From: Prevotella sp.
GTDB lineage: Bacteria > Bacteroidota > Bacteroidia > Bacteroidales > Bacteroidaceae
Assembly: GCA_017428055.1 (NCBI GenBank)
Contig: JAFRRN010000078.1
Coordinates: 1 to 64,000 of the forward strand
Length of the DNA: 64,000 nucleotides
Direction: 5' to 3'
Below, one piece after another: positions 1 through 64,000 of this stretch (within the stretch, counting starts at the first letter, position 1; each line of letters begins with the position of its first letter). A model generated the notes under the pieces. That model saw only the letters and a list, made by a program, of their open reading frames with translations, made no database searches and had not been told where the DNA came from. Position numbers and translations under genes: made by a program.

Positions 1-30
1 CGATTCTTCTTTTTGCGTACAAACATGCTG

Positions 31-38
31 CAAAGGTA
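31..38 (-). promoter_or_regulatory. Bacteroidota-type -7 promoter element
   Basis: TACCTTTG on the minus strand, with TTTG at 61-64 (spacer 22). It would drive a leftward gene lying outside the window. Seen directly; the promoter role follows from the known TAnnTTTG consensus of Bacteroidota. Confidence 0.55.
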
Positions 39-193
39 CACAAAAAATGCTTGCGTCACCCAAATCACCCTAAAATCTAATCATAACTGTCTGATTATCA
101 ATTACCTATTTTTTTAATATGAAAAATCGACGAAGTCAGGAGGGTCATGTGGTGGAATAATCCTTATTTTCGGAAAATAAAACTTGAAACTAC

Positions 194-236
194 TGAGGCC
201 TTCGTGTGAACTCTGCGAGTTCACACGAAGGCCTCA
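194..236. repeat. Perfect 20-bp inverted repeat (hairpin)
   Basis: Arms 194-213 and 217-236 are exact reverse complements separated by the 3-nt loop TGC. The stem is long and uninterrupted but has no run of T on either side, so it is not a classical terminator. It lies between the 3' end of the leftward hydrolase gene and the promoter at 31-38. The rest of 1-334 holds no gene I can see. Confidence 0.8.
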
Positions 237-334
237 TTGTACAGGCATATCCAAATGCCACACTAAAATGTTAAATCCGATTCATTCATCATTGATTTGA
301 GTTGATGCGCTTCAATTGAATGGCCGATATAGGC

Positions 335-1462
335 TTATTTCAGATTCTCATTAAAAAAAGTCTCTAACTTATCCCAAGGAATAAGGTTTTTCGGTTCGCC
401 CTTGCCAACGAGTTCCGTATATCCACCATCGTACAGGTCACAATGAGAAGCCCCTGGGATAATAAGCAGTTCTTTGTTCCCGGGATTAGGGTTAGGTTTG
501 CCCACGACATGATAACCCTCGGCCTTGCCCTCCACCATATACTTATAGGCAGCTTCGCCAAAATAACGTGAATGGGCTTTTTCGCCATGCATGACGAGAA
601 CGGCAGAACGAATCTCATTGATGTAGTAGAGGAAACGGGCATTGGTATATGCCTGTGTGCCGATGGCACGCCAGCCGTCGTTAGAGTTGCCGCTGCGTTT
701 GTGGTAGCCACGCTCGGTGATATAATAGTCGTAATAGTACTTTACGAACTGGGGTGCGTCATCTGGCAGCGGATTCACTACACCGCCGGCCATCGCCTGC
801 GGGTCGGACAATCGTTGCTTAGCCATCGCCTCACGAGCGGCATGACGCGACTCCTCCTTATCCTCGCTATCGAAATAGCCATTGCCGCTGACACGAGTCA
901 TGTCATACATCGTCGAAGCTACTGTTGCCTTGATGCGTGGGTCGGCAGCGGCAGCATTGAGCGCAATGCCACCCCAACCACAGATGCCGATAATGCCTAT
1001 CTTCTCCGCATTGACATTTCCCTGCTTCGACAGGAAATCTACCGCTGCCATAAAGTCCTCGGTGTTGATGTCTGGCGATGCCGTACGACGAGGCTCGCCG
1101 CTGCTTTCGCCCGTATACGAAGGGTCGAAAGCCAGTGCCACAAAACCACGTTCTGCCATCCTCATGGCATAAAGACCGCTCGACTGCTCCTTTGTGGCTC
1201 CAAACGGGCCACTGACAGCTATTGCAGCCAGCTTGCCTTGGGCATCCTTGGGCTCATAAAGGTCTGCTGCAAGTGTCAATCCGTACTGTGTCTCAAACGT
1301 CACCTTGCGGTGATTCACTTTGTCGCTCAGGGGAAACACCTTGTCCCACTCCTGCGTTAATTCTAATTTCTTCATATTCTCTCCTGTTTTGGTTTGTTCT
1401 TTTTGATGGCAAGCCGTCATCGGCCCCGCCGCGAGCATTGCCGCAAATAACACTTTTTTCAT
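335..1462 (-). CDS. Alpha/beta hydrolase, dienelactone-hydrolase-like, lipoprotein
   Basis: A 375-aa predicted lipoprotein with an N-terminal signal and a lipobox-like MTAC (Cys18). The alpha/beta-hydrolase core carries the nucleophile elbow GICGWGG with Cys161 where most relatives have Ser, as in dienelactone hydrolases. A likely catalytic His lies near residue 340 in GASHCD. The start overlaps the stop of the upstream cyclophilin-like gene by 4 nt (ATGA), so the two are probably translationally coupled. The natural substrate is unknown. The family call is fairly safe; Cys catalysis is inferred from the motif alone. Confidence 0.85.
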   Translation of the reverse strand: MKKVLFAAMLAAGPMTACHQKEQTKTGENMKKLELTQEWDKVFPLSDKVNHRKVTFETQYGLTLAADLYEPKDAQGKLAAIAVSGPFGATKEQSSGLYAMRMAERGFVALAFDPSYTGESSGEPRRTASPDINTEDFMAAVDFLSKQGNVNAEKIGIIGICGWGGIALNAAAADPRIKATVASTMYDMTRVSGNGYFDSEDKEESRHAAREAMAKQRLSDPQAMAGGVVNPLPDDAPQFVKYYYDYYITERGYHKRSGNSNDGWRAIGTQAYTNARFLYYINEIRSAVLVMHGEKAHSRYFGEAAYKYMVEGKAEGYHVVGKPNPNPGNKELLIIPGASHCDLYDGGYTELVGKGEPKNLIPWDKLETFFNENLK

Positions 1463-2058
1463 CTTATTTGTTTCCTTCCATTCTGAATGACTATTCCCTT
1501 CTGCCCCACCTGTGCCAGTGTGCCACGAAGGCTATATGCTTTTGAAGAACGCCTATCGGTGCTTACTTCTTTGATACCCGTAGGGTTACTAAGCGACAAG
1601 GTGACACCAATGTTGCTTTCACCCGCTTTGAGAAATGTTCTCAGTTCGCTTTCTGACAGGTTGTCAATCTTACCCAAACGCGTGTAGCTCCATGAATTTG
1701 CGCCATAGAAGATACAGATGTTGCTTCCACTGTAAAGAACAACATCTCCCGGCCGGGCGTTCATCTGTTCGTTGCTCGTTGGCAACGAGAAGCCCAAGGC
1801 CCCCCAAATTTCAAAACCTCCGCTCGAAGTGAGCGTTACTGTGACTGGTGCTTGTTGAAGCTTTGCCACAAGTGCTTGCGTGGCACTATTGCCGGCGAGG
1901 CTGACACGCTCCGTCCTTCCATCAATCGTGATATATATTTTCTGAGCCATAGTCTCATAGTTTGGTGTCTGTGCCTGTGCCTCGTCGTTGCTGCACGCCA
2001 TGACGAGCAGCGACATTGCCGTCGCCAAAAGATGATGAATGAATGTCTTCGTCTTCAT
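1459..2058 (-). CDS. Cyclophilin-like fold lipoprotein
   Basis: About 199 aa starting at MKTKTF. A longer reading begins at 2091 but would run into the upstream gene's end, and its extra residues precede the signal peptide. There is a lipoprotein signal with VMACSND. The body (KIYITIDGRTERVSL, a central GDVVLYSGSNICIFYG stretch) resembles the cyclophilin-like domain of many small bacterial proteins. Nothing indicates prolyl isomerase activity. It sits in the middle of a leftward three-gene operon, 8 nt after the RibD_C gene and overlapping the hydrolase. Confidence 0.75.
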   Translation of the reverse strand: MKTKTFIHHLLATAMSLLVMACSNDEAQAQTPNYETMAQKIYITIDGRTERVSLAGNSATQALVAKLQQAPVTVTLTSSGGFEIWGALGFSLPTSNEQMNARPGDVVLYSGSNICIFYGANSWSYTRLGKIDNLSESELRTFLKAGESNIGVTLSLSNPTGIKEVSTDRRSSKAYSLRGTLAQVGQKGIVIQNGRKQIR

Positions 2059-2066
2059 AACCCATG

Positions 2067-2744
2067 TCACTTCACTTGATACCTCATCCATACGATTCCA
2101 TCCTGTTCCTCCACACTTTTAAAGGTAAGTCGTACAGGCTTGCATTCCATCGGTCTGCCATCGAAGGCCGCTGTCATTCCCTTGCGTCCATCAATGCCAT
2201 AGCCGTACATCATGCTCACCTCGTCTATCAGCCCTTGGTCAAGCAGGGAGCCATTGATGTTACCGCCACCTACTACGGCAATGCGCTCCACACCGAAGAC
2301 TGTTCGCAACGTTTCCATTGCCGAGACGAGGTCTATGCCATCCTTTCCTGTGGTAATAAAAGAAATGTGCTTACCTTTCAGGTAGTCAAGATACTCCTGG
2401 CTACACGCTTCCGACAGAATCATCAGTAGTGGACGACCAAAAAGCTCGGTGGTGTTGTCGTCCCACAACAATGTCCCATGGGTGTCAACACCGATAGCAT
2501 AGCCTGTCGCCTCCACTGCCTTATAAAGCTGTTGCCCGGCATCTTCATGGGCGAAGCGCCGTTGGAACTCTCCGCTCTGCGCATAATGCATTGCCAGGGT
2601 GTTCTTTCCCTCCAGCGTCGAAGGGCAATCGAGTTGGGCTAACGCCTCATAATAATGATTGGTGTCATCAATCTGTTCCGTCATTTCGCAGTCAATCCTG
2701 CCATCGAGCGAAGCCATCATGTGGCAAATAACGTATGGTCTCAT
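2067..2744 (-). CDS. RibD C-terminal-like reductase (dihydrofolate reductase fold)
   Basis: About 225 aa starting at MRPYVICHMMASLDGRID, the typical N-terminus of stand-alone RibD_C proteins (NADPH-dependent pyrimidine reductase-like). A nucleotide-binding stretch VVGGGNINGSLLDQGLIDE is visible. There is no deaminase domain, so it is not a full RibD. A start at 2771 is open, but that codon lies inside a promoter -7 element (2769-2776), so the downstream Met is preferred. First gene of the operon with the cyclophilin-like lipoprotein and the hydrolase. The substrate is not evident. Confidence 0.8.
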   Translation of the reverse strand: MRPYVICHMMASLDGRIDCEMTEQIDDTNHYYEALAQLDCPSTLEGKNTLAMHYAQSGEFQRRFAHEDAGQQLYKAVEATGYAIGVDTHGTLLWDDNTTELFGRPLLMILSEACSQEYLDYLKGKHISFITTGKDGIDLVSAMETLRTVFGVERIAVVGGGNINGSLLDQGLIDEVSMMYGYGIDGRKGMTAAFDGRPMECKPVRLTFKSVEEQDGIVWMRYQVK

Positions 2745-2768
2745 TTCCTTCTTGTTTTGAATCCGTTG

Positions 2769-2776
2769 CAAAGGTA
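2769..2776 (-). promoter_or_regulatory. -7 element for the RibD_C operon
   Basis: TACCTTTG on the minus strand, 25 nt before the chosen start at 2744. No good TTTG at the expected -33 distance. Its position argues against the longer ORF start at 2771. Confidence 0.5.
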
Positions 2777-2838
2777 CGACGAAAAACCCGTAACCCGTAT
2801 AGACAGATTGCGGACAAAACTACCAAAAATGAGGAAAG

Positions 2839-3744
2839 TTACCTTTTGCGCTGCCCATCAGAAAATTGCCTTGGGGTCTGACCTGTCGTGTTCTTGAACA
2901 TACGGGTGAAGTGCTGGGGGTATTCAAACCCCAATTCCTCAGCAACCTGCACGATGGTCATGCCGCTAAGTATCAGATTCTTGGCGCGCATGATGACAAA
3001 ACCGCGTATATAATCCTTCGGACTCTCACCAAGGGCATCTCTTATAATGTCACCAAAATAGCCTGGTGAAAGACATAGCTCGCCGGCACAATACTTCACA
3101 CTTGGCAATCCATCCGTCTTTTGCCTGCCACTGACATAATAATCCGTCAGCACCTGTTGGAAACGACTGAGGATGTCGCTGCCTTCAGCGGTCATCTCCT
3201 TGAACTGGCGGACATAGAAGCGGTTACAGTAGTCGAGGATCAACAGAATGTAGTTCTTGACAATGTCGTCATGTCCTGATGATTGACCCTGGGTCCTTAA
3301 CTCCAGGCGTAGGTTATACATGAGCTGAGCCAGGATGTCCCATTCCTCTGGAGTCAAGATGAGTGCTTCGTTTGAATGGTATGAAAAGAAATGATAGCCT
3401 TCGAGCTTCGGCTCTATTGCCGACCCTTGGATATATTCGCTGTCGAACAACAACACCCAGCCATGATACTGCCGACGCGTGCCGTCATCCCGTTTGCCTC
3501 CAACCTGTCCCGGTGAGTATGCCATCAGCGAGCCATCACCTTCATGATAGGTGCCGATGCCATAGGTAAGCCCTTCCGGGAACTCCTGCTGCAAGAATAT
3601 GCCGTAACAGTTGATTCGATTCAACGTGTGGCGTATCTCCCCCATCTCGTCGTAGTGTATTACGGAGACATGGGGATGATAGACGGGCGCACCTATATCA
3701 CGTGCATAGTCATTCGCTTCGTCGATATACAAATCCAACATCAT
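2839..3744 (-). CDS. AraC-family transcriptional regulator
   Basis: About 301 aa. The N-terminal half is a cupin-like sensor region (LQQEFPEGLTYGIG). The C-terminal third is a double helix-turn-helix of AraC type, with LSPGYFGDIIRDALG followed by the signature-like AEELGFEYPQHFTRMFKN and GQTPRQF. Start chosen at the Met pair 3744/3741, because a -7 element (TAACTTTG) lies just upstream at 3753-3760 and a longer start at 3795 would place the promoter inside the gene. It precedes the RibD_C operon on the same strand and may regulate it. The ligand is unknown. Confidence 0.88.
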   Translation of the reverse strand: MMLDLYIDEANDYARDIGAPVYHPHVSVIHYDEMGEIRHTLNRINCYGIFLQQEFPEGLTYGIGTYHEGDGSLMAYSPGQVGGKRDDGTRRQYHGWVLLFDSEYIQGSAIEPKLEGYHFFSYHSNEALILTPEEWDILAQLMYNLRLELRTQGQSSGHDDIVKNYILLILDYCNRFYVRQFKEMTAEGSDILSRFQQVLTDYYVSGRQKTDGLPSVKYCAGELCLSPGYFGDIIRDALGESPKDYIRGFVIMRAKNLILSGMTIVQVAEELGFEYPQHFTRMFKNTTGQTPRQFSDGQRKR

Positions 3745-3752
3745 TTCAAGTG

Positions 3753-3760
3753 CAAAGTTA
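3753..3760 (-). promoter_or_regulatory. -7 element of the AraC gene
   Basis: TAACTTTG ends 8 nt before the start codon at 3744. If used, the mRNA would be leaderless or nearly so. Confidence 0.45.
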
Positions 3761-3860
3761 CAAATTTTCTTCGATATGGAAGTGGGATTAAACAACAGTT
3801 GACAAGGTTTTCACAATGATTCAATTCTTGCCATTTCACAAAGGTATGCTTCAGGCACAG

Positions 3861-3897
3861 TACCACAACGTGGTAGGCAGGCTACCACAACGTGGTA
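3861..3897. repeat. Two tandem copies of a 15-bp palindrome
   Basis: TACCACAACGTGGTA occurs at 3861-3875 and 3883-3897. Each is a perfect palindrome of 6-bp arms around AAC, and the starts are 22 bp apart. A degenerate third half follows at 3905 (TACCAC...GGCAC). They lie between the divergent AraC gene and the carboxylase gene, so they could be operator sites. The 22-bp period is two helical turns. Confidence 0.75.
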
Positions 3898-3923
3898 CGG
3901 GCCGTACCACGCTTTGGCACTGG

Positions 3924-3956
3924 CAGTACCAGATGAAGGCATCGTTTCTGGTACTG
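3924..3956. repeat. Inverted repeat with 10-bp arms
   Basis: CAGTACCAGA (3924-3933) and TCTGGTACTG (3947-3956) are exact reverse complements with a 13-nt loop. The GTACC core resembles that of the upstream palindromes. No T run follows, so a regulatory hairpin or operator is as likely as a terminator. Confidence 0.65.
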
Positions 3957-4052
3957 TCCTTACAAGCCCCCGACACGCACACCCTCGCATGCCGGCAAAT
4001 GGCACGGCAAAACAAAGGAGATGGAAAATTCGTCTGTTTACATTATTTTTCG

Positions 4053-4060
4053 TACCTTTG
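4053..4060 (+). promoter_or_regulatory. -7 element of the carboxylase operon
   Basis: TACCTTTG, 46 nt upstream of the ATG at 4107. The -33 region is only weakly matched (TCTGTTTA). Confidence 0.6.
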
Positions 4061-4106
4061 CGGCGCAATTCTGAAAAAGGCGTTACACATTATTTATTTT
4101 ATATAC

Positions 4107-5672
4107 ATGAGCAAACAGACAGAGAAGATCAAGGAATTGGTCGCCAAACGGGAGCAAGCGCGTCTCGGCGGCGGCGAGAAAGCCATTGAGAAACAGCACC
4201 AACGCGGCAAGTACACCGCCCGCGAGCGCATCGAGATGCTGGTAGACGAAGGCTCGTTTGAGGAATACGACATGTTCAAGTTGCACCGTTGTCACAACTT
4301 CGGCATGGAAAAGAAGCAATATATGGGCGACGGCGTGGTGGTGGGAAGTGCCACCATCGACGGCCGCCTGGTCTACGTGTCCGCCCAAGACTTCACGGTG
4401 AACGGCGGTTCGTTGTCGGAAACGATGAGCCAGAAGATCTGCAAGGTGATGGACATGGCAATGCAAAACGGCGCGCCGATGATTTGCATGAACGACTCCG
4501 GCGGCGCCCGCATACAGGAAGGCATCTGTTCGTTGGCAGGCTATGGCGAGATCTTTGAGCGCAACATCCTCGCCAGCGGCGTGATTCCGCAGATTTCCGC
4601 CATCATGGGACCATGTGCGGGCGGTGCCGTGTATAGCCCGGCATTGACCGACTTCATCCTCATGATGGAGAATACGAGTTATATGTTCCTCACTGGTCCC
4701 GCCGTGGTGAAGACCGTGACGGGCGAGGATGTGGACGCGGAGCATCTCGGTGGTGCCTCCGTCCATGCCACCAAGAGCGGCGTGACACATTTCACCGCCA
4801 AGACTGAGGAGGAGGCGATGGCGATGATCAAGACCCTCCTGAGTTATATCCCACAAAACAACATGGAAGAGGCACCACGCATGGAATGCACCGACCCCAT
4901 CGACCGCAAGGCAGACCTGTTGAACGACCTCTTGCCAGATGACCCCAACAAGGCATACGATATGTATAAGGTCATCACCGCCATCACGGACAATGGCGAG
5001 TTCTTTGAGGTGCAGCCCAAGTTTGCCAAGAACATCATCACGGGCTTCGCACGGTTCAACGGGCAGAGCGTGGGCATCGTCGCCAACCAACCATCGGCAT
5101 ACGCCGGTGTGCTTGACACCAATGCCTCTCGCAAGGGTGCAAGGTTTGTGCGTTTCTGCGACGCCTTCAACATCCCCATCGTGTCGTTGGTGGATGTCCC
5201 CGGATTCCTTCCCGGCACCGGACAGGAGTATAATGCCGTCATCCTGCATGGCGCCCAGTTGCTCTACGCCTACGGCGAGGCTACCGTTCCCAAGATTACG
5301 ATCACTCTCCGTAAGAGCTATGGCGGCAGCCATATCGTGATGGGCTGCAAGCAATTGCGGGCAGACCTCAACTTCGCATGGCCGACGAGCGAGATTGCCG
5401 TAATGGGAGCCAGCGGCGCCGTGGCAGTGTTATGCGCCCGTGAGGCAAAGGCAAAGAAGGAGGCCGGCGAGGATGTCAAGGCTTTCTTGGCAGAAAAGGA
5501 GGAGGAATACAGCGACCTGTTCGCCAATCCCTATCAAGCCGCCCAATATGGATATATCGATGACGTGATAGAACCACGCAACACCCGCTTCCGCATCTGC
5601 CGAGGACTGGCACAGTTGCAATGCAAACGTCAGGGGCTGCCCGCCAAGAAACACGGATGTATGCCGATGTAA
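4107..5672 (+). CDS. Acyl-CoA carboxylase carboxyltransferase / methylmalonyl-CoA decarboxylase alpha subunit
   Basis: 521 aa starting at MSKQTEKIKEL. The open frame runs on upstream, but that part crosses the promoter and palindromes and is not coding-like. Two crotonase-fold halves typical of propionyl-CoA carboxylase beta and methylmalonyl-CoA decarboxylase alpha are visible, with oxyanion-forming Gly pairs in NDSGGARIQEG and GPCAGGAVYSPA and a later DVPGFLPGTGQE. The protein moves CO2 between biotin and an acyl-CoA, probably propionyl/methylmalonyl-CoA in succinate-propionate metabolism. The mini OadG-like protein and biotin carrier follow directly. No biotin carboxylase and no OadB/MmdB membrane subunit is next to it. 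Confidence 0.93.
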   Translation: MSKQTEKIKELVAKREQARLGGGEKAIEKQHQRGKYTARERIEMLVDEGSFEEYDMFKLHRCHNFGMEKKQYMGDGVVVGSATIDGRLVYVSAQDFTVNGGSLSETMSQKICKVMDMAMQNGAPMICMNDSGGARIQEGICSLAGYGEIFERNILASGVIPQISAIMGPCAGGAVYSPALTDFILMMENTSYMFLTGPAVVKTVTGEDVDAEHLGGASVHATKSGVTHFTAKTEEEAMAMIKTLLSYIPQNNMEEAPRMECTDPIDRKADLLNDLLPDDPNKAYDMYKVITAITDNGEFFEVQPKFAKNIITGFARFNGQSVGIVANQPSAYAGVLDTNASRKGARFVRFCDAFNIPIVSLVDVPGFLPGTGQEYNAVILHGAQLLYAYGEATVPKITITLRKSYGGSHIVMGCKQLRADLNFAWPTSEIAVMGASGAVAVLCAREAKAKKEAGEDVKAFLAEKEEEYSDLFANPYQAAQYGYIDDVIEPRNTRFRICRGLAQLQCKRQGLPAKKHGCMPM

Positions 5673-5707
5673 AAGGTGAAAAGGAAAAAAGTGAAAAGTT
5701 GAAAAAG

Positions 5708-5860
5708 ATGACTGATAAGAATATCTATGCGGCAATCGCCTTGGCTTTGCACGAATACCGTGGCAACAATGTCCACGACAAGGAGACAGGAATCATAACC
5801 ATCAAACCGCGCCACACGCTCTGGAACGCCAAGTTCCTCACGATGACGCAGAAACCATAA
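5708..5860 (+). CDS. Short OadG-like C-terminal protein (50 aa)
   Basis: 50 aa starting MTDKNIYAAIALALHEY and ending SLWNAK-like (TLWNAKFLTMTQKP). The pattern of an AAIALAL helix, a VHDKETGIITI strand and a closing LWNAK resembles the soluble tail of decarboxylase gamma subunits (OadG) of Bacteroidota, but the N-terminal membrane helix is absent. It sits between carboxyltransferase and biotin carrier, 5 nt before the latter, and is preceded by a purine-rich stretch. A role holding the two partners together is inferred. The family link is from pattern memory only. Confidence 0.7.
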   Translation: MTDKNIYAAIALALHEYRGNNVHDKETGIITIKPRHTLWNAKFLTMTQKP

Positions 5861-5865
5861 CGAAC

Positions 5866-6291
5866 ATGAAAGAATACAAATATACGATTGAGGGAAAGGA
5901 ATACATCGTTTCCATCGGCGAGATAGAAGACAACGTGGCAAATGTCACCGTCAACGGTGAGGAGTTTAAAGTGGAAATGGAACCCGAAACCGAGCCGGAG
6001 AAGAAGAAAGTGGTGCTGGGCCAGCCCAAGGCAGAGAGCCAAGAAGAACAGGTGACTGCCGCCGCCAACGTCAACACCGCCAATGCCGTGAAAGCCCCGC
6101 TGCCCGGTGTCATCACAGAGATCAAGGTGTCGGTGGGCGACGACGTGAAGGAGGGCGACGTGGTCATCGTGCTTGAAGCCATGAAGATGGCCAACAACCT
6201 TGAGGCAGAGAAGGCTGGCAAGGTGACCGCCATCTGCGTCAAGACTGGCGAGAGCGTGATGGAGGATTCACCCCTTATTGTCATTGAGTGA
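5866..6291 (+). CDS. Biotin carboxyl carrier protein
   Basis: 141 aa. An N-terminal segment and a variable acidic/Ala linker (about residues 40-70) are followed by a biotinyl domain. The biotinylation motif EAMKM, with Lys as attachment site, is clear near residue 108. It carries carboxybiotin to or from the upstream carboxyltransferase. Third gene of the operon. The next gene has its own promoter and is unrelated, so the usual membrane beta subunit is not encoded here. Confidence 0.93.
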   Translation: MKEYKYTIEGKEYIVSIGEIEDNVANVTVNGEEFKVEMEPETEPEKKKVVLGQPKAESQEEQVTAAANVNTANAVKAPLPGVITEIKVSVGDDVKEGDVVIVLEAMKMANNLEAEKAGKVTAICVKTGESVMEDSPLIVIE

Positions 6292-6365
6292 GTTAATTCT
6301 TCATAATAAAAATTTCAATTTGTTGGCAGAAAGCCATAAAATTGGGTTTTATCAATCTTTTTTTG

Positions 6366-6373
6366 TATCTTTG
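6366..6373 (+). promoter_or_regulatory. -7 element of the glycogen synthase gene
   Basis: TATCTTTG with ATTG at 6341-6344 (spacer 21), 63 nt before the ATG at 6437. Confidence 0.6.
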
Positions 6374-6436
6374 CAAAGGAATTGTTGACACCCATCGTGG
6401 GACGGCAATTCCTTGCAAACTATTAACAAAAAGAAA

Positions 6437-7243
6437 ATGGCGAAGAAAGTACTATTCATCAACCAAGAGATTTCACCTTACGTTCCCGAGACCGAGATGT
6501 CTGTCATGGGGAAAAACCTCCCACAGAAGATGCAAGAGAGCGGATATGAGATTCGCACGTTCATGCCGAAATGGGGCAACATCAACGAGCGGAGGGGGCA
6601 ACTGCATGAGGTCATCCGCCTGTCGGGCATGAACCTTATCATTGATGATACCGACCACCCACTCATCATCAAGGTGGCATCGATCCCAGCCACGCGCATC
6701 CAAGTGTACTTCATTGACAACGACGACTATTTCATGAAACGCCAGATGTCGGTAGACGAGGACGGGACGGAATATGCAGACAATGGTGAAAGGGCCATTT
6801 TCTTCGCACGTGGCGTGTTGGAGACGGTGAAGAAATTACGTTGGATTCCCGACATCATCCACTGCCAAGGATGGATGAGCGCCATTATCCCCCTCTATGT
6901 CAAGACGGCATACCACGACGAGCCTTCGTTTGCCAACGCGAAAGTCATCACCTCCCTTTTCCATAACCAGATGAAAGGCAGACTGGGAGAGAAATTTAAA
7001 CAAAGCATAGAGTTTAGGAACGCCAACTCCGAGTTGCTGAAGAAATACATGGACAACTTCACGTTCTACGAACTGGGGAAATTGGCAATCGACTACAGCG
7101 ACGGCGTAGCGGAATCAGGCACAAAGGTAAACGCCAGGTTGCTGAAATATGCCGAGAAGGTAGGCTGCCCTATCCTGTCCTATCCTGGCGAGGACTTTGC
7201 GGAGGCGTACGACAAGTTCTATGAGGAGATCTCCGTGAAATGA
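6437..7243 (+). CDS. Glycogen/starch synthase N-terminal (GT5) domain protein, short form
   Basis: 268 aa starting at MAKKVLFINQEISPYVPET, the first strand and donor loop of GT5 glycogen synthases. Later ADNGERAIFFARGVLE and PDIIHCQGWMSA match the GT5 N-terminal Rossmann domain. Ordinary bacterial GlgA is about 470-500 aa; here the C-terminal GT-B domain is missing and the gene stops cleanly with no trace of the rest downstream. Short forms like this are annotated as glycogen synthase in Bacteroidota. Whether it acts alone or with a partner is not shown. The DUF4270-like lipoprotein follows at 73 nt. Confidence 0.82.
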   Translation: MAKKVLFINQEISPYVPETEMSVMGKNLPQKMQESGYEIRTFMPKWGNINERRGQLHEVIRLSGMNLIIDDTDHPLIIKVASIPATRIQVYFIDNDDYFMKRQMSVDEDGTEYADNGERAIFFARGVLETVKKLRWIPDIIHCQGWMSAIIPLYVKTAYHDEPSFANAKVITSLFHNQMKGRLGEKFKQSIEFRNANSELLKKYMDNFTFYELGKLAIDYSDGVAESGTKVNARLLKYAEKVGCPILSYPGEDFAEAYDKFYEEISVK

Positions 7244-7254
7244 CATTAGTTCGG

Positions 7255-7277
7255 GGTCAAATAAATATCATTTGACC
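7255..7277. repeat. Intergenic hairpin
   Basis: Arms GGTCAAAT (7255-7262) and ATTTGACC (7270-7277) are exact complements with a 7-nt loop. It lies between the glycogen synthase stop and the next ATG. No U tract follows. It may be an mRNA processing or stability element. Confidence 0.45.
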
Positions 7278-7315
7278 TTCAAGTCAATAAAGACTTTCAC
7301 CAACAAGTATTGAAA

Positions 7316-8731
7316 ATGAAGACAAAATACCTTGCGAGTCTTGTTCTCGCAATCCTTACATTGACGGCATGTGATGACACCACCGACCAAATAGGAACAT
7401 CCCTGTCCAACAACATGGATAACCTTGAAATTACAACCGACACGTTCATCGTCACGACACGTTCCATCATTGCAGACTCCGTGCTATCGCGCAACACGAT
7501 TGGATATGTAGGGAAGATCAAAGACCCCGAAACGGGAAACTATATCACTGGGGATTTCATGACCCAGTTCCACACCCTTGAGAATTATGCGTTCCCAAAG
7601 ACAGACAGCATCGTCAGTAAGATTGACGGCATGGTGGTCGCCGACTCGTGTGACATTCGCCTTTTCTATACTACGTCGTATGGCGACTCTCTCACATCCA
7701 TGAAGCTAAATGCCCACGAGATGGATAGCCCCATGCTGGAAGACAGACTCTATTATTCCAATTTCGACCCAAAGGCCAACGGTTATTTGCGAGAAGGAGG
7801 CATTCATGTCAACAAGGTATACACTCTTACCGACTTGAGCATTCCCTCGTCAAAACGTTACAGCAATGACTACACACCACATATCCTCATCTCGCTGAAT
7901 GATGAGTATACTGCCAAGGACGGCAAGTCTTACAACAACTACGGTACATATATCATGCAAACGTACTTGGCACATCCAGAATATTTTAAGAACTCACTGA
8001 CCTTTACGAAGAATGTCGTGCCGGGATTCTATTTTGAGAACACAAGCGGGCTGGGAGCTATGGCATACGTCTCTACCACCCAGTTAAATGTTTATTTCCG
8101 ATTTATCTCAAAGGACAGCGTCTATGTGGGAAATGCCAGTTTCTCCGGAACAGAGGAGGTATTGCAGCAGACGAGGATCACCAACGACCGTAACACCATA
8201 GAACGCCTCGCCGCAGACAACACCTGCACATACCTGAAGACCCCTGCCGGCATTTTCACGGAGATGACTTTGCCCGTTGACGATATTTTCCGAGGACACG
8301 AGACCGACTCCATCAACACGGCAAAGGTCGTACTGACACGCATCAATGATAGTCAGCTCGGCACCTATTCCCTGCCTGTGCCTTCGGAAATCATGATGAT
8401 CCCGGCTGACAGCTTGTATTCCTTTTTCGAGAATGGCGACATCACCAACAACCGGACATCCTACACCGCCACATTCTCAAAGACTTACAACACCAACACC
8501 TACACCTTCAACAACATCAGCGGTCTACTGTCATACATGAAGGCAAACAGGAACTCTGAGAATTGGAACAAGGTGGTAATTATTCCCGTCACGAAAACGA
8601 CGAACACATCAACGGGTGCCATAACGAAGATTGTCCACGACATGTCGCTGACCAGCACACGGCTTGTGGGTGGCAGCGAGAATCCCCATGAGGCGGTGAA
8701 GATAAGCGTGATTTATAGCAAGTTCAAATAG
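7316..8731 (+). CDS. DUF4270-like outer-membrane lipoprotein
   Basis: 471 aa starting at MKTKYLASL; an in-frame TTG two codons upstream is less likely. A signal peptide ends in a lipobox LTAC. The mature region starts CDDTTDQIGTSL and contains long beta-rich stretches with FMTQFHTLENYAFP and SIVSKIDGMVV, as in the Bacteroidota lipoprotein family DUF4270 that commonly lies next to the short glycogen synthase. No enzyme motif is visible. Probably cell-surface or periplasmic; function unknown. A 42-aa gene follows after 13 nt. Confidence 0.8.
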   Translation: MKTKYLASLVLAILTLTACDDTTDQIGTSLSNNMDNLEITTDTFIVTTRSIIADSVLSRNTIGYVGKIKDPETGNYITGDFMTQFHTLENYAFPKTDSIVSKIDGMVVADSCDIRLFYTTSYGDSLTSMKLNAHEMDSPMLEDRLYYSNFDPKANGYLREGGIHVNKVYTLTDLSIPSSKRYSNDYTPHILISLNDEYTAKDGKSYNNYGTYIMQTYLAHPEYFKNSLTFTKNVVPGFYFENTSGLGAMAYVSTTQLNVYFRFISKDSVYVGNASFSGTEEVLQQTRITNDRNTIERLAADNTCTYLKTPAGIFTEMTLPVDDIFRGHETDSINTAKVVLTRINDSQLGTYSLPVPSEIMMIPADSLYSFFENGDITNNRTSYTATFSKTYNTNTYTFNNISGLLSYMKANRNSENWNKVVIIPVTKTTNTSTGAITKIVHDMSLTSTRLVGGSENPHEAVKISVIYSKFK

Positions 8732-8744
8732 GTACTATTCACAC

Positions 8745-8873
8745 ATGGCCGACGGTTTTTTGGAAAACCATCAAATGGAATACGAAAGGCACAAAGCTGA
8801 ATGGCTTCGTAAGAAAAAGCATTTGCCAAAGTTGAAAAAGGCTCTGACGAGACCTGATGATGAGGCTTTATAA
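8745..8873 (+). CDS. Small conserved-looking protein (42 aa)
   Basis: Begins MADGFLENHQMEYERH and continues as a Lys/Arg-rich, probably helical segment ending RPDDEAL. It has no signal peptide or membrane segment and is strongly basic in the middle (LRKKKHLPKLKK), which could suit nucleic acid or membrane-surface binding. It lies in an operon-like gap between the DUF4270-like lipoprotein and the glycosyltransferase-like gene. I recall similar short proteins in Bacteroidota but cannot name a function. Confidence 0.6.
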   Translation: MADGFLENHQMEYERHKAEWLRKKKHLPKLKKALTRPDDEAL

Positions 8874-8882
8874 AAAGAGTGC

Positions 8883-9794
8883 ATGATGAACATCAGGAAA
8901 ACAATTGGGAAACTATTTCCATCCAAGGCTTATAAATACTTATTCAACTCTTTCGGATACCATTTCTACAAGATAGACAAACGTCCTATTCATCTGAAAG
9001 AATCAAAAGCATGCTCTCCAGAACTGGAAAGATGCGGAATGATGCTCGTCACCATCGCATACAATGACGAGAATCTCATTGCGAAACAGATTGAGATGGT
9101 GAGGAAACATGTCAAAGACCCAAATTACCAACTCATTATCATTGACAACTCACCCAACAAAACTAAACGTAAGAAAATCCAAACTATTTGCAAAGAATGC
9201 CAGATAGAGTATATCCCTATCCCATATTCATTCCGGCAAAAGTTTTGTAAGTTTTTCAGATGGGGAGGAATGTCTCATGGATTGGCACTTAATTGGGCTT
9301 TTTACCATGTCCTTTGCCAGAAGAATCCTAAACGTATAGCCCTCTTAGACCATGACATTTTCCCAATTAAAGACTGCAATCTCACAGAAAGGCTTGGTGG
9401 ATTGGATTTCTTCGGTGTACCCAGAAAACGCGACAAATACTGGTATCTTTGGCCGGGATGGAGTCTTTTCAACTTTGATGCCATCGTTGATAGGTATCCC
9501 AATTTCCAACCATACTCTACCAAGACAACATATCTTGATAGTGGAGGTGGTAATTATTTCAAGATCTACCATAACTATGCTATCAACACTATACCATTTC
9601 CCAGTGTAAAAACACATCGCCTCAAGAAGACCAAGGGATTATCGACGTGGAATGATGTGTACCATAGCGATTGCATTCAATTCATTGACGAATGTTGGCT
9701 CCATGTCATCAATGGATCAAATTATTGTCACCTTGCGGGGAAAGACAACACAATAAGGAAAATCGTGGACAACATCAACTTGTTTGAGGAATGA
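8883..9794 (+). CDS. Glycosyltransferase-like protein (GT-A fold, family uncertain)
   Basis: 303 aa. A GT-A-like beginning MLVTIAYNDENLIAKQIE is followed by QLIIIDNSPN, a typical nucleotide-sugar-binding start. IALLDHDIFPI provides a DxD-type metal site (Asp-His-Asp). Several aromatic stretches (YWYLWPGWSLF) may form the acceptor site. No signal peptide or membrane helix is seen, so it is probably cytoplasmic. ATG at 8883 or 8886 is possible. It ends 4 nt from the convergent gene at 9799. Acceptor and family are unknown; it could decorate surface polysaccharide. Confidence 0.65.
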   Translation: MMNIRKTIGKLFPSKAYKYLFNSFGYHFYKIDKRPIHLKESKACSPELERCGMMLVTIAYNDENLIAKQIEMVRKHVKDPNYQLIIIDNSPNKTKRKKIQTICKECQIEYIPIPYSFRQKFCKFFRWGGMSHGLALNWAFYHVLCQKNPKRIALLDHDIFPIKDCNLTERLGGLDFFGVPRKRDKYWYLWPGWSLFNFDAIVDRYPNFQPYSTKTTYLDSGGGNYFKIYHNYAINTIPFPSVKTHRLKKTKGLSTWNDVYHSDCIQFIDECWLHVINGSNYCHLAGKDNTIRKIVDNINLFEE

Positions 9795-9798
9795 TAAA

Positions 9799-10950
9799 TC
9801 AATGTCTTTGCCAATAATAATACCAATAGGTATTACCATATACATCACGCAGCTTGTTGACCCTCTTTGTCTTATCGGAGATTTGTTTCTCCAATTTCAA
9901 GTAGTCCTGATAATCAGCATCCATCACCTCATCATCAAACTTGACAGGATGTTGTGCGTGGAGATAGTTATATAAGGTCAACGCCTCACGATAATGCCGT
10001 GGCAACGTCTCAGACAAGTCATAATACTTCACGACGTTGGCGACGAATTCGTCCAATTTCCTATCCAACAAATAAGCACACAACAAATATTCGGCAGCGG
10101 GACGCTTGTCAAGGTCATGTTTCTTGATGGTTGCCATGTACTTGCGGAATGGTGTGTTCTTGGTAACTACCAATTTTCCAAGATGTGCATAGATGTTCTG
10201 CTTGTCATACAGCAACGTCTTAACATGGTTGCCATCGGGAAGGAGGGCATCAGCACCTCCACAAATGGGATATTGGAACAAGGCATCGCCCAACTTACCC
10301 TTGCGTGACATGGCGTAAGCACGTAACATCATCAACGAACTGTCGCATACCAATGACCGACGACCCACCTGCAAAGCCGTGTCATACTTTCCTTGGGCGA
10401 GATACCGTTCCACCTTGAGCCGATAATGGAAAGGCGTATCGGCATTCCCGACACCCCCTACGATGAGCATCATCAAGAACATCATCAAGAGATTGACCCA
10501 CATCGGCTGTGTAAAGAAGCCCCTGCCCACCTTGGAGGGTTCATAAAAGCCAAATGATTTAACCAGCCAAAACACCACCGCAAATATCAGCAACAACAAG
10601 GGAAGCACCCATACCCATGAGCCAAACGACACCCCTTGATCCACACTCGTACCCACCGATGTGAGAAAAGCCAATGCCAACATTGACGGAAAATAAGTCA
10701 AGGCATGGGTATACGTAGTCATCTTGGCAACCGATGATATGCCCAATTGCAATAAGAAAAGCACCAACGTAATCAACAATGCCCCAACAAAGCGAGAATA
10801 TTGCGTCTTGCCTCCCGACAACACATGCTGGGCAACTGTCAACACGTCTGCCTGATAATAGTATAAATATACAAAAGAGAAAAGGAAAAATAGGGTGGCA
10901 CAGGCGACACGTATCATCGCCGTGCCACTCCTTTTGTTTCGATTCTTCAT
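9799..10950 (-). CDS. Membrane protein with TPR-like tail (DUF6057-like)
   Basis: About 383 aa starting at MKNRNKRSG. The start overlaps the glgB stop by one base (TGATG), so translation is likely coupled; a longer start at 11004 lies inside glgB. Five or so membrane segments fill the first 190 residues (e.g. RVACATLFFLFSFVYLYYY, WVLPLLLLIFAVVFWLV). A soluble helical tail follows, with TPR-like YLAQGKYDTALQVG and a closing domain. It resembles a Bacteroidota family of unknown function. The partnership with glgB is suggested only by the coupling. Confidence 0.7.
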   Translation of the reverse strand: MKNRNKRSGTAMIRVACATLFFLFSFVYLYYYQADVLTVAQHVLSGGKTQYSRFVGALLITLVLFLLQLGISSVAKMTTYTHALTYFPSMLALAFLTSVGTSVDQGVSFGSWVWVLPLLLLIFAVVFWLVKSFGFYEPSKVGRGFFTQPMWVNLLMMFLMMLIVGGVGNADTPFHYRLKVERYLAQGKYDTALQVGRRSLVCDSSLMMLRAYAMSRKGKLGDALFQYPICGGADALLPDGNHVKTLLYDKQNIYAHLGKLVVTKNTPFRKYMATIKKHDLDKRPAAEYLLCAYLLDRKLDEFVANVVKYYDLSETLPRHYREALTLYNYLHAQHPVKFDDEVMDADYQDYLKLEKQISDKTKRVNKLRDVYGNTYWYYYWQRH

Positions 10951-13004
10951 CAGTTTTTCTTCAAAACGACCGCCGAGCGGGCTGGGATATATAATTTCAG
11001 CCACTCCTTGCGGTCTTCCACATAGAGTGGGTCGAAGTTAGTGAAGTGTGTTACCGTGTCATCGGCAAAGCCATTGCCACCAAACTCCTTGGCATCGGTA
11101 TTCAGCACCACATCGTATGACCCCGTGGGTACCAAGAAACCATAATCCGTATAGGAACGTGTCGGTGAGAAATTGAACACGAATACCAAGTCGCCTCGCA
11201 TGAATGCAAGAATCTGGTCACCATCATTGTGCCAAATCTCCTGTACAGGTGTCTTGTTAAAGTTCTTCTCACCCTTCACCACCTTCAACATCTCACGGTC
11301 GAAGTCGCCTAACCAATGATAGCATAGTTCTTTATTGTCAACGAGATTCCATTGCCTCCGAGCGTATTTATGGCTCCATCCATTGCCCTCACGCGGGAAG
11401 TCTATCCATTCGGGATGCCCAAATTCATTGCCCATGAAGTTCAGGTAGCCGCCATTGATGGCAGCGAGTGTCACCAAGCGTATCATCTTATGCAGGGCGA
11501 TGCCGCGATGCGCCATCTCGTTCTCGTCACCTTTCTTGAAATGCCAATACATGTCAGCATCAATCAAGCGGAAGATAATCGTCTTGTCACCCACCAATGC
11601 CTGGTCATGGCTCTCGCAATATGAAATCGTCTTCTCATCGGGACGGCGGTTTTTCACTTCCCAGAAGATGGAACTCGGTTTCCAGTTCTCGTCCGACTGT
11701 TCCTTGATGGTCTTAATCCAATAGTCGGGAATGTTCATCGCCATGCGATAATCAAAGCCATAGCCACCATCCTCAAACTTGGCAGCCAACCCCGGCATAC
11801 CGCTCACCTCCTCCGCGATGGTAATCGCATGGGGATTCACTTCATGGATAAGCTTATTAGCCAATGTCAGATAGCAGATGGCATTGTCATCCTCATGACC
11901 GTTAAAATAGTCGCCATAGTTGCAGAACGCCTCACCAAGCCCGTGACTATAATAAAGCATCGACGTGACACCGTCGAATCGGAAACCGTCAAAATGGAAC
12001 TCTTCCAACCAATATTTGCAATTGGACAACAAGAAATGAATCACGTCATCCTTGCCATAGTCGAAGCAAAGCGAGTCCCAAGCGGGATGCTCATGGCGGT
12101 CGCCTGGATAGAAGAACTGGTTGGGGTCGCCCGCAAGGTTACCCAATCCCTCCACTTCGTTCTTCACGGCATGTGAATGCACGATGTCCATGATGACGGC
12201 AATGCCATTTTGATGGGCAGTGTCAATGAGTGACTTCAACTCCTCAGGTGTCCCAAATCGAGAGGAAGCCGCAAAGAACGAACTCACATGGTAGCCAAAC
12301 GAACCGTAATAGGGATGCTCCTGGATTGCCATAATCTGGATACAATTATATCCGTCGTTGATGACGCGGGGCAACACGTTGTCACGGAACTCCGTATAGG
12401 TACCCACCTTCTCGGCATCCTGTCCCATGCCGATGTGGCACTCATAGATAAGCAGGGGCGATGTGTTTGCCTTAAACTTCTTCTTTTTCCACTCGTATGG
12501 CTCTGGATTCCACACTTGGGCAGAGAATATCTTGGTGGTATCATCTTGCACGACACGCTGCGCCCAAGCCGGTATGCGCTCGCCATCACCGCCATCCCAA
12601 TAGACATGCATCTTATATAGGTCGCCATGCTTGATGGCTTTCTGCGAGAGTTTCAGTTCCCAGTTGCCTGTACCTTCGATGCGTTTTGCCTTATACTTGT
12701 CGCTTTCTGTCCAGTTGTTGAAGTCACCGACAAGGTAAATTGCCGTCGCATTAGGTGCCCACTCGCGGAACACCCACCCACGGGCAGTTTTGTGTAAGCC
12801 AAAATAGTCATGTCCGTTGGCAAAGTCACTCAGCGTCTTCTTGCCGTTCTGCGTCAATTGACCCAGTTTCCATAAAGCATGGTCGTGCCGACCTCTGATT
12901 GCGTCTTCGTATGGTTCAAGGTAACCATCGTTCTTGACGAGCCCAATATGTTTAGGAACTTTTACTTTTGCCACCTTTGGGGCGGCCGTTTTTTTCATTG
13001 CCAT
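10950..13004 (-). CDS. glgB: 1,4-alpha-glucan branching enzyme
   Basis: 684 aa, GH13 of the type close to eukaryotic branching enzymes. An Ala/Lys-rich start is followed by a CBM48 domain (GWVFREWAPNATAIYLVGDFN, about residues 75-95). The catalytic barrel shows DIVHSHAV (region I), GFRFDGVTS with nucleophile Asp, IAEEVSG with acid/base Glu, and YCESHDQ (region IV). It makes alpha-1,6 branches in glycogen in the cytoplasm, complementing the glycogen synthase gene at 6437. It is expressed leftward after the YhcH-like gene and coupled to the membrane protein. Start may also be Met3. Confidence 0.96.
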   Translation of the reverse strand: MAMKKTAAPKVAKVKVPKHIGLVKNDGYLEPYEDAIRGRHDHALWKLGQLTQNGKKTLSDFANGHDYFGLHKTARGWVFREWAPNATAIYLVGDFNNWTESDKYKAKRIEGTGNWELKLSQKAIKHGDLYKMHVYWDGGDGERIPAWAQRVVQDDTTKIFSAQVWNPEPYEWKKKKFKANTSPLLIYECHIGMGQDAEKVGTYTEFRDNVLPRVINDGYNCIQIMAIQEHPYYGSFGYHVSSFFAASSRFGTPEELKSLIDTAHQNGIAVIMDIVHSHAVKNEVEGLGNLAGDPNQFFYPGDRHEHPAWDSLCFDYGKDDVIHFLLSNCKYWLEEFHFDGFRFDGVTSMLYYSHGLGEAFCNYGDYFNGHEDDNAICYLTLANKLIHEVNPHAITIAEEVSGMPGLAAKFEDGGYGFDYRMAMNIPDYWIKTIKEQSDENWKPSSIFWEVKNRRPDEKTISYCESHDQALVGDKTIIFRLIDADMYWHFKKGDENEMAHRGIALHKMIRLVTLAAINGGYLNFMGNEFGHPEWIDFPREGNGWSHKYARRQWNLVDNKELCYHWLGDFDREMLKVVKGEKNFNKTPVQEIWHNDGDQILAFMRGDLVFVFNFSPTRSYTDYGFLVPTGSYDVVLNTDAKEFGGNGFADDTVTHFTNFDPLYVEDRKEWLKLYIPARSAVVLKKN

Positions 13005-13022
13005 AATATGATGATTATAGTT

Positions 13023-13469
13023 TTATACTTTCACCTTGAATATTGCTTTCTTCAATTCTGCCGTCTCACAGATGCATGGGGCATGGCCATCTTGTGGGAA
13101 GAACATAGCAAACATGGACGGTGTGCATGTCACATAACTCTGACCCTTTACTCCAAGAACCTTAGCAATGTCCTTTTCCTCATTGAACTCCACCGTTGGT
13201 AATTCACAGGTGGGGATATAACCAAAAGTCTCATTGGCAGTCAATGGAACCTGAATGTCAATATACGAACGATGGTACTCTATCACGGCCTCTTCGACGG
13301 TCTTTCCCTTAGCATCCTGTATATTAACAAATACATCTTTGTCCTTAATGAAATGCTTGCCGGCATTAAGGCTCTTCAAGTCATTCAGCTTCAGGAAGTC
13401 CACCACTTCCTTAAAAAACGGATTTAGAGAGACATACTTCTCCAAATTCTCCAATGTGTCGATAATCAT
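13023..13469 (-). CDS. YhcH/YjgK/YiaL-family protein
   Basis: 148 aa starting at MIIDTLENL; an upstream extension to 13550 runs back into the MORN gene and is rejected. The body has the family look, with EYHRSYIDIQVPL, ETFGYIP and MFAMFFPQDGHAPCI. The last contains the conserved metal-binding region of this cupin-like family, linked in other bacteria to sugar/sialic acid metabolism (anomerase-type roles) and biofilm effects. It lies between the MORN gene and glgB on the minus strand, 18 nt before glgB. The substrate cannot be told from sequence. Confidence 0.88.
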   Translation of the reverse strand: MIIDTLENLEKYVSLNPFFKEVVDFLKLNDLKSLNAGKHFIKDKDVFVNIQDAKGKTVEEAVIEYHRSYIDIQVPLTANETFGYIPTCELPTVEFNEEKDIAKVLGVKGQSYVTCTPSMFAMFFPQDGHAPCICETAELKKAIFKVKV

Positions 13470-13494
13470 ATTATATAGTTTTACGAGTTTATAT

Positions 13495-14607
13495 TCAATC
13501 CAAGATTCTACGGCCATGGTCATAATGCCCTTTAGCTGTGACGCTACCATTGCGATCCTTCTCTACAAACTTGCCATGGCGGCGGTCTTCTTCATAACTG
13601 CCCTCGAAGCGCTTGCCTTCCTTTGTCTCCTCAATAGCCCTGCCGTTGCGCTTGCCATTCTTGTATGTTCCCTTAAACTTATTGCCATCGGCATAATGTA
13701 TTGTCACCTCACCGTCAATCTGGCCATTCTTGAACATCCCGTCGAAGGTGTCACCGTTCTTCTTTCTCAATTTGCCACGACCATTCTGCTTGTCATTTTT
13801 CCACTCACCCACATAGCTATCGCCATTGACCCAAGTGAACGTTCCGTTGCCCGACTTGTCACCATTGAGGAAACGTCCTGAATATTTGTCGCCATTGTCA
13901 AAACGAAAGATACCCTCTCCTGTGCGCTCGCCTTCCACATAACTGCCTTCATAGACATCGCCATTGGCGAAACGGTAAATGCCCTTGCCATTGGGTAGGT
14001 CTTCCTTCCAGTCGCCAGAATAGACATCGCCAGAAGAGTAATGATTCACTCCCCTGCCCGACCGCATGTTGTTTACCCACATACCGTCATACGTGGTGCC
14101 GTCGCCCCAGTCAAAGAATCCCTTTCCGTTCTTCATGTCATTTGCCCAAGAACCGTCATAGTAAGCACCATTCACAAAGACATATTTACCCTTTCCCTGT
14201 CGCTTGTCCTGATACCAGTTACCCTCATAACGGTCGCCATTATAGTAGTACATCACGCCATGACCTTGTTGGTAGTCACGGTACCACAATCCCACATATT
14301 TATTATTATTGGCGAAATAATACGTCCCATGCCCATGTTGTTGGTCTTGAAACCATTGCCCTTCATATTTCTCACCGTCAGCAAAAGTATAAACACCCTG
14401 CCCGTGACGCTTGCCATTGACGTACTCACCCTCATAGGTGTTGCCATTCTTCCACATCGTATTACCCTTGCCATTGGGTTTCCCCTTGGCCATCTCGCCC
14501 TTATATTGCCCACCATCCTTGGTCACGCATGAGCCAAGGGATATCTTTTGTCCAAAACTAAATAAGGGTAGGATCGTTAATAATATAGTAATGATTTGCC
14601 TTTTCAC
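13495..14607 (-). CDS. Secreted MORN-repeat protein (about 14 repeats)
   Basis: 370 aa. A signal peptide (LLTILPLFSFGQ) is followed by roughly 14 MORN repeats of 23 residues (units such as YEGEYVNGKRHGQG and YVGEWKNDKQNGRG), covering nearly the whole protein. No catalytic domain is present. MORN sheets bind lipids or proteins, so a periplasmic or surface scaffold is plausible. First gene of a leftward run with YhcH and glgB. Two other MORN-bearing proteins occur in this window, a Ser/Thr kinase and a lysozyme. Confidence 0.92.
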   Translation of the reverse strand: MKRQIITILLTILPLFSFGQKISLGSCVTKDGGQYKGEMAKGKPNGKGNTMWKNGNTYEGEYVNGKRHGQGVYTFADGEKYEGQWFQDQQHGHGTYYFANNNKYVGLWYRDYQQGHGVMYYYNGDRYEGNWYQDKRQGKGKYVFVNGAYYDGSWANDMKNGKGFFDWGDGTTYDGMWVNNMRSGRGVNHYSSGDVYSGDWKEDLPNGKGIYRFANGDVYEGSYVEGERTGEGIFRFDNGDKYSGRFLNGDKSGNGTFTWVNGDSYVGEWKNDKQNGRGKLRKKNGDTFDGMFKNGQIDGEVTIHYADGNKFKGTYKNGKRNGRAIEETKEGKRFEGSYEEDRRHGKFVEKDRNGSVTAKGHYDHGRRILD

Positions 14608-14632
14608 TTTTTGTCATGTTTTGATTCATTCA

Positions 14633-14640
14633 CAAAAGTA
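14633..14640 (-). promoter_or_regulatory. Promoter of the MORN-yhcH-glgB run
   Basis: TACTTTTG on the minus strand with TTTG 19 nt upstream, close to consensus, 26 nt before the start at 14607. Confidence 0.65.
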
Positions 14641-14758
14641 AGCATTTATCGCCATATAGCAAAATCGATTAGTATTTTTTAAGTTTCATAGTCCAATATG
14701 TTACCGAAACCATCTAAAGGTTGATGTAACGCATGTTTCACATATTTATACTTTTCCC

Positions 14759-16186
14759 TCAAAGTAACGGTGAGAACATTCGGATGATGGACTCCCCCAA
14801 TCTTTTGTAAAAAGGACGATGTTCCAATGCTGTTATATCGGCAAGTTCCACGCAATGCTCTTGATCTTTCAAGAATACCTCTTTCAGCCGCAGAGCCGTC
14901 TCTTCGTCATAAATGAAGATGTTTGCCTCAAAATTATTCTCAAAGCTCCGGAAGTCGATGTTGGTACTACCGCAGGTGCATAATGTGTCATCACTAATAA
15001 GGAGCTTGGAATGGTTGAAAGCTGCTTTATACAACAGAATCTTCACTCCCGCCTTTGCTGCCTGAATGATATAGGAGCGTGTAGCCCATTCCACAATTTT
15101 CACATCTCCCCGTAAAGGAATCATCAGTCGAACGTCCACCCCTGCCAATGCTGCCGTTCGCATAGCGAACAGCACAGGGTCTGTGGGCAAGAAATAAGGC
15201 GTTTCCATAAACACATAACGTTTCGCCTCCAAAAGGATGCGCACATACCCCTGCATAATGTCTGGCCAATCAGTTATAGGACTGCTCGTCACCACTTGCG
15301 CTATGCAATGGTTATTGACGGAATGGTCATAGTCAGGATAATATTTGTGGCTGGTAACAAGAGTGCGGTCCACAAAATACCAGTCGATGAGGAACGCCTT
15401 TTGTAAGCCATAGACAGATGCCCCACGAAGGCGGAGATGCGTATCGCGAAAAGGTTGGCGTTTCGTTCCCTTCACATATCGCAGGGCAATATTCATGCCA
15501 CCGATGAACCCCACTATGCCGTCAATGATACATATTTTGCGGTGGTTACGGTAATTCACCTTACTGGTGAACATCGGAAAGCGAACAGGCATGAAGGCAT
15601 GGACATCAATACCCGCCTCCCTCATGCGTTCAAAGAAAGCCTCCTTGACTTTCCAACATCCCACATCATCATAGATGACACGTATCTCTACTCCTTGCCT
15701 TGCTTTGTCTATCAAGGCATCGGCAACCAAACGCCCCAATGGGTCGTCCTCGAATATAAATGTCTCAAAATGGATATGTTTCGTTGCACGGCCAATTTCA
15801 GTCAGTAAGGCAGACATATAGCCATAACCATCCGTGAAGACATCCACTTCATTATCTTTATAGGGAAACGCCCAGTTCTGTTCCGTGAATAGACGAGCCA
15901 ACACCTGATGGTTTTCTGGGACTTGTAAGTTTTCTTGCTCAATAAACTCAGACATGGACCGTTTGGTCAGATGGTCGAGGCTGCGTTGGCTTATAAGTCT
16001 TTCCTTGCGCGTATTCTTACCAAAAAAGAAATAGAGAATAATCCCCACCAAAGGCATGAACGTCAATACAAGCAACCAAGCCATGGTCTTAGCAGGTTGC
16101 CGATTGTCCAGGAGTACGGCAACCATAGCCCCCACTACGATTGCGGCATAGACCGCCAATAACACCCAGTCGATATAGACATTCAT
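14759..16186 (-). CDS. cls: Cardiolipin synthase (phospholipase D superfamily)
   Basis: 475 aa. Two N-terminal membrane helices (WVLLAVYAAIVVGAMVAVLL; AWLLVLTFMPLVGIILYFFFG) precede two PLD domains with HxKxxxxD motifs: HRKICIIDG near residue 211 and HSKLLISDD near residue 389. The length fits bacterial ClsA-type enzymes that join two phosphatidylglycerols at the inner membrane. The start overlaps the queE stop by 4 nt (ATGA), placing it last in a six-gene leftward run. Nothing in sequence explains the link to queuosine genes beyond shared transcription. Confidence 0.94.
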   Translation of the reverse strand: MNVYIDWVLLAVYAAIVVGAMVAVLLDNRQPAKTMAWLLVLTFMPLVGIILYFFFGKNTRKERLISQRSLDHLTKRSMSEFIEQENLQVPENHQVLARLFTEQNWAFPYKDNEVDVFTDGYGYMSALLTEIGRATKHIHFETFIFEDDPLGRLVADALIDKARQGVEIRVIYDDVGCWKVKEAFFERMREAGIDVHAFMPVRFPMFTSKVNYRNHRKICIIDGIVGFIGGMNIALRYVKGTKRQPFRDTHLRLRGASVYGLQKAFLIDWYFVDRTLVTSHKYYPDYDHSVNNHCIAQVVTSSPITDWPDIMQGYVRILLEAKRYVFMETPYFLPTDPVLFAMRTAALAGVDVRLMIPLRGDVKIVEWATRSYIIQAAKAGVKILLYKAAFNHSKLLISDDTLCTCGSTNIDFRSFENNFEANIFIYDEETALRLKEVFLKDQEHCVELADITALEHRPFYKRLGESIIRMFSPLL

Positions 16187-16773
16187 TTGAATCCCGCTAA
16201 TTTATGCGTTTGCAACGAAAGACGCCATCGTGGATGCTGCTTGATATAGTCCACACATTGTTCGACGATAGCCTGGTTGAGGTGTGTATCACCCATGTCA
16301 CAAGGTTGAAGGTAATAGTATCTTGCGACAATGCCGTAATCATTCACTTGCCTTTCTCCGTCAAAGATACATTTCACCTCATCACACTTCTCCACCACAA
16401 CATTACCCTTGGGCGAGACCGTCAACCAATCCAAATTGGGAGGGGCAAGCTTTGTGCCATTACTTTCCATCGCCACCATAAAACCCTCATTTTGGAGTTG
16501 AGCCACCAAAGTCTGGTCAACTTGCAAGGTAGGTTCCCCACCAGTGAGGACAACTATCACTCTCCCCTCCTCCTTGGCTTCCCTCTTTAGGAACAAGGCT
16601 TGCCGGACAATTTCATCACCGCTCATTTCTTGGTATGAGCTGAAGTCGGTATCGCAGAATGGACATTGCAAGTTGCAACCCGCCAAGCGGATAAACACGG
16701 ATGCCCGTCCCGTGTTATACCCCTCTCCTTGCAGGGAATAAAACATGTCATTCACGCGATACTTTTTCATCAT
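16183..16773 (-). CDS. queE: 7-carboxy-7-deazaguanine synthase
   Basis: 196 aa radical-SAM enzyme. CNLQCPFC (Cys33, Cys37, Cys40) binds the 4Fe-4S cluster, and the preceding YSLQGEGYNTGRASVFIRLAG is the family substrate loop. VVLTGGEPTLQ follows as the SAM-binding GGE motif. It contracts 6-carboxytetrahydropterin to 7-carboxy-7-deazaguanine for queuosine. It directly follows queD, which makes that substrate; start and stop overlap, so the pair is likely co-translated. Met1 or Met2 may be the start. Confidence 0.95.
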   Translation of the reverse strand: MMKKYRVNDMFYSLQGEGYNTGRASVFIRLAGCNLQCPFCDTDFSSYQEMSGDEIVRQALFLKREAKEEGRVIVVLTGGEPTLQVDQTLVAQLQNEGFMVAMESNGTKLAPPNLDWLTVSPKGNVVVEKCDEVKCIFDGERQVNDYGIVARYYYLQPCDMGDTHLNQAIVEQCVDYIKQHPRWRLSLQTHKLAGFK

Positions 16774-17105
16774 TCCTCCTTCTCGTAGATGGCAACATTC
16801 CCCTCACTCTCCTGCACACGAGTCTTATAGCACTGGGGAATTTGCTCGGTAATCCATCGTGCGATATTCTCCGCTGTGGGGTTGAAAGGCAACACCTCGT
16901 TGAGGTCTTGGTGATCCAACACCCTCTTAATTTTCCTTTTCACCTCACTGAAATCGACCACCATCCCATTTGCATCCAACTCACGCGACTTGCAATAAAC
17001 GGTAATCCGCCAATTATGTCCATGTGTGCGTTGGCACTTGCTCTCATAATCCAAGCAAAGCCTATGGCTGGCGGATATGTCGAAAGTCTTCTCAATATAA
17101 AACAT
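16770..17105 (-). CDS. queD: 6-carboxy-5,6,7,8-tetrahydropterin synthase
   Basis: 111 aa starting at MFYIEKTFDISASHRL; a start at 17129 would overlap the upstream gene. It shows zinc-binding His in ASHRL and in THGHNW, and a catalytic-type Cys in ESKCQRTHGH, all standard for QueD. It converts dihydroneopterin triphosphate to carboxytetrahydropterin, the substrate of the adjacent QueE. Length is typical. It overlaps queE by 4 nt. Confidence 0.95.
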   Translation of the reverse strand: MFYIEKTFDISASHRLCLDYESKCQRTHGHNWRITVYCKSRELDANGMVVDFSEVKRKIKRVLDHQDLNEVLPFNPTAENIARWITEQIPQCYKTRVQESEGNVAIYEKEE

Positions 17106-17118
17106 ATTACACTTATTA

Positions 17119-18852
17119 TTAAATCTCAATCTCCTTACTTCCCTTTATTTTTTGTATGTATGCCAGTTCGTCAATGGCAAAGTCCATGTTTTCAGGTTCG
17201 TCAAGCATCTTCTTCAACATTTTCTCCGCCTTATCATACTCTTGTTTTTCCACATATATATAGGCCTTGCGTCTGTTCAAGAAACTAATGAAGTCCTTGA
17301 CTGCACCATTCAAGTCTTTCCCATCTTCATCATCATCCATAGACTCCTTGATTTCGTTAAGTAGGGAGTCAATGAAAGGCATCGCACGGAAGTCCTTGCT
17401 ATTTACCAGACAGTTCACATACTCTTGCGTATAGGTAATGCGATGGAGGGGCAGAGTTTGCTCAAGATAATAATGCGCCTCCACATAGAGTTTTAGTTCA
17501 CAATAACAAAAGCCAATATGATAGCATAAATTGAAGTAGGTCTCCCGTTGGGAGGAATTCAAATTCCTCATCCTCGGGGCAAACACTTGATAGGCATCGA
17601 CAAGATACAATAATGCCTCATAAAACCTACCTTGACGAAGTCGCACCATCCCATGATAAAGATCGTAACCCAAGGCAGGCGTTATACAATCACTAATCAT
17701 GCGCTCCTCCTCAGAAAGTTGCTCTTCTTCACCATTATCCAACTTGCGAGTAGCTTCTTTCCATTGATATTGAAATTCTGCCAAACGTTGCTTTGGCGAG
17801 TCTAAATCGTATGCCGCAAGTAAGGAGGCACTTTTAAATAGCGTCTCTTGCGATTTGAATGGGGTTAAAGGTTGGATTGAAAGAGGAATGAGCATGGCAG
17901 ATATACGGTAATACAATGACCGTTCACCTTGTTTCTCCGATTTCAAATGTATGGTGACAGAACGTTCCATGTCTGGCCGTTCAGCCATCATAAACACCAA
18001 ATGCAACATGGCTGACTCACCGATGAATTTCCCATCTACTATCAAAGGCGTTGACATGTCATAGCCCAAGATGGCATTCTTATCTGTCAATATCGTACGA
18101 CCTTGCGATGTCATGATTTCCATCTTGACAGGATTCACCTCATTTAAAGAAAACAACGTAGACAAGAACTTCCCTAATCGAATGGACTCATCCGCAGAGG
18201 AACGCCAATCAGGCCCAGCATCTTGGTGCAGCAATTCCTGCTCCCGCAATAGGAAAAGCTCACGACTCGCGTCGGCACAGCTCTTCTCGTAGTCGCGCTG
18301 TTCATCTTGCTGGCTCTCCTTTTTCTTTTCCGAAAACCAACGTATAAAAATATTATGCCAACGGAACATTTCCAACATCACACTTTCTAATGTCTTCTTG
18401 GCATTCGCTTCATCTAATTGTAAGGCTGCCAAAAGATGCAGGTGGATGGTATTCTCCTCCCCATTGACATAGTATACCACATGCACCATATCTGTATTGA
18501 CATTACACTGGTTGCATATCTCCCTTACCAAATGGATATCCTCGGTTGAAGTCTCATAAAAAAACAGGAACATCAACTTCACGTATGGCGAGTTCTCTTC
18601 TAAACGAATGCGGAAATGACCACCTTGATATTGGTAAGACACCGACTCTTCCTTTTCCACCTCTCCCCAAGTACCCGTACAGTTCAGCTCCTTGAGAACA
18701 CGGTCTATCAGCTCTTTAACATTTACATCCTTCACCTCGTCAACAATCTCACCCTTTCTCGTAAACAAACCTCTCCTTCTCGCCTCGTATACGGCTACTG
18801 CACAACCAACGAGAATCCAAAACACAATTATCGCCCAAGAATCCATCTTCAC
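17119..18852 (-). CDS. Membrane-anchored protein with TPR-like tail, unknown function
   Basis: 577 aa. One N-terminal membrane helix (WAIIVFWILVGCAVAVY) is followed by a soluble region that loosely recalls YbjN-like folds (about residues 45-170), a charged linker with Glu/Lys repeats, and a helical C-terminal part with TPR-like pairs (FYEALLYLVDAYQVF, YDKAEKMLKKML). No catalytic motif is seen. It lies 19 nt after dnaG and ends 13 nt before the queD start in a compact operon. I do not recognise the family. Confidence 0.7.
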   Translation of the reverse strand: MKMDSWAIIVFWILVGCAVAVYEARRRGLFTRKGEIVDEVKDVNVKELIDRVLKELNCTGTWGEVEKEESVSYQYQGGHFRIRLEENSPYVKLMFLFFYETSTEDIHLVREICNQCNVNTDMVHVVYYVNGEENTIHLHLLAALQLDEANAKKTLESVMLEMFRWHNIFIRWFSEKKKESQQDEQRDYEKSCADASRELFLLREQELLHQDAGPDWRSSADESIRLGKFLSTLFSLNEVNPVKMEIMTSQGRTILTDKNAILGYDMSTPLIVDGKFIGESAMLHLVFMMAERPDMERSVTIHLKSEKQGERSLYYRISAMLIPLSIQPLTPFKSQETLFKSASLLAAYDLDSPKQRLAEFQYQWKEATRKLDNGEEEQLSEEERMISDCITPALGYDLYHGMVRLRQGRFYEALLYLVDAYQVFAPRMRNLNSSQRETYFNLCYHIGFCYCELKLYVEAHYYLEQTLPLHRITYTQEYVNCLVNSKDFRAMPFIDSLLNEIKESMDDDEDGKDLNGAVKDFISFLNRRKAYIYVEKQEYDKAEKMLKKMLDEPENMDFAIDELAYIQKIKGSKEIEI

Positions 18853-18871
18853 TCCTTTCTCCTATCGTTCT

Positions 18872-20803
18872 TCAGTTCATCAATACATTATTCCCTAACT
18901 TCTTGGCAAGGGCATTTCGCAATAACATCTTCTCCTGATATTCTTTCATCAAAGAATTTACTTGTTCCTCGTCATGGGCAAACTTCACGATGTCACGCTT
19001 AATCTCCTTGATACGTTCATCTAAAAATTCTTTACGGAAGTCAAGCACCAAGTGTAATGACCGATTACGCAAAGACTCCTGATCTTCATGCACTTGCTGG
19101 CTCTCTGACAAATGGAACTTATCCTGACTCATATCCAACGCAATCCTACTGATGGTGATGTCATCGTGGTTGATGAAAAACTCTTCCGAGTTGAAACCCT
19201 CATCACCACTATGCGCAACGGCCTCGTCGAGGATGCGGTTAAACCATTCATTACGAAAGCGGAGACCATCGGCAGCGAGAGTCAGACTCACAAATTGCGC
19301 TATGTTGATATTCTTCAACTGCCCTTCTTCATCTTCTACATTATTATAAATAATGACATCACCATAGCGAATCACTAATTGAATAAGCATCTGCTCTACC
19401 TTGCTATCACTCTGTTGCTGGGTGGCAACGGGAGTAACAGGTTTGATGGGAGTAGGCACAACAATCTGGGATGTGGGCTGCCCAACTTGTTTCTTACCAT
19501 CCCGAATAAACTTATTCATCTGGTTAATCAATGTCTGCTCGTTGATACCGATACGCTGTGCGCAATCATGCAGGTATGTATCTCGCAAAATCTGGTTTTG
19601 CACCATTGCTATACTTTGGACAATGGAGTTGATGCCCTCGCTTCGCTTCAGCGGGTCACGCTCATCCTTGAGTAATAGGTCTGTCTTGAATTGGATGAAG
19701 TCTGTCTGGTTGTTTTCGATAAACTCCCGAAAATCCACCGCCGTATGCTTTCGTGCGAAAGAATCGGGGTCATCACCATCGGGGAATAGCAACACCTTCA
19801 AGTTCATCCCCTCATTGAGCAACATATCGGTTCCTCGCAAGGCTGCATGGATGCCCGCTGCATCGCCATCATAGAGCAACGTGATATTCGACGTGAAACG
19901 ATGGAGGATATGGATTTGGTGCACGCTCAACGCTGTTCCCGAATTGGCGACCACATTCTCTATGCCGCATTGGTGCATAGCAATCACGTCGGTATACCCC
20001 TCCACCATATACACACGGTCATCCTTGGCAATGGCTTTCTTCGCTTGGTAGATACCATATAGTTCGCGGTCCTTGTGGTAAATCTCCGAGTCGGGCGAAT
20101 TGACATACTTCTGTTGTACACCTTTCGTGGCGGCATCCAACTTCCTGCCGCCAAAGCCTACCACCTTGCCACTCACGCCAATCCAAGGGAAGATGACACG
20201 CCCCGCGTAACGGTCAATGAGGTCGCCATGGTCATTCTTGTAGCAGATGCCCACCTTTTCGATAAACTCATCCTTATATCCCTTGCGACGAGCCGCATCA
20301 GCAAAGGCGTAGCGATTGCCAAGGTCATATCCCAACTGAAATCGCTGGATGATGTCATCACGGATGCCACGGCTACGGAAATACGCCATGCCGATAGACT
20401 TTCCCTCCTCGTGGTTGTGGAGCACATTCTCAAAATATTTCAAGGCATATTCATTGATGATAAACATCGACTCACGTTCACTTTGCTCGCGTTTCTCCTC
20501 GTCGGTCAACTCGCGTTCTTGTATCTCGATATGGTATTTATTGGCAAGCCAACGCAATGCCTCGGGATAGGTCATCTGCTCATGCTCCATGATAAAGCTT
20601 ACGGCATTGCCTCCCTTGCCACACCCAAAACAATGGCAAGTGCCACGCGATGGCGACACGATAAACGACGGTGTCTTCTCATTATGGAAAGGACATAATC
20701 CCTTGTAGTTCATCCCCGCCTTGCGCAGCGTGACAAACTCCCCCACCACATCCACGATGTTGGCGGCTTCCTTGATTTTCTCTACCGTCGCCCTGTCAAT
20801 CAT
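18872..20803 (-). CDS. dnaG: DNA primase
   Basis: 643 aa. The CHC2 zinc finger near the N-terminus has CPFH and CHCFGC; the toprim core includes VEGYTDVIAMHQ and the metal-binding LLYDGDAAG. The C-terminal domain would contact DnaB helicase. It makes RNA primers for replication. It starts 4 nt after the CE12-like esterase stop, so it is probably transcribed from the promoter at 22472. No rpoD or rpsU neighbour is present, unlike the classical macromolecular synthesis operon. Confidence 0.97.
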   Translation of the reverse strand: MIDRATVEKIKEAANIVDVVGEFVTLRKAGMNYKGLCPFHNEKTPSFIVSPSRGTCHCFGCGKGGNAVSFIMEHEQMTYPEALRWLANKYHIEIQERELTDEEKREQSERESMFIINEYALKYFENVLHNHEEGKSIGMAYFRSRGIRDDIIQRFQLGYDLGNRYAFADAARRKGYKDEFIEKVGICYKNDHGDLIDRYAGRVIFPWIGVSGKVVGFGGRKLDAATKGVQQKYVNSPDSEIYHKDRELYGIYQAKKAIAKDDRVYMVEGYTDVIAMHQCGIENVVANSGTALSVHQIHILHRFTSNITLLYDGDAAGIHAALRGTDMLLNEGMNLKVLLFPDGDDPDSFARKHTAVDFREFIENNQTDFIQFKTDLLLKDERDPLKRSEGINSIVQSIAMVQNQILRDTYLHDCAQRIGINEQTLINQMNKFIRDGKKQVGQPTSQIVVPTPIKPVTPVATQQQSDSKVEQMLIQLVIRYGDVIIYNNVEDEEGQLKNINIAQFVSLTLAADGLRFRNEWFNRILDEAVAHSGDEGFNSEEFFINHDDITISRIALDMSQDKFHLSESQQVHEDQESLRNRSLHLVLDFRKEFLDERIKEIKRDIVKFAHDEEQVNSLMKEYQEKMLLRNALAKKLGNNVLMN

Positions 20804-20807
20804 CTGT

Positions 20808-22451
20808 CTATTTCAGGTATTTCGCCAAAGGGCTCTTCATCGTCTTCAAACCTTTGGCAACACATTTGGCATTGTTCTTCGCACCAAGCAAACTGGTGTG
20901 TGTATGGTCTTTCTTGAAATAAGGCATGGCATCTTCCTTGCTCTTATATTTCTTGTCTAAGTAATCAGCAGCGATATTGTGGAGATCCAAAAACTCCACA
21001 CCTGTCTCATCCACCACTTCACGATACCATTTCCCGTATGAGTCATTGCGACGCTCCACCTTCCCGTTGGGCCATTCATTACGCGGGGTAAGCGACACCA
21101 AGATAGGCGTTGCCCCTCTCTCGCGCACATCATCGATAAACTTCTTCAAGTACCATCCGAAGGAATACACCACCACAAACGAGCCGTCCTCTTCCATCTT
21201 GTACACATGGCATGTGTCTTTTGTGCCAGGGATGACCCCTCGTGCCTTCTTGTCTGTGATTGGACAGATGTCGTTATGGCCAAACTCTATCAACACGAAG
21301 TCTCCTGGTTGTAACGAATTATATAGGGCATCCCATCGTCCCTCACGCAGATAAGTACGGGTAGACCGTCCAGCCATGGCCACATTCACGGGCATAATCT
21401 TCTTCTCATTGAAGATGGTATTGGCAAGAGCACCCCACCCCCACATGTCATCCTTGTCCTTATCCTTGTTCTTCACGGTGGAATCGCCAGTGATGAACAC
21501 GACAGGCTTTCCCTCTTCTCTCTTGACATCTACTTTCTTTAACTCCACATTCATCATCATTCCCTTGAGTTCTCTCAACTTAGGATGTGTCGATGCCATG
21601 ATACCCTCGGCAGCACTCCTTGCGTTCATCTGCGCACCGAAATAACTCGTATGGATATGGTCGCCAAAGAAATGATACTTCTCTTTCCACTTGCTATACG
21701 AGTCCAACTTCGCTCCAGAAATCTCATTCAGGTCGATATAAGGTACGTCCAATTCCACCGATAATTCCTCTAACCATTTCCCTTGTGGCTTACGCACAAT
21801 CTTACCCGTCTTTTCATCATACGCATCACGGGGGGTAAGCGACATCAGGATGGGATTGGCACCCTTGGCACGTATCTCGGATACATACCTCCGCATATAC
21901 CCACCATACGTGTAAACAGTCTCCTTTTCTCCCGTTTCCTTAATGGTCACATTCAAGGAATCAAGTCCAATGCCGGGAATGACGGCACGTGCGCGACCCT
22001 CGTCAAAAGGACCGTTATCATTATGCCCAATGGAAACAATCACCCAGTCACCCGGTTTCAATGCTTCCCTGATGTCTGGCCATAACTTATTATAAAAGGT
22101 ACGCGTAGACATACCACCCAAGGCTTGGTTTTCCACAGTAATCCGGGAGGCATTGAAATATTGGTTGGCATAATATCCCCACCCCCATTGACCGTTGGAG
22201 CCATCTCCCTTCGTGCCATTGCGCATCGTAGAATTGCCTATCAAGAACAAGACAGGGTTATTCCCAATACGGGTAGAGCCTGGCGCAGGACGGCTCATCA
22301 ATGCCTTGGCGATGGAATCTGGCGTGTTATCCACCACTTTATTGACATCCTCTATGGGGTCACGCAGGTTGTCAAAGCCTTGCGCCATCATGGGCAACCT
22401 CCCTACCAACATTATCATCAAAAGGAAAAGTGTTCTTCTCATTTTCTTCAT
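20808..22451 (-). CDS. Double-domain SGNH esterase (rhamnogalacturonan acetylesterase-like, CE12)
   Basis: 547 aa with a signal peptide (LFLLMIMLVGRLPMMAQ) and two consecutive SGNH domains. Domain 1 has IGNSTMRN, SIGHNDN and DHIHTS; domain 2 has TGDSTVKN, EFGHND and DHTHTS. Each therefore keeps the Ser, Asn and Asp/His of CE12 acetylesterases that remove acetyl groups from pectin rhamnogalacturonan. WGWG motifs follow both nucleophiles. It is periplasmic or surface. No pectin-utilisation genes are adjacent; instead it is head of a run with dnaG and que genes. Confidence 0.9.
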   Translation of the reverse strand: MKKMRRTLFLLMIMLVGRLPMMAQGFDNLRDPIEDVNKVVDNTPDSIAKALMSRPAPGSTRIGNNPVLFLIGNSTMRNGTKGDGSNGQWGWGYYANQYFNASRITVENQALGGMSTRTFYNKLWPDIREALKPGDWVIVSIGHNDNGPFDEGRARAVIPGIGLDSLNVTIKETGEKETVYTYGGYMRRYVSEIRAKGANPILMSLTPRDAYDEKTGKIVRKPQGKWLEELSVELDVPYIDLNEISGAKLDSYSKWKEKYHFFGDHIHTSYFGAQMNARSAAEGIMASTHPKLRELKGMMMNVELKKVDVKREEGKPVVFITGDSTVKNKDKDKDDMWGWGALANTIFNEKKIMPVNVAMAGRSTRTYLREGRWDALYNSLQPGDFVLIEFGHNDICPITDKKARGVIPGTKDTCHVYKMEEDGSFVVVYSFGWYLKKFIDDVRERGATPILVSLTPRNEWPNGKVERRNDSYGKWYREVVDETGVEFLDLHNIAADYLDKKYKSKEDAMPYFKKDHTHTSLLGAKNNAKCVAKGLKTMKSPLAKYLK

Positions 22452-22471
22452 CTTTTTAGTATTTCCGTTTG

Positions 22472-22479
22472 CAAAGATA
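22472..22479 (-). promoter_or_regulatory. -7 element for the esterase-dnaG-que-cls run
   Basis: TATCTTTG on the minus strand, 20 nt before the start at 22451. The -33 side is poorly conserved. Confidence 0.5.
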
Positions 22480-22539
22480 CGGCTTTTATTTGGATATTAT
22501 GTCATGTTATATCCATTTAATTACTGCACAAAACGCATA

Positions 22540-22553
22540 AAACGTGCACGTTT
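22540..22553. promoter_or_regulatory. 14-bp perfect palindrome upstream of the etf operon
   Basis: AAACGTGCACGTTT is its own reverse complement. It lies between the divergent esterase promoter and the etf promoter, 57 bp before the etf -7 element. An outer pair AAAACGCA (22529-22536) and TGCGTTTT flanks it. A dimeric repressor or activator site is plausible; no regulator is encoded next to it. Confidence 0.5.
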
Positions 22554-22609
22554 GAGGCGCAAATGTGCGTTTTTTGTAACATTTACTTGGGCATAAAAGG
22601 GAAAAGTAG

Positions 22610-22617
22610 TAATTTTG
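22610..22617 (+). promoter_or_regulatory. -7 element of the etf operon
   Basis: TAATTTTG with ACTTG about 20 nt upstream (22585-22589), 43 nt before the etfB ATG. Confidence 0.55.
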
Positions 22618-22660
22618 CACAACTTTTTAATAATCATAACACATTATTAATAATATATTT

Positions 22661-23533
22661 ATGGCTTTAAAGATTGTTGTGTTGGCCAAGCAAGTGCCAG
22701 ACACAAGAAATGTGGGTAAAGATGCCATGACCGCAGAAGGTACTGTCAATCGCGCCGCTTTACCCGCCATTTTCAACCCAGAAGACTTAAACGCATTGGA
22801 GCAAGCTCTACGTCTCAAAGAGCAACACCCTGGCTCTACAGTAGGAATCTTAACGATGGGACCTCCACGCGCCGGCGAAATCATCCGCCAAGGATTGTAT
22901 CGCGGGGCTGACACTGGATGGCTCTTGACCGACCGATTGTTCGCCGGTGCCGACACCTTGGCTACATCATACGCCTTGGCAACGGCCATCAAGAAGATTG
23001 GCGATGTGGATATCGTGATTGGCGGTCGCCAGGCCATCGACGGCGACACCGCACAGGTGGGACCGCAAGTGGCACAGAAACTCGGACTAAACCAAGTGAC
23101 ATACGCAGAGGAAGTCCTCTCGGTGGAGAATGGCGTTGCCACCGTCAAGCGCGTTATCGACGGTGGTGTGGAGACGGTGCAAGCCCCCCTCCCTGTGGTT
23201 ATCACGGTAAATGGCAGCGCTGCACCTTGTCGTCCACAGAACGCCAAGCTCGTGATGAAGTACAAACGCGCTACATGCCCGATGGAAAGACCTGCCGAAG
23301 GCACGCCCTACGACAACCTGTATGAAGAACGTTCCTACTTGACTTTGAACCAATGGAGCGTGGCAGATGTCGATGGCGACCCACAACAATGCGGACTGGC
23401 TGGCTCGCCTACCAAGGTGAAAGCCGTGAAGAACATCGTCTTCCAAGCAAAGGAATCAAAGACCTTAACGGCTTCTGATGCTGACGTGGAAGGAATGATC
23501 AAGGAGTTGTTAGAAGAGAAGATTATTGGCTAA
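22661..23533 (+). CDS. etfB: Electron transfer flavoprotein beta subunit
   Basis: 290 aa. Starts MALKIVVLAKQVPDTRNVG, the standard EtfB opening. AMP/nucleotide-binding region features such as DIVIGGRQAIDGDTAQVGPQ match the family. It carries electrons from the acyl-CoA dehydrogenase encoded downstream to a quinone or other acceptor. The stop overlaps the etfA start by one base (TAATG). Confidence 0.96.
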   Translation: MALKIVVLAKQVPDTRNVGKDAMTAEGTVNRAALPAIFNPEDLNALEQALRLKEQHPGSTVGILTMGPPRAGEIIRQGLYRGADTGWLLTDRLFAGADTLATSYALATAIKKIGDVDIVIGGRQAIDGDTAQVGPQVAQKLGLNQVTYAEEVLSVENGVATVKRVIDGGVETVQAPLPVVITVNGSAAPCRPQNAKLVMKYKRATCPMERPAEGTPYDNLYEERSYLTLNQWSVADVDGDPQQCGLAGSPTKVKAVKNIVFQAKESKTLTASDADVEGMIKELLEEKIIG

Positions 23534-24567
23534 TGATAAAGAATATGAACAACGTATTTGTATATGTAGAAATAGAAGGCACTTTGGTACAAGAAGTATC
23601 GCAAGAGTTGCTGACCAAAGGCCGTAAGTTGGCCAATGAATTAGGCGTAGAACTACATGCCGTCGTTGTTGGCACAGGCATTAAGGATAAAGTGGAAGGG
23701 CAAATCCTCCCATACGGTGTTGACAAACTATTTGTTTTCGACGGAGAAGGGTTATTCCCTTATACTTCGGCACCACATACCGACATTCTCGTGAATCTCT
23801 TCAAAGAGGAGAAACCGCAAATCTGCTTGATGGGAGCAACCGTAATTGGTCGTGATTTAGGTCCTCGTGTCAGTTCTTCTCTCACAAGTGGACTTACCGC
23901 AGACTGTACGGAATTGGAGATTGGACCGTATGAAGACAAGAAGAACAATAAGGTTTATGACAACCTACTCTATCAGATTCGTCCTGCTTTTGGTGGAAAC
24001 ATCGTAGCTACGATTGTCAATCCCGACCATCGCCCACAAATGGCAACCGTGCGTAGTGGTGTGATGCAGAAGGCTTTATATGAAGGTGAATGCAAGAAAG
24101 AGGTGGTTTATCCAGAAGTTTCTAAATATGTTTCGGCTGATGCTTTCGTCGTGAAGGTACTCGACCATCATGTAGAGGCTGCAAAGCACAACCTGAAGGG
24201 AGCGCCCATCGTGGTGGCTGGTGGTTATGGTGTTGGTTCAAAGGAAGGTTTTGACCAACTCTTCCAACTTGCAAAGGTGCTTCATGGTGAAGTAGGTGGT
24301 TCTCGTGCAGCCGTTGATGCTGGTTGGATTGACCATGACCGTCAGATTGGACAAACTGGTGTTACCGTTCATCCAAAGGTCTATATCGCATGTGGTATCT
24401 CTGGACAAATCCAACATATCGCCGGTATGCAAGACTCTGGTATTATCATCAGCATCAACTCCGACCCCGATGCTCCTATCAATCGCATCGCCGATTATGT
24501 TATCGTAGGTACAGTTGAGGAGGTTGTTCCCAAACTGATTAAATACTATAAACAGAACAGCAAATAA
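23533..24567 (+). CDS. etfA: Electron transfer flavoprotein alpha subunit
   Basis: 344 aa. The N-terminal domain begins NNVFVYVEIEGTL; the C-terminal FAD domain has GGYGVGSKEGFDQL, GGSRAAVDAGWIDHDRQIGQTG and IACGISGQIQHIAGM, all diagnostic for EtfA. It pairs with EtfB and binds FAD. Start at 23533 gives coupling to etfB; the Met at 23545 is the other choice. The stop overlaps the next small gene by one base. Confidence 0.96.
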   Translation: MIKNMNNVFVYVEIEGTLVQEVSQELLTKGRKLANELGVELHAVVVGTGIKDKVEGQILPYGVDKLFVFDGEGLFPYTSAPHTDILVNLFKEEKPQICLMGATVIGRDLGPRVSSSLTSGLTADCTELEIGPYEDKKNNKVYDNLLYQIRPAFGGNIVATIVNPDHRPQMATVRSGVMQKALYEGECKKEVVYPEVSKYVSADAFVVKVLDHHVEAAKHNLKGAPIVVAGGYGVGSKEGFDQLFQLAKVLHGEVGGSRAAVDAGWIDHDRQIGQTGVTVHPKVYIACGISGQIQHIAGMQDSGIIISINSDPDAPINRIADYVIVGTVEEVVPKLIKYYKQNSK

Positions 24568-24734
24568 TGAAGAATAAATATTCTTGGATTCTCTATCTTA
24601 TTTTGGCGGTGGTATTCGCCTATGATGTCGTAACCGCAGGGTCAACAGTCGTTAAAGTCATCCGTGGCATTCTTGTAATAGTACTCTGCGCGGCTTGTTA
24701 TGGAGAATTTAAGTCATTAAAAAATAAGAAATAA
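24567..24734 (+). CDS. Small membrane protein in the etf operon (55 aa)
   Basis: MKNKYSWILYLILAVV opens a protein with two hydrophobic segments (about residues 6-20 and 31-46) separated by a short polar turn (YDVVTAGSTVVK), and a Lys-rich end. The ATG overlaps the etfA TAA by one base and the stop is 3 nt before the acyl-CoA dehydrogenase ATG, so it is firmly embedded in the operon. A membrane anchor for the Etf/dehydrogenase pair is a guess. No known family comes to mind. Confidence 0.65.
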   Translation: MKNKYSWILYLILAVVFAYDVVTAGSTVVKVIRGILVIVLCAACYGEFKSLKNKK

Positions 24735-24737
24735 ATT

Positions 24738-26477
24738 ATGGCAAACTATTATAGTGACCACCCAGAGATTGGATTCTATCTGAACCATCCATTGATGAAG
24801 CGCATCGTAGAACTGAAAGAGAAAGGCTACAAAGATAAAGACAAATTTGATTACGCACCCGTTGACTTCAGCGATGCCATCGAGAACTACAAACAGATTC
24901 TCGACATCACGGGCGACGTAGCAGCAAATATCATTGAACCAAACTCTGAGAGCGTTGACCTTGAAGGTCCACACTTGGAGAATGGCAGGATGATTTATGC
25001 TTCCAAGACATTTGAAAACATTGACGCAACACGTAAGGCTGGACTTTGGGGTGTTTCAATGCCTCGTCGTTATGGCGGTTTGAACCTTCCCAATGTCATA
25101 TTCTCTATGTTGAGCGAAGTGATTTCCGCCGCCGATGCTGGTTTCCAAAACATCTGGAGCTTGCAATCATGTATTGATACCTTATATGAATTTGGCTCTG
25201 AAGAGCAACGGCAGAAATACATTCCTCGTGTTTGTGCGGGTGAAACCATGTCAATGGACTTGACAGAGCCTGATGCCGGCTCTGACTTGCAACGTGTGAT
25301 GCTGAAAGCCACATACGACGAGAAAGAGAATTGTTGGCGATTGAATGGCGTGAAGCGATTCATTACCAATGGCGACTCTGACATTCACCTCGTGCTTGCT
25401 CGTTCTGAGGAAGGAACAAAAGACGGTCGTGGCTTGTCTATGTTTATCTATGACAAGAACCAAGGCGGTGTAAACGTGCGACATATCGAGCATAAACTGG
25501 GTATTCACGGTTCGCCAACATGTGAGTTGACCTATAAAAACGCCAAGGCAGAACTATGCGGAAGCACCCGTCTGGGATTGATTAAATACGTGATGGCTTT
25601 GATGAACGGTGCTCGCCTTGGCATCGCTGCCCAATCGGTAGGCGTGGAGCAAGAGGCTTACAACGAGGGATTGGCATACGCCAAGGAACGCCAGCAGTTC
25701 GGTGATAAGATCATCAACTTCCCTGCCGTCTACGACATGCTGTCTCGCATGAAGGCAAAGCTCGATGCCGGACGCTCCTTGCTTTACCAAACAGCTTGCT
25801 ATGTGGATGTCTACAAATGCTTGGAAGACATTGAGCGCGACCGCAAACTCACCCCCGAAGAGAAGCAGGAGATGAAAAAATACCAACGACTTGCCGATGC
25901 CTTCACGCCATTGGCAAAGGGCATGAACTCCGAGTATGCCAACCAAAACGCATACGATGCCATCAGCATCCACGGCGGCAGCGGTTTCATCATGGAATAC
26001 AAGAGCCAGCGTCTGTATCGTGATGCTCGCATCTTCTCCATTTATGAGGGAACGACACAGCTGCAAGTGGTCGCCGCCATCCGCTACATCAGCAACGGCA
26101 CCATGCTCAACAACATCAAGGACATGGACGAGGCGTTGTGCGTAGGCGACAACCCAACCTTAGCAAGCCTGAAGACCCGCGTAGAGAAACTCATCCCCAT
26201 CTATGAGGAAGCCATCAACTATGCCAAGGGATTGGGCAACCAAGACGCTTTCGACTTCCTCGCACGCCGCCTCTATGACATGACATGCGAACTGGTAATG
26301 TCTTTGCTCATCATCCGCGATGCCGCCGAGGCACCCGAACTGTTCCAGAAGTCTGCCAACGTCTATGTACGCATGGCAGAGGAGAATATCCTCGGCAAGG
26401 CTGCATACATCAAGAACTTCCAAGTGGAAGACCTCGACAGCTTCAAGGCCAACGACGATAGTAACGGCGAAGAATAA
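24738..26477 (+). CDS. Acyl-CoA dehydrogenase
   Basis: 579 aa, longer than the usual 380-aa enzymes because of an extended C-terminal helical region, as in other Bacteroidota members. FAD and substrate motifs are visible: MDLTEPDAGSDLQ, FITNGDSDIH and IHGGSGFIMEY. The likely catalytic Glu lies in SIYEGTTQLQ. It would pass electrons to the EtfAB encoded upstream. The acyl-CoA chain length is not readable from sequence. Confidence 0.93.
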   Translation: MANYYSDHPEIGFYLNHPLMKRIVELKEKGYKDKDKFDYAPVDFSDAIENYKQILDITGDVAANIIEPNSESVDLEGPHLENGRMIYASKTFENIDATRKAGLWGVSMPRRYGGLNLPNVIFSMLSEVISAADAGFQNIWSLQSCIDTLYEFGSEEQRQKYIPRVCAGETMSMDLTEPDAGSDLQRVMLKATYDEKENCWRLNGVKRFITNGDSDIHLVLARSEEGTKDGRGLSMFIYDKNQGGVNVRHIEHKLGIHGSPTCELTYKNAKAELCGSTRLGLIKYVMALMNGARLGIAAQSVGVEQEAYNEGLAYAKERQQFGDKIINFPAVYDMLSRMKAKLDAGRSLLYQTACYVDVYKCLEDIERDRKLTPEEKQEMKKYQRLADAFTPLAKGMNSEYANQNAYDAISIHGGSGFIMEYKSQRLYRDARIFSIYEGTTQLQVVAAIRYISNGTMLNNIKDMDEALCVGDNPTLASLKTRVEKLIPIYEEAINYAKGLGNQDAFDFLARRLYDMTCELVMSLLIIRDAAEAPELFQKSANVYVRMAEENILGKAAYIKNFQVEDLDSFKANDDSNGEE

Positions 26478-26502
26478 GCTTTCCATACCAAATCACATGA
26501 GG

Positions 26503-26536
26503 AAATCCGATGGACCATTCACGATCCATCGGGTTT
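26503..26536 (+). terminator. Intrinsic terminator after the etf operon
   Basis: Arms 26503-26514 and 26525-26536 pair over 12 bp with one G-U, loop 10 nt. The distal arm ends in TTT and is followed by CTTTTT. It is placed 25 nt after the dehydrogenase stop. Confidence 0.75.
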
Positions 26537-26653
26537 CTTTTTCTGCGCATTCCCATCAATACGCCGATTCTAACACACGATAATGGCTATTTTGCCTGCC
26601 ACAAAAAACAAAAAAGCAAAAAAAATTTTCTCTTAAACATAAATTTTCGACGG

Positions 26654-26682
26654 TTATCCACGGAAACGGCCTCTTGTCCACA
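26654..26682 (+). other. Two DnaA-box-like nonamers
   Basis: TTATCCACG (26654-26662) and TTGTCCACA (26674-26682) each differ by one base from TTATCCACA. They are 20 bp apart next to an A/T-rich stretch (26601-26650). Two boxes are too few to call an origin. Confidence 0.3.
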
Positions 26683-26698
26683 AACCGCAAAAATGGCG

Positions 26699-26730
26699 TT
26701 TGCACGGTATTCCTTTTCTTTGTATCTTTG
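26699..26730 (+). promoter_or_regulatory. Consensus Bacteroidota promoter
   Basis: TTTG (26699-26702), 20-nt spacer, TATCTTTG (26723-26730). This is the best match in the window, 45 nt before the secreted-protein operon. Confidence 0.8.
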
Positions 26731-26775
26731 CCCCCATCGATAACCTATTAACACATATAACAAGACAACTACGGT

Positions 26776-27252
26776 ATGAAAAAAAGATTTTTTTGCCTAT
26801 TGGCGATGTTGATAATCTATTATCTTGGTTTACAAGCCGAAAAAAACTATGTGATGGTTTGGAATAAAGATGGCCAACAGGTTGCATATTTACTTAAACA
26901 ACATCCCAAAGTTGTTTTTTCAGATGAACGTATTGTTCTCATTACAGATTCGATAGGTGTGGAATACTACCCACTTTCAAACTTACACAAGATAACATTT
27001 GAAGATTCAATTCCCATTGATATGGGTATCTCAATCCAAAATGATGGAAAAATACAAGTCGCAAATGAAGAGATTGTACTGATAGGGTTCCCTGCCGACA
27101 CACAAGTTTCATTAAACACATTAGACGACCGATACACAAAGAACTATAAGACTGACCATACTGGTAATCTCCATTTGAGTTTGAGTGGTTTGCCAACAGG
27201 TATTTTTATTGTAAAAGCACAAAAAACAACTATTAAAATAATAAAGAAATGA
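26776..27252 (+). CDS. Secreted protein with Por/T9SS-like C-terminal domain
   Basis: 158 aa. An N-terminal signal (FFCLLAMLIIYYLGLQA) is followed by a short beta-rich region (VFSDERIVLITDS, YYPLSNLHKITFED) and a C-terminal domain ending GLPTGIFIVKAQKTTIKIIKK, the pattern of type IX secretion C-terminal signals in Prevotella proteins. The small size suggests a surface module with no enzyme. It overlaps the next gene by 4 nt (ATGA), so the two are probably made together. Confidence 0.75.
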   Translation: MKKRFFCLLAMLIIYYLGLQAEKNYVMVWNKDGQQVAYLLKQHPKVVFSDERIVLITDSIGVEYYPLSNLHKITFEDSIPIDMGISIQNDGKIQVANEEIVLIGFPADTQVSLNTLDDRYTKNYKTDHTGNLHLSLSGLPTGIFIVKAQKTTIKIIKK

Positions 27253-28577
27253 ATACGTTTAAATTCTTTATCTCAATCTTGTTATCATTATTTCCCCTGT
27301 ATAACTTTGCCCAAGGGGTAATGATATATCGTGGCGGTGACTTCGATTATTATGCTGCCAGTGACGTAGACAGCATGGTTTTCGTAACTGAAGATCCTGT
27401 TATTGACTTACTCGAAGGTCAAAAATATATGGATTTGGGATTGCCCAGTGGTACATTATGGGCCACCTGCAACATCGGTGCCTCTTCACCAGAGCAACAC
27501 GGATGGTATTTCTCATGGGGAGAGACATCTGTGAAATCCTACTATTCACGAGAAAACTATTCATTGGTATCGGCGGGCAACACTCGCAATCTGCGTAATG
27601 ATGAGGACATCGCGCTATTGACTCTTGGTGGGAAATGGCACATGCCGACAGAGGCGGACTTCATCGAATTGATGGAAGAATGCCAGTGGGCTTGGGAAAA
27701 ATACCGTAACACACAAGGATGTCGAGTGACAGGACCAAACGGGAAATCTATTTTCTTGCCCGCTGCCAGTTTCAAGGATGACTATTGGAATGAAAAAGTG
27801 GATACGGCCTTGTATGGGAGTTATTGGGGCAAAACCTTCAATAGAACAACAGAAGACAATATCCCTTGTGGTACTGAACTGACTTTTGGTATCGTTAGTA
27901 CTTCATCAGGATGGACGGAACGCGATTTCTACTATGAATTTGGGCCAACTGGCTATTGCTATTGTGGTCGCTCCATTCGTCCCGTCTATAATGACTATAC
28001 AATTAGTGACGGTGACAATTATACGAATTTCATCGTTAATCCAAGTTATGATGACAACAAATACGATGGATGGGAGGGAACACCTCTTAGCGGTGCTTCT
28101 CCCAAAAACAATGCAGAGCATTATAATAAGACATACGATACCTACCAGACCATTTCGGGATTGACGATGGGCAAGTACAAAGTTGGCGTACAAGGATTCT
28201 ATCGAAGAGGATTCGCAAACAATGATTATGCACTGTGGGTTGCAGGGAATACAAAGTATGACTATGCTATGCTATATGCTCACTCTACCAAAGGGAATTA
28301 TTCTGTTCCTTTAGCTGTTGCAAGTTCGGCCGCCCTTTCCAATGGTTTGGGTGGGAGTGTTTCTGAAGTGGTAAACGAGTATACTGGCGAGGTCAAGTAT
28401 ATTCCAAACAACATGGAGGCAGCTGCCTATTGGACCGATGCAGGTTACTACCAAAACGAACTGATAGTTGAAGTAGGCACCGATGGAGTACTGACAATAG
28501 GCATCAAGAAAGACCAAACCATCGAGGGGGATTGGACACTTATAGACAACTGGACGCTCATGCGAGTCAAAGAATAA
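27249..28577 (+). CDS. Secreted FISUMP-domain protein with C-terminal carbohydrate-binding-like domain
   Basis: 442 aa. After the signal peptide and a short VMIYRGGDFDYYAASDVDSM region, residues about 55-240 match the Fibrobacter succinogenes major paralogous domain type (LGLPSGTLWATCNIG, YFSWGET, KWHMPTEADFIEL). The C-terminal 180 residues form a galactose-binding-like module (NPSYDDNKYDGWEGTP, TMGKYKVGVQGFYRRG, DNWTLMRV). Likely a surface or extracellular polysaccharide-binding protein. No hydrolase signature. No T9SS tail is evident on this one. Confidence 0.78.
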   Translation: MNTFKFFISILLSLFPLYNFAQGVMIYRGGDFDYYAASDVDSMVFVTEDPVIDLLEGQKYMDLGLPSGTLWATCNIGASSPEQHGWYFSWGETSVKSYYSRENYSLVSAGNTRNLRNDEDIALLTLGGKWHMPTEADFIELMEECQWAWEKYRNTQGCRVTGPNGKSIFLPAASFKDDYWNEKVDTALYGSYWGKTFNRTTEDNIPCGTELTFGIVSTSSGWTERDFYYEFGPTGYCYCGRSIRPVYNDYTISDGDNYTNFIVNPSYDDNKYDGWEGTPLSGASPKNNAEHYNKTYDTYQTISGLTMGKYKVGVQGFYRRGFANNDYALWVAGNTKYDYAMLYAHSTKGNYSVPLAVASSAALSNGLGGSVSEVVNEYTGEVKYIPNNMEAAAYWTDAGYYQNELIVEVGTDGVLTIGIKKDQTIEGDWTLIDNWTLMRVKE

Positions 28578-28622
28578 ACTATAACCAATTCGATATTGTA
28601 ACATCCAATAAGAAATATTTTT

Positions 28623-28630
28623 TATCTTTA
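28623..28630 (+). promoter_or_regulatory. Possible -7 element
   Basis: TATCTTTA, one base off consensus, 39 nt before the ATG at 28669. The A/T-rich gap after the FISUMP gene holds nothing else obvious. Confidence 0.3.
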
Positions 28631-28668
28631 ACAATAACTTTTAACTAACAATTTAAATCAAAACAATT

Positions 28669-29625
28669 ATGAAGAAAATGACCTTCATCTTGGCTTGCCT
28701 CATGATGGCAGCCTTGAGTGCGAACGCACAAATGAGTAAAGTAATCCTTCAACACCAAGGAAACGTGACCATGTATGAACCCGATGACATCCAGACAGCC
28801 ATCAATGATGCCCAAGATGGAGATACCATCTTTTTGAACAAAGGAACATTCCCAGGGTTTACCATTGACAAGAAAATATCAGTAATTGGTGCAGGTGACT
28901 CTAAAACAAATGTTGGGTCAAGTACATTAGGAATAAAAATAGAAATACCTTATGATAAAAATAATCAAGCACAAGAACTTACGGCAACTATGCTTGAAGG
29001 ATTATCCATTAATAGTACTCTATCTGTAACAAAGGCAATAAACGGATTGAAAATTAAAAATTGCTATTTTTTCAACCTCAGTCTTGATAATGATGTAAAA
29101 AATGTATTCATGGATAGATGTAAGACTAAAAGTTCTATCTCTTTGTCACGTGTAGTGAGTCTCAAAGCAAAAAACTGCATTATTCCTTATCTTGCGGGTG
29201 AAACAAGTACAAGTAAAGTAGATGATTTGGAATTCATCAATTGTTATTTTAGCTACCAAAATGCAATTTCAAATACTAAAGTCAAAGCAAGCTTTGTAAA
29301 TTGTTGGTTTAAAAGTGTTCAATACTATTCTGACAATAGCACCTTTTATTATTGTATAGTTAGAACTAAAATTACAAATGACAATGAAGACTATTATCGT
29401 GGTAGCCAAACCGTATCCAAAGGATATGATTATGACAGTGATGACGACAGGAGAGTGGTAGGTCAAAATTATTTTGGCAACGACGGCACAGTAGTAGGTC
29501 CCGATGGTGGCACAACCCCATATACATTGACTACTACTGCCCCCAAAATCTTGGATGAATCGTCCGCTGTCGTTTCCACAGACATGAAGGCATTGAATGT
29601 AAACATCAAGGTTACTCCCAATTAA
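28669..29625 (+). CDS. Secreted right-handed beta-helix protein
   Basis: 318 aa with a clear signal peptide (ACLMMAALSANAQ). Early AINDAQDGDTIFLNKGTF and KISVIGAGD are the standard entry to parallel beta-helix proteins related to pectin lyases. Many following strands have an alternating N/C/F pattern (LKIKNCYFFNLSL, FINCYF). No catalytic residues of pectate lyases can be picked out, so binding or structural roles are equally possible. The middle of the gene (about 28900-29400) is notably A/T-rich compared with its neighbours. Confidence 0.72.
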   Translation: MKKMTFILACLMMAALSANAQMSKVILQHQGNVTMYEPDDIQTAINDAQDGDTIFLNKGTFPGFTIDKKISVIGAGDSKTNVGSSTLGIKIEIPYDKNNQAQELTATMLEGLSINSTLSVTKAINGLKIKNCYFFNLSLDNDVKNVFMDRCKTKSSISLSRVVSLKAKNCIIPYLAGETSTSKVDDLEFINCYFSYQNAISNTKVKASFVNCWFKSVQYYSDNSTFYYCIVRTKITNDNEDYYRGSQTVSKGYDYDSDDDRRVVGQNYFGNDGTVVGPDGGTTPYTLTTTAPKILDESSAVVSTDMKALNVNIKVTPN

Positions 29626-29636
29626 TTCCAATCATT

Positions 29637-30716
29637 ATGAACAAAAGATTATTTAACCTCGTATGGCTAATATGCCTGGCATTATTTGCACAAGCGCAAA
29701 GCGAGGTGGGTACCATTACTGAATATCAATATTGGATTGATGAAAGCTCTGACCAAAAGGTATCGAAGTTCACTTCTAACAATACATTCTCTCTAAACCT
29801 TAACATCACCAACTTGGATTGTGGCTTGCACTTCTTCAACATCCGCACCCGCAACAGCCTTGGCGAGTGGAGCGAGTTGAAGCGATATATGTTCTACAAG
29901 TCGGAGGTAATTGTTCCCGAGGAGGATGCCACGATTACGGAATACGAGTATTGGTTTGACGACAACTATGCCCAGCATAAGACCGTCGCCGCCACGAGCA
30001 ACAACTTCGTTGCCTCCATCCCCATCAACAGGTTGGGCGAGGGCTTGCATTACTTCAACTTCCGTGCCAAGAACTCTTACGGGCTTTGGAGCGAGTTGCT
30101 GCGCGTGATGTTCATGGCTCCCGCTCCCTCTGGCGAGGATGGCAATGAATTGCTAATCGTTTCTACCAACGACGGCTTTGTCACCTATTGCTCAAGCAAC
30201 GGACTTGACTTGACTAACTTTGAGGCATACATCATCTCCCATTATGATGGCGACATCGTATACCTCTCCCGCATAGAGAAGGCTCCTGCCAATACGGGAC
30301 TGATCCTGAGGGCTGAGGCAGGAAGCTATGACATCCCCATCACCGCCGACCGTGGCTATGTGACCAACATGTTAAGGGGCGTGACCACCGACACCACCGT
30401 GCAACCTACCGATGGGTCGTTCACCAACTTCCTCTTGGCAAAGGGTAACAAGGGTGTGGGATTCTATCGTGTGAAGGAAGCTGGCACGTTGGCAGCACAC
30501 AAGGCTTACTTGCAACTGCCCACGACTTTGTTGGAGAATGGCGCGAAATACTTCCAGTTGCGCTTTGAAGATGGCACGACGGGCATGAGTGGCGTCATGG
30601 TTTCCGACGATGAGGAGACGATGCCTTACTATGACCTGCAAGGCCGCCGATATGACAGCAAGCCCACCGTGCGTGGCATCTACATGCAGGGCGGTAAGAA
30701 AGTGGTGGTAAGATAA
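29637..30716 (+). CDS. Secreted two-repeat protein with T9SS-like tail
   Basis: 359 aa. After the signal peptide, two related segments of about 80 residues follow each other (ITEYQYWID...LHFFNIRTRNSLGEWSEL and ITEYEYWFD...LHYFNFRAKNSYGLWSEL), an internal duplication. A central beta-rich region follows. The end YYDLQGRRYDSKP...GIYMQGGKKVVVR is a typical type IX sorting tail. It starts 11 nt after the beta-helix gene. Cell-surface role inferred; no enzyme motif. Confidence 0.75.
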   Translation: MNKRLFNLVWLICLALFAQAQSEVGTITEYQYWIDESSDQKVSKFTSNNTFSLNLNITNLDCGLHFFNIRTRNSLGEWSELKRYMFYKSEVIVPEEDATITEYEYWFDDNYAQHKTVAATSNNFVASIPINRLGEGLHYFNFRAKNSYGLWSELLRVMFMAPAPSGEDGNELLIVSTNDGFVTYCSSNGLDLTNFEAYIISHYDGDIVYLSRIEKAPANTGLILRAEAGSYDIPITADRGYVTNMLRGVTTDTTVQPTDGSFTNFLLAKGNKGVGFYRVKEAGTLAAHKAYLQLPTTLLENGAKYFQLRFEDGTTGMSGVMVSDDEETMPYYDLQGRRYDSKPTVRGIYMQGGKKVVVR

Positions 30717-30739
30717 TCTACATCAAAAATGTTTCAACC

Positions 30740-30931
30740 ATGAAAAGAGAAGATTATCAACAACCACAAGTCACGGCACTTGACATGGAGGGATATGAAC
30801 TCATGCAAGACTTCATCATTTTCTCCACCACGGAAGTCATACCCGGACCTATCGTCGATCCTGACCCCGACGACGGCGTTGGCACGGGCGAGGCATTGGT
30901 AAAGGGCTTCAGCGTATGGGACGAGGAATAA
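30740..30931 (+). CDS. Small acidic-tailed protein (63 aa)
   Basis: Begins MKREDYQQPQVTALDMEGYE and ends FSVWDEE, with a Pro/Asp-rich middle (PGPIVDPDPDDG). No signal or membrane segment. Short proteins with a leading K.YQQP and a closing WD are common next to secreted proteins in Prevotella, but their function is unknown to me. It lies 23 nt after the T9SS-tailed gene and ends the run before a terminator-like hairpin. Confidence 0.6.
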   Translation: MKREDYQQPQVTALDMEGYELMQDFIIFSTTEVIPGPIVDPDPDDGVGTGEALVKGFSVWDEE

Positions 30932-31019
30932 GCATGATATGATGATAGGGGGCAAAAGTCCCTATGACAAGTGGTAAGATGGAAATGTCCCAGTAAACTT
31001 AATTACCACTAAGACGGAG

Positions 31020-31057
31020 GAGGCAGACTCATTGCATGATGCGAATGGGTCTGCCTC
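31020..31057. terminator. Terminator-like hairpin between convergent genes
   Basis: Arms 31020-31033 and 31044-31057 pair over 14 bp with one G-U, loop 10 nt. It sits between the rightward secreted operon and the leftward thioredoxin-like gene. The U tract is weak, so confidence is moderate. Apart from this, 30932-31143 shows nothing. Confidence 0.55.
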
Positions 31058-31143
31058 TATATAAGTAGAATAAGTGGAAAAACAATATTAGTCGTATTCA
31101 GTCCATCATAGATGCAACCGCGTGGATAATAATGTCATGAATA

Positions 31144-32139
31144 TCAATGCGCAAGCAGTTCCTCCACCTTTTCCTTCATCTGCTGGATATTCAGTCCATG
31201 GGCTACAATCTTGCCATTGTGGGTGATGATGTTGTCGGGGATGGAGGCGAGGCCCAATGTCTGTACCACCTTACCCATCATCATGTCGCCGTCGCAGAGG
31301 TTTGCCCAAGGTATGGTATCACGGTCGATGACTTTCTGTGCCTCCTGCTTGCTGCCATCGACGCATACCCCCACCACTTGTAACTGGCTTCCCCATTTGC
31401 GTTTGAGGTTTTTCAATTCCCGTTGCATGCTCATGCTCTCATAACTCCACGACGACCAAAGGGTTACAACACCTACCTTTGCCGCCGCCAGGGTGTTGGA
31501 GCCAACGGGGTTTCCTTCCATGTCGTTCTCCTTGAAGGATGGCAACTTGCCATGGGTTGAAGCCTTCGAGAGGTTGGCGGCTGCCTGTTTGAGATGGTTG
31601 AAGTAGTTGCTGGCATCGAGCGTCATCAACCCCAATAATCGTTTCGCCTCTTGGTAGTTGGGTTCCGACTGCATGAAATATTTGCTGACGATATGCAGTC
31701 CCACGGGCGAGTTGGGATGGTCTTCGACGAAAAGGGAGGCATATTTCCTCGTGTCGGGCGGCGAGGCGTTGGCAATCTGCTGGCGAAACTTGTTCATCAA
31801 CTCATTGTCTTTCGTCCCCGTCACCTCCATCTCCTTGAGATGGGAGGCATCGCCCTTCACGCTAACCGACTTCCCGGGCTCGGCGAAGATGGGTTGTTCA
31901 GAGAAATTGGGGAACACCAGCATCAAGATACAAGGGCGGCTACACGGCATCTCGAAGGCGAATCGTCCCGACTCCACCTTGATGGTGTCTAATCCGTCGA
32001 GCCCACCGTCGGGGCTATAGACATAAAATTCGCCTTGGTTGAGATGCTTAAACCTGCCGTCAAACTTGAAATGGCGGCTGTCGGTTCCACAGGAAAGAAA
32101 GGTCAAGGCAAGGAAAAAAGCGAGTGCCTTGCCTTTCAT
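31144..32139 (-). CDS. TlpA/ResA-like lipoprotein lacking the redox CxxC
   Basis: 331 aa lipoprotein (lipobox LSC, Cys17). The N-terminal part resembles DUF4369-type domains that precede TlpA modules (residues 25-110). The thioredoxin fold begins near residue 195. Where relatives have WCxxC it reads WSYES, so both active-site cysteines are Ser (232 and 235), while the cis-Pro loop (ASIPDN) is kept. A disulfide reductase role is therefore unlikely; binding or regulation is more plausible. The start overlaps the upstream gene's stop by 4 nt. Confidence 0.85.
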   Translation of the reverse strand: MKGKALAFFLALTFLSCGTDSRHFKFDGRFKHLNQGEFYVYSPDGGLDGLDTIKVESGRFAFEMPCSRPCILMLVFPNFSEQPIFAEPGKSVSVKGDASHLKEMEVTGTKDNELMNKFRQQIANASPPDTRKYASLFVEDHPNSPVGLHIVSKYFMQSEPNYQEAKRLLGLMTLDASNYFNHLKQAAANLSKASTHGKLPSFKENDMEGNPVGSNTLAAAKVGVVTLWSSWSYESMSMQRELKNLKRKWGSQLQVVGVCVDGSKQEAQKVIDRDTIPWANLCDGDMMMGKVVQTLGLASIPDNIITHNGKIVAHGLNIQQMKEKVEELLAH

Positions 32140-33821
32140 TGGTTGCCTTTCAATATCGACAATTCCAAGTCCTTGTCAGAGTAGGCCTTGAGAGTCGGGT
32201 CTTTTTCCAACGCCTCCTGCAAGTAAGACGACGTGGCAAACTTGTTCCCGTTGTGAGCCGCCACGATGGCATGGATGTAACTGGTGATGGCAGTGGGGTT
32301 CTTGACGGCATCGAGGGCACTGATGGCATCTTGCAGGTTGTTGTTGAGCAAGTGTGCCAGACCCGCATTATTGGTCTTGGTGCCGGCCAGGAATCTCTCC
32401 GCCTGGATGTAGTCGCCTTTGGCGATGCTCAATACGCCCGCCATATAGTCATACCCGTTGGCACCGATGGCGCGTGAGAGGGCGTTCTCGGCATCCTGAG
32501 TGTTGCCATTGGTGAGGTTGATGAATGCCTCGTTGGCAAAAGCCTCTGGCGCCTTGGCGTTCACCCGTTTGGCTTGTTCGATGTACGACTTGGCTTTCTC
32601 CACGTTACCCTTGTTGAGTTCGAGGGCGGCAAGGTTGTTGAAGGCGCGATAGTCGTTGGGGCAATATAGGGTTGTAGCCTTGTATATCTCCTCTTTCTTG
32701 CTGGCATCGTCCACAAGGGCAGCGGCATAGAGCAGTTCCTCGTTGCTCAACTGCTTGGGGTCTGCGGCATATTGCTGGATGATCTGCTCATCTGTGCGAC
32801 CTACGATGTCGTAATTGATTACCATTCGGGCGCGGCGCAACTCGGGCAAGACTTGGTCGGCAAGCTCACGGAAGCCCTCGCTGAGGTTGCGTATTTGTTT
32901 TTCCCGCTCCTCGGGGTCTTTGTACATGGAGAGGACACGGAGGATGACATCCTTGTCCTGGATGTTGGATGCCTGTACCAGTTGCTGGAATCCCTCCCAG
33001 TCCTCGGCGGTATAGCGGGCATCGATGCCAGCGTTCATCTTGTTGCCTTTCAGTTGCTGCTTGACATAATCCTCGGAAACGTCCTTGCGCTTGTTGGCAA
33101 GTTTCTCGTTATAGGAGAAGCCTCCCTCGGGCGATGCGTATGCGGAAACCTCCACGTTCTTGATGTTCAGTTTCTCCTGGTCGGCCTGGATGTTCTTGAG
33201 CAACTTGACAAATTCCTGCACGGAATTGTTTTTCAACTCGCTCTGACGGAGGATGGCCTGGTTGACCAGGAACTTGACGCTTGCCTCCTGCTTTTGCGTC
33301 TGCACGCGCTGGAACGTGTCGGGGGCGATGCAGGCACCGTCGCCGACCAACGCCTGCTTATAGAGTTCGGACGTGGCAAGCACACCCGTCGCCACTTTCA
33401 CGGCTGGCACTTTCACGCTTTTCTTCCCCACCTTGGCATCAAATGTCAGGTACATGTCGCTCTGGAGCATCTCCGGCACATAGTCGAAAGAGGTCTTCAT
33501 GTTGTATTTGCCACCGAGGCGGTAAGAGATGGTTTGGTTGTTGTCCTTCACCTTCTCGCCCTGGAATGTCGAGGCAAGGCCTTGCGCCACCTGCCCATCG
33601 CCATAGCGCAATTCGGGGATGACTGTCACGACGGCCTTTTTCTTCATGTACTTCTCAGGGAAAGTGCCGTTGATAGTGGCAGACACCTGCCCTCCCCTCG
33701 CCTCCAAGGGGTCGGGGGCGACGACGAAATTGTCTGGTGACAAGGCGCCAAGTTTTGATGAACAAGATGACAGGATGATTAAAGTGGATGCTGAAAAAGC
33801 AAGGATGTTAATTTTACGCAT
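32136..33821 (-). CDS. TPR/OmpA-like lipoprotein
   Basis: 561 aa starting at MRKINILAFSAS, with lipobox LSSC. A longer reading to 33878 would translate part of the tRNA-Leu gene and is rejected. A beta-rich N-terminal region (residues 20-170) is followed by an OmpA-like patch (VSAYASPEGG, then NKRKDVSEDYVK) and C-terminal TPR helices (FNNLAALELNKGNVEKAKSY, FINLTNGNTQDAENAL). It is probably an outer-membrane lipoprotein holding peptidoglycan or a secretion complex. It begins only 21 nt downstream of tRNA-Leu. Confidence 0.82.
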   Translation of the reverse strand: MRKINILAFSASTLIILSSCSSKLGALSPDNFVVAPDPLEARGGQVSATINGTFPEKYMKKKAVVTVIPELRYGDGQVAQGLASTFQGEKVKDNNQTISYRLGGKYNMKTSFDYVPEMLQSDMYLTFDAKVGKKSVKVPAVKVATGVLATSELYKQALVGDGACIAPDTFQRVQTQKQEASVKFLVNQAILRQSELKNNSVQEFVKLLKNIQADQEKLNIKNVEVSAYASPEGGFSYNEKLANKRKDVSEDYVKQQLKGNKMNAGIDARYTAEDWEGFQQLVQASNIQDKDVILRVLSMYKDPEEREKQIRNLSEGFRELADQVLPELRRARMVINYDIVGRTDEQIIQQYAADPKQLSNEELLYAAALVDDASKKEEIYKATTLYCPNDYRAFNNLAALELNKGNVEKAKSYIEQAKRVNAKAPEAFANEAFINLTNGNTQDAENALSRAIGANGYDYMAGVLSIAKGDYIQAERFLAGTKTNNAGLAHLLNNNLQDAISALDAVKNPTAITSYIHAIVAAHNGNKFATSSYLQEALEKDPTLKAYSDKDLELSILKGNQ

Positions 33822-33842
33822 AAGAATAGTGTTTACATAAGG

Positions 33843-33928
33843 TGCCGCGAGCGGGACTCGAACCCGCACAGCCATCACTGGCCAAGGGATTTTAAGTCCC
33901 TCGTGTCTACCAATTCCACCATTGCGGC
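33843..33928 (-). tRNA. tRNA-Leu (TAA)
   Basis: 86 nt. Acceptor GCCGCAA pairs with TCGCGGC with one A-C mismatch. A long variable arm is present, and the anticodon loop ACTTAAAAT reads TAA. Discriminator A at 33843; CCA is not encoded. It is followed after 21 nt by the lipoprotein gene on the same strand. Confidence 0.93.
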
Positions 33929-34037
33929 AAAATGACGAAAGGAAAAAAGCGAAAAGGTAAAAAAGGCAAAAGGCATAGCAAATCTTTTTTGTTTTTCAAC
34001 TTTCCAACTTTTCGACTTTCCAACTCAACAAAAAAAG

Positions 34038-34110
34038 AGCGGAAAACGGGACTCGGACCCGCGACCCCAACCTTGGCAAGGTTGTGCTCTACCAACTGAG
34101 CTATTTCCGC
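34038..34110 (-). tRNA. tRNA-Gly (GCC)
   Basis: 73 nt cloverleaf beginning GCGGAAATAGCTCAG; anticodon loop CTTGCCAAG reads GCC; discriminator U. CCA is not encoded. Its own promoter lies at 34122-34153. Confidence 0.95.
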
Positions 34111-34121
34111 TTATTGCGTTG

Positions 34122-34153
34122 CAAAGATAAGGTGAATTATCGAAAAAGCCAAA
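34122..34153 (-). promoter_or_regulatory. Promoter of tRNA-Gly
   Basis: Minus-strand TATCTTTG (34122-34129) with TTTG at 34150-34153, spacer 20. Near-consensus. Confidence 0.7.
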
Positions 34154-34204
34154 AGAATTGTACTTTTTTTACAAAAAAAACATTCCACATGCCCGCTTCG
34201 CTAT

Positions 34205-34272
34205 CCGTCCAAGCCCTTTGGACGGGTCGTCCAAGCGGCTTGGACGGGGTGTCCAAAAGGCTTGGACGACCC
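34205..34272. repeat. Array of three GTCCAA...TTGGAC palindromes
   Basis: Unit 1 has 8-bp arms CCGTCCAA/TTGGACGG (34205-34212, 34218-34225). Unit 2 has 9-bp arms CGTCCAAGC/GCTTGGACG around one base (34228-34246). Unit 3 is GTCCAA/TTGGAC (34251-34256, 34262-34267). A longer 12-bp pairing joins 34224-34235 to 34261-34272. The array lies between tRNA-Gly and tRNA-Met. No ORF here is convincing. Confidence 0.75.
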
Positions 34273-34376
34273 ATGAACACGTGTTTGGGAAACGACTTGT
34301 GGCGTGGCAGGGCAGGGTTTCAGGCATAGGCAAAGGAAAAGGAGTCACGCCTAAACGCAACTCCTTTCCCTCCTTG

Positions 34377-34450
34377 TAGCGGGAGAGGGACCCGAACCCT
34401 CGACCTCCGGATTATGAATCCGACGCTCTAACCAACTGAGCTATCCCGCC
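34377..34450 (-). tRNA. tRNA with CAT anticodon (probably elongator tRNA-Met)
   Basis: 74 nt; GGCGGGATAGCTCAG start; anticodon loop ATTCATAAT reads CAT. The acceptor stem has a terminal G-U (34450 with 34378), U8 and A9 are in place, and the discriminator is A. The paired 1-72 position argues against the initiator. A lysidine-modified tRNA-Ile cannot be excluded without comparison. Confidence 0.9.
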
Positions 34451-34473
34451 AACACGTTCCAATAATTCGGCTG

Positions 34474-34505
34474 CAAAGGTAATACAATCTTTTCAAACCG
34501 CCAAA
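34474..34505 (-). promoter_or_regulatory. Promoter of the tRNA-Met gene
   Basis: Minus-strand TACCTTTG (34474-34481) with TTTG at 34502-34505, spacer 20. Confidence 0.7.
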
Positions 34506-34528
34506 ACTTTTGGCAGATTTATTTTCCC

Positions 34529-35398
34529 TTACCCTATCGTGATGGTATATTGCGCCATGAAGGATGCCCCGGGCTGCAAGTGGTTCATCAGGTATTTATC
34601 CTTGAACTCGCCATTGTAGCTCACTTTGTCGTGGATGCCATACCACGGCTCTATGCAGACAAATGGCGCATTCTTGCCAAAGGGGCTCCAGATACCCACG
34701 GCGGGAGCCTTGAAGTGGACGGTCACCACGGGTTTGCGGTCCTTGTCCAACAGGGCAATCTCTCTCACTTGGCACTTGTCGATGATGACGGCATCCTCGT
34801 CAAAGCTCTGTTCCGTAAATGCCCAATAGCCTTTCTCCGCATCGAGCTTGAATCGTCCAGGGCGGATGCAGCCACCTACATTGCCCACCAACCGCTCGAT
34901 GGTCTCCTCATTGTCAAACTTAATCAGCCCGTGCATTGGCTCGCCTTCCACCATGTCGGGTAAGTTGAAGGCCGGATGCCCTCCTATCTGGAAATGGATC
35001 TCGTTGTCGTCAGTATTCTCCACATGCCAAATCACGTGGATCTTATTGCCATCTAAGCGATAAGTCACAGCCAAGTTGAAATGGAATGGATAGTCGTGGT
35101 GCGTCTCCGGCGTGTCATGCAAGGCGTTCGTCACCTTCGTATCCGTCTTGGAGATGAGCGTGAAAGGCATGTCGCGGGCAAAGCCATGACGCATCATCTT
35201 ATAAGAATAGCCGTCAACATAATATCGGTCTTCCCACAACCCACACACGATGGGGAACAGCAGCGGGGAATGGCGAGGCCAATACTTCTCGTCAGCTTGC
35301 CAAAGATATTCCTTCCCTTGGGCATCCTGGATGCTCTGCAACTCCGCGCCCATCTCGGCAACCTTGATTGCCAATTGTTCGTTTCTCAATTCTTCCAT
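34529..35398 (-). CDS. Aldose 1-epimerase family protein
   Basis: 289 aa starting at MEELRNEQLAIKVAEMGAE; the frame extends to 35455, but a promoter -7 element (35426-35433) lies inside that extension. It is galactose-mutarotase-like, with YLWQADEKYWPRHSPLLFPIVCGL near the start, IGGHPAFNLP with the usual His, and CIEPWYGIHD near the C-terminus with a Glu of the type that acts as base. It interconverts sugar anomers or a related hexose-6-phosphate. No signal peptide, so cytoplasmic. It is divergent from the beta-lactamase-fold gene. Confidence 0.9.
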   Translation of the reverse strand: MEELRNEQLAIKVAEMGAELQSIQDAQGKEYLWQADEKYWPRHSPLLFPIVCGLWEDRYYVDGYSYKMMRHGFARDMPFTLISKTDTKVTNALHDTPETHHDYPFHFNLAVTYRLDGNKIHVIWHVENTDDNEIHFQIGGHPAFNLPDMVEGEPMHGLIKFDNEETIERLVGNVGGCIRPGRFKLDAEKGYWAFTEQSFDEDAVIIDKCQVREIALLDKDRKPVVTVHFKAPAVGIWSPFGKNAPFVCIEPWYGIHDKVSYNGEFKDKYLMNHLQPGASFMAQYTITIG

Positions 35399-35425
35399 AG
35401 TTTGTTTATTATAGATAATGTGTGA

Positions 35426-35433
35426 CAAAGATA
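35426..35433 (-). promoter_or_regulatory. -7 element of the aldose-epimerase gene
   Basis: TATCTTTG on the minus strand, 28 nt before the start at 35398. It supports the shorter start. Confidence 0.5.
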
Positions 35434-35477
35434 CAACATTTTCCATAAAAAACACCCTTTACAACGAAAAAACAAGT

Positions 35478-35485
35478 TATCTTTG
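35478..35485 (+). promoter_or_regulatory. -7 element immediately before the MBL gene
   Basis: TATCTTTG ends 4 nt before the ATG at 35490, so the transcript would be leaderless if this is the promoter and the start is right. The -33 is weak. Confidence 0.4.
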
Positions 35486-35489
35486 CATC

Positions 35490-36311
35490 ATGAAAACGCA
35501 AATCACCATCCTCGGCACAGGCAACGCCTTTGTGACACGTTGCTACAACACGTGCTTTTTCCTTCACAACGATGAGACAGCCCTCCTCGTCGACGCCGGC
35601 GGCGGCAACGGCATCTTGCGGCAGTTGGAAGATGCGCACATCCCCATTTCCCTCATCCATGACATCTTTGTCACCCATGCCCACACCGACCATATCATAG
35701 GTGTGCTGTGGGTCATCCGCCTCTTTCTGCAACAAAAGGCGAAAGGGAAATGCGACGGGGTAATCCACATCTATAGCCACGAGAAGGTGTTGCGCGTCCT
35801 CCAAGGCATGATGACCGACCTCCTTCCCAAGAAACTGTCCGCGCAAATAGGCACCACCGTCCTCTTCCACGAACTCCGCGACCGCGACGTATTCGATGTG
35901 GGAAACATCCATTTCCAATGCTTCGACATCCTCAGCACCAAGGAAAAGCAATTCGGGTTCACCGCATGGCTCCCCGACGGGCAACGCCTCGTCTGCTTGG
36001 GCGACGAGCCTTACAACGAGCATAACCGTGAATTGGTAGAGGGAGCGGACTGGCTGATGAGCGAGGCTTTCTGCAAATATGCTGACCGTGACATCTTCAA
36101 ACCATACGAAAAACACCACTCCACCGCCCGTGATGCCGCCTTGTTGGCCCAACAATTAGGTACCAAGAACCTCATTCTCTACCACACGGAGGACAAAACC
36201 CTCGCCACCCGCAAGCAATCCTACACCGCCGAGGCAAGGGAAGTATTCGATGGAAACGTCTATGTTCCCGATGACTTGGAGACCCTCTCTCTATCGAAAG
36301 AAGTAACTTAA
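35490..36311 (+). CDS. Metallo-beta-lactamase-fold hydrolase (RNase Z-like)
   Basis: 273 aa starting at MKTQITILGTGNAFVTRCYN, the classic opening strand of RNase Z/ElaC-like proteins. Metal site THAHTDH (HxHxDH) is near residue 70. DEPYNE and later HHSTARDAALLAQQ and LYHTED supply further metal/active-site residues. It could be a tRNA 3' processing enzyme or another phosphodiesterase; the gene is close to a tRNA cluster, but that may be chance. Its stop overlaps the convergent gene's stop (36308-36311). Confidence 0.88.
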   Translation: MKTQITILGTGNAFVTRCYNTCFFLHNDETALLVDAGGGNGILRQLEDAHIPISLIHDIFVTHAHTDHIIGVLWVIRLFLQQKAKGKCDGVIHIYSHEKVLRVLQGMMTDLLPKKLSAQIGTTVLFHELRDRDVFDVGNIHFQCFDILSTKEKQFGFTAWLPDGQRLVCLGDEPYNEHNRELVEGADWLMSEAFCKYADRDIFKPYEKHHSTARDAALLAQQLGTKNLILYHTEDKTLATRKQSYTAEAREVFDGNVYVPDDLETLSLSKEVT

Positions 36312-36886
36312 AGAGGCGGCATCCAAGGAAGGGGAATGCCATTCCTTATCATCTCTTGTTTAATTTTGAAAATTCGGCTGTATTCCTTGGCATCCACTTT
36401 TTTACGCTGATGACAATAGTTACAAGGTGTTGCAGTTATCAGGTCTATATCCATCAGATTTCCGCCGCCTATAAAGCCTGTACCGAAACACATGGGACAA
36501 TCGTAATACTGTTTTTCCACATACGGCCATTTGCTCTCATCCATCGATTTTAATTTTCGAGCAGTATTTTCATCCACTTTACAGAGACCACTACACCCAA
36601 AGCATCTTATGTGTAAATCACGTGGATCGAAGCCTTCACCATCGCAAATGGGACAATTTACTTTGCGTAACTGTTGTGAATCATAATATACACTACTATT
36701 TGAATTCAATTCTGTTTCCTTTTCGTTTGTATTAAACGTTGTGGATTGTTCTGTTTCTTTTTCTGTAGTGCTATAATTCGGAATTGGACCAACTTCTCCT
36801 CCTTGCTTTTTATTCACAAGCATACCCAATAGGAATGCTATTATTACTACGCAAATTACCAATAGAATTGAATTATTAACTTTCAT
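36308..36886 (-). CDS. Membrane-anchored zinc-knuckle protein
   Basis: 192 aa. One N-terminal membrane helix (ILLVICVVIIAFLLGML), a Thr/Glu/Asn-rich linker (residues 30-75), then four Cys pairs in a DnaJ-like arrangement: CPICDGEGF, CFGCSGLC, CPMCFGTGF and CNYCHQ. The spacing suggests two zinc sites of the DnaJ central-domain type, without a J domain. A chaperone-like or thiol role at the membrane is possible. Last gene at the left end of the signalling island. Confidence 0.7.
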   Translation of the reverse strand: MKVNNSILLVICVVIIAFLLGMLVNKKQGGEVGPIPNYSTTEKETEQSTTFNTNEKETELNSNSSVYYDSQQLRKVNCPICDGEGFDPRDLHIRCFGCSGLCKVDENTARKLKSMDESKWPYVEKQYYDCPMCFGTGFIGGGNLMDIDLITATPCNYCHQRKKVDAKEYSRIFKIKQEMIRNGIPLPWMPPL

Positions 36887-37003
36887 ATCTTCTTTCCTTT
36901 GTTATGATGAATGTGTAATGTAATTATTCGAAATCAAATGTGCTTGTGCCATATTTATTAACAATGCCAAAATAATACCAACTACTATGATTTATTTTAC
37001 AAG

Positions 37004-38119
37004 TCATTTTACAATCTGTAATTCTTGTAGTCGTTTTGTGGCAGACGCATAACCTTGTTGGCTACTCTTTCGATAGTATCTGGTTGCTTCTTTAATTGAC
37101 TTTTGTACAGCGTCTCCGTGTTCATACATCCATCCAAGGAAATACATTGCTTGTGGATCGAATTGATCAGCTGCTTGCCTGAAGAGACCAAATGCTTTAT
37201 CTTTGTCCTTTCCTGTTGATAGATTTCCATAATAATATATCTGAGCAAGGCGATTCATTGCACTAGCATTATCTCCTTTCACAGCACATTCATACCACTT
37301 TGCTGCATCAATATAGTTTTTCTCCCTTCCCTCGCCAAATTCAGCCATTCTCCCTAAAAAGTATTGAGCTGAAGCATGATTCTGTTTAGCGGCCTTAAAA
37401 AACCAATCGATGGCTGTCTTGTAGTCCTTTTTAGCATAGAACTTGTAACCAAGAATGTATTGGCCTTCTGCCACTCCCTTGCTTGCAAGGACGCTATCAG
37501 TTTTTTCTAATTCTTTATTCCAATTGGTATAAATATCTCCACCGTAACTCATAAAAAAACTTCTTTTTCTATTTTCACCTATATTTTGATAAAGACAACT
37601 TACCCCAAGACTTGTGTATCCTCCGTCATACTCATAGATGAAAGGTACAACTTGTTCATTCTTTTTATTAATAGCACCCCATTTTCCATTTTTTTTGACC
37701 AACGACACAACGTCTTCTCTAAAACCGTATTTTAATTCGGGATCATATTCAAAAGGAATAATAACCTTCCCATGTCTATCGATAAAACCCAACTTACCAT
37801 TTTTTACTACTCCACCAAGACCACCTCTAAAAGAATATGCTTTCTCATATTCTAAAGGGATTACTTCCTTACCGAGCCAATCTATATAACCATATCGACC
37901 GTCTATGCTTACAGTAGCACGGTTTGAATTAATTGACACATCAGAATGGAAAGAACCTGCCGTATTATAAACAAATGGGGTAATGAAGTTCCCTTGCGCA
38001 TCAATGAATGCATACTTTCCATCTTTTTTCACAAAAGAAGGATCTCCATATTTAAATTTATCCATCTCATCATAGATACATGGAAGCACTTCTTTTCCAT
38101 TAGGTTTAATGCATCCCCA
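37004..38119 (-). pseudogene. WG/Sel1-repeat protein, 3' part after an in-frame stop
   Basis: Continues in the same frame as 38120-38725 once the TAA at 38120-38122 is read through (the first possible Met restart is at 38089). It has several WG-type repeats (KKDGKYAFIDAQGNFI, VKNGKLGFIDRHGKVI, KKNGKWGAINKKNEQV) and then Sel1/TPR helices (AIDWFFKAAKQNHASAQYFLGR, AAKWYECAVKGDNASAMNRLAQ). Interrupting codon context is K-D-G-stop-W-G, where every intact repeat has K, so a single AAA to TAA change is the simplest reading. If translation restarts at 38089 a product without signal peptide would result. Confidence 0.75.
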
Positions 38120-38725
38120 TTATCCATCCTTTCTCACCCTAATCAGTGAATCAGTATCCATAACAACACCTTGCTCTTCTGCCCAGCTTAAACCATCATA
38201 AATTAATGGAATGACCAGTTCCCCTTTTTCATCAATATAACCATTTTTCGTCTCCCCCTTATCATTCCTTTTAGCTACTTTCCTTAATATCTGATGTTCA
38301 ACCCAAACAAATTTTTTTTCATGTTCGTGATTGTTCAGACCAAGATTATCATACATGAGGGGAACTACAACATTGCCTTCTTTGTCAATTAGACCGTATT
38401 TATCTCCATAAGGGCGTTCTATTCTTACCACAGCCAACCCATTGCTACCATATTTGTATATTTCAGAATACGTCTCACCTTGTTTCAATTTAGCTACGTC
38501 CTCGTATAAGATTTCATGTTTTTTGTGTACTTTCTTATTCCAATTATTATTGTTCGATGGTACATTTCTCTTTACTGATTTTTTATCTACTGTGTTTACT
38601 ACCGGTTTTTCATTTTCGATGTCTTTGACTTTCTGTGCTTTTGCATCCATCATGGGGAATTGTAATCCCATCATTGTCAGCAATCCACAAAAAAGAATTT
38701 GCCTACATAGTTTTCTTTTCATCAT
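38120..38725 (-). pseudogene. WG-repeat protein, 5' part ending in premature TAA
   Basis: 201 aa as read. A signal peptide (ILFCGLLTMMGLQFPMMDAKA) is followed by a Lys/Asn-rich stretch and three WG-like repeats (YGDKYGLIDKEGNVVVPLMYD, then NGYIDEKGELVIPLIYD). It stops at RVRKDG-TAA in the middle of a canonical repeat, and the repeat continues in frame as WGCIKPNGKEVLPCIYDE. The full-length gene (37004-38725) would code for about 573 aa, like its neighbour at 38782. Secreted or periplasmic. Could also be a sequencing error or a recent null allele. Confidence 0.78.
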
Positions 38726-38781
38726 TTTTCCTTTTTTGAGTAATTTATAATGTTATTAATACTTTCGGAATGGTTCGTCAT

Positions 38782-40284
38782 TTATTGATTTCTTCTTTCT
38801 ATTTTCTCTATGCACTTTTTTATCATACCGTCACAATCTGATTTCCCACCAGCCTCCTTTGATTTTTGGAAATAATCCATCGCCATTTTATAGTCAACAG
38901 TTACTCCTTGCCCATTATAATATTGAAGACCAAGGTTGAAATATGCAGTGGCAAGATAGTCTTTTTTGTTCGATTTAGTCTGTTGATCAATCAACTTAAA
39001 GTAACAATCTCGTGATTGTTGATAGTCTTCCATCTTGGCATAATTGAAAGCTAAAAGGAAATAGCTATGAGGATGATATTCAGCTGCCATTTTCCAATAA
39101 CCAATCGCAATGTTGATGTCTTTCACCGCTCCCCCTTTTCCTTCTTGATAACATTCACCTAACTCACATGCGTAAACAGCTTCATATTTATCAATCTTCC
39201 ATTCTCCATCATTCATTTGTTTTTGCCTTTTTTCGTATTCTTTCAATGCGACAAAATACCTTTCATTGTTATTGTCCCTATACTCTGAAATACACTCTTT
39301 CAACTCATTCCATTCCAAACATTCTGGACGGAACTGATAATTTCCCACTAACGATCCAGCCTTATCTATCAAAGCATATTCATGATGATGGGATTTATCT
39401 GAAACCCAGGCAACACCGTTTTCAAAATAACCCACTTTCTCATAAACACAAGGTATCACAATTTCCCCAGACTTGTCGGCAAATCCCCATCCACTCGTGC
39501 TATCTTTCATGACTGGACACATGCCTTCTTGGAAATGTTGTACTAAATGAAATGATTTATCACCAATCCTGTTTCCTTTCTTGTCAACAAAAAAGATAGC
39601 TGGTGAATCATCATAAATATCACCCTCTGACACAGCAGCGACACCTTCGCTAAAAATTGTTGCAAAAGAATAATTAAACGGCAATACTGTACGTCCATTT
39701 TTATCAATATAACCCACACTGTAATAATAATATTCACCATTGGCATCAGTGAAAAACTTTGCAACAGCTGCCATCCCCTCGTGAAACCTATTCATGTGAC
39801 TAAAAAAAGAAATAGGGAGACTATATTGATGTACATATTGACATGCAATAACCAAATCACCCCTTTCATTAACAAAGCCTATCTTGGGGTAATCAAAGGG
39901 AAAATTTGAAGACTCGTCTTTCCAATCACTCTTTTTTGTTACTGGCATCAATCCTTCATTCCAATCACCTTCAGATTCATATTGTGCCATTTTTTGCGCA
40001 AAAGACAGTTCTTTGGCTTTCACGCTCGTATTTGATCCCATGGCATTGTTACATTTCTTTATCCAATAATTTAAATCATTACTATTTGGCGTGTCGGGGC
40101 AAGATTTAGCCGCATTAAACACCTGTTTCGCTCGTTTGAAATCTTTCCTACTAAAAGTATTTATCGCTTCTTTTCGCGTATCGCTATAACATGTTTGTCC
40201 AAATGATTCTTTGGGACTAATTAACCCCATTGCCACAAAAAATAACACTTGAAACATTTTGATTTTTAACTGTATCGTTTTCAT
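38782..40284 (-). CDS. Secreted WG-repeat and Sel1-repeat protein
   Basis: 500 aa. A signal peptide (VLFFVAMGLISPKESFG) precedes a helical segment (residues 30-110), then about five WG repeats (FDYPKIGFVNERGDLVIACQY, YYYSVGYIDKNGRTVLPFNY, ADKSGEIVIPCVYEKVGY) and C-terminal Sel1/TPR repeats (AIGYWKMAAEYHPHSYFLLA, AYFNLGLQYYNGQG). It is paralogous to the interrupted gene to its left and starts 13 nt after the kinase gene stop. The repeats suit protein binding; a sensor or scaffold for the adjacent kinase is inferred. Confidence 0.85.
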   Translation of the reverse strand: MKTIQLKIKMFQVLFFVAMGLISPKESFGQTCYSDTRKEAINTFSRKDFKRAKQVFNAAKSCPDTPNSNDLNYWIKKCNNAMGSNTSVKAKELSFAQKMAQYESEGDWNEGLMPVTKKSDWKDESSNFPFDYPKIGFVNERGDLVIACQYVHQYSLPISFFSHMNRFHEGMAAVAKFFTDANGEYYYYSVGYIDKNGRTVLPFNYSFATIFSEGVAAVSEGDIYDDSPAIFFVDKKGNRIGDKSFHLVQHFQEGMCPVMKDSTSGWGFADKSGEIVIPCVYEKVGYFENGVAWVSDKSHHHEYALIDKAGSLVGNYQFRPECLEWNELKECISEYRDNNNERYFVALKEYEKRQKQMNDGEWKIDKYEAVYACELGECYQEGKGGAVKDINIAIGYWKMAAEYHPHSYFLLAFNYAKMEDYQQSRDCYFKLIDQQTKSNKKDYLATAYFNLGLQYYNGQGVTVDYKMAMDYFQKSKEAGGKSDCDGMIKKCIEKIERRNQ

Positions 40285-40297
40285 ATATCTTAATTTT

Positions 40298-42523
40298 TTA
40301 TTTCTTATTATTTCTTGAATTATCTTTAATATATCTTTTTGCTCTGGCTCTAATTATATTCAAATTCTTTTCACATGCATCCTGAGCTGATTTGGGAAGC
40401 AATCCGTTCTTTGAAGCTATCAAATTGGAGATATATTCCTCATTAATTCTACCATATAGAACACTATCATAATCAAAAGCACTATGAGATGAGAGTTGTT
40501 TCACTTTATCATTCAATTCACAGGCCACCAGTATAGAATCTAAATAATCGGCATATTTATTGTTTTCATTATACTCATCCTTATTTAATTTGAGTATAGA
40601 AAGAATCCTTTTTTGATAGTTTCCAACGAGTATAGACATTTCGTTTTCGTTGACTTTTTTGAAAATACTTCCGTCCTTGTTATACCAAATACCAATATAA
40701 GGTCTATTGTTATTGAACAATCCCTCGTAATAGCTTCCATCCTTTGACGTAAACTTACCTTCCTTGAGTTTGTCGTTCTCAAAAGACCCTTTGTAAATTT
40801 CGCCATTTCTCCATGTCAGAGTACCGTTTGTTCTTTTACCATTAATGAATATTCCCTCAAATTTCTCTCTTTCCTCTGGGTCGTCCACTGGATATGTTGC
40901 CGTACCCCTTCCATTTGGAACACCTCCTAATGCCTGACCTGAATAAGAAAACATCTTATTACCATTTACGTCTCGTATATCAACGTTACTTATATTTAAT
41001 ATAAGGTGAATTGAATCTTCCTGTATATCAGGTATAGTATCAACAGCAATGGGAAGCGGATTAATAATAGTATATATTTTTTTAGCTCCAAATACAAGCA
41101 ATAAACATCCAAGGCCTATTCCAACTAAATAAAGCACTTTTTTCCACGGAAAAGGTTTCTTGTAATGGGTATCTACAAGGTACTGGGTATTGTTAGCTGC
41201 AAAAGTAACCCAACGCAAGTTCGAGCCACATCGAAACTCGTCAACAATCACTCTTTTGGTCTTCTTCTTGCATAAATCCAAGAACTGCTGCTGTGACATC
41301 GTAATGTCTCCTTTCGCCAAAACGCTCTTATCTTCTTGACGGTGATGATTGTTTTGGTCAAAAAACTCATAGATGTCGTATTTTGGACGTTTTGTCATTC
41401 CTGATGGGGAATTACCCGTTCTTTCATCTGTAGCTGTTGCATTATATTGAATAAAGAAAGGAGTCCTTTTTGACACAGAAATGATTTCGTACAATTTGCC
41501 ACTGTTTTTCAATAAATACCCTATGGGTAATTCTGGTACAAAGATAGATTCTGTTTTTCTTTCTCTTAAACTTTGACCACAGACTTCCTTTATAAAATCA
41601 CTGACATCTTTTGTACGCTTTTCTTTTTCTTTCTGCAAACCATGTAAAATAGCGTTTCTAAAAGAAGAGTTAAGAGACATTGGCAATTTCTTGTCTATTA
41701 ATTCCTCTGTGACATCGTCTGCGTACGGTGGTTCTTCTCCCGTAACAAGATAATACAATGTGGCGGCTAATGCATACACATCCACTTGCGGAGCGAATGT
41801 CGTAATGCCTACGTATTGCTCCATAGGTGAAAAACCACGTGACCCCCCCGGGGAGGTATGGGTAGTCGTTAAATCTCCATTTTTATTAAAATGGCGTGAC
41901 TCTCCAAAATCTATTAGAACAGGGTCAACTTTACCATTGAGATGTTTCCGAAGCATGATATTGTCATGCTTAATATCGCAATGAAGTAGGGGTGTTCTCA
42001 TCGTATGCAATTTGTAAACAGCTTCTGCTATGGGTAGAATGTATGATAAGGCAACTTCTTCATGCAAAGCCCCTTTCTGCCTAACCACATCACGAAGATT
42101 ACCATTTTCAAGGTACTCCATTACATAATATGCAGTATCATTTGAACGAAACACCTCGTTGACTTGCACTATATTTTCATTTTCCTTACAAATTCGATTT
42201 AGTAATTCTGCCTCATGCTCAAACTCGCGCAACCATTCCTTAACATCTCGTTTTGCCTCTTCTGCTTTAGGAAACATCATTCGCGGATTATCTGGCTCAC
42301 GCCAACATTGGCCTTTTACAAAGAATTCCTTGATTGCAAATGGTTGCGAGATATTTCCAATCTTACTGGTAGCAAGGTAGGTTATACCAAACCCACCCTG
42401 CCCCAAGGGTTTCTCTATGGTATATGTAAGTCTCTCGCCTGACGGGAAACCTAAAATGTTCTTGGATGTCGAACGAAGTTGAGTTCCTTTATTAAGAGCA
42501 TATTTAATATCGACATTTGCCAT
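40298..42523 (-). CDS. Ser/Thr protein kinase with transmembrane segment and MORN repeats
   Basis: 741 aa. The Hanks-type kinase domain occupies about residues 30-310, with glycine loop GQGGFGITYLA, Lys in FAIKEFF, catalytic HCDIKHDN and metal-binding DFGESR. SRGFSPMEQY stands where APE occurs. One membrane helix lies near 464-490 (VGIGLGCLLLVFGAKK), then MORN-type repeats (NGKRTNGTLTWRNGEIYKG, residues 525-620) outside the membrane. So a cytoplasmic kinase with a periplasmic MORN sensor is likely. A run of seven C/G lies at 41843-41849 inside the activation segment. It lies between Sel1 and WG genes, 13 nt on each side. Confidence 0.93.
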   Translation of the reverse strand: MANVDIKYALNKGTQLRSTSKNILGFPSGERLTYTIEKPLGQGGFGITYLATSKIGNISQPFAIKEFFVKGQCWREPDNPRMMFPKAEEAKRDVKEWLREFEHEAELLNRICKENENIVQVNEVFRSNDTAYYVMEYLENGNLRDVVRQKGALHEEVALSYILPIAEAVYKLHTMRTPLLHCDIKHDNIMLRKHLNGKVDPVLIDFGESRHFNKNGDLTTTHTSPGGSRGFSPMEQYVGITTFAPQVDVYALAATLYYLVTGEEPPYADDVTEELIDKKLPMSLNSSFRNAILHGLQKEKEKRTKDVSDFIKEVCGQSLRERKTESIFVPELPIGYLLKNSGKLYEIISVSKRTPFFIQYNATATDERTGNSPSGMTKRPKYDIYEFFDQNNHHRQEDKSVLAKGDITMSQQQFLDLCKKKTKRVIVDEFRCGSNLRWVTFAANNTQYLVDTHYKKPFPWKKVLYLVGIGLGCLLLVFGAKKIYTIINPLPIAVDTIPDIQEDSIHLILNISNVDIRDVNGNKMFSYSGQALGGVPNGRGTATYPVDDPEEREKFEGIFINGKRTNGTLTWRNGEIYKGSFENDKLKEGKFTSKDGSYYEGLFNNNRPYIGIWYNKDGSIFKKVNENEMSILVGNYQKRILSILKLNKDEYNENNKYADYLDSILVACELNDKVKQLSSHSAFDYDSVLYGRINEEYISNLIASKNGLLPKSAQDACEKNLNIIRARAKRYIKDNSRNNKK

Positions 42524-42536
42524 AGACCGTTCTTTA

Positions 42537-44090
42537 CTATTTAATTGACTTTAACATCGTGACAAGGCTATTATTCTGCTTGTGCTTCTTCAACTGCTCA
42601 ATACGTTTTTCCGAGTTTGCCAAGTCGGGGATAATACCAATCTTTTTCACATAACACTCTGCCAAGTTCTTTGCCGATTCTACGGTCAGATGTCCTTGTG
42701 CTTCTGCTTGAAGATACAATTTGGCAGCTTTTGACAAATCCATTGTCACACCTTTACCCTCCATATACTTATCTCCAAGTTTGCATTGTGCATAAGCTAC
42801 CCCATGATTAGCGGCATTATCTAATAGTGCCAATGCCCGTTTCTCATCAACATCTACACCTGTGCCTGTTTCAAGCATAGAAGAAAGATAATAGTCTGCG
42901 GCAGGGAAGTTACCAGAAACTTTGTCGAGGGTCTTAATGGCTTTCTTGACATTACGTTTAGCATACTCCTTATTAGCGTAACATACAGCAAGCATGGTCT
43001 TACCAGCAGCATTTTTTGCTTTATCCACCTTCTTGAAATACGAAATGGCAGATTCATAATCCTTATCTACATAGTATTTCTTAAGACCTTGTAAATATTG
43101 GGTATATGTACCATTATGGTCATCATTCAATAGTTGTATTAGTTCTTTTTGATGGCTTGGAGCCGCATCTGCCAACAACTGCGTTGCAAAATAATAGTCT
43201 TGTTTTACACCATTGCCATTTAGGTAGCATAAACCCAGCAACCATTTAGCCTTGAAAATATTTCTATGTGCGGCGGTGCGAAGATAACCTACAGCTTTGC
43301 TATAGTCTTGGTCAATACCATCTCCTTCATAATAAATTCTTCCCAACTGGTAGTATGCCATCGTAAAATCCTTGTCTGCTGCATTCTGAAGTAATTTAAT
43401 GCCTCCTTTCTTATCTTGTACCATTCCTTGACCATTGAACATCAAGTAACCATAGTAATAGGTAGCACCCACCTCACCTTGTTTTACCGCTTGTTTAAAC
43501 CATGTCACAGCCTTGTCAGCCTGTTGATTATTCAAATAGTGTAGGGCTAATTCATATTGACTGGCGACATCTTGTTTGTTAGCCGCCTGTTCCATGAAAT
43601 AAACATACTTTTGATTATCCTTCTTTGTTCCAATTCCTTCCTTATAGCACTCTTTCAGCAAAAGGCTGCTAAAAAGGTTTCCCGTATTCTTGACAATTGC
43701 CTCGTGTTGGGGAATTATTGTTTTGCTTCCTTTCTTTAAAGCCGACTTATAAAGATTGACTGCCATCGTAGAATCTTTCTTGGCGCCTCGTCCTAACTGA
43801 TAGCACATGGCCATATTACCAATAGCATCCACATTGTCCTGTTTAGCTGACAATGCCCAATATTGGAGGGCTTTCTTATAATCCTGACGAAGTGAACCTT
43901 TGCCTGTGTAATACCATACACCGACAGTATTCTGTGCTTTAGCATCCCCTTTGTCAGCCCTGTCTATCATCAAGGCTATGCTATCAACTTTTTCAACCTT
44001 TTCTTTATTTTGCTTTTTCTTATCAGGAACAGCATTCACCATTGCCACAGAGAAAGTGGCTAATATAATCATTACAATAACCTTTTTCAT
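42537..44090 (-). CDS. Secreted Sel1-repeat protein
   Basis: 517 aa with a signal peptide (IILATFSVAMVNA), then about a dozen Sel1-like repeats (AQNTVGVWYYTGKGSLRQDYKKAL, GATYYYGYLMFNGQGMVQDKKGG, AYYQLGRIYYEGDGIDQDYSKAV, ending AQCKLGDKYMEGKGVTMDLSKAA). No catalytic domain. In periplasm such proteins bind other proteins or peptidoglycan-linked factors. It is in the operon between PP2C and the kinase, 11 and 13 nt apart, so a role as ligand or scaffold for the kinase's outer part is inferred. Confidence 0.88.
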   Translation of the reverse strand: MKKVIVMIILATFSVAMVNAVPDKKKQNKEKVEKVDSIALMIDRADKGDAKAQNTVGVWYYTGKGSLRQDYKKALQYWALSAKQDNVDAIGNMAMCYQLGRGAKKDSTMAVNLYKSALKKGSKTIIPQHEAIVKNTGNLFSSLLLKECYKEGIGTKKDNQKYVYFMEQAANKQDVASQYELALHYLNNQQADKAVTWFKQAVKQGEVGATYYYGYLMFNGQGMVQDKKGGIKLLQNAADKDFTMAYYQLGRIYYEGDGIDQDYSKAVGYLRTAAHRNIFKAKWLLGLCYLNGNGVKQDYYFATQLLADAAPSHQKELIQLLNDDHNGTYTQYLQGLKKYYVDKDYESAISYFKKVDKAKNAAGKTMLAVCYANKEYAKRNVKKAIKTLDKVSGNFPAADYYLSSMLETGTGVDVDEKRALALLDNAANHGVAYAQCKLGDKYMEGKGVTMDLSKAAKLYLQAEAQGHLTVESAKNLAECYVKKIGIIPDLANSEKRIEQLKKHKQNNSLVTMLKSIK

Positions 44091-44101
44091 AATTGTTTTT
44101 T

Positions 44102-45007
44102 TTAGTTAAATAATTGTTTAATCCATTTTTGCAAACGAGTTTCTTTTTGTCTTTGTGTGGACTCGATTTCCTCTAATGTACTATCAGAGTGTGAGAACTT
44201 CTTGGTTTCACCAGTTGTCTCAATTGATTTATCATCAAGATTGTCTGATTCCACCTTTATAATCGGAATAAGTATAGCGGTATTGTTATCATCGCCGTCC
44301 TCGCATATTTGGGCAAGTTTTTTTACCTTTTTCTTATTACTTATGTCCGTGTTCAATATAATATTCGTCAATTCGTCATCATCGACCTGATTGTACACGC
44401 CATCAGTACAAAGCAAGATATAGTCACCATTTCTAACATCTTTCGTTTTCAAGACCGTTGCCATGCAACGACTTTGGTCGGAATCGACAGACTCCATGTA
44501 GCGAGTTATCACATGCTTTTGTGGGTTGTCAATGGCTTCATCTGGCGTTATCATCCCGTTATGCACCATCGAGTTTACTAGCGAGTGATCTTCCGAACGA
44601 TATATAATACCCTTCCCTTTACGGAAATGATATATACGGCTATCCCCAATGTGAGCCAACGTGCATCCGCCATCATGAAAACATGCAAAAGTCAATGTTG
44701 TCGCCATTTCCCCATTGTACCTTTTAGCCATTCTGTCTAAAGCATTATATGCTGCATCCAGCACCTTGGAAAATTGGTCATTAGGGAAGTAGGTTTCAAC
44801 TCTCATCCCATCTATTGTTCTCGCGATAGCCCGACAAACAGTTCGACTGGCAATTTCACCATCCTCACTGCCACCGACCCCATCGCAAACCACAAAATAA
44901 CGTTGTGAGGCAGACGGCTTGTCGTTATCAGGATAGCGTGAGTCTTCTTGATGGTCACGCAAACCTTGTTGGAGAAACGAGTAGGATTGTCCAAGTGTTA
45001 TTTTCAT
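44102..45007 (-). CDS. PP2C-family Ser/Thr phosphatase
   Basis: 301 aa. Metal-binding motifs are RDHQEDSR (Asp22) and VVCDGVGGSEDGE (Asp42), then HIGDSRIY, LLCTDGVYNQVDDDE and DDNNTAIL, the set expected for PP2C. The C-terminus beyond residue 255 is Ser/Thr/Glu-rich and then basic (RLQKWIKQLF). Cytoplasmic; it probably dephosphorylates the targets of the adjacent kinase. The FHA gene upstream overlaps its start by 4 nt (ATGA). Confidence 0.94.
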   Translation of the reverse strand: MKITLGQSYSFLQQGLRDHQEDSRYPDNDKPSASQRYFVVCDGVGGSEDGEIASRTVCRAIARTIDGMRVETYFPNDQFSKVLDAAYNALDRMAKRYNGEMATTLTFACFHDGGCTLAHIGDSRIYHFRKGKGIIYRSEDHSLVNSMVHNGMITPDEAIDNPQKHVITRYMESVDSDQSRCMATVLKTKDVRNGDYILLCTDGVYNQVDDDELTNIILNTDISNKKKVKKLAQICEDGDDNNTAILIPIIKVESDNLDDKSIETTGETKKFSHSDSTLEEIESTQRQKETRLQKWIKQLFN

Positions 45008-45615
45008 TTTTTTGCTGGTTTAAATGTAAGCGTTGTGTTTCCCAACTTAATGATGTCGCCATCATTGAGGTAGAAGCTGCTTCCTACAGGCTGTTCTTTT
45101 CCATTGATAAGAACAGGATTAGTTGCATGTTCTACTGTCAGATGGAAGGTGTACCCCCTTGAAGTCTTATCTACATCTATATAAATGGATTTTGCGCTTG
45201 CGTATTCATCCTTGAGTGATAAATCGGATGGGTTGTCGTCATCTTTTCTTCCCACATAGTTCTTTCCTACACGAAGGATAAATTGCTTTCGCCCTGTAAG
45301 AGACCACCAAGTAAGTTTCGCGTTTGACTTACTACCCATCACCACTAATTTCTCTGTAGGTTTCTTAGGGTTGACACCTTTGATGATTATAGGGACATTA
45401 CATGTCTTATGCATAACCCTAAAGGTTATAGGCTCAACGGCTTTTACAAGCACAGGCTTCCCACATATAGGACACGTAACAACGTATTCCTTTTCTACAA
45501 TTGCTTGCTCTTTCACAGCATATACTCCCTTTTTGGAGGTCTGAATGACCTTACCAAGTTCAGGTATAGATGCAAGTTTCTTTTCCTCAATAGGAATATT
45601 CATTTTTGATTCCAT
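45004..45615 (-). CDS. FHA-domain protein with N-terminal zinc knuckle
   Basis: 203 aa. A CPICGKP zinc-knuckle half near residue 49 precedes a middle beta region. The FHA domain covers about 110-200 (FILRVGKNYVGRKDDDNPSDLSL, HATNPVLINGKEQP, FYLNDGDIIKLGNT), with the usual Arg and Asn positions for phosphothreonine binding. No membrane segment. It would read phospho-sites set by the kinase/PP2C pair to which it is translationally coupled. Start may be Met1 or Met5. Confidence 0.9.
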   Translation of the reverse strand: MESKMNIPIEEKKLASIPELGKVIQTSKKGVYAVKEQAIVEKEYVVTCPICGKPVLVKAVEPITFRVMHKTCNVPIIIKGVNPKKPTEKLVVMGSKSNAKLTWWSLTGRKQFILRVGKNYVGRKDDDNPSDLSLKDEYASAKSIYIDVDKTSRGYTFHLTVEHATNPVLINGKEQPVGSSFYLNDGDIIKLGNTTLTFKPAKK

Positions 45616-45639
45616 ATATGTTGTTTATAATGATGATAA

Positions 45640-45808
45640 TTACGCATCCAGTATGTCATCTTGAATCAAGTCGCTGTCATCCTCATCTTCATCTTCAATA
45701 TCATCTTCAGTGTCATCATCTATAAGCCGTTCATCCTCCCCACTTTCATCTTCCAACAACTGGGCAAGCAATTCCTCATCTGAAATTTCCTCGTCAACAG
45801 GGGGGGGG
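45640..45808 (-). other. Out-of-frame acidic tail and G9 homopolymer
   Basis: Nine G's (C9 on the coding strand) at 45800-45808 precede a frame that encodes a long acidic tail ending at the TAA at 45640-45642 (VDEEISDEELLAQLLED, then many D/E, LIQDDILDA). With ten C's this tail is joined to the upstream gene; with nine it is not. It reads as coding sequence displaced by one base. Confidence 0.7.
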
Positions 45809-46628
45809 TGGGAATTAACACACTATCTTCCTTTATTTCCTCATAAGTGGGTTTGTGAGTATCAATAATGTCTTTTGTTGGGTCATCGCCCTGGGGTTCA
45901 TCTTCATGGCGAACCAGATAACCACCCGTCTTTTCTACCATTGCTTCCAAGTCACTTGCCATCAAATTGCCCTCAGCTTCTCCCACATAATTCCCTTCCA
46001 TATCATAAACGTTGGTAAAAAAACCATCACCATCATCATCTGATAATAGGAACTGAGCCCCATCAGGGGTATGAATAGCAGCAACAAGCGTCTCAGACCC
46101 ATCTGCCCTATAAAGTGTGCCAATTTCATCCACGGAAATTATCGTAGGAATATCAAGATCATTGGGATCAACGGTTTGCTCCTCAATAATCTGTTGGGCA
46201 ATTAAATTGGGATCTACCTCATTTGGGTTATCTACTTTTGACTCTGGAGTGTCGGTTGGATGCTGTGTTTGGGTGTTATCAGCCTGATGAGTTTGAACTG
46301 TTGAGTCAGTTGGCTGAGGCTCAGTGATGTTCTCAACTCCTTGTGATTGTGTCTCTTGCACAGTCTGCTGGGTGTCCGTCTCATCAATCTGCTGATTCTC
46401 TTGAGATTCAGGCTTCTCCTCCAACTTATCTTCTGTTTGGGGGTCATCATTCTCATCTTTGGGTTTGTCTTGATGTCCATGATGTGAACCAACATAGTAT
46501 CCTGCACCACTATTGGCTGCTCCAAATGCGACAATCCCCGCAGCTGTCAAGATGGTGCGGGTATTGTTTCTTCCACCTTTCACATTGTTGCCATTGGCAT
46601 TTCCAATCTTAAATTTCTTGGTTTTCAT
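45720..46628 (-). CDS. Acidic membrane-associated protein, frame broken at a C9 tract
   Basis: 302 aa as read. A basic N-terminus (KTKKFKIGNANGNN) precedes one short membrane helix (TILTAAGIVAFGAANSGAG), a long Gln/Thr/Glu-rich disordered linker (residues 55-150), and a folded part with LLSDDDGDGFFTNVYDMEGNY resembling an EF-hand loop. At residue about 275 the reading frame leaves the acidic tail because the C tract is nine long; the last 25 residues look random. The intact protein would be about 328 aa. It has its own -7 element and starts the PP2C-kinase operon. Confidence 0.72.
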   Translation of the reverse strand: MKTKKFKIGNANGNNVKGGRNNTRTILTAAGIVAFGAANSGAGYYVGSHHGHQDKPKDENDDPQTEDKLEEKPESQENQQIDETDTQQTVQETQSQGVENITEPQPTDSTVQTHQADNTQTQHPTDTPESKVDNPNEVDPNLIAQQIIEEQTVDPNDLDIPTIISVDEIGTLYRADGSETLVAAIHTPDGAQFLLSDDDGDGFFTNVYDMEGNYVGEAEGNLMASDLEAMVEKTGGYLVRHEDEPQGDDPTKDIIDTHKPTYEEIKEDSVLIPTPPLLTRKFQMRNCLPSCWKMKVGRMNGL

Positions 46629-46655
46629 AATTCAAATAATTAATGTTTGACGTTG

Positions 46656-46663
46656 CAAATTTA
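46656..46663 (-). promoter_or_regulatory. -7 element before the acidic-protein/PP2C/kinase operon
   Basis: TAAATTTG on the minus strand, 27 nt before the ATG at 46628. It divides the island into two transcripts: LytTR-FHA-caspase and acidic protein to kinase. Confidence 0.45.
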
Positions 46664-46756
46664 CGCTATATTTTGATACCATCAGCATCCATTTAAGCAT
46701 ACTGGACAAAGGCATAGGGGTTCTTTTACCAATCATGGGGGTTCCATGACGAAGCC

Positions 46757-47476
46757 TTACCATCTTGTTATCACGGTATCATGAGAGGAACTTGGACCTA
46801 TCAATTGTGGATGCTGTTTCACGCTATAATTTTTTGTACGTGCCGTTACGTCATTATAGACATAGCGGAAGAGTTCCATGAGTGTTACCTGGCGGTCGTT
46901 ATTCTTGTCAGCCTTTCCTCGAAGCCCTTTCAACAAGGCTTGCGTATATAACCCATGACCTATCCAGTTATTTTCAGCAGAATATTCGTCTGCTCGTGAT
47001 GACATCATAAAGGTAATGCCCTTATGAACGTCAGCCCAGTAATACTCCATAGGATTTACGCTGCCAGACTTACATGCGTCAATGAAACAAAAAATTTCCT
47101 TTGTTTTTGCATTAGATAGTATTTTCATCAGGTCTTCATAGTAAAAACCCTGAAAGCCATATGTTATCATCCGACCTGTATCACCATGACCAGAAAAGAA
47201 GAAGATAATCTTATCTTCAGGCTTGGCGAGTTGGATAATAGCATTTAGCTTCTTTTCAATGTTGGAAATTGTCGCATAGCTACTTGTTAGGGTTGCAACT
47301 ATCATTTCTTGTTTGTCAAGGACCTTCTTTAATTGTTTGACATCCTTAGTCGTGTTCTGAAGATTCCAATCTTGAAAACCATAATTAGATACACCTGTCA
47401 AAAGAGCATACGTTTTTTGTGCGTTGATTCCCATGGAAATCAATGCCACAGCGAGTAAAAAAGATATACGTTTCAT
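46757..47476 (-). CDS. Secreted caspase-like peptidase (C14)
   Basis: 239 aa starting at MKRISFLLAVALISMGINAQ; the start at 47506 overlaps the FHA gene end and lacks sense. A signal peptide is followed by the caspase fold: GVSNYGF, then His97 in FFFSGHGD and Cys135 in CFIDACKSGS. S1-pocket-type residues follow in MMSSRADEYSAE. Secretion to the periplasm is unusual in a signalling cluster; it may be a proteolytic effector. One base separates it from the preceding FHA stop (TAATATG). Confidence 0.9.
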   Translation of the reverse strand: MKRISFLLAVALISMGINAQKTYALLTGVSNYGFQDWNLQNTTKDVKQLKKVLDKQEMIVATLTSSYATISNIEKKLNAIIQLAKPEDKIIFFFSGHGDTGRMITYGFQGFYYEDLMKILSNAKTKEIFCFIDACKSGSVNPMEYYWADVHKGITFMMSSRADEYSAENNWIGHGLYTQALLKGLRGKADKNNDRQVTLMELFRYVYNDVTARTKNYSVKQHPQLIGPSSSHDTVITRW

Positions 47477-47477
47477 A

Positions 47478-48176
47478 TTAGTTATGTTGAATGTTACATG
47501 TTCCACATCTCATTAATTCTATTTCAGGGTCTGTAAGTATATGGTTGCATTCTGGGTTAGGACATTGAGAAAAACACTTTTTCTTGGCTTTAACCAGTTT
47601 TTCCATCTCTTTCTTTTTTTCTTGAGGGTTATATAAAAATCTCATCATTCTCGTCACAATATTCATCAGCATCCCCCCCCCAATACCAGCCCCGAGGCTT
47701 ATGCCATTGCCCACTTCAAATTGTTTGCCTATACAATAGATTGCCACAGCTATCAGTATTGGTAGAGCTATCTCAAGAAAAAAAGATTTCAATTTGATTC
47801 TTCTTTCTCTCTTTTTCTCATAGGAAGATAATTCTTCCATCTTGTTGTGAATAAAATCAAAATCCTCATCAAAGTTTCCAAATTCTTTCACTTGTTTAGC
47901 ATAAAAGCAACATCCCGAGGTATCGCCCGCCCCCAATATAACGAATGTCATGGGGGTAATCCGACACTTGCCAGGCTGTTTTTTGTTTCCAATCAGCCTT
48001 AGCCTACCATCATCTTCACGAATAGATGTTCCGTTTGTAGACCAGCGGTCTTCTATCCACCAAATACCATAATCGTCAATGGTAATAACAGCATGTTTTC
48101 CACTCACAGCAACTTGTGTTTGCTTTAAATGAAATGGTTGATTTCCTTCTGTTCTACCCAATATGATTGTTTCCAT
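47478..48176 (-). CDS. FHA-domain membrane protein with C-terminal zinc ribbon
   Basis: 232 aa. The FHA domain (residues 1-95) has VSGKHAVI and RWSTNGTSI as its conserved core. A charged helix (residues 110-140) leads to one or two membrane helices (ALPILIAVAIYCIG and ISLGAGIGGGMLMNI), and a CPNPEC...CGTC zinc ribbon closes the protein. A run of nine C (nine G on the coding strand) at 47673-47681 codes for part of the GGG in the second hydrophobic segment; loss or gain of one base there would truncate the zinc ribbon. It overlaps the LytTR gene by 23 nt. Confidence 0.88.
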   Translation of the reverse strand: METIILGRTEGNQPFHLKQTQVAVSGKHAVITIDDYGIWWIEDRWSTNGTSIREDDGRLRLIGNKKQPGKCRITPMTFVILGAGDTSGCCFYAKQVKEFGNFDEDFDFIHNKMEELSSYEKKRERRIKLKSFFLEIALPILIAVAIYCIGKQFEVGNGISLGAGIGGGMLMNIVTRMMRFLYNPQEKKKEMEKLVKAKKKCFSQCPNPECNHILTDPEIELMRCGTCNIQHN

Positions 48177-48546
48177 CTTCTTTCTTTTCCTTTATTTTAA
48201 TACTCTTAGAAATAGCATTCTTATAAGATTTCAAAATGTTTTTAGGAATTGTCACTCTTATCTCATTTTTGTCATTGTCTGAAAGAACAAGAACTTGTTT
48301 CAAAACATCAACTTTCGTCAGATAAGAATGGTTTATGATAAAACTACGTCCAAGTCTAATGAAACGATTCTTGTCATTATAGGATTTTAATGTCACTTCA
48401 AGTTTAGATATTCCAGTCGTAAGGGTAACTTCTTTCTTCGTGATATAGACAACACGCGAATAGTTGCCATTAGCCTGTACGACAGCTATCATATCCGTCT
48501 CAATACAATTCAATTCATCCCGTGTATTAAAATACAATTTTGCCAT
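48154..48546 (-). CDS. LytTR-domain DNA-binding protein without receiver
   Basis: 130 aa consisting essentially of a LytTR domain (IAVVQANGNYSRVVY, FIRLGRSFIINHSYLTKVD, IRVTIPKNILKSYK) and a short Lys-rich tail. There is no response-regulator receiver domain, so its activity must be set otherwise, plausibly through the co-encoded FHA protein. First gene of the LytTR-FHA-caspase part. I see no clear -7 element; an A/T-rich leader precedes it. Confidence 0.88.
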   Translation of the reverse strand: MAKLYFNTRDELNCIETDMIAVVQANGNYSRVVYITKKEVTLTTGISKLEVTLKSYNDKNRFIRLGRSFIINHSYLTKVDVLKQVLVLSDNDKNEIRVTIPKNILKSYKNAISKSIKIKEKKEDGNNHIG

Positions 48547-48689
48547 ATATACTTATAAATATAGTTTCTTAAAGAAATACAAAATGCTTTAATCTACCAT
48601 TTCGCCCTTCTTTCAAATGAAATTATAACACTATTATTCTTGGAATCTCCAACAAGAAAATATTGGGTTTGATGGTTAAGGCTACAAAA

Positions 48690-49106
48690 CATAAAAAGCG
48701 TGAGACCCGTACTCGCTACTTATCTCACACTCCTGGCCTTCGAACTTGCCACCTCGTTTAGATAAGTAACTTCGAAGCCCACGCCGAATATGTATATATA
48801 ACCCTCTCACAGGAAAAACCCATAAATAAATTTGGGTTTCCAACGAAAGGGATGCGTATAAACACATCCCGAGGGCATCTACCATTGCAACATCTGCTAC
48901 GAGGTTTCCAAGTGTTCGAAGTTTGGAGTATAGCGATGAAGCGTTGAGTAAACGCCTTTCTACATCATGTAGTGATTTCTGCCTTTTCCCACCCATAACC
49001 CGCTTTGCTTTGGCAAAATGCCTCACTCGGCTCGGCGTAGGTTGTCTTTAACTGTGTGCTATGACGGACAAGTCCATCTTTACACATCACTCAAGACACA
49101 GAAATC
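48690..49106 (-). ncRNA. Candidate structured non-coding RNA, about 400 nt
   Basis: Framed by a promoter (49112-49141) and an intrinsic terminator (48691-48730). Several hairpins lie inside: GGGATGTG/CGCATCCC-type near 48857, AAACCCA/TGGGTTT near 48822, CTAC..GTAG near 48967. A stem CTTCGAA/TTCGAAG (48738-48777) encloses a loop strand GTTACTTATCT (48760-48770) that can pair with AGATAAGTAGC (48715-48725), a pseudoknot. The 114-aa frame across it is not protein-like. I could not match RNase P, tmRNA, SRP or 6S by eye. Confidence 0.55.
48691..48730 (-). terminator. Intrinsic terminator of the candidate RNA
   Basis: Minus-strand GTGTGAGA (48730-48723) pairs with TCTCACGC (48705-48698), one G-U, loop 17 nt, followed by TTTTTAT. 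The 3' arm of the pseudoknot overlaps the stem by 3 nt, so the two may compete. Confidence 0.75.
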
Positions 49107-49111
49107 GGCTA

Positions 49112-49141
49112 TAAAATTACAAAAAAAAGACATCCTACAAA
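49112..49141 (-). promoter_or_regulatory. Promoter of the candidate RNA
   Basis: TAATTTTA (49112-49119) with TTTG (49138-49141), spacer 18, on the minus strand. The last base of the -7 is off consensus. Confidence 0.45.
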
Positions 49142-49289
49142 CATATTTCATAGTTTTTTTCAACAAAACGATATGACAAACTGGTTTTTTAACTAGTTTT
49201 CCTGTTATTATCCTAATTCATTGCTATGACAATATGATACTGACATCTATAACCTAATAAAAAAAACATTTGGCGCAATCGGTAAAAAA

Positions 49290-49344
49290 GTTATTCTGCA
49301 AATCACACTTGAAATACCTTGTTTTCAAATTGTCGCAGAATAAC
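49290..49344. repeat. 10-bp inverted repeat
   Basis: GTTATTCTGC (49290-49299) and GCAGAATAAC (49335-49344) are exact complements with 35 nt between. It lies 41 nt beyond the stop of the leftward hydrolase gene and could act as a 3' end hairpin. No T run. The remainder of 49145-49384 is A/T-rich without a gene. Confidence 0.45.
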
Positions 49345-49384
49345 CTTGGAAGTTTGATTTGTGTAGATTTATGTTCCTAATGAT

Positions 49385-50611
49385 TCATGGACTCACTTCA
49401 CGAATCCACTCTGCGATGTCGTGAAGCACCTCCTCCGAGATGGTTTGCTCTATCTCGCCATATTCATCCACCGCTCCCGTCTTGCATGGTTGGAAGAGAT
49501 GGTTCAATTCGGGATATTCCTTGATCTTGCTTTTCTTATTCGGTGGCAGGAGGGAGCGTATCGTTGAGAGGTTGCTTTCCGTCAACACCTGAGAGTCCTT
49601 GCCGCCATTGAGTACCAAGGAGGGACAAGTGACGTGGGCGATGTCATCGGCAGGGTCGTAGTCAATGAAATAGTCGTACCAAGGATTAGTCTTTTGCATC
49701 ATCATCAGCAGCCGCATCTGCTTCACGGTCATGGTGGCAGGCTTCCCTTGTTGGCGAAGGATGAAGTTGGTCTGTTCCGTCACTATGCTATCGCCACGGA
49801 TGCCTGTCCCTGCCAGGGTTATGATGAAATCGGGCTTTTTCTCCTTGGCAAGCATGAAGGCGATAGTGCCTCCCTCGCTATGGCCCAACACCCCTACCCT
49901 ACTGAATTTGCGCATCCCCCTCAGGAAGGCTATCCCTGCGGCGGCATCATCCTTGAAGTTGACGGTGGTGGCACGTTGCACGTCGCCCTTCGAGCCCCCC
50001 ATCCCCCTGTCGTCATAGCGCAATGTGGCGATGCCCTGCCGTGCCAAGTAGTCGGCGATGACGGCAAAGGGCTTATGGTCGAACAATTCCTCGTCGCGGT
50101 TTTGCAACCCACTACCCGATACCATCAGCACGACGGGAACCTTTTTCTTGCCCTCATAACCCACTGGCCATGTCAGCGTACCTGCCAGCGTCGCGGTATC
50201 TTTCTCGTTGACGAATGTCACTTCCTCCGTCTTATAAGGATAGGGCGGCTTGGGTGTCTGAGGACGTTGGCGTACCATCTCGCCCCGTTCCATCACCAAG
50301 GGCAAGCGGTAGCCCATCTGCGTGAACGTACCCGACAGCTTCCCATCTGCCACCCGTCCCTCGTAACTGCCGCCAATCGTGGGGAAACTCACATTCACCG
50401 AGTCGTCCGTAATAGTGTTCACCTGTGCCTCGATGCCCTTTGCCCCTTGGTTGGGTGAGTCCATCGTGCATTTATTCCCGTCCACATGCAACACCAAGGG
50501 TATCTTCCTGACACCCAAATCCAAGTCTCCATGCCAAGTGCCTTGCACTCCCTGCGCCCCTGCCATCATAGGTAAGAGGGTCGCTATCAATAAGAAAAAG
50601 CTCTTTTTCAT
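49385..50611 (-). CDS. Secreted alpha/beta hydrolase (S33/serine aminopeptidase-like)
   Basis: 408 aa starting at MKKSFFLLIATLLPMMAGAQ, a clear signal peptide; the upstream Met at 50632 adds a non-signal stretch. An N-terminal beta domain (residues 22-130) precedes the hydrolase domain, with SGSGLQNRDEE, RYDDRGMGGS and the nucleophile elbow GHSEGG (Ser near residue 240). Catalytic His is likely in LNHLFQPC near the end. An esterase or peptidase acting in the periplasm is expected. Single gene; the promoter was not found. Confidence 0.88.
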   Translation of the reverse strand: MKKSFFLLIATLLPMMAGAQGVQGTWHGDLDLGVRKIPLVLHVDGNKCTMDSPNQGAKGIEAQVNTITDDSVNVSFPTIGGSYEGRVADGKLSGTFTQMGYRLPLVMERGEMVRQRPQTPKPPYPYKTEEVTFVNEKDTATLAGTLTWPVGYEGKKKVPVVLMVSGSGLQNRDEELFDHKPFAVIADYLARQGIATLRYDDRGMGGSKGDVQRATTVNFKDDAAAGIAFLRGMRKFSRVGVLGHSEGGTIAFMLAKEKKPDFIITLAGTGIRGDSIVTEQTNFILRQQGKPATMTVKQMRLLMMMQKTNPWYDYFIDYDPADDIAHVTCPSLVLNGGKDSQVLTESNLSTIRSLLPPNKKSKIKEYPELNHLFQPCKTGAVDEYGEIEQTISEEVLHDIAEWIREVSP

Positions 50612-50768
50612 ACGAATCAAATTGAATAGCAAAAGTATCTAATTGTTTTAGATGTATCATCATTTGCAGCATATTATTAACATAAATTAAACGCCCATAT
50701 ACCCCCATCTCCCATGAAGAAATATACTGACATGCCAAATATGGCATGATTTTGGCAAGAAAATTGGC

Positions 50769-51914
50769 ATGAACATGAAGAATGCCATCATCATCTGTGC
50801 CACGCTTGCCTTTGTCACACTCACCGTCTACGACCTCATGCTGCTGTCAGGCCATATCCCCACCACCAAGAACATAGGAGAGGGGCGCACGTGGCACGGC
50901 CTCGTGCGCTGGGGCACGCCCATCGGCGAGGGCGAGGTGCATTGTGCCAACGGCAATATCTACAGAGGCAAATGGCAGGACGGCGGCATCCGCAAGGGTC
51001 ATCTCACCACGTCGAAATACAAATACGACGGCAAATTCCAAGACTGGAAACTCCATGGTTTCGGCATTGCACGGTACAAGAACGGACATACCTACATCGG
51101 CCACTGGCGTGAGAACCACAAGGAGGGCCTCGGACGCTATGAGTACAACAACGCCGAGGGGCATGTCTCTTTCGGTGTATGGAAGGAAGGCATCCTCCCG
51201 ATCGACACGACGCAGATGGCATACCATACCGCCGACAAGGTGTATGGCATCGACGCGTCGCGCTACCAGGGCATCATCAACTGGGAAAACCTGTTTTTCC
51301 AAGCCGACAAATGGGGCAAGGTGCCAAGCAAGGAGCCCAATCCCAATTTCCTCCTGCCCGTCTGCTTCGCCATCATGAAGGCAACCGAGGGAGCCAATTA
51401 CCATGACCCCACCTATCTTTACAACAGCGAGAACGCCCGGAGGTGCGGCATCGCCGTCGGTGCCTACCACTTCCTGAGCAGCAAGAGCGCCGCCGAGGAA
51501 CAGGCGCAGAACTTCATCGACCATGCCAAATTGACACGTGGCGACCTCCCACCCGTGCTCGACATCGAGGTACACGACAGCATCATGCGGCGCGAGGGCG
51601 ACCGCGTCTGCCAGTTGGCACTCGACTGGTTGGGCATCATCGAGCGGCATTACCATGTCCGACCCATCATCTACACCTACCACAACTTCCGCAACCGCTA
51701 CATAGACGCGCGGTTCGCCCGCTACGACACGTGGATAGCCCACTATGCCATCCCCCAACCCAAGGTGGAAGAGTGGCGGTTGTGGCAGTTTACCATCGCC
51801 CCGCACATCGGCGGACATGACAGCCACATCGACCTCGATATGTTCAACGGCAACTATCGGCAGTTCAAACACTATGTCAATACCAACGGCATCAAGGAAG
51901 CCGGCGGCAGGTGA
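50769..51914 (+). CDS. MORN-repeat and GH25 lysozyme fusion
   Basis: 381 aa. An N-terminal signal or anchor (IIICATLAFVTLTVYDLMLL) precedes four MORN repeats at about residues 45-140 (GEVHCANGNIYRGKWQDGG, YKNGHTYIGHWRENHKEGLG). A GH25 lysozyme domain follows from about 158 (YGIDASRYQGIINWENL) with VLDIEVHDS carrying the catalytic Asp/Glu, and ending DLDMFNG. It cuts peptidoglycan. MORN repeats fused to a lysozyme are unusual and may fix it to a membrane or partner protein. ATG at 50769 or 50775. Confidence 0.92.
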   Translation: MNMKNAIIICATLAFVTLTVYDLMLLSGHIPTTKNIGEGRTWHGLVRWGTPIGEGEVHCANGNIYRGKWQDGGIRKGHLTTSKYKYDGKFQDWKLHGFGIARYKNGHTYIGHWRENHKEGLGRYEYNNAEGHVSFGVWKEGILPIDTTQMAYHTADKVYGIDASRYQGIINWENLFFQADKWGKVPSKEPNPNFLLPVCFAIMKATEGANYHDPTYLYNSENARRCGIAVGAYHFLSSKSAAEEQAQNFIDHAKLTRGDLPPVLDIEVHDSIMRREGDRVCQLALDWLGIIERHYHVRPIIYTYHNFRNRYIDARFARYDTWIAHYAIPQPKVEEWRLWQFTIAPHIGGHDSHIDLDMFNGNYRQFKHYVNTNGIKEAGGR

Positions 51915-52026
51915 CCCTTCCCATTTTGTCAAATATTATTCACGAACAGGGCGCAAATGCAGCCCTGTTTTCCCAACAAATCGTCCGTCGGTCGAAAATA
52001 CGCCCGTTTTTCGCCCTTTTGCAAGT

Positions 52027-52154
52027 CGTTGACTGTCAACGAAATAGCAAACGAAGGCATTTCCCACTCGCCACAAATGCCCCATTTTAACACTTTTTCT
52101 GATACCTTCGCGCCCTGTAAATGCCCCATTTGCGAGCGACGGATGCGGCATCCG
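52027..52154. repeat. Cluster of short palindromes and repeated AAATGCCCCATTT
   Basis: CGTTGAC-T-GTCAACG (52027-52041) and CGGATGC-G-GCATCCG (52140-52154) are perfect palindromes with 1-nt centres. AAATGCCCCATTT is present twice, near 52075 and 52119, on the same strand. The region 51915-52388 holds no convincing gene; small frames there are rejected. Similar clusters lie at 3861 and 34205. Confidence 0.6.
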
Positions 52155-52388
52155 CGACCGATAAATGCCACACAAAAAATGTTAAAGGCATAAATCCACC
52201 CCAAACAAGGCATGGACATCTCCCTCATTAACATGCCTTAACTACTCTTTCGAGCATTTTTCCCGACGGCGTTTTGTCAAGATATTTCACCATCAAAAAC
52301 GACGCTTCCACGTGGGAAACAAAAGGGAAACTATGGCCAAAGTGCAAGGTTTTTATTTTGAATATGTCTGTTATTCAGTTTTTTTTCC

Positions 52389-52396
52389 TAATTTTG
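52389..52396 (+). promoter_or_regulatory. -7 element of the Rid-family gene
   Basis: TAATTTTG, 18 nt before the ATG at 52415; it supports that start over the upstream 52274. Confidence 0.5.
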
Positions 52397-52414
52397 CAGC
52401 AAATTAAAAACGAC

Positions 52415-53554
52415 ATGTACACAACCATAGAGAAAGATAACTTTATAGCGAAGATTTTTCGTTTTGACAATAGGACGGAGGTAAAGGAGTTTCACGTCAT
52501 CATCAGCCTCACCAATCCACTGATGAATTACCATGAACAGTTGGAAACCATTCACCAAACCCTTGCAACGCTGAGAGCCGAAGAAATGGAGAATGCCCGC
52601 CCGGTGTTCAAGAGGTATTTCCTGAGCGATGCGTCCAACCAAAGCGACGAGTTGATGAACTATGAACTGGAAAGCCCTGACTGCGCCCTCTCAATCATCC
52701 AACAAGCCCCCTTGAACGGGACAAAGATCGCCCTCTGGGCTTACCTGATGACCAACGTGCAGACCAAGGCGTTGCCCACCGGCCTTTACGAGGCAGCCCA
52801 TGGCAGCTTCAGGCACCTTTGGTTGGGCAGTGCCAACAACCTGGCGAAGGACTCGGAGCGTCAGACGCGCCTTCTGCTCAACGACTACGTGATGCAACTG
52901 ATCCGCGAGGGGTGCAATTTGGCAGACAATTGCATCCGCACGTGGTTCTTTGTCAACGACGTTGACTTGAATTACCAAGGGGTGGTGAAGGCACGCAACG
53001 AGGTGTTCATCACGCAGAACCTGACAGACCAAACCCATTTCATCGCCAGTACGGGCATTGGAGGGCGGCAAGCCGATGCGCGGGTGTTGTCGCAGATGGA
53101 CGCGTATGCCATTGACGGCATCAGCAAGGAGCAGATCCATTACCTCTATGCCGCGTCCCACCTCAACCGGACAAGCGACTACGGCGTGAGTTTCGAGCGT
53201 GGCACCTACATTGACTATGGCGACCGCAGGCACGTGTTTATCTCCGGGACGGCGAGCATCAACAACAAGGGCGAGATCATGCACCGTGGCGACGTGGTCG
53301 CCCAATGCCATCGGATGTGGGAAAACGTCGAGACGTTGTTGGCGGAAGCGGGATGCAATTACGACGATGCCGCGCTGATGATCGTCTACCTACGCGACAT
53401 GGCAGACTATGAAGTGGTGTATAGGCTGTATGAGGAGCGGTTTCCCTCCAAGCCATGGGTCATCGTCCAAGCCAAGGTGTGCCGTCCGGGATGGCTCATC
53501 GAGATGGAAACCATAGCCATCAAGCCACAGAGAAAACCTTTCCCAACATTCTGA
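52415..53554 (+). CDS. Rid/YjgF-family protein with N-terminal extension
   Basis: 379 aa starting at MYTTIEKDNFIAKIF; 47 upstream codons of the open frame are ruled out by the promoter. The C-terminal 120 residues are Rid/YjgF-like (FISGTASINNKGEIMHRGDVVAQ, WVIVQAKVCRPGWLIEMET). The N-terminal 240 residues form a second domain with YLMTNVQTKALPTGLYEAAHG, as in larger YjgF-related enzymes such as chorismatases. Whether it is an imine deaminase or a lyase is not decided by sequence. It sits 10 nt before the pseudouridine synthase gene. Confidence 0.78.
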   Translation: MYTTIEKDNFIAKIFRFDNRTEVKEFHVIISLTNPLMNYHEQLETIHQTLATLRAEEMENARPVFKRYFLSDASNQSDELMNYELESPDCALSIIQQAPLNGTKIALWAYLMTNVQTKALPTGLYEAAHGSFRHLWLGSANNLAKDSERQTRLLLNDYVMQLIREGCNLADNCIRTWFFVNDVDLNYQGVVKARNEVFITQNLTDQTHFIASTGIGGRQADARVLSQMDAYAIDGISKEQIHYLYAASHLNRTSDYGVSFERGTYIDYGDRRHVFISGTASINNKGEIMHRGDVVAQCHRMWENVETLLAEAGCNYDDAALMIVYLRDMADYEVVYRLYEERFPSKPWVIVQAKVCRPGWLIEMETIAIKPQRKPFPTF

Positions 53555-53564
53555 ACCGGGCATT

Positions 53565-54245
53565 ATGCAAGTGGTCTACGAGGACAACCATATCATCATC
53601 GTCCATAAGGAGTGTGGCGAGATCGTCCAAGGCGACAAGACAGGCGACACGCCTCTCACTGAAAAGGTCAAGGCCTATATCAAGGAGCAGTACGCCAAGC
53701 CGGGGCAAGTGTTCCTCGGCGTGGTGCATCGTTTAGACCGTCCCGTGTCTGGCTTGGTGGTTTTCGCCAAGACATCCAAGGCCTTGGAGCGCATGAACAG
53801 GAAGTTTGCCAACGGCGAGGTGCAAAAGACCTATTGGGCCATCACCCGTCAATGCCCCGAACAGATGGAGGGGACGTTAGAACATTGGCTTTTACGCAAC
53901 GAGAAGCAGAACAAGAGTTATGCCTACGATAAGGAGAAGCCACATTCCAAGCTCGCGAGACTTCATTACAAGGTCATCGCAAGGTCTGCCAATTACACCT
54001 TGATAGAAGTGGTGCTGCTGACGGGACGCCATCACCAGATCCGTTGCCAGTTGGCGAAGATAGGATGCCCCATCAAGGGAGACCTGAAATATGGTGCCAG
54101 CCGGAGCAATCCCGACGGCAGCATTTCCCTTTTAGCCCACAAAGTGGCTTTCGCCCATCCTGTCTCCCTCCAAGAGATTTCCGCTGTCTCGCCCATCCCC
54201 GAGGACCGGTTGTGGCAAGACATCACGGCAAGTGTGCGAGAATAA
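53565..54245 (+). CDS. RluA/RluD-type pseudouridine synthase
   Basis: 226 aa. It begins with the catalytic-domain opening VVYEDNHIIIVHKECGEIV. HRLDRPVSGLVVFAKT carries the catalytic Asp58, and LLTGRHHQIRCQLAKIGCPI is the second conserved motif. There is no S4 domain, so this is a short form. It isomerises uridines in rRNA or tRNA; the target is not clear. It lies between the Rid protein and tamB and may share their transcript. Confidence 0.93.
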   Translation: MQVVYEDNHIIIVHKECGEIVQGDKTGDTPLTEKVKAYIKEQYAKPGQVFLGVVHRLDRPVSGLVVFAKTSKALERMNRKFANGEVQKTYWAITRQCPEQMEGTLEHWLLRNEKQNKSYAYDKEKPHSKLARLHYKVIARSANYTLIEVVLLTGRHHQIRCQLAKIGCPIKGDLKYGASRSNPDGSISLLAHKVAFAHPVSLQEISAVSPIPEDRLWQDITASVRE

Positions 54246-54280
54246 CCTAAAGCCATTCACCCAATGATGATGCGCATAAG

Positions 54281-57200
54281 ATGAAGAAGTTGTTGAAATG
54301 GGGAGGCATAGCGACATCGATCCCCGTCGCCATCGCCAGTCTCTGTGCCGCATTGTTGTATTTCCCGCCTTTCCAGGACTGGGCGGCCAAGAAGGCGGCG
54401 GCATACGCTTCGGAGAAGACGGGAATGGAGGTTTCCGTGGATAAAGTGCGCCTCGAGTTCCCGTTAAGGTTAGGCATGGAGGGGGTGAAGGTCATCAAGC
54501 AGAACGACTCCCTACCCCAGCAGAAGGACACTGTCGCCGATTTCAAGAAAGTTGTGGCAGACGTAAAAATGGGTCCTTTGTTTAAGAAGAAGGTGGAAAT
54601 CGACCAGTTGGAATTCCAAGACGCCAAAATCAACACCACCGACTTCATCGACAACACGCGCGTGAAGGGGCGCATAGGCAAGCTTTCCGTCAAGAGCCAC
54701 GGCATCGACCTCAAGGAAAAGACCATCCGCATAGACGATGCCCAAATCGCGGATGCCAATATTGACGTGGCTTTAAGCGACACCGTCCCCGAAGACACGA
54801 CCCAAACGGACATCCCCTGGAAAATCAATGTTGACAACCTTGGCATCAGCAAGTCTGACGTACACGTGACCCTGCCCGGTGACTCACTTGACATACAGGC
54901 TCATATTGGGCAGGCGAGAGCCAAGGACGGCGACATCGACCTCGGCGCGAAGAAATACAAGGTTGGAAAGCTTGACCTCAAAGACGGGCAAGTAAAATAC
55001 GACAACAAGAACAAGACCCATGCCCGGAGCGGCTTTGACAGTAACCATATCGAGGCTCGCGATGTCAACGCCAGCATGGAAGGCATCTCTTTCGAGACAC
55101 CCACCAAGTTGTCGGCAAAGTTGAAAAGCTCCTCCATGAAAGAGAAGAGCGGCATCGACTTGAGGAATGTATCGGGCAACCTGGCAATGGACGACAAGAC
55201 CCTGCACATCAAGGATGGCAGCATCAAGACACCGGACTCCAGCATCCGGGCCGACTTCGACATGGACTTGAACACCTTTGACATCAAGGATGCGGGAAAG
55301 CTCAATGCCAACATCCATGCCTCCATCGGCAAGCAAGACCTCATGAAATACATGGGCGACACGCCATCGGGATTCCGAAAGAAATGGCCCAATTATCCCC
55401 TGTCCATAGACGGCGTGGTGAAAGGCAACATGGACCGCCTCGACTTTAAGGGGTTGCAGATGAAACTCCCCACGGCCTTCAACCTGAAAGCCTCCGGCCA
55501 TGCCGAACATCTTGACGACTTAGACAAGCTGAAAGCCGATGTCACGTTTGACGGGAAGGCGCATGATGTGGGATTCGTCAAGGAACTATTGCCAAATGAC
55601 GTGAAGAAAGACATCAATATCCCCAAGAACATCGCGTTAAATGGCAACGTGAAAGCCCAAGGCAACAGGTACAGCGGCCAAGTCGCCCTACAAGAAGGCG
55701 GCGGGAAGGTCAAGGCGAAGTTTGACTACGACCAAGCCAAGGAGGCATACCAGGTTGAGGCTGACGCCACCAACCTACCTCTCCAGCATTTTGCGCCCAA
55801 CTACGGGTTGAGTCCCTTCACGGGGCATGTCGCCCTCCAAGGCCACGGCACGGACTTCACCTCTCCCAAGACACAATTAAGGGCCAAGGCGAATATCCAG
55901 AAATTCCAGTACGGCGGCTATGACCTGAACAACATCTCTGCCGATGCCACCATGCAGAATGGCAGGACCAAGGCGAACATCCATAGCACCAACCCGCTAC
56001 TGAACGGCGACATCGACCTGGATGCGATGGTGTCGAAAGACCATCTTCGCGGCACGCTCACCGGCGACATCGGCAAGATGGACTTGCAGAAGTTAGGTCT
56101 CGCGGGGCATCCCTTCGCCGCAAGCGGCTGCGCCCATCTCGATTTCGACTCCGACATGAAACGTTGCCACCGCCTCCGTGGGCTTGTCAGTGACTTGACC
56201 ATACGCGATGAACAGAAATATTACCGGCCCGACGACATGGTCATCGATATGTTCTCATGTCCCGACACGACCCATGCCGTCATCGACTGCGCCGACTTCC
56301 ATGTAGATATGGACGCCAGCCATTACTATGAAGACCTGCTCAAGGCAGGGACAAATGTCTATGACGAGGTGATGAGGCAGTATAAGGACAAGAAGATAGA
56401 CCAACTGCGGATTCGCGAACAGCTGCCCAATGCCCGCGTCAACCTATCAAGTGGCAAGGACAACTTTGTCATAGAATTGCTCAATAAATATGGATATGGC
56501 ATCAAAGACCTCGACTGCCATCTGACATCCTCGCCCATCTTGGGGCTGAATGGCATGTTGCATGTGGACTCGCTCATAGCAGACAGCATCCTCATCGACA
56601 CCATCCATTTCGCCATCCAGTCTGATTCGATGAACACGTATTATACGGCACAGGTGAGAAACAATGAACGAAACCCGCAATATGTGTTCAACGCCCTGGC
56701 AAAAGGAGGGCTGAGCGAGAAAGGAACCTATCTCACCACCTCCGTCTTCGACTCAAAAGAAAAATTAGGAATACGGCTCGGCGTGTCGGCAGAGATGGCA
56801 GACAGCGGCATCGTCTTCCGTTCATACGGCAAGGATGCCGTCCTCGGCTATAAGACTTTCAGCATCAACGATGACAACTATGTCTATGTTGGCAACAACC
56901 TCCGCCTGTCTGCCGATGTGGCATTGAGGTCGGATGACGGGACGGGACTCCAAGTCTATACCAATGATGACAACGAGGAAGCCTTGCAAGACATCACGGT
57001 CAGTGTCAACAAGATTGACTTGGAGCGCATCCTCTCCGTATTGCCATACACGCCCGACATCGCCGGTATGCTAAGTGGAGACTTCCACCTTATCAAGGAT
57101 GAAAAGGAAACGTCTGTGTCGTCAAGCCTCGCCATCAGGAAACTGGAATACGAACACAGTGCGATGGGCGACCTCGCCACGGAATTTGTCTATATGCCCA

Positions 57201-58957
57201 AGGCTGACGGCAGCCACTATGTTGACGGCATCCTCTCACAGAACGACATCGAAGTGGCAACTGTCAAGGGAACATACAACTCACAAGGCGAAGGATTCCT
57301 TGACGCAGACCTCAACCTCATCCGACTGCCGCTGTCATTGGTCAATGGCTTCATCCCGGACCACCTGATCGGTTTTGAGGGGTACGGGGAAGGGACGCTC
57401 GCCATCAAAGGCTCATTGTCCAAGCCCAATGTCAACGGCGAGGTGTACTTAGACTCCGCCTACATGAAAAGCGTCCCATACGGGGTGCGGCTCAGGTTTG
57501 ACAACGACCCCGTCACCATCACCGACAGCAAGCTGCTCTTCGAGAACTTCAACATGTATAGCAGCAACGACACCAAGGGCAATAACCCTTTGATGGCATC
57601 GGGCTACCTCGACTTCTCCAACCTCGACCGCATGAATATGAACGTGAGGATGCGGGCAGAGAATTTCCAAATCATCGACTCCAAGGAGAACAGCCGGTCG
57701 GAGGCGTTCGGAAAAGCTTTCGTGAACTTCATGGGCATGATGCGTGGCGACCTCGACAACCTAAACATGCGCGGACGGCTTGACGTGTTAGGGTCTACCG
57801 ACATGACCTATATCCTCCGCGACTCCCCTCTCACCACCGACAACCAACTGGACGACCTGGTGAAGTTTACCGACTTCGCCGACACCACCCAGCAAGTGGT
57901 TTCCCGCCCGCCGTTGACGGGATTCAACATGGACTTGACGCTCAACATCGACGAGAGCGCACATATCCTCTGCGCATTGAATGCCGACAAGTCTAACTAT
58001 GTAGACCTCATCGGGGGCGGCGAACTCAGGATGAGATACACTCCCGCTGACAACATCAAGCTGACCGGACGATACACCCTGAGCAACGGCGAGATGAAAT
58101 ACTCCCTGCCAGTCATCCCCCTGAAGACTTTTACCATCCAGGATGGCAGCTATATCGAGTTTAATGGCAATGCCATGAACCCACGGCTCAACATCACGGC
58201 TACGGAGACCACCAAGGCCGCCGTCTCTTCCGAAGGCGAACAGAGCAGGATGGTAGAGTTTGACTGTGGCGTGGTCATCACGAAGACCCTGCAAGACATG
58301 GGGCTGGAATTTGTCATCGATGCGCCACAGGACATGACCATCAGCAACCAACTCAACACCATGAGCAAAGAGGAACGCGGAAAGCTTGCCGTCACGTTGT
58401 TGACAACAGGCATGTACCTTGCCGACGGCAACACCAGTGCCTTCTCCATGAACAGTGCCTTGAGCGCGTTCTTGCAAAACCAAATCAACGGCATTGCGGG
58501 GAATGCCCTGCGGACCCTCGACCTGAGTTTCGGCATGGACAACTCCACCGATGCCTACGGCAATGTGCATACAGACTACTCGTTCAAGTTTGCCAAGAGG
58601 CTTTGGAACAATCGCCTACGCATCATCGTCGGTGGGAAGTTGTCGTCGGGCTCGGACGTGGAGAACCAGAACGAGTCGTTCTTCAACAACGTGCAGTTTG
58701 AATACCGTCTGAACCAGAACTCCTCCCAGTTCCTCAAACTATTCTACGAGCGCGACTCATACGACTGGTTAGAGGGCAATGTCAGCGAGTATGGCGGTGG
58801 TTTCATCTGGCGGAGGAAGCTGCAACACTTCTTGGACATATTCCGCTGGAAGGACAGGAAAGACAACTTACCCCTACCAACTTATCGCAGGGATTCGGTC
58901 AAAGTGGAAAGGACCCACAATAATGAAACAGAAAGAAACGACAGCACATCGCAATAG
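54281..58957 (+). CDS. TamB-like translocation/assembly protein
   Basis: 1558 aa. An N-terminal membrane anchor (IATSIPVAIASLCAALLYF) precedes a very long repetitive beta region, then a C-terminal DUF490-type domain (about the last 350 residues, e.g. LNITATETTKAAVSSEG, MGLEFVIDAPQDM, FGMDNSTDAYGNVHTDYSF). It probably spans the periplasm as a hydrophobic groove that moves lipids or assembles outer-membrane proteins. The TamA/BamA-type barrel gene follows directly, one base after its TAG, which supports the call. Confidence 0.93.
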   Translation: MKKLLKWGGIATSIPVAIASLCAALLYFPPFQDWAAKKAAAYASEKTGMEVSVDKVRLEFPLRLGMEGVKVIKQNDSLPQQKDTVADFKKVVADVKMGPLFKKKVEIDQLEFQDAKINTTDFIDNTRVKGRIGKLSVKSHGIDLKEKTIRIDDAQIADANIDVALSDTVPEDTTQTDIPWKINVDNLGISKSDVHVTLPGDSLDIQAHIGQARAKDGDIDLGAKKYKVGKLDLKDGQVKYDNKNKTHARSGFDSNHIEARDVNASMEGISFETPTKLSAKLKSSSMKEKSGIDLRNVSGNLAMDDKTLHIKDGSIKTPDSSIRADFDMDLNTFDIKDAGKLNANIHASIGKQDLMKYMGDTPSGFRKKWPNYPLSIDGVVKGNMDRLDFKGLQMKLPTAFNLKASGHAEHLDDLDKLKADVTFDGKAHDVGFVKELLPNDVKKDINIPKNIALNGNVKAQGNRYSGQVALQEGGGKVKAKFDYDQAKEAYQVEADATNLPLQHFAPNYGLSPFTGHVALQGHGTDFTSPKTQLRAKANIQKFQYGGYDLNNISADATMQNGRTKANIHSTNPLLNGDIDLDAMVSKDHLRGTLTGDIGKMDLQKLGLAGHPFAASGCAHLDFDSDMKRCHRLRGLVSDLTIRDEQKYYRPDDMVIDMFSCPDTTHAVIDCADFHVDMDASHYYEDLLKAGTNVYDEVMRQYKDKKIDQLRIREQLPNARVNLSSGKDNFVIELLNKYGYGIKDLDCHLTSSPILGLNGMLHVDSLIADSILIDTIHFAIQSDSMNTYYTAQVRNNERNPQYVFNALAKGGLSEKGTYLTTSVFDSKEKLGIRLGVSAEMADSGIVFRSYGKDAVLGYKTFSINDDNYVYVGNNLRLSADVALRSDDGTGLQVYTNDDNEEALQDITVSVNKIDLERILSVLPYTPDIAGMLSGDFHLIKDEKETSVSSSLAIRKLEYEHSAMGDLATEFVYMPKADGSHYVDGILSQNDIEVATVKGTYNSQGEGFLDADLNLIRLPLSLVNGFIPDHLIGFEGYGEGTLAIKGSLSKPNVNGEVYLDSAYMKSVPYGVRLRFDNDPVTITDSKLLFENFNMYSSNDTKGNNPLMASGYLDFSNLDRMNMNVRMRAENFQIIDSKENSRSEAFGKAFVNFMGMMRGDLDNLNMRGRLDVLGSTDMTYILRDSPLTTDNQLDDLVKFTDFADTTQQVVSRPPLTGFNMDLTLNIDESAHILCALNADKSNYVDLIGGGELRMRYTPADNIKLTGRYTLSNGEMKYSLPVIPLKTFTIQDGSYIEFNGNAMNPRLNITATETTKAAVSSEGEQSRMVEFDCGVVITKTLQDMGLEFVIDAPQDMTISNQLNTMSKEERGKLAVTLLTTGMYLADGNTSAFSMNSALSAFLQNQINGIAGNALRTLDLSFGMDNSTDAYGNVHTDYSFKFAKRLWNNRLRIIVGGKLSSGSDVENQNESFFNNVQFEYRLNQNSSQFLKLFYERDSYDWLEGNVSEYGGGFIWRRKLQHFLDIFRWKDRKDNLPLPTYRRDSVKVERTHNNETERNDSTSQ

Positions 58958-58958
58958 C

Positions 58959-61268
58959 ATGAAATATACATCTATACATACACATATAAGCGGTTGGGTG
59001 TTGGCCTGCATCACCTTGTTGTTTTGCGCTTGCTCAAGCACCAAGAACATCCCTGAAGACGACCAACTATATACAGGCCTCACCAAAATCAAGTATGTAG
59101 ACTATGAGAAGAATGACCATTTCATAGAGACGCAAGAGGAAATAGAGGCGGCACTGGCTTGCGCCCCTAACGGGGCTTTGTTTGGCAGCAGCTATTATCG
59201 CACGCCTTTCCAATTCCGCTTGTGGATATGGAATGCCTTTGCCAACTCCGAGTCGAAGACCGGGCAATGGTTTCAGAAGAACTTCGGCAAGGAGCCTGTC
59301 CTCATGAGTTGGGTCAACCCAGAGCTTCGAGCCTCCGTGGCACAGTCTGTGTTGAAGAACCATGGGTACTTCCACGGGCAGGTGGCATCGAAGTCTATCA
59401 CGCAGAAGAATCCCAAGAAGGCGAAAATAGAATACGAGGTAGACCTGGGACACCTCTTCACCCTCGACAGCATTGCATACCTGAACTTCCCATACCGGGC
59501 AGACAGCATCATCGCGGCGGAAAGGCAGAACGCCCTCATCCATACCGGGTCGCCCTTCGACGTGTCAACCCTTAACGGTGAACGTACCCGGCTGAGCAAC
59601 CTACTCCGTAATAACGGTTACTATTATTACCAACCCACCTACTCGCATTACCTGGCAGACACAGTGGTACGCCCCGGATATGTAGAGCTGAAATTGCAAC
59701 AGGTGGAAAACATCCCCGAGAAAGCGCAACGCCAATGGTACATCGGGAAGATACAACTCGAACTTCGCAAGAGCATCATGGAAAGGTTGCAGGACACCAT
59801 CCGCCACAGGACTTTCACCTCCGTATTCAACGGCAAGCACCCTCCCATGAGAAACCGCGTCGTGCTTCGCGACCTAAAACTGCGCCCACGACAACTCTAT
59901 AGTTACGACAAGCACCAGCAGTCGCTCAACAAAATCACGAGCAACGGCATATTTAGCATGGTGGATTTCCGTTTCACCCCCCGAGACACCACGTCGGCGT
60001 GTGACACCCTTGACCTGGTCATCAATTGCGTGTTTGACAAGCCATACGATTTCTATGTGGAGTCAAACCTCACGGGAAAGACGAGTGGATGGATAGGCCC
60101 GGGCTTGGTGGTGGGTCTCACCAAGCGAAATGCCTTCCGTGGCGGCGAGATTCTCGATGTCAATGCCCATGGCAGTTACGAATGGCAGACGGGGCACCGC
60201 GCCCAAGGCACCAGCGACAGGATTCATACCTACGAATATGGTATGGATGCCTCCCTTGAGTTGCCACGCTTGTTGATTCCCTTCATCAAGCGAAGAAGAT
60301 ATTTCACCACACCCTCCACCGTGCTGAAAGGGGCAACGAATGTCATCAACCGTGCGAGTTTCTTTAAGCGGCATGTTGTCTCGGGCGAGCTGACATACCA
60401 CTTCCAGACATCAGAGACATCCCTGCACCAGTTCAGCCCCTTGCACCTGCAATACAACTACATGACAAGCCACACCGCCGAATTTGACGAGATCATGGAG
60501 CGAAGCCCCTATCTCAAGGTGTCGATGAAAGACCAGTTCATCCCCAAGATGAGCTACACCTATTTATATAATAGCCCTAAGAGCTACCTACACCCCATAT
60601 TCTGGCAAACCACCGTGAGCGAGGCCGCCAACTTCCTCTCCCTTGGCTACATGGCTTTCGGCGAGGGTTGGAAGGAGAAAGACAAGACGATGTTTAAGAA
60701 CCCATACGCCCAGTTCTTCAAGATAGAGACCGAATTCCGCAAGACGTGGAACCTGTCATCGCACAACCAACTCGTCTTCCACGCCGACGCTGGCGTCATC
60801 TGGTCGTATGGCAACTCATCGGCAGCCCCTTACACCGAGCAGTTCTATGTGGGTGGTGCCAATAGCATCCGTGCCTTCACCGTGCGCAGCATCGGGCCAG
60901 GTGCCTATCTGCCAACGACCCGCACCTCGTCTTATCTCGACCAGACGGGCGACATCAAACTCTTGATGAACCTTGAATACCGTCCGCGGCTCTTCGGGAA
61001 CCTCTATGGCGCGTTGTTCCTCGACGCAGGAAACGTCTGGGCCATCCATGACGATGAAAACCGACCCGACTCCAAGTTTAATGCCAAGAACATCCTGAAG
61101 GAAATGGCATTGGGAACAGGCATCGGTTTCCGATACGACCTCGACTTTTTCGTGATACGAGTGGACTGGGGCATCGGCTTGCACCTACCCTACAAGACGG
61201 GATTCTACAACCTATCCTCTTTCAAGGATAGCCAAAGCATACACCTCGCTATCGGCTACCCATTCTAA
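58959..61268 (+). CDS. TamA/BamA-type outer-membrane beta-barrel lipoprotein
   Basis: 769 aa starting at MKYTSIHTHISGWVLAC, with a lipoprotein-like FCAC and STKNIPEDDQLYTG after it, typical of the Bacteroidota form. An alternative ATG at 58923 overlaps tamB. POTRA-like segments span about residues 40-330 (LLRNNGYYYYQPTYSHYL), then a 16-strand type barrel with the final GIGFRYDLDFFVIRVDWGIG and an aromatic C-terminus (IGYPF) for membrane insertion. It works with TamB in exporting or assembling outer-membrane material. Confidence 0.93.
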   Translation: MKYTSIHTHISGWVLACITLLFCACSSTKNIPEDDQLYTGLTKIKYVDYEKNDHFIETQEEIEAALACAPNGALFGSSYYRTPFQFRLWIWNAFANSESKTGQWFQKNFGKEPVLMSWVNPELRASVAQSVLKNHGYFHGQVASKSITQKNPKKAKIEYEVDLGHLFTLDSIAYLNFPYRADSIIAAERQNALIHTGSPFDVSTLNGERTRLSNLLRNNGYYYYQPTYSHYLADTVVRPGYVELKLQQVENIPEKAQRQWYIGKIQLELRKSIMERLQDTIRHRTFTSVFNGKHPPMRNRVVLRDLKLRPRQLYSYDKHQQSLNKITSNGIFSMVDFRFTPRDTTSACDTLDLVINCVFDKPYDFYVESNLTGKTSGWIGPGLVVGLTKRNAFRGGEILDVNAHGSYEWQTGHRAQGTSDRIHTYEYGMDASLELPRLLIPFIKRRRYFTTPSTVLKGATNVINRASFFKRHVVSGELTYHFQTSETSLHQFSPLHLQYNYMTSHTAEFDEIMERSPYLKVSMKDQFIPKMSYTYLYNSPKSYLHPIFWQTTVSEAANFLSLGYMAFGEGWKEKDKTMFKNPYAQFFKIETEFRKTWNLSSHNQLVFHADAGVIWSYGNSSAAPYTEQFYVGGANSIRAFTVRSIGPGAYLPTTRTSSYLDQTGDIKLLMNLEYRPRLFGNLYGALFLDAGNVWAIHDDENRPDSKFNAKNILKEMALGTGIGFRYDLDFFVIRVDWGIGLHLPYKTGFYNLSSFKDSQSIHLAIGYPF

Positions 61269-61295
61269 CGACATAGCGTTTCACCTACATACAAA

Positions 61296-61331
61296 AAGGT
61301 CTCTAAGGAACTGGCTATCCTTAGAGACCTT
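61296..61331 (-). terminator. Terminator between tamA-like and trpB genes
   Basis: Arms 61296-61309 and 61318-61331 pair perfectly over 14 bp, loop 8 nt. On the minus strand it is followed by TTTTTGTAT, so it ends trpB; it may also stop rightward transcripts. Confidence 0.8.
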
Positions 61332-61354
61332 ATAGCTCGTTGATACGTTAAGCC

Positions 61355-62719
61355 TTATGATGCTTGAGGAACGTCCTTGAGGTTCCTTGCAATCTCCTCA
61401 TCCGAGACTTGATAGTTGTTCAAATCGCCATTGATATACTGGTCGTATGCCGTCATGTCTATCAATCCGTGGCCGCTGAGGTTGAAGAGGATGACCTTCT
61501 CCTCGCCCGTCTCCTTGCACTTCTTCGCCTCGCGGATGGCGGCGGCGATGGCATGGCTGCTCTCGGGAGCGGGGATGATGCCCTCGGTACGGGCAAACAA
61601 GATACCGGCCTCAAAGGTTTCCAACTGCGGGATGTCAACGCCATGCATCATGTTGTCCTTGATGAGTTGGCTCACGATCATGCCCGCGCCGTGGTAGCGC
61701 AAGCCGCCAGCATGGATATTGGCGGGCTTGAAGTTATGGCCAATGGTATACATGGGCAGCAAGGGGGTGTAGCCAGCCTCATCACCGAAGTCGTATTCAA
61801 ACTTGCCACGTGTCAGCTTGGGGCAGCTCTCTGGCTCTGCGGCAATAAACTCGGTGTTCTTGCCGTCGAGGATGTTGTGGCGCATGAAAGGAAAGGCGAT
61901 GCCACCGAAGTTGCTTCCTCCGCCAAAACAGCCAATCACGATGTCAGGATATTCGCCCGCCAATGCCATCTGTTTCTCCGCCTCCAAGCCGATGATGGTC
62001 TGGTGCAAGCCCACGTGGTTGAGCACCGAGCCTAATGTATATTTGCAGTTAGGCGTGGTGGTGGCCAACTCCACGGCTTCCGAAATGGCCGTTCCCAACG
62101 ACCCCATGTGCGTGGGGTCGCGTGTTATGATGTCCTTGCCCGCACGTGTAGACATGGAGGGCGAACCAGTCACGGCGGCGCCGAATGTACGCATGATGCT
62201 GGAGCGATAGGGCTTTTGCTGCATGGAAATCTTCACTTGGTAGACGGCGGCATCAAGCCCAAACACGCTGGCGGCATAACTCAATGCCGCGCCCCATTGG
62301 CCAGCGCCCGTCTCGGTGGTGACATTCGTCGTACCCTCCTGCTTGGCATAATAGCACTGGGGCAAGGCGGAGTTAATCTTGTGTGACCCTAATGGGTTGG
62401 TACTCTCGTTCTTAAAATAAATATGCGCTGGTGTGCCAATAGCCTCTTCCAAGGCGTAGGCGCGAACCAACGACGTGGCACGGTAATATTTGTATTTATC
62501 GAGAACCTCCTCGGGGATGTCTATCCACGCATGTTCGGTGTCAAGTTCTTGCTTGCAACATTCCGCAGGGAAGATGTGCGCCAAGTCTTCCCACCCTAAC
62601 GGTTGCCGCGTAGCGGGATGGATAGGGGGCAGGGGCTTGTTGGGCATGTCTGCCTGGATGTTGTACCACTGTGTAGGGATTTCACTCTCTTGCAGGATGA
62701 ATTTCTTTTGTTTGCTCAT
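61355..62719 (-). CDS. trpB: Tryptophan synthase beta-like enzyme (TrpB2)
   Basis: About 454 aa starting at MSKQKKFILQESEIPTQWYN. The length and the long N-terminal extension mark the TrpB2 group. PLP-binding Lys is in LGSHKINSAL; TTETGAGQWGAALSYAA and the phosphate loop CFGGGSNFGG are as expected. It condenses indole with serine to tryptophan, or acts on related substrates such as phosphoserine in some members. No trpA lies beside it, which is common for TrpB2. Single gene with its own terminator. Confidence 0.94.
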   Translation of the reverse strand: MSKQKKFILQESEIPTQWYNIQADMPNKPLPPIHPATRQPLGWEDLAHIFPAECCKQELDTEHAWIDIPEEVLDKYKYYRATSLVRAYALEEAIGTPAHIYFKNESTNPLGSHKINSALPQCYYAKQEGTTNVTTETGAGQWGAALSYAASVFGLDAAVYQVKISMQQKPYRSSIMRTFGAAVTGSPSMSTRAGKDIITRDPTHMGSLGTAISEAVELATTTPNCKYTLGSVLNHVGLHQTIIGLEAEKQMALAGEYPDIVIGCFGGGSNFGGIAFPFMRHNILDGKNTEFIAAEPESCPKLTRGKFEYDFGDEAGYTPLLPMYTIGHNFKPANIHAGGLRYHGAGMIVSQLIKDNMMHGVDIPQLETFEAGILFARTEGIIPAPESSHAIAAAIREAKKCKETGEEKVILFNLSGHGLIDMTAYDQYINGDLNNYQVSDEEIARNLKDVPQAS

Positions 62720-62760
62720 GATGTTCAATGATAATGTTAAGTTAGATTACAACTTGATTG

Positions 62761-62768
62761 CAAAAATA
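62761..62768 (-). promoter_or_regulatory. -7 element of trpB
   Basis: TATTTTTG on the minus strand, 41 nt upstream of 62719, with TTTG about 22 nt further up. Confidence 0.45.
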
Positions 62769-62819
62769 CGGTTTTATTCCCATATTGACGCAAAAACAGA
62801 GGAAAAACTTTCAAAAAAC

Positions 62820-64000
62820 TCATTTTTGCCTCGAAAAGCTCAATCCAAGGAAAGTGAGTAAGCCATTCAACATCAATAATTCATAGCCAAAATGATAACC
62901 CATAGTCGCCCCCACCAACTTGTCTAAACCTAAGCACAACAAAGGCGATGCCACGGCAATGAATGGCACGATGCGGTCGTTTACCTTACGGCGTGTCAAC
63001 AGGCCGAAGGCAAACAGTCCTAACAGCGGTCCATACGTGTAGGAGCAGATGACATAGATGGCATCGATGACGCTCGGGGAGTTGACCAGCCGAAACAAGA
63101 GGATAAACACCACAAACGCGCAAGCCATGCCCACATGCGCTTGTCGCCGCAACCGCTCGTCATGGGGTCGTTGGCGGATGTCCACACAATAGCTTGTAGT
63201 CATGGAAGTCAATGCCGAGTCGGCACTGGAGAAAGACGCTGCCACGATGCCCAAGGTGAACAAGACCAACACGGCACTGCCCAACTTCCCCGTGGCGGCG
63301 AACATCGGCAGCAGCTCATCGCCCGCTTGTGGCAGGGGAATGCCCTGCCGCTCTGCCAGCAAGGAGAGCATGACACCCAATGTCAGGAACAACAAGTTGG
63401 CAGGGACAAACGCCACGCCATACGTACACATGTCTTTCTGCGCCTCGCGCAACGTCTTGCATGTCAAGTTCTTCTGCATCATGTCTTGGTCAAGGCCTGT
63501 CATGACGATGACTATAAAGATGCCGCTGATAAACTGTTTCCAGAAATATTGCTTGTCTACCCAATCGTCAAAAACGAATATACGACTGCGCCCATCGGCA
63601 GCAACAGCCTGGAACGCCTCGCCAAGTCCCATGCCGAGGGCTTGGGCAGTATGGTAGATGATCAAGAGAAGTGCCGTGAACATGCAAACCGTCTGCAACG
63701 AGTCAGTCCATACCAACGTCTTGATGCCGCCCCGATGGGTATAGAGCCATATCAATGCTACCATGCACACGACGGTAACGGGGAACGGGATGCCCATGCC
63801 ATCCAACACGAAACGCTGCAAGATGATGCACACCACATAGAAGCGCACGGCAGCACCCGTCATCTTGGAAAGGAGGAAGAACGATGCTCCCGTCTTGTAG
63901 CTCCTCTCCCCCAGCCTCTTCTGCAAGAACGTGTAGATAGTTGTGAGGTTATACTTATAATAGACGGGCAACAAGAGGAATGCCACCGCCATATATCCGA
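62820..64000 (-). CDS. Sodium:solute symporter (SSS family), N-terminus outside the window
   Basis: At least 392 residues, open at the right edge; the first in-window Met (63992) is followed by what is normally TM helix 3. The remaining helices are those of SSS transporters, with TIYTFLQKRLGERS, IKTLVWTDSLQTVCMF, SSADSALTSMTTSYCVD and SYTYGPLLGLFAFGLLTR. The Asp/Ser-rich TM8 motif (FSSADSALTSM) is a family signature for Na+ coordination. The substrate cannot be told. Partial because the 5' end lies beyond 64000. Confidence 0.9.
   Translation of the reverse strand, partial: GYMAVAFLLLPVYYKYNLTTIYTFLQKRLGERSYKTGASFFLLSKMTGAAVRFYVVCIILQRFVLDGMGIPFPVTVVCMVALIWLYTHRGGIKTLVWTDSLQTVCMFTALLLIIYHTAQALGMGLGEAFQAVAADGRSRIFVFDDWVDKQYFWKQFISGIFIVIVMTGLDQDMMQKNLTCKTLREAQKDMCTYGVAFVPANLLFLTLGVMLSLLAERQGIPLPQAGDELLPMFAATGKLGSAVLVLFTLGIVAASFSSADSALTSMTTSYCVDIRQRPHDERLRRQAHVGMACAFVVFILLFRLVNSPSVIDAIYVICSYTYGPLLGLFAFGLLTRRKVNDRIVPFIAVASPLLCLGLDKLVGATMGYHFGYELLMLNGLLTFLGLSFSRQK

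Follow-up and report, generated by a model that had tools for sequence, protein, structure and literature searches.

A recurrent Bacteroidota gene set predicted to join a diversifiable receptor Ser/Thr kinase to a periplasmic caspase

The minus-strand cluster at 36308-48546 of a 64,000-nucleotide stretch of Prevotella sp. DNA (the window) is best explained as one copy of a conserved Bacteroidota system that combines a diversifiable receptor Ser/Thr kinase with a periplasmic caspase; we assign this reading as a whole a probability of roughly 0.6. Comparison across genomes showed that its core genes, predicted to encode a LytTR protein, an FHA-transmembrane-zinc ribbon protein (FHA-TM-Zn), an acidic protein, a caspase, a zinc ribbon-FHA protein (FHA-Zn), a PP2C phosphatase and a kinase, recur together in largely fixed order. 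It also showed a variable layer, made of the predicted outer domain of the kinase and the adjoining secreted proteins (Sel1, WG, FGE, MORN and Lcl_C parts), which undergoes domain swapping and in some loci carries DGR variable repeats. In the gut and the rumen, Bacteroidota belong to the main phyla, and their eukaryote-like kinases have, to our knowledge, been little studied. No published description of this gene set was found in the open-access literature, a scope outside which most subscription papers and preprints fall.

RESULTS

Organization of the window cluster

ORF and Pfam analyses confirmed the named genes, with their domains, where the original prediction had placed them on the minus strand (Table 1). 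GC content is 0.355-0.41 inside the cluster versus 0.51-0.54 in the flanks. Most genes overlap or lie at most 60 nt apart; the larger gaps are 128 nt between the caspase and acidic genes, 117 nt before the last gene and 104 nt after the acidic gene in its given frame. The original description needs correction in that two genes are broken. The WG ORFs 38120-38725 and 37004-38089 form a single reading frame that an in-frame TAA splits in the middle of a WG repeat. At a run of nine C (45800-45808) the acidic gene loses its frame; reading on in another frame, as far as 45640, gives an acidic tail resembling those of related proteins. Each interruption may reflect damage or an assembly error; alternatively, the nine-C run could be a phase-variable tract.

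Table 1 Genes of the window cluster
Feature	Position	Strand	Evidence	Place in the set
LytTR DNA-binding protein without receiver	48154..48546	-	Pfam LytTR 1.2e-6	core
FHA-TM-Zn	47478..48176	-	Pfam FHA 4.3e-6	core
Caspase (C14) with signal peptide, His-Cys dyad and EF-hand-like loop	46757..47506	-	Pfam 2e-21	core
Acidic single-pass protein	45640..46628 (given frame 45720-46628)	-	sequence; frame lost at nine C	core slot
FHA-Zn	45004..45615	-	Pfam FHA 8.1e-5	core
PP2C phosphatase	44102..45007	-	Pfam PP2C_2 2.9e-14; NCBIfam Stp1-like 2.6e-45, below its cut-off	core
Secreted Sel1-repeat protein	42537..44090	-	Pfam Sel1 2e-42	marks one subgroup
Transmembrane Hanks-type Ser/Thr kinase, MORN-like outer tail	40298..42523	-	Pfam Pkinase 3.8e-32	core, variable ectodomain
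WG + Sel1 repeat protein	38782..40284	-	Pfam WG 5.3e-27, Sel1 7.7e-10	variable layer
Second WG + Sel1 gene, interrupted	37004..38725	-	Pfam WG 4e-28 and 2.3e-14; in-frame TAA 38120-38122	variable layer
Membrane-anchored DnaJ-type zinc protein, last gene	36308..36886	-	Pfam DnaJ_CXXCXGXG 2.1e-4, below cut-off	outside conserved core

The window copy contains no DGR, positions 36000-50000 contain no tandem repeats, and the remaining 50.5 kb of the window contain no match to a core family. A search for a multicopy element at the island edge returned one other partial match only (69%). No empty insertion site was found: of 100 genus genomes, 19 carry one flank gene and 41 the other, and the two are never close on one contig among the places listed outside the host's own genome.

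Recurrence of the core genes

The original prediction had offered failure of these genes to co-occur elsewhere as evidence against itself, and they do recur together. Among the best 80 of 399 caspase relatives, taken from named genomes, 56 of the 75 short-caspase loci hold at least four of the six other core families, as do 36 of the 39 short-caspase loci on stretches of at least 15 kb; none of the five long-caspase loci holds any. The other 19 of the 75 hold three or fewer, two of them none, and some lie on short contigs. LytTR is present in 47 of these 75 loci, and FHA-TM-Zn and FHA-Zn in 63 each. Adjacent pairs in the caspase loci of the same sample were FHA-Zn>PP2C (52), LytTR>FHA-TM-Zn (42), caspase>FHA-Zn (39), FHA-TM-Zn>caspase (35) and PP2C>kinase (29). 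Moreover, strong PP2C matches (>225 bits) occur in 16 of the 18 genomes with a strong caspase match (>200 bits) and in 32 of 199 genomes overall (Fisher p 5e-13; both cut-offs were placed by eye at score gaps). Order and make-up recur across several Bacteroidota families, and the host genome itself holds three copies of the system.

Forty of 58 kinase relatives were taken as centres of regions, of which 19 lack any partner gene (8/27 among those of at least 14 kb). Ten genomes have such partnerless kinase regions; six of them have a strong PP2C elsewhere and four do not. No relative of the zinc membrane protein encoded by the last window gene was found in the 40 regions. The caspase is missing from the otherwise good stretches L155, L059 and L067, and a Parabacteroides distasonis record carries a related LytTR-FHA-FHA-PP2C-kinase arrangement with the caspase absent from the stretch seen. 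PP2C relatives on plasmids were found in 181 records, all below 60% identity and many from other phyla, the two best being from Runella and Parabacteroides; among 50,697 phage records, the caspase search gave one weak match. Ruminant gut sites are named in the record titles of many relatives among the best 80 of 399.

A total of 122 stretches (L034-L155) were compared, and the 82 with at least four core families were the sample for the signal-peptide, Thr-motif, kinase-layout and kinase-pair counts. Pooled stretch counts are not independent, because some places were included twice (e.g., L046/L148, L057/L140, L072/L143).

The kinase and its exchangeable outer domain

The window kinase carries Lys65, Asp183 and Asp205. 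Across the aligned kinases from 82 loci and the window, the catalytic Lys is kept in 106/106, the HxD Asp in 105/106 and the DFG Asp in 103/106. Transmembrane segments, like signal peptides, were assigned by simple rules of our own. By the hydropathy rule, 95 of 109 kinases have a segment after residue 290 and 84 have exactly one, with a predicted median of 152 residues outside the membrane. The segment of the window kinase lies near residue 460; in the kinase of L042, the host's second copy, hydropathy reaches just 1.36. A MORN tail had been proposed for the window kinase. Its residues 509-624 are 56% identical to the tail of the C40 kinase, and both appear MORN-like by eye only; Pfam, against which this tail and 102 others were run, returned no MORN match for the window kinase.

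Adjacent kinases in one locus share about 58% in their kinase domains, while their tails score less than 5 SD above shuffles in 10 of 13 pairs (pairs with no predicted transmembrane segment or with tails below 60 residues were left out). In the L086 pair, identity is complete over the first 290 residues; the tails are unrelated. A-biased repeat pairs were detected in 4 of 122 stretches and G/C-biased pairs in none. In L112, L113 and L144, the DGR variable repeat is the kinase's own C-terminus, with 24/25, 21/23 and 23/23 mismatches, respectively, at template A; at these three kinase ends, matches to Lcl_C fell short of the Pfam cut-off. In L042, the variable repeat lies in a secreted FGE protein 1 nt after the kinase, with 20/22 mismatches at template A; this DGR of the host genome has one template and one variable repeat, and no further targets were found. 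RT genes were identified by Pfam RVT_1 in L042, L113 and L144, and by our own RT profile in L112; a match in L037 was rejected as template-like sequence rather than an RT gene. The outer layer, on which both DGR repeats and domain swaps act, therefore resembles a sensor, and we infer that the outer domain reads ligands.

Phosphatase, FHA proteins, caspase and acidic protein

The metal-binding residues D42-G43, D122, D202 and D240 of PP2C are invariant in 13/13 sequences, and Gly7, Ser25, His28, Thr50 and four Cys (205, 210, 224, 227) of FHA-TM-Zn in 11 rows. In the caspase, H107 and C145 are invariant in 11/11 aligned sequences and also in 14 rows of another alignment. A signal peptide was assigned to 66 of 79 caspase relatives from stretches with at least four core families by our simple rule. 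The EF-hand-like loop suggests that calcium may control the caspase.

L034 carries a relative of the acidic protein in the corresponding slot, and the protein also resembles, in slot and by eye in its N-terminus, a 23-member group from 22 loci including L042. No solved structure matched its fold at E 0.001, and its structure model was poor overall (mean pLDDT 64). In total, 23 acidic proteins of the window's subgroup and 62 of the other group were found, with a readable part before the transmembrane segment in 21 and 61. For Thr-motif counts, repeats were removed, the window was added and sequences with no fitting Met were dropped, leaving 20 and 55; the Met rule set some starts in the smaller group too late, and those were counted as misses. 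Motifs were present in 16/20 acidic proteins of the window's subgroup (shuffle mean 0.7, max 5), 16/55 of the other group (mean 1.9, max 7), 19/90 kinase linkers (mean 5.9, max 15; 1000 shuffles) and 17/88 kinase ectodomains (mean 14.2, max 26), with patterns written after viewing the sequences and shuffles that ignore shared ancestry. The ETxx form is almost missing from the window's subgroup (1/21), and the looser T..[DE] pattern in acidic proteins did not exceed shuffles (32/55; mean 21.7, max 35). Judged by these counts, acidic proteins and kinases carry Thr motifs in their cytoplasmic tails that resemble FHA docking sites.

Secreted proteins and upstream sequences

Relatives of the Sel1 protein above 350 bits occur in 14 of 122 stretches. 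By our simple rule, signal peptides are present in 133/290 extra operon genes versus 91/349 flank genes (p 2e-7). Pfam assigned 11 extra genes to Sel1, 8 to FGE, 3 to LRR_5 and 2 to WG (140 of 284 genes; among 25 of 104 families listed). Upstream of LytTR genes, no common site was established, the best 9- and 10-mers each occurring in 6/55 stretches (shuffle top 4 and 3), and the search identified no LytTR target; an ABfr-like promoter is present in 12/55 stretches (shuffle mean 0.5, max 3).

DISCUSSION

Based on these findings, we propose a plausible mechanism for the system. The outer layer would bind ligands at or near the cell surface, and binding would alter the activity of the kinase, which PP2C would reset. 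The kinase would phosphorylate both itself, at Thr motifs of the juxtamembrane linker, and the acidic protein, at Thr motifs of its cytoplasmic tail, and the two FHA proteins would dock at these phospho-Thr sites to switch the LytTR regulator and a membrane complex. The acidic protein might then signal this state through the membrane to the caspase, which would cleave targets in the envelope. The LytTR regulon and periplasmic caspase activity would thus form the outputs, and the most likely role is surveillance of the cell surface for phage, a rival or other contact, leading to regulated gene expression and envelope proteolysis. The original prediction, a membrane phospho-relay, is partly supported: active-site residues of kinase and phosphatase are kept and the set is predicted to span the membrane, but MORN, Sel1, WG and the zinc protein do not belong to its constant part. 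In GarA/OdhI-type FHA switches, a Hanks kinase phosphorylates an ETTxVF-like Thr motif to which FHA binds. The candidate site here, identified by motif counts, is similar; however, it lies in the tail of the acidic membrane protein and in kinase linkers, not in an FHA protein.

The set resembles a bacterial version of receptor-kinase signalling. More tentatively, and with somewhat more doubt than confidence, it may represent an undescribed, immune-receptor-like family of Bacteroidota receptor Ser/Thr kinases, in which DGRs and domain swaps reprogram the ectodomain on a constant kinase within a genome and a phospho-Thr/FHA core is wired to a periplasmic caspase. If so, one recurring operon would combine a diversifying receptor kinase and its phosphatase with two readers of phospho-Thr, an exported caspase and a transcription factor, and the route from a ligand at the surface to the output could be put to the test. 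It would also be a naturally occurring example of hypermutable receptors and a defined context for asking what bacterial caspases do.

PpkA, PppA and Fha control T6SS firing, and the membrane kinase, PP2C and FHA trio of that threonine phosphorylation pathway (PpkA, PppA, Fha1) is shared by the present set, which might be read as a module regulating type VI firing. Clp and sheath genes do start 3.4 kb from the LytTR gene in G069, and T6SS genes at the far end of a Runella rosea plasmid record, listed as linear, would adjoin its FHA/PP2C/caspase module if the plasmid is circular. The original prediction noted no such machinery beside the cluster, and the host genome matches neither of two sheath families. 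Of the 16 genomes that have both a strong caspase and a strong PP2C match, none was matched by PF05943 and two by PF17541 (TssC), which also matched none of 14 control genomes. With T6SS proteins of Runella as queries, the T6SS of L159 and L160 was recovered, yet nothing in L034-L155 matched. Genomes that carry the system but have no T6SS already weigh against this reading, which we rejected as a general answer and consider very unlikely; the caspase, LytTR, acidic protein and variable ectodomains are additional to that pathway, and 14 of the 16 genomes have no TssC match. A loose island of eukaryote-like genes with no joint function, decaying here, would account for the low GC, the two broken genes and flank genes that are not neighbours elsewhere. 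Recurrence of gene order largely refutes such a chance neighbourhood, and the retained active sites and a make-up shared by several Bacteroidota families leave it scarcely credible.

In a reading as adhesion or substrate sensing, outer repeat proteins (Sel1, WG, LRR, FGE, Lcl_C) would attach to the surfaces of plants, hosts or neighbours, LytTR would control colonisation genes, and the caspase would trim the outer proteins. This reading fits a layer rich in secreted repeat proteins and the ruminant gut sites in many titles among the best 80 of 399; we regard it as rather unlikely, since no adhesion family is constant and the LytTR target search gave none. An anti-phage or anti-invader conflict system, in which sensors tuned by DGRs activate the caspase and the cell is killed or arrested, is a little less probable still. 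DGR repeats in four loci agree with it, as do the links among kinases, caspases and DGRs described for conflict systems in cyanobacteria and further multicellular bacteria (PMC7517822, PMC7159879, PMC10907252). The caspase signal peptide argues against it. PADLOC (E 1e-10, 140 extra operon genes, 25 of 27 families listed) returned RT models, PDC-S31 in two cases, a single dCTPase and a single PD-T4-6; at the window (10 of 12 ORFs scanned), it matched no specific system: the kinase (mad6, PD-T4-6 and others), PP2C and caspase gave broad matches, and the Sel1 protein matched PtuA1 weakly.

The MoxR-vWA ternary and related conflict systems (PMC7159879) and the DGR antigen sensors (PMC10907252) likewise use DGR sensors, caspases, kinases and FHA as modules; they include some kinase, PP2C and vWA sets and, for Thiohalocapsa, a protein kinase domain among the DGR target domains. 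Their cores, however, consist of MoxR/vWA, STAND or GTPase components, and none of these was found among 16 window proteins scanned; the lack of MoxR, vWA and STAND genes among them also tells against the conflict reading. No MoxR AAA+/vWA gene appeared among the extra operon genes in the 25 of 104 families listed (140 genes), where rarer cases could hide, and a vWA gene is present in the Runella relative. Also close in theme are cyanobacterial DGR variable proteins, in which a Ser/Thr kinase or an orthocaspase is joined to a C-type-lectin domain (PMC7517822); both sets include a Hanks-type kinase with a DGR-variable C-terminal domain, and caspase homologues. The text of that paper contains FHA nowhere and phosphatase once. 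In the Bacteroidota system proposed here, by contrast, the kinase is single-pass with its variable end predicted outside, the caspase is separate and exported, and PP2C, two FHA proteins, LytTR and the acidic protein recur alongside.

Conservation of the gene set

The cluster, which lies on the minus strand from the LytTR gene (48546) down to a zinc membrane protein gene (36308), is a conserved system. The genes and domains listed in the original prediction were recovered by open reading frames and domain scans of the window. The tight spacing that it described was likewise borne out: cluster genes mostly overlap or are separated by < 60 nt, with larger gaps of 128 nt between the caspase and acidic genes, 117 nt ahead of the last gene, and 104 nt downstream of the acidic gene, the last measured in that gene's given frame.

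With profiles built from own-genome and kinase-centred loci, we searched 80 named loci that a caspase alignment had picked out, the best 80 of 399 caspase relatives. In agreement with the predicted co-occurrence, 56 of the 75 short-caspase loci in this set, and 36 of the 39 on stretches of at least 15 kb, carried at least four of the six other core families. No core family was found at the five long-caspase loci of the set (four Saprospiraceae and one other Bacteroidetes MAG). At the genome level, a strong caspase (> 200 bits) was present in 18 of 199 genomes and a strong PP2C (> 225 bits) in 32, with both in 16 (p = 5e-13).

Occurrence of core families at short-caspase loci (profile search; best 80 of 399 caspase relatives)
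Family	Loci	Remark
LytTR	47/75	
FHA-TM-Zn	63/75	
Acidic protein	37/75	based on a profile for one of its two subgroups
FHA-Zn	63/75	
PP2C	57/75	
Kinase	57/75	

Among these best 80 of 399, record titles name Prevotella, Prevotellaceae, Muribaculaceae, Bacteroidaceae, Porphyromonadaceae and others, many of them with ruminant gut sites. Distant forms occur in Spirosoma, Dyadobacter and a Flavobacteriales MAG, as well as in Runella rosea and Parabacteroides distasonis; in the latter, the acidic protein has 84 residues without a transmembrane segment (TM), and no caspase was found in the stretch covered.

A constant core and a diversified outer layer

The constant part of the system comprises seven core families with their active-site residues kept (LytTR, FHA-TM-Zn, acidic protein, caspase, FHA-Zn, PP2C and kinase), and the variable part consists of the kinase outer domain and extra operon genes. 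Pfam searches of 103 kinase tails identified MORN (9), Lcl_C (8), FGE (4), Sel1 (3) and LRR_5 (2), while 140 extra operon genes yielded Sel1 (11), FGE (8), LRR_5 (3), WG (2), RVT_1 (2) and DUF2971 (2). Signal peptides were commoner in extra operon genes (133/290) than in flank genes (91/349). The window's Sel1 gene marks a subgroup, exceeding 350 bits in 14 of 122 stretches. DUF2971-like proteins and, by eye, one DUF1016-like protein lie beside cluster kinases in three stretches (L061:8778-9380, L062:11121-12050 and L048:10848-11957).

Judged from sequence, the predicted outer face is diversified. A scan of the 122 stretches for repeat pairs with mismatches concentrated at A (or at T on the other strand) returned four (L042, L112, L113 and L144), and the identical scan for G- or C-biased pairs returned none of 122. 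All four contain a reverse transcriptase gene, detected by Pfam in L042, L113 and L144 and by a custom profile in L112. In L113 and L144 the variable repeat makes up the C-terminus of a complete kinase that has a predicted TM, and in L112 that of a kinase truncated by the contig end; these three variable ends match Lcl_C below the Pfam cut-off. In L042, from the window's own genome, the variable repeat ends an FGE gene that begins 1 nt after the kinase. Tails of adjacent kinases scored < 5 SD above shuffles in 10 of 13 pairs, 9 of these at 2.0 or less, and related tails were seen in three pairs (L051, L117 and L144). Two tandem kinases in L086 (6056-8470 and 8498-10882) share identical first 290 residues and have unrelated tails, in a MAG for which misassembly is possible.

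An FGE protein beside a kinase in genome G049 (L037:345-1556) has a C-terminus like those of diversity-generating retroelements (DGRs). Its template repeat was not found on the 8.2 kb contig, and it may be served in trans.

Thr motifs and proposed mechanism

The N-terminus of the acidic protein is probably inside the cell, because a positive stretch precedes the TM and a strongly acidic part follows it (mean charge ~ +2 vs −7). All the Thr patterns used here were chosen post hoc from sequences already seen, and their counts are inflated by common descent. M..T..[ILVFM] occurs near the start of the N-terminal tail in 16 of 20 acidic proteins of the window's subgroup, and [DENKG]T[IVLMF].[DE] in 16 of 55 tails of the other. 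An earlier Thr pattern matched 29 of 61 acidic proteins in that other subgroup (shuffle mean 2.6, maximum 9 in 500 shuffles); in the subgroup of the window copy it matched 1 of 21. Plain T..[DE] in tails was no higher than in shuffles (32/55, shuffle maximum 35). ETxx motifs in cytoplasmic kinase linkers (19/90) exceeded all 1000 shuffles, and were within the shuffle range in ectodomains (17/88), PP2C tails (5/70), FHA-Zn N-termini (8/78), LytTR (12/56) and flank-gene N-termini (21/339). At some loci the two proteins carry similar motifs, such as NETTIFEK (acidic) and EETIIEK (kinase) in L148, and the P. distasonis kinase linker has two EETT/EETV motifs. We take these Thr motifs to resemble GarA/OdhI sites.

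The sequences show gene linkage, kept active sites, a membrane layout by simple prediction, and diversified outer domains. We propose a plausible mechanism in which the outer layer would bind ligands, the Thr motifs would be phosphorylated and FHA proteins would dock at them; LytTR would be the output, and the signal would also be transferred to the exported caspase. An EF-hand-like loop in the caspase and DxDxDG stretches in the acidic protein hint at a possible involvement of calcium.

Relation to described systems

Within the literature searched, the nearest described systems are the DGR kinases and caspases of cyanobacteria (PMC7517822), together with conflict systems in which DGRs are involved (PMC7159879, PMC10907252). 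No description of this operon was found in the open-access literature searched. We regard the system as a new combination built from known kinds of parts, and there is a real chance that it deserves its own name. A rival reading takes the module for a regulator of type VI secretion, whose genes lie near it in two relatives: a plasmid of Runella rosea (L158, 60-75.9 kb) and genome G069 (L159). We consider this reading very unlikely.

Copies and kinase distribution

The window's own genome has three such kinases, each within a cluster copy: the window, contig C40 (L042) and contig C21 (L041). In the C21 copy, the caspase stands at the far end, beyond other genes. A heptose-nucleotide pathway lies inside this copy (L041:13470-16508; by eye, kinase, isomerase and guanylyltransferase/phosphatase); after it come a second acidic protein and then the caspase.

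The kinase is patchy, being present in 26 of 199 related genomes at E 1e-20, own genome counted. Among 40 kinase-centred regions, 18 contain at least three other core families, 3 contain one and 19 none; for the 27 regions of at least 14 kb, 17 have at least three and 8 none. The partnerless kinases, nearly half of the 40 regions, may act as satellites that depend on a core located elsewhere; a strong PP2C is present in 6 of the 10 genomes with such regions and lacking in 4. Genomes G049, G043 and G104 hold several kinases in stretches without a core partner (L036-L040, L043, L050, L054, L055 and L068), possibly as satellite receptors.

The window copy

GC content is 0.355-0.41 within the cluster vs 0.51-0.54 on both flanks. 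Two genes are not intact in the assembly: the second WG gene has an internal TAA, and the acidic gene loses its frame at a nine-C run (45800-45808), which may be either phase-variable or an artefact of assembly. The pieces of both genes were scanned separately, with the sequence left unrepaired. This copy may be decaying.

A match to a Bacteroidales-type promoter pattern lies at 49138-49167, ~590 nt upstream of LytTR; this pattern has 7 matches in the window vs 1.7 expected. A multicopy element upstream of LytTR (48620-49130) was ruled out in the own genome, where one partial match of 69% was seen (G000:C31). Just past the cluster (50769-51914), a GH25 lysozyme-like protein has a weak MORN match (E 0.02) that echoes the outer repeats of the kinase.
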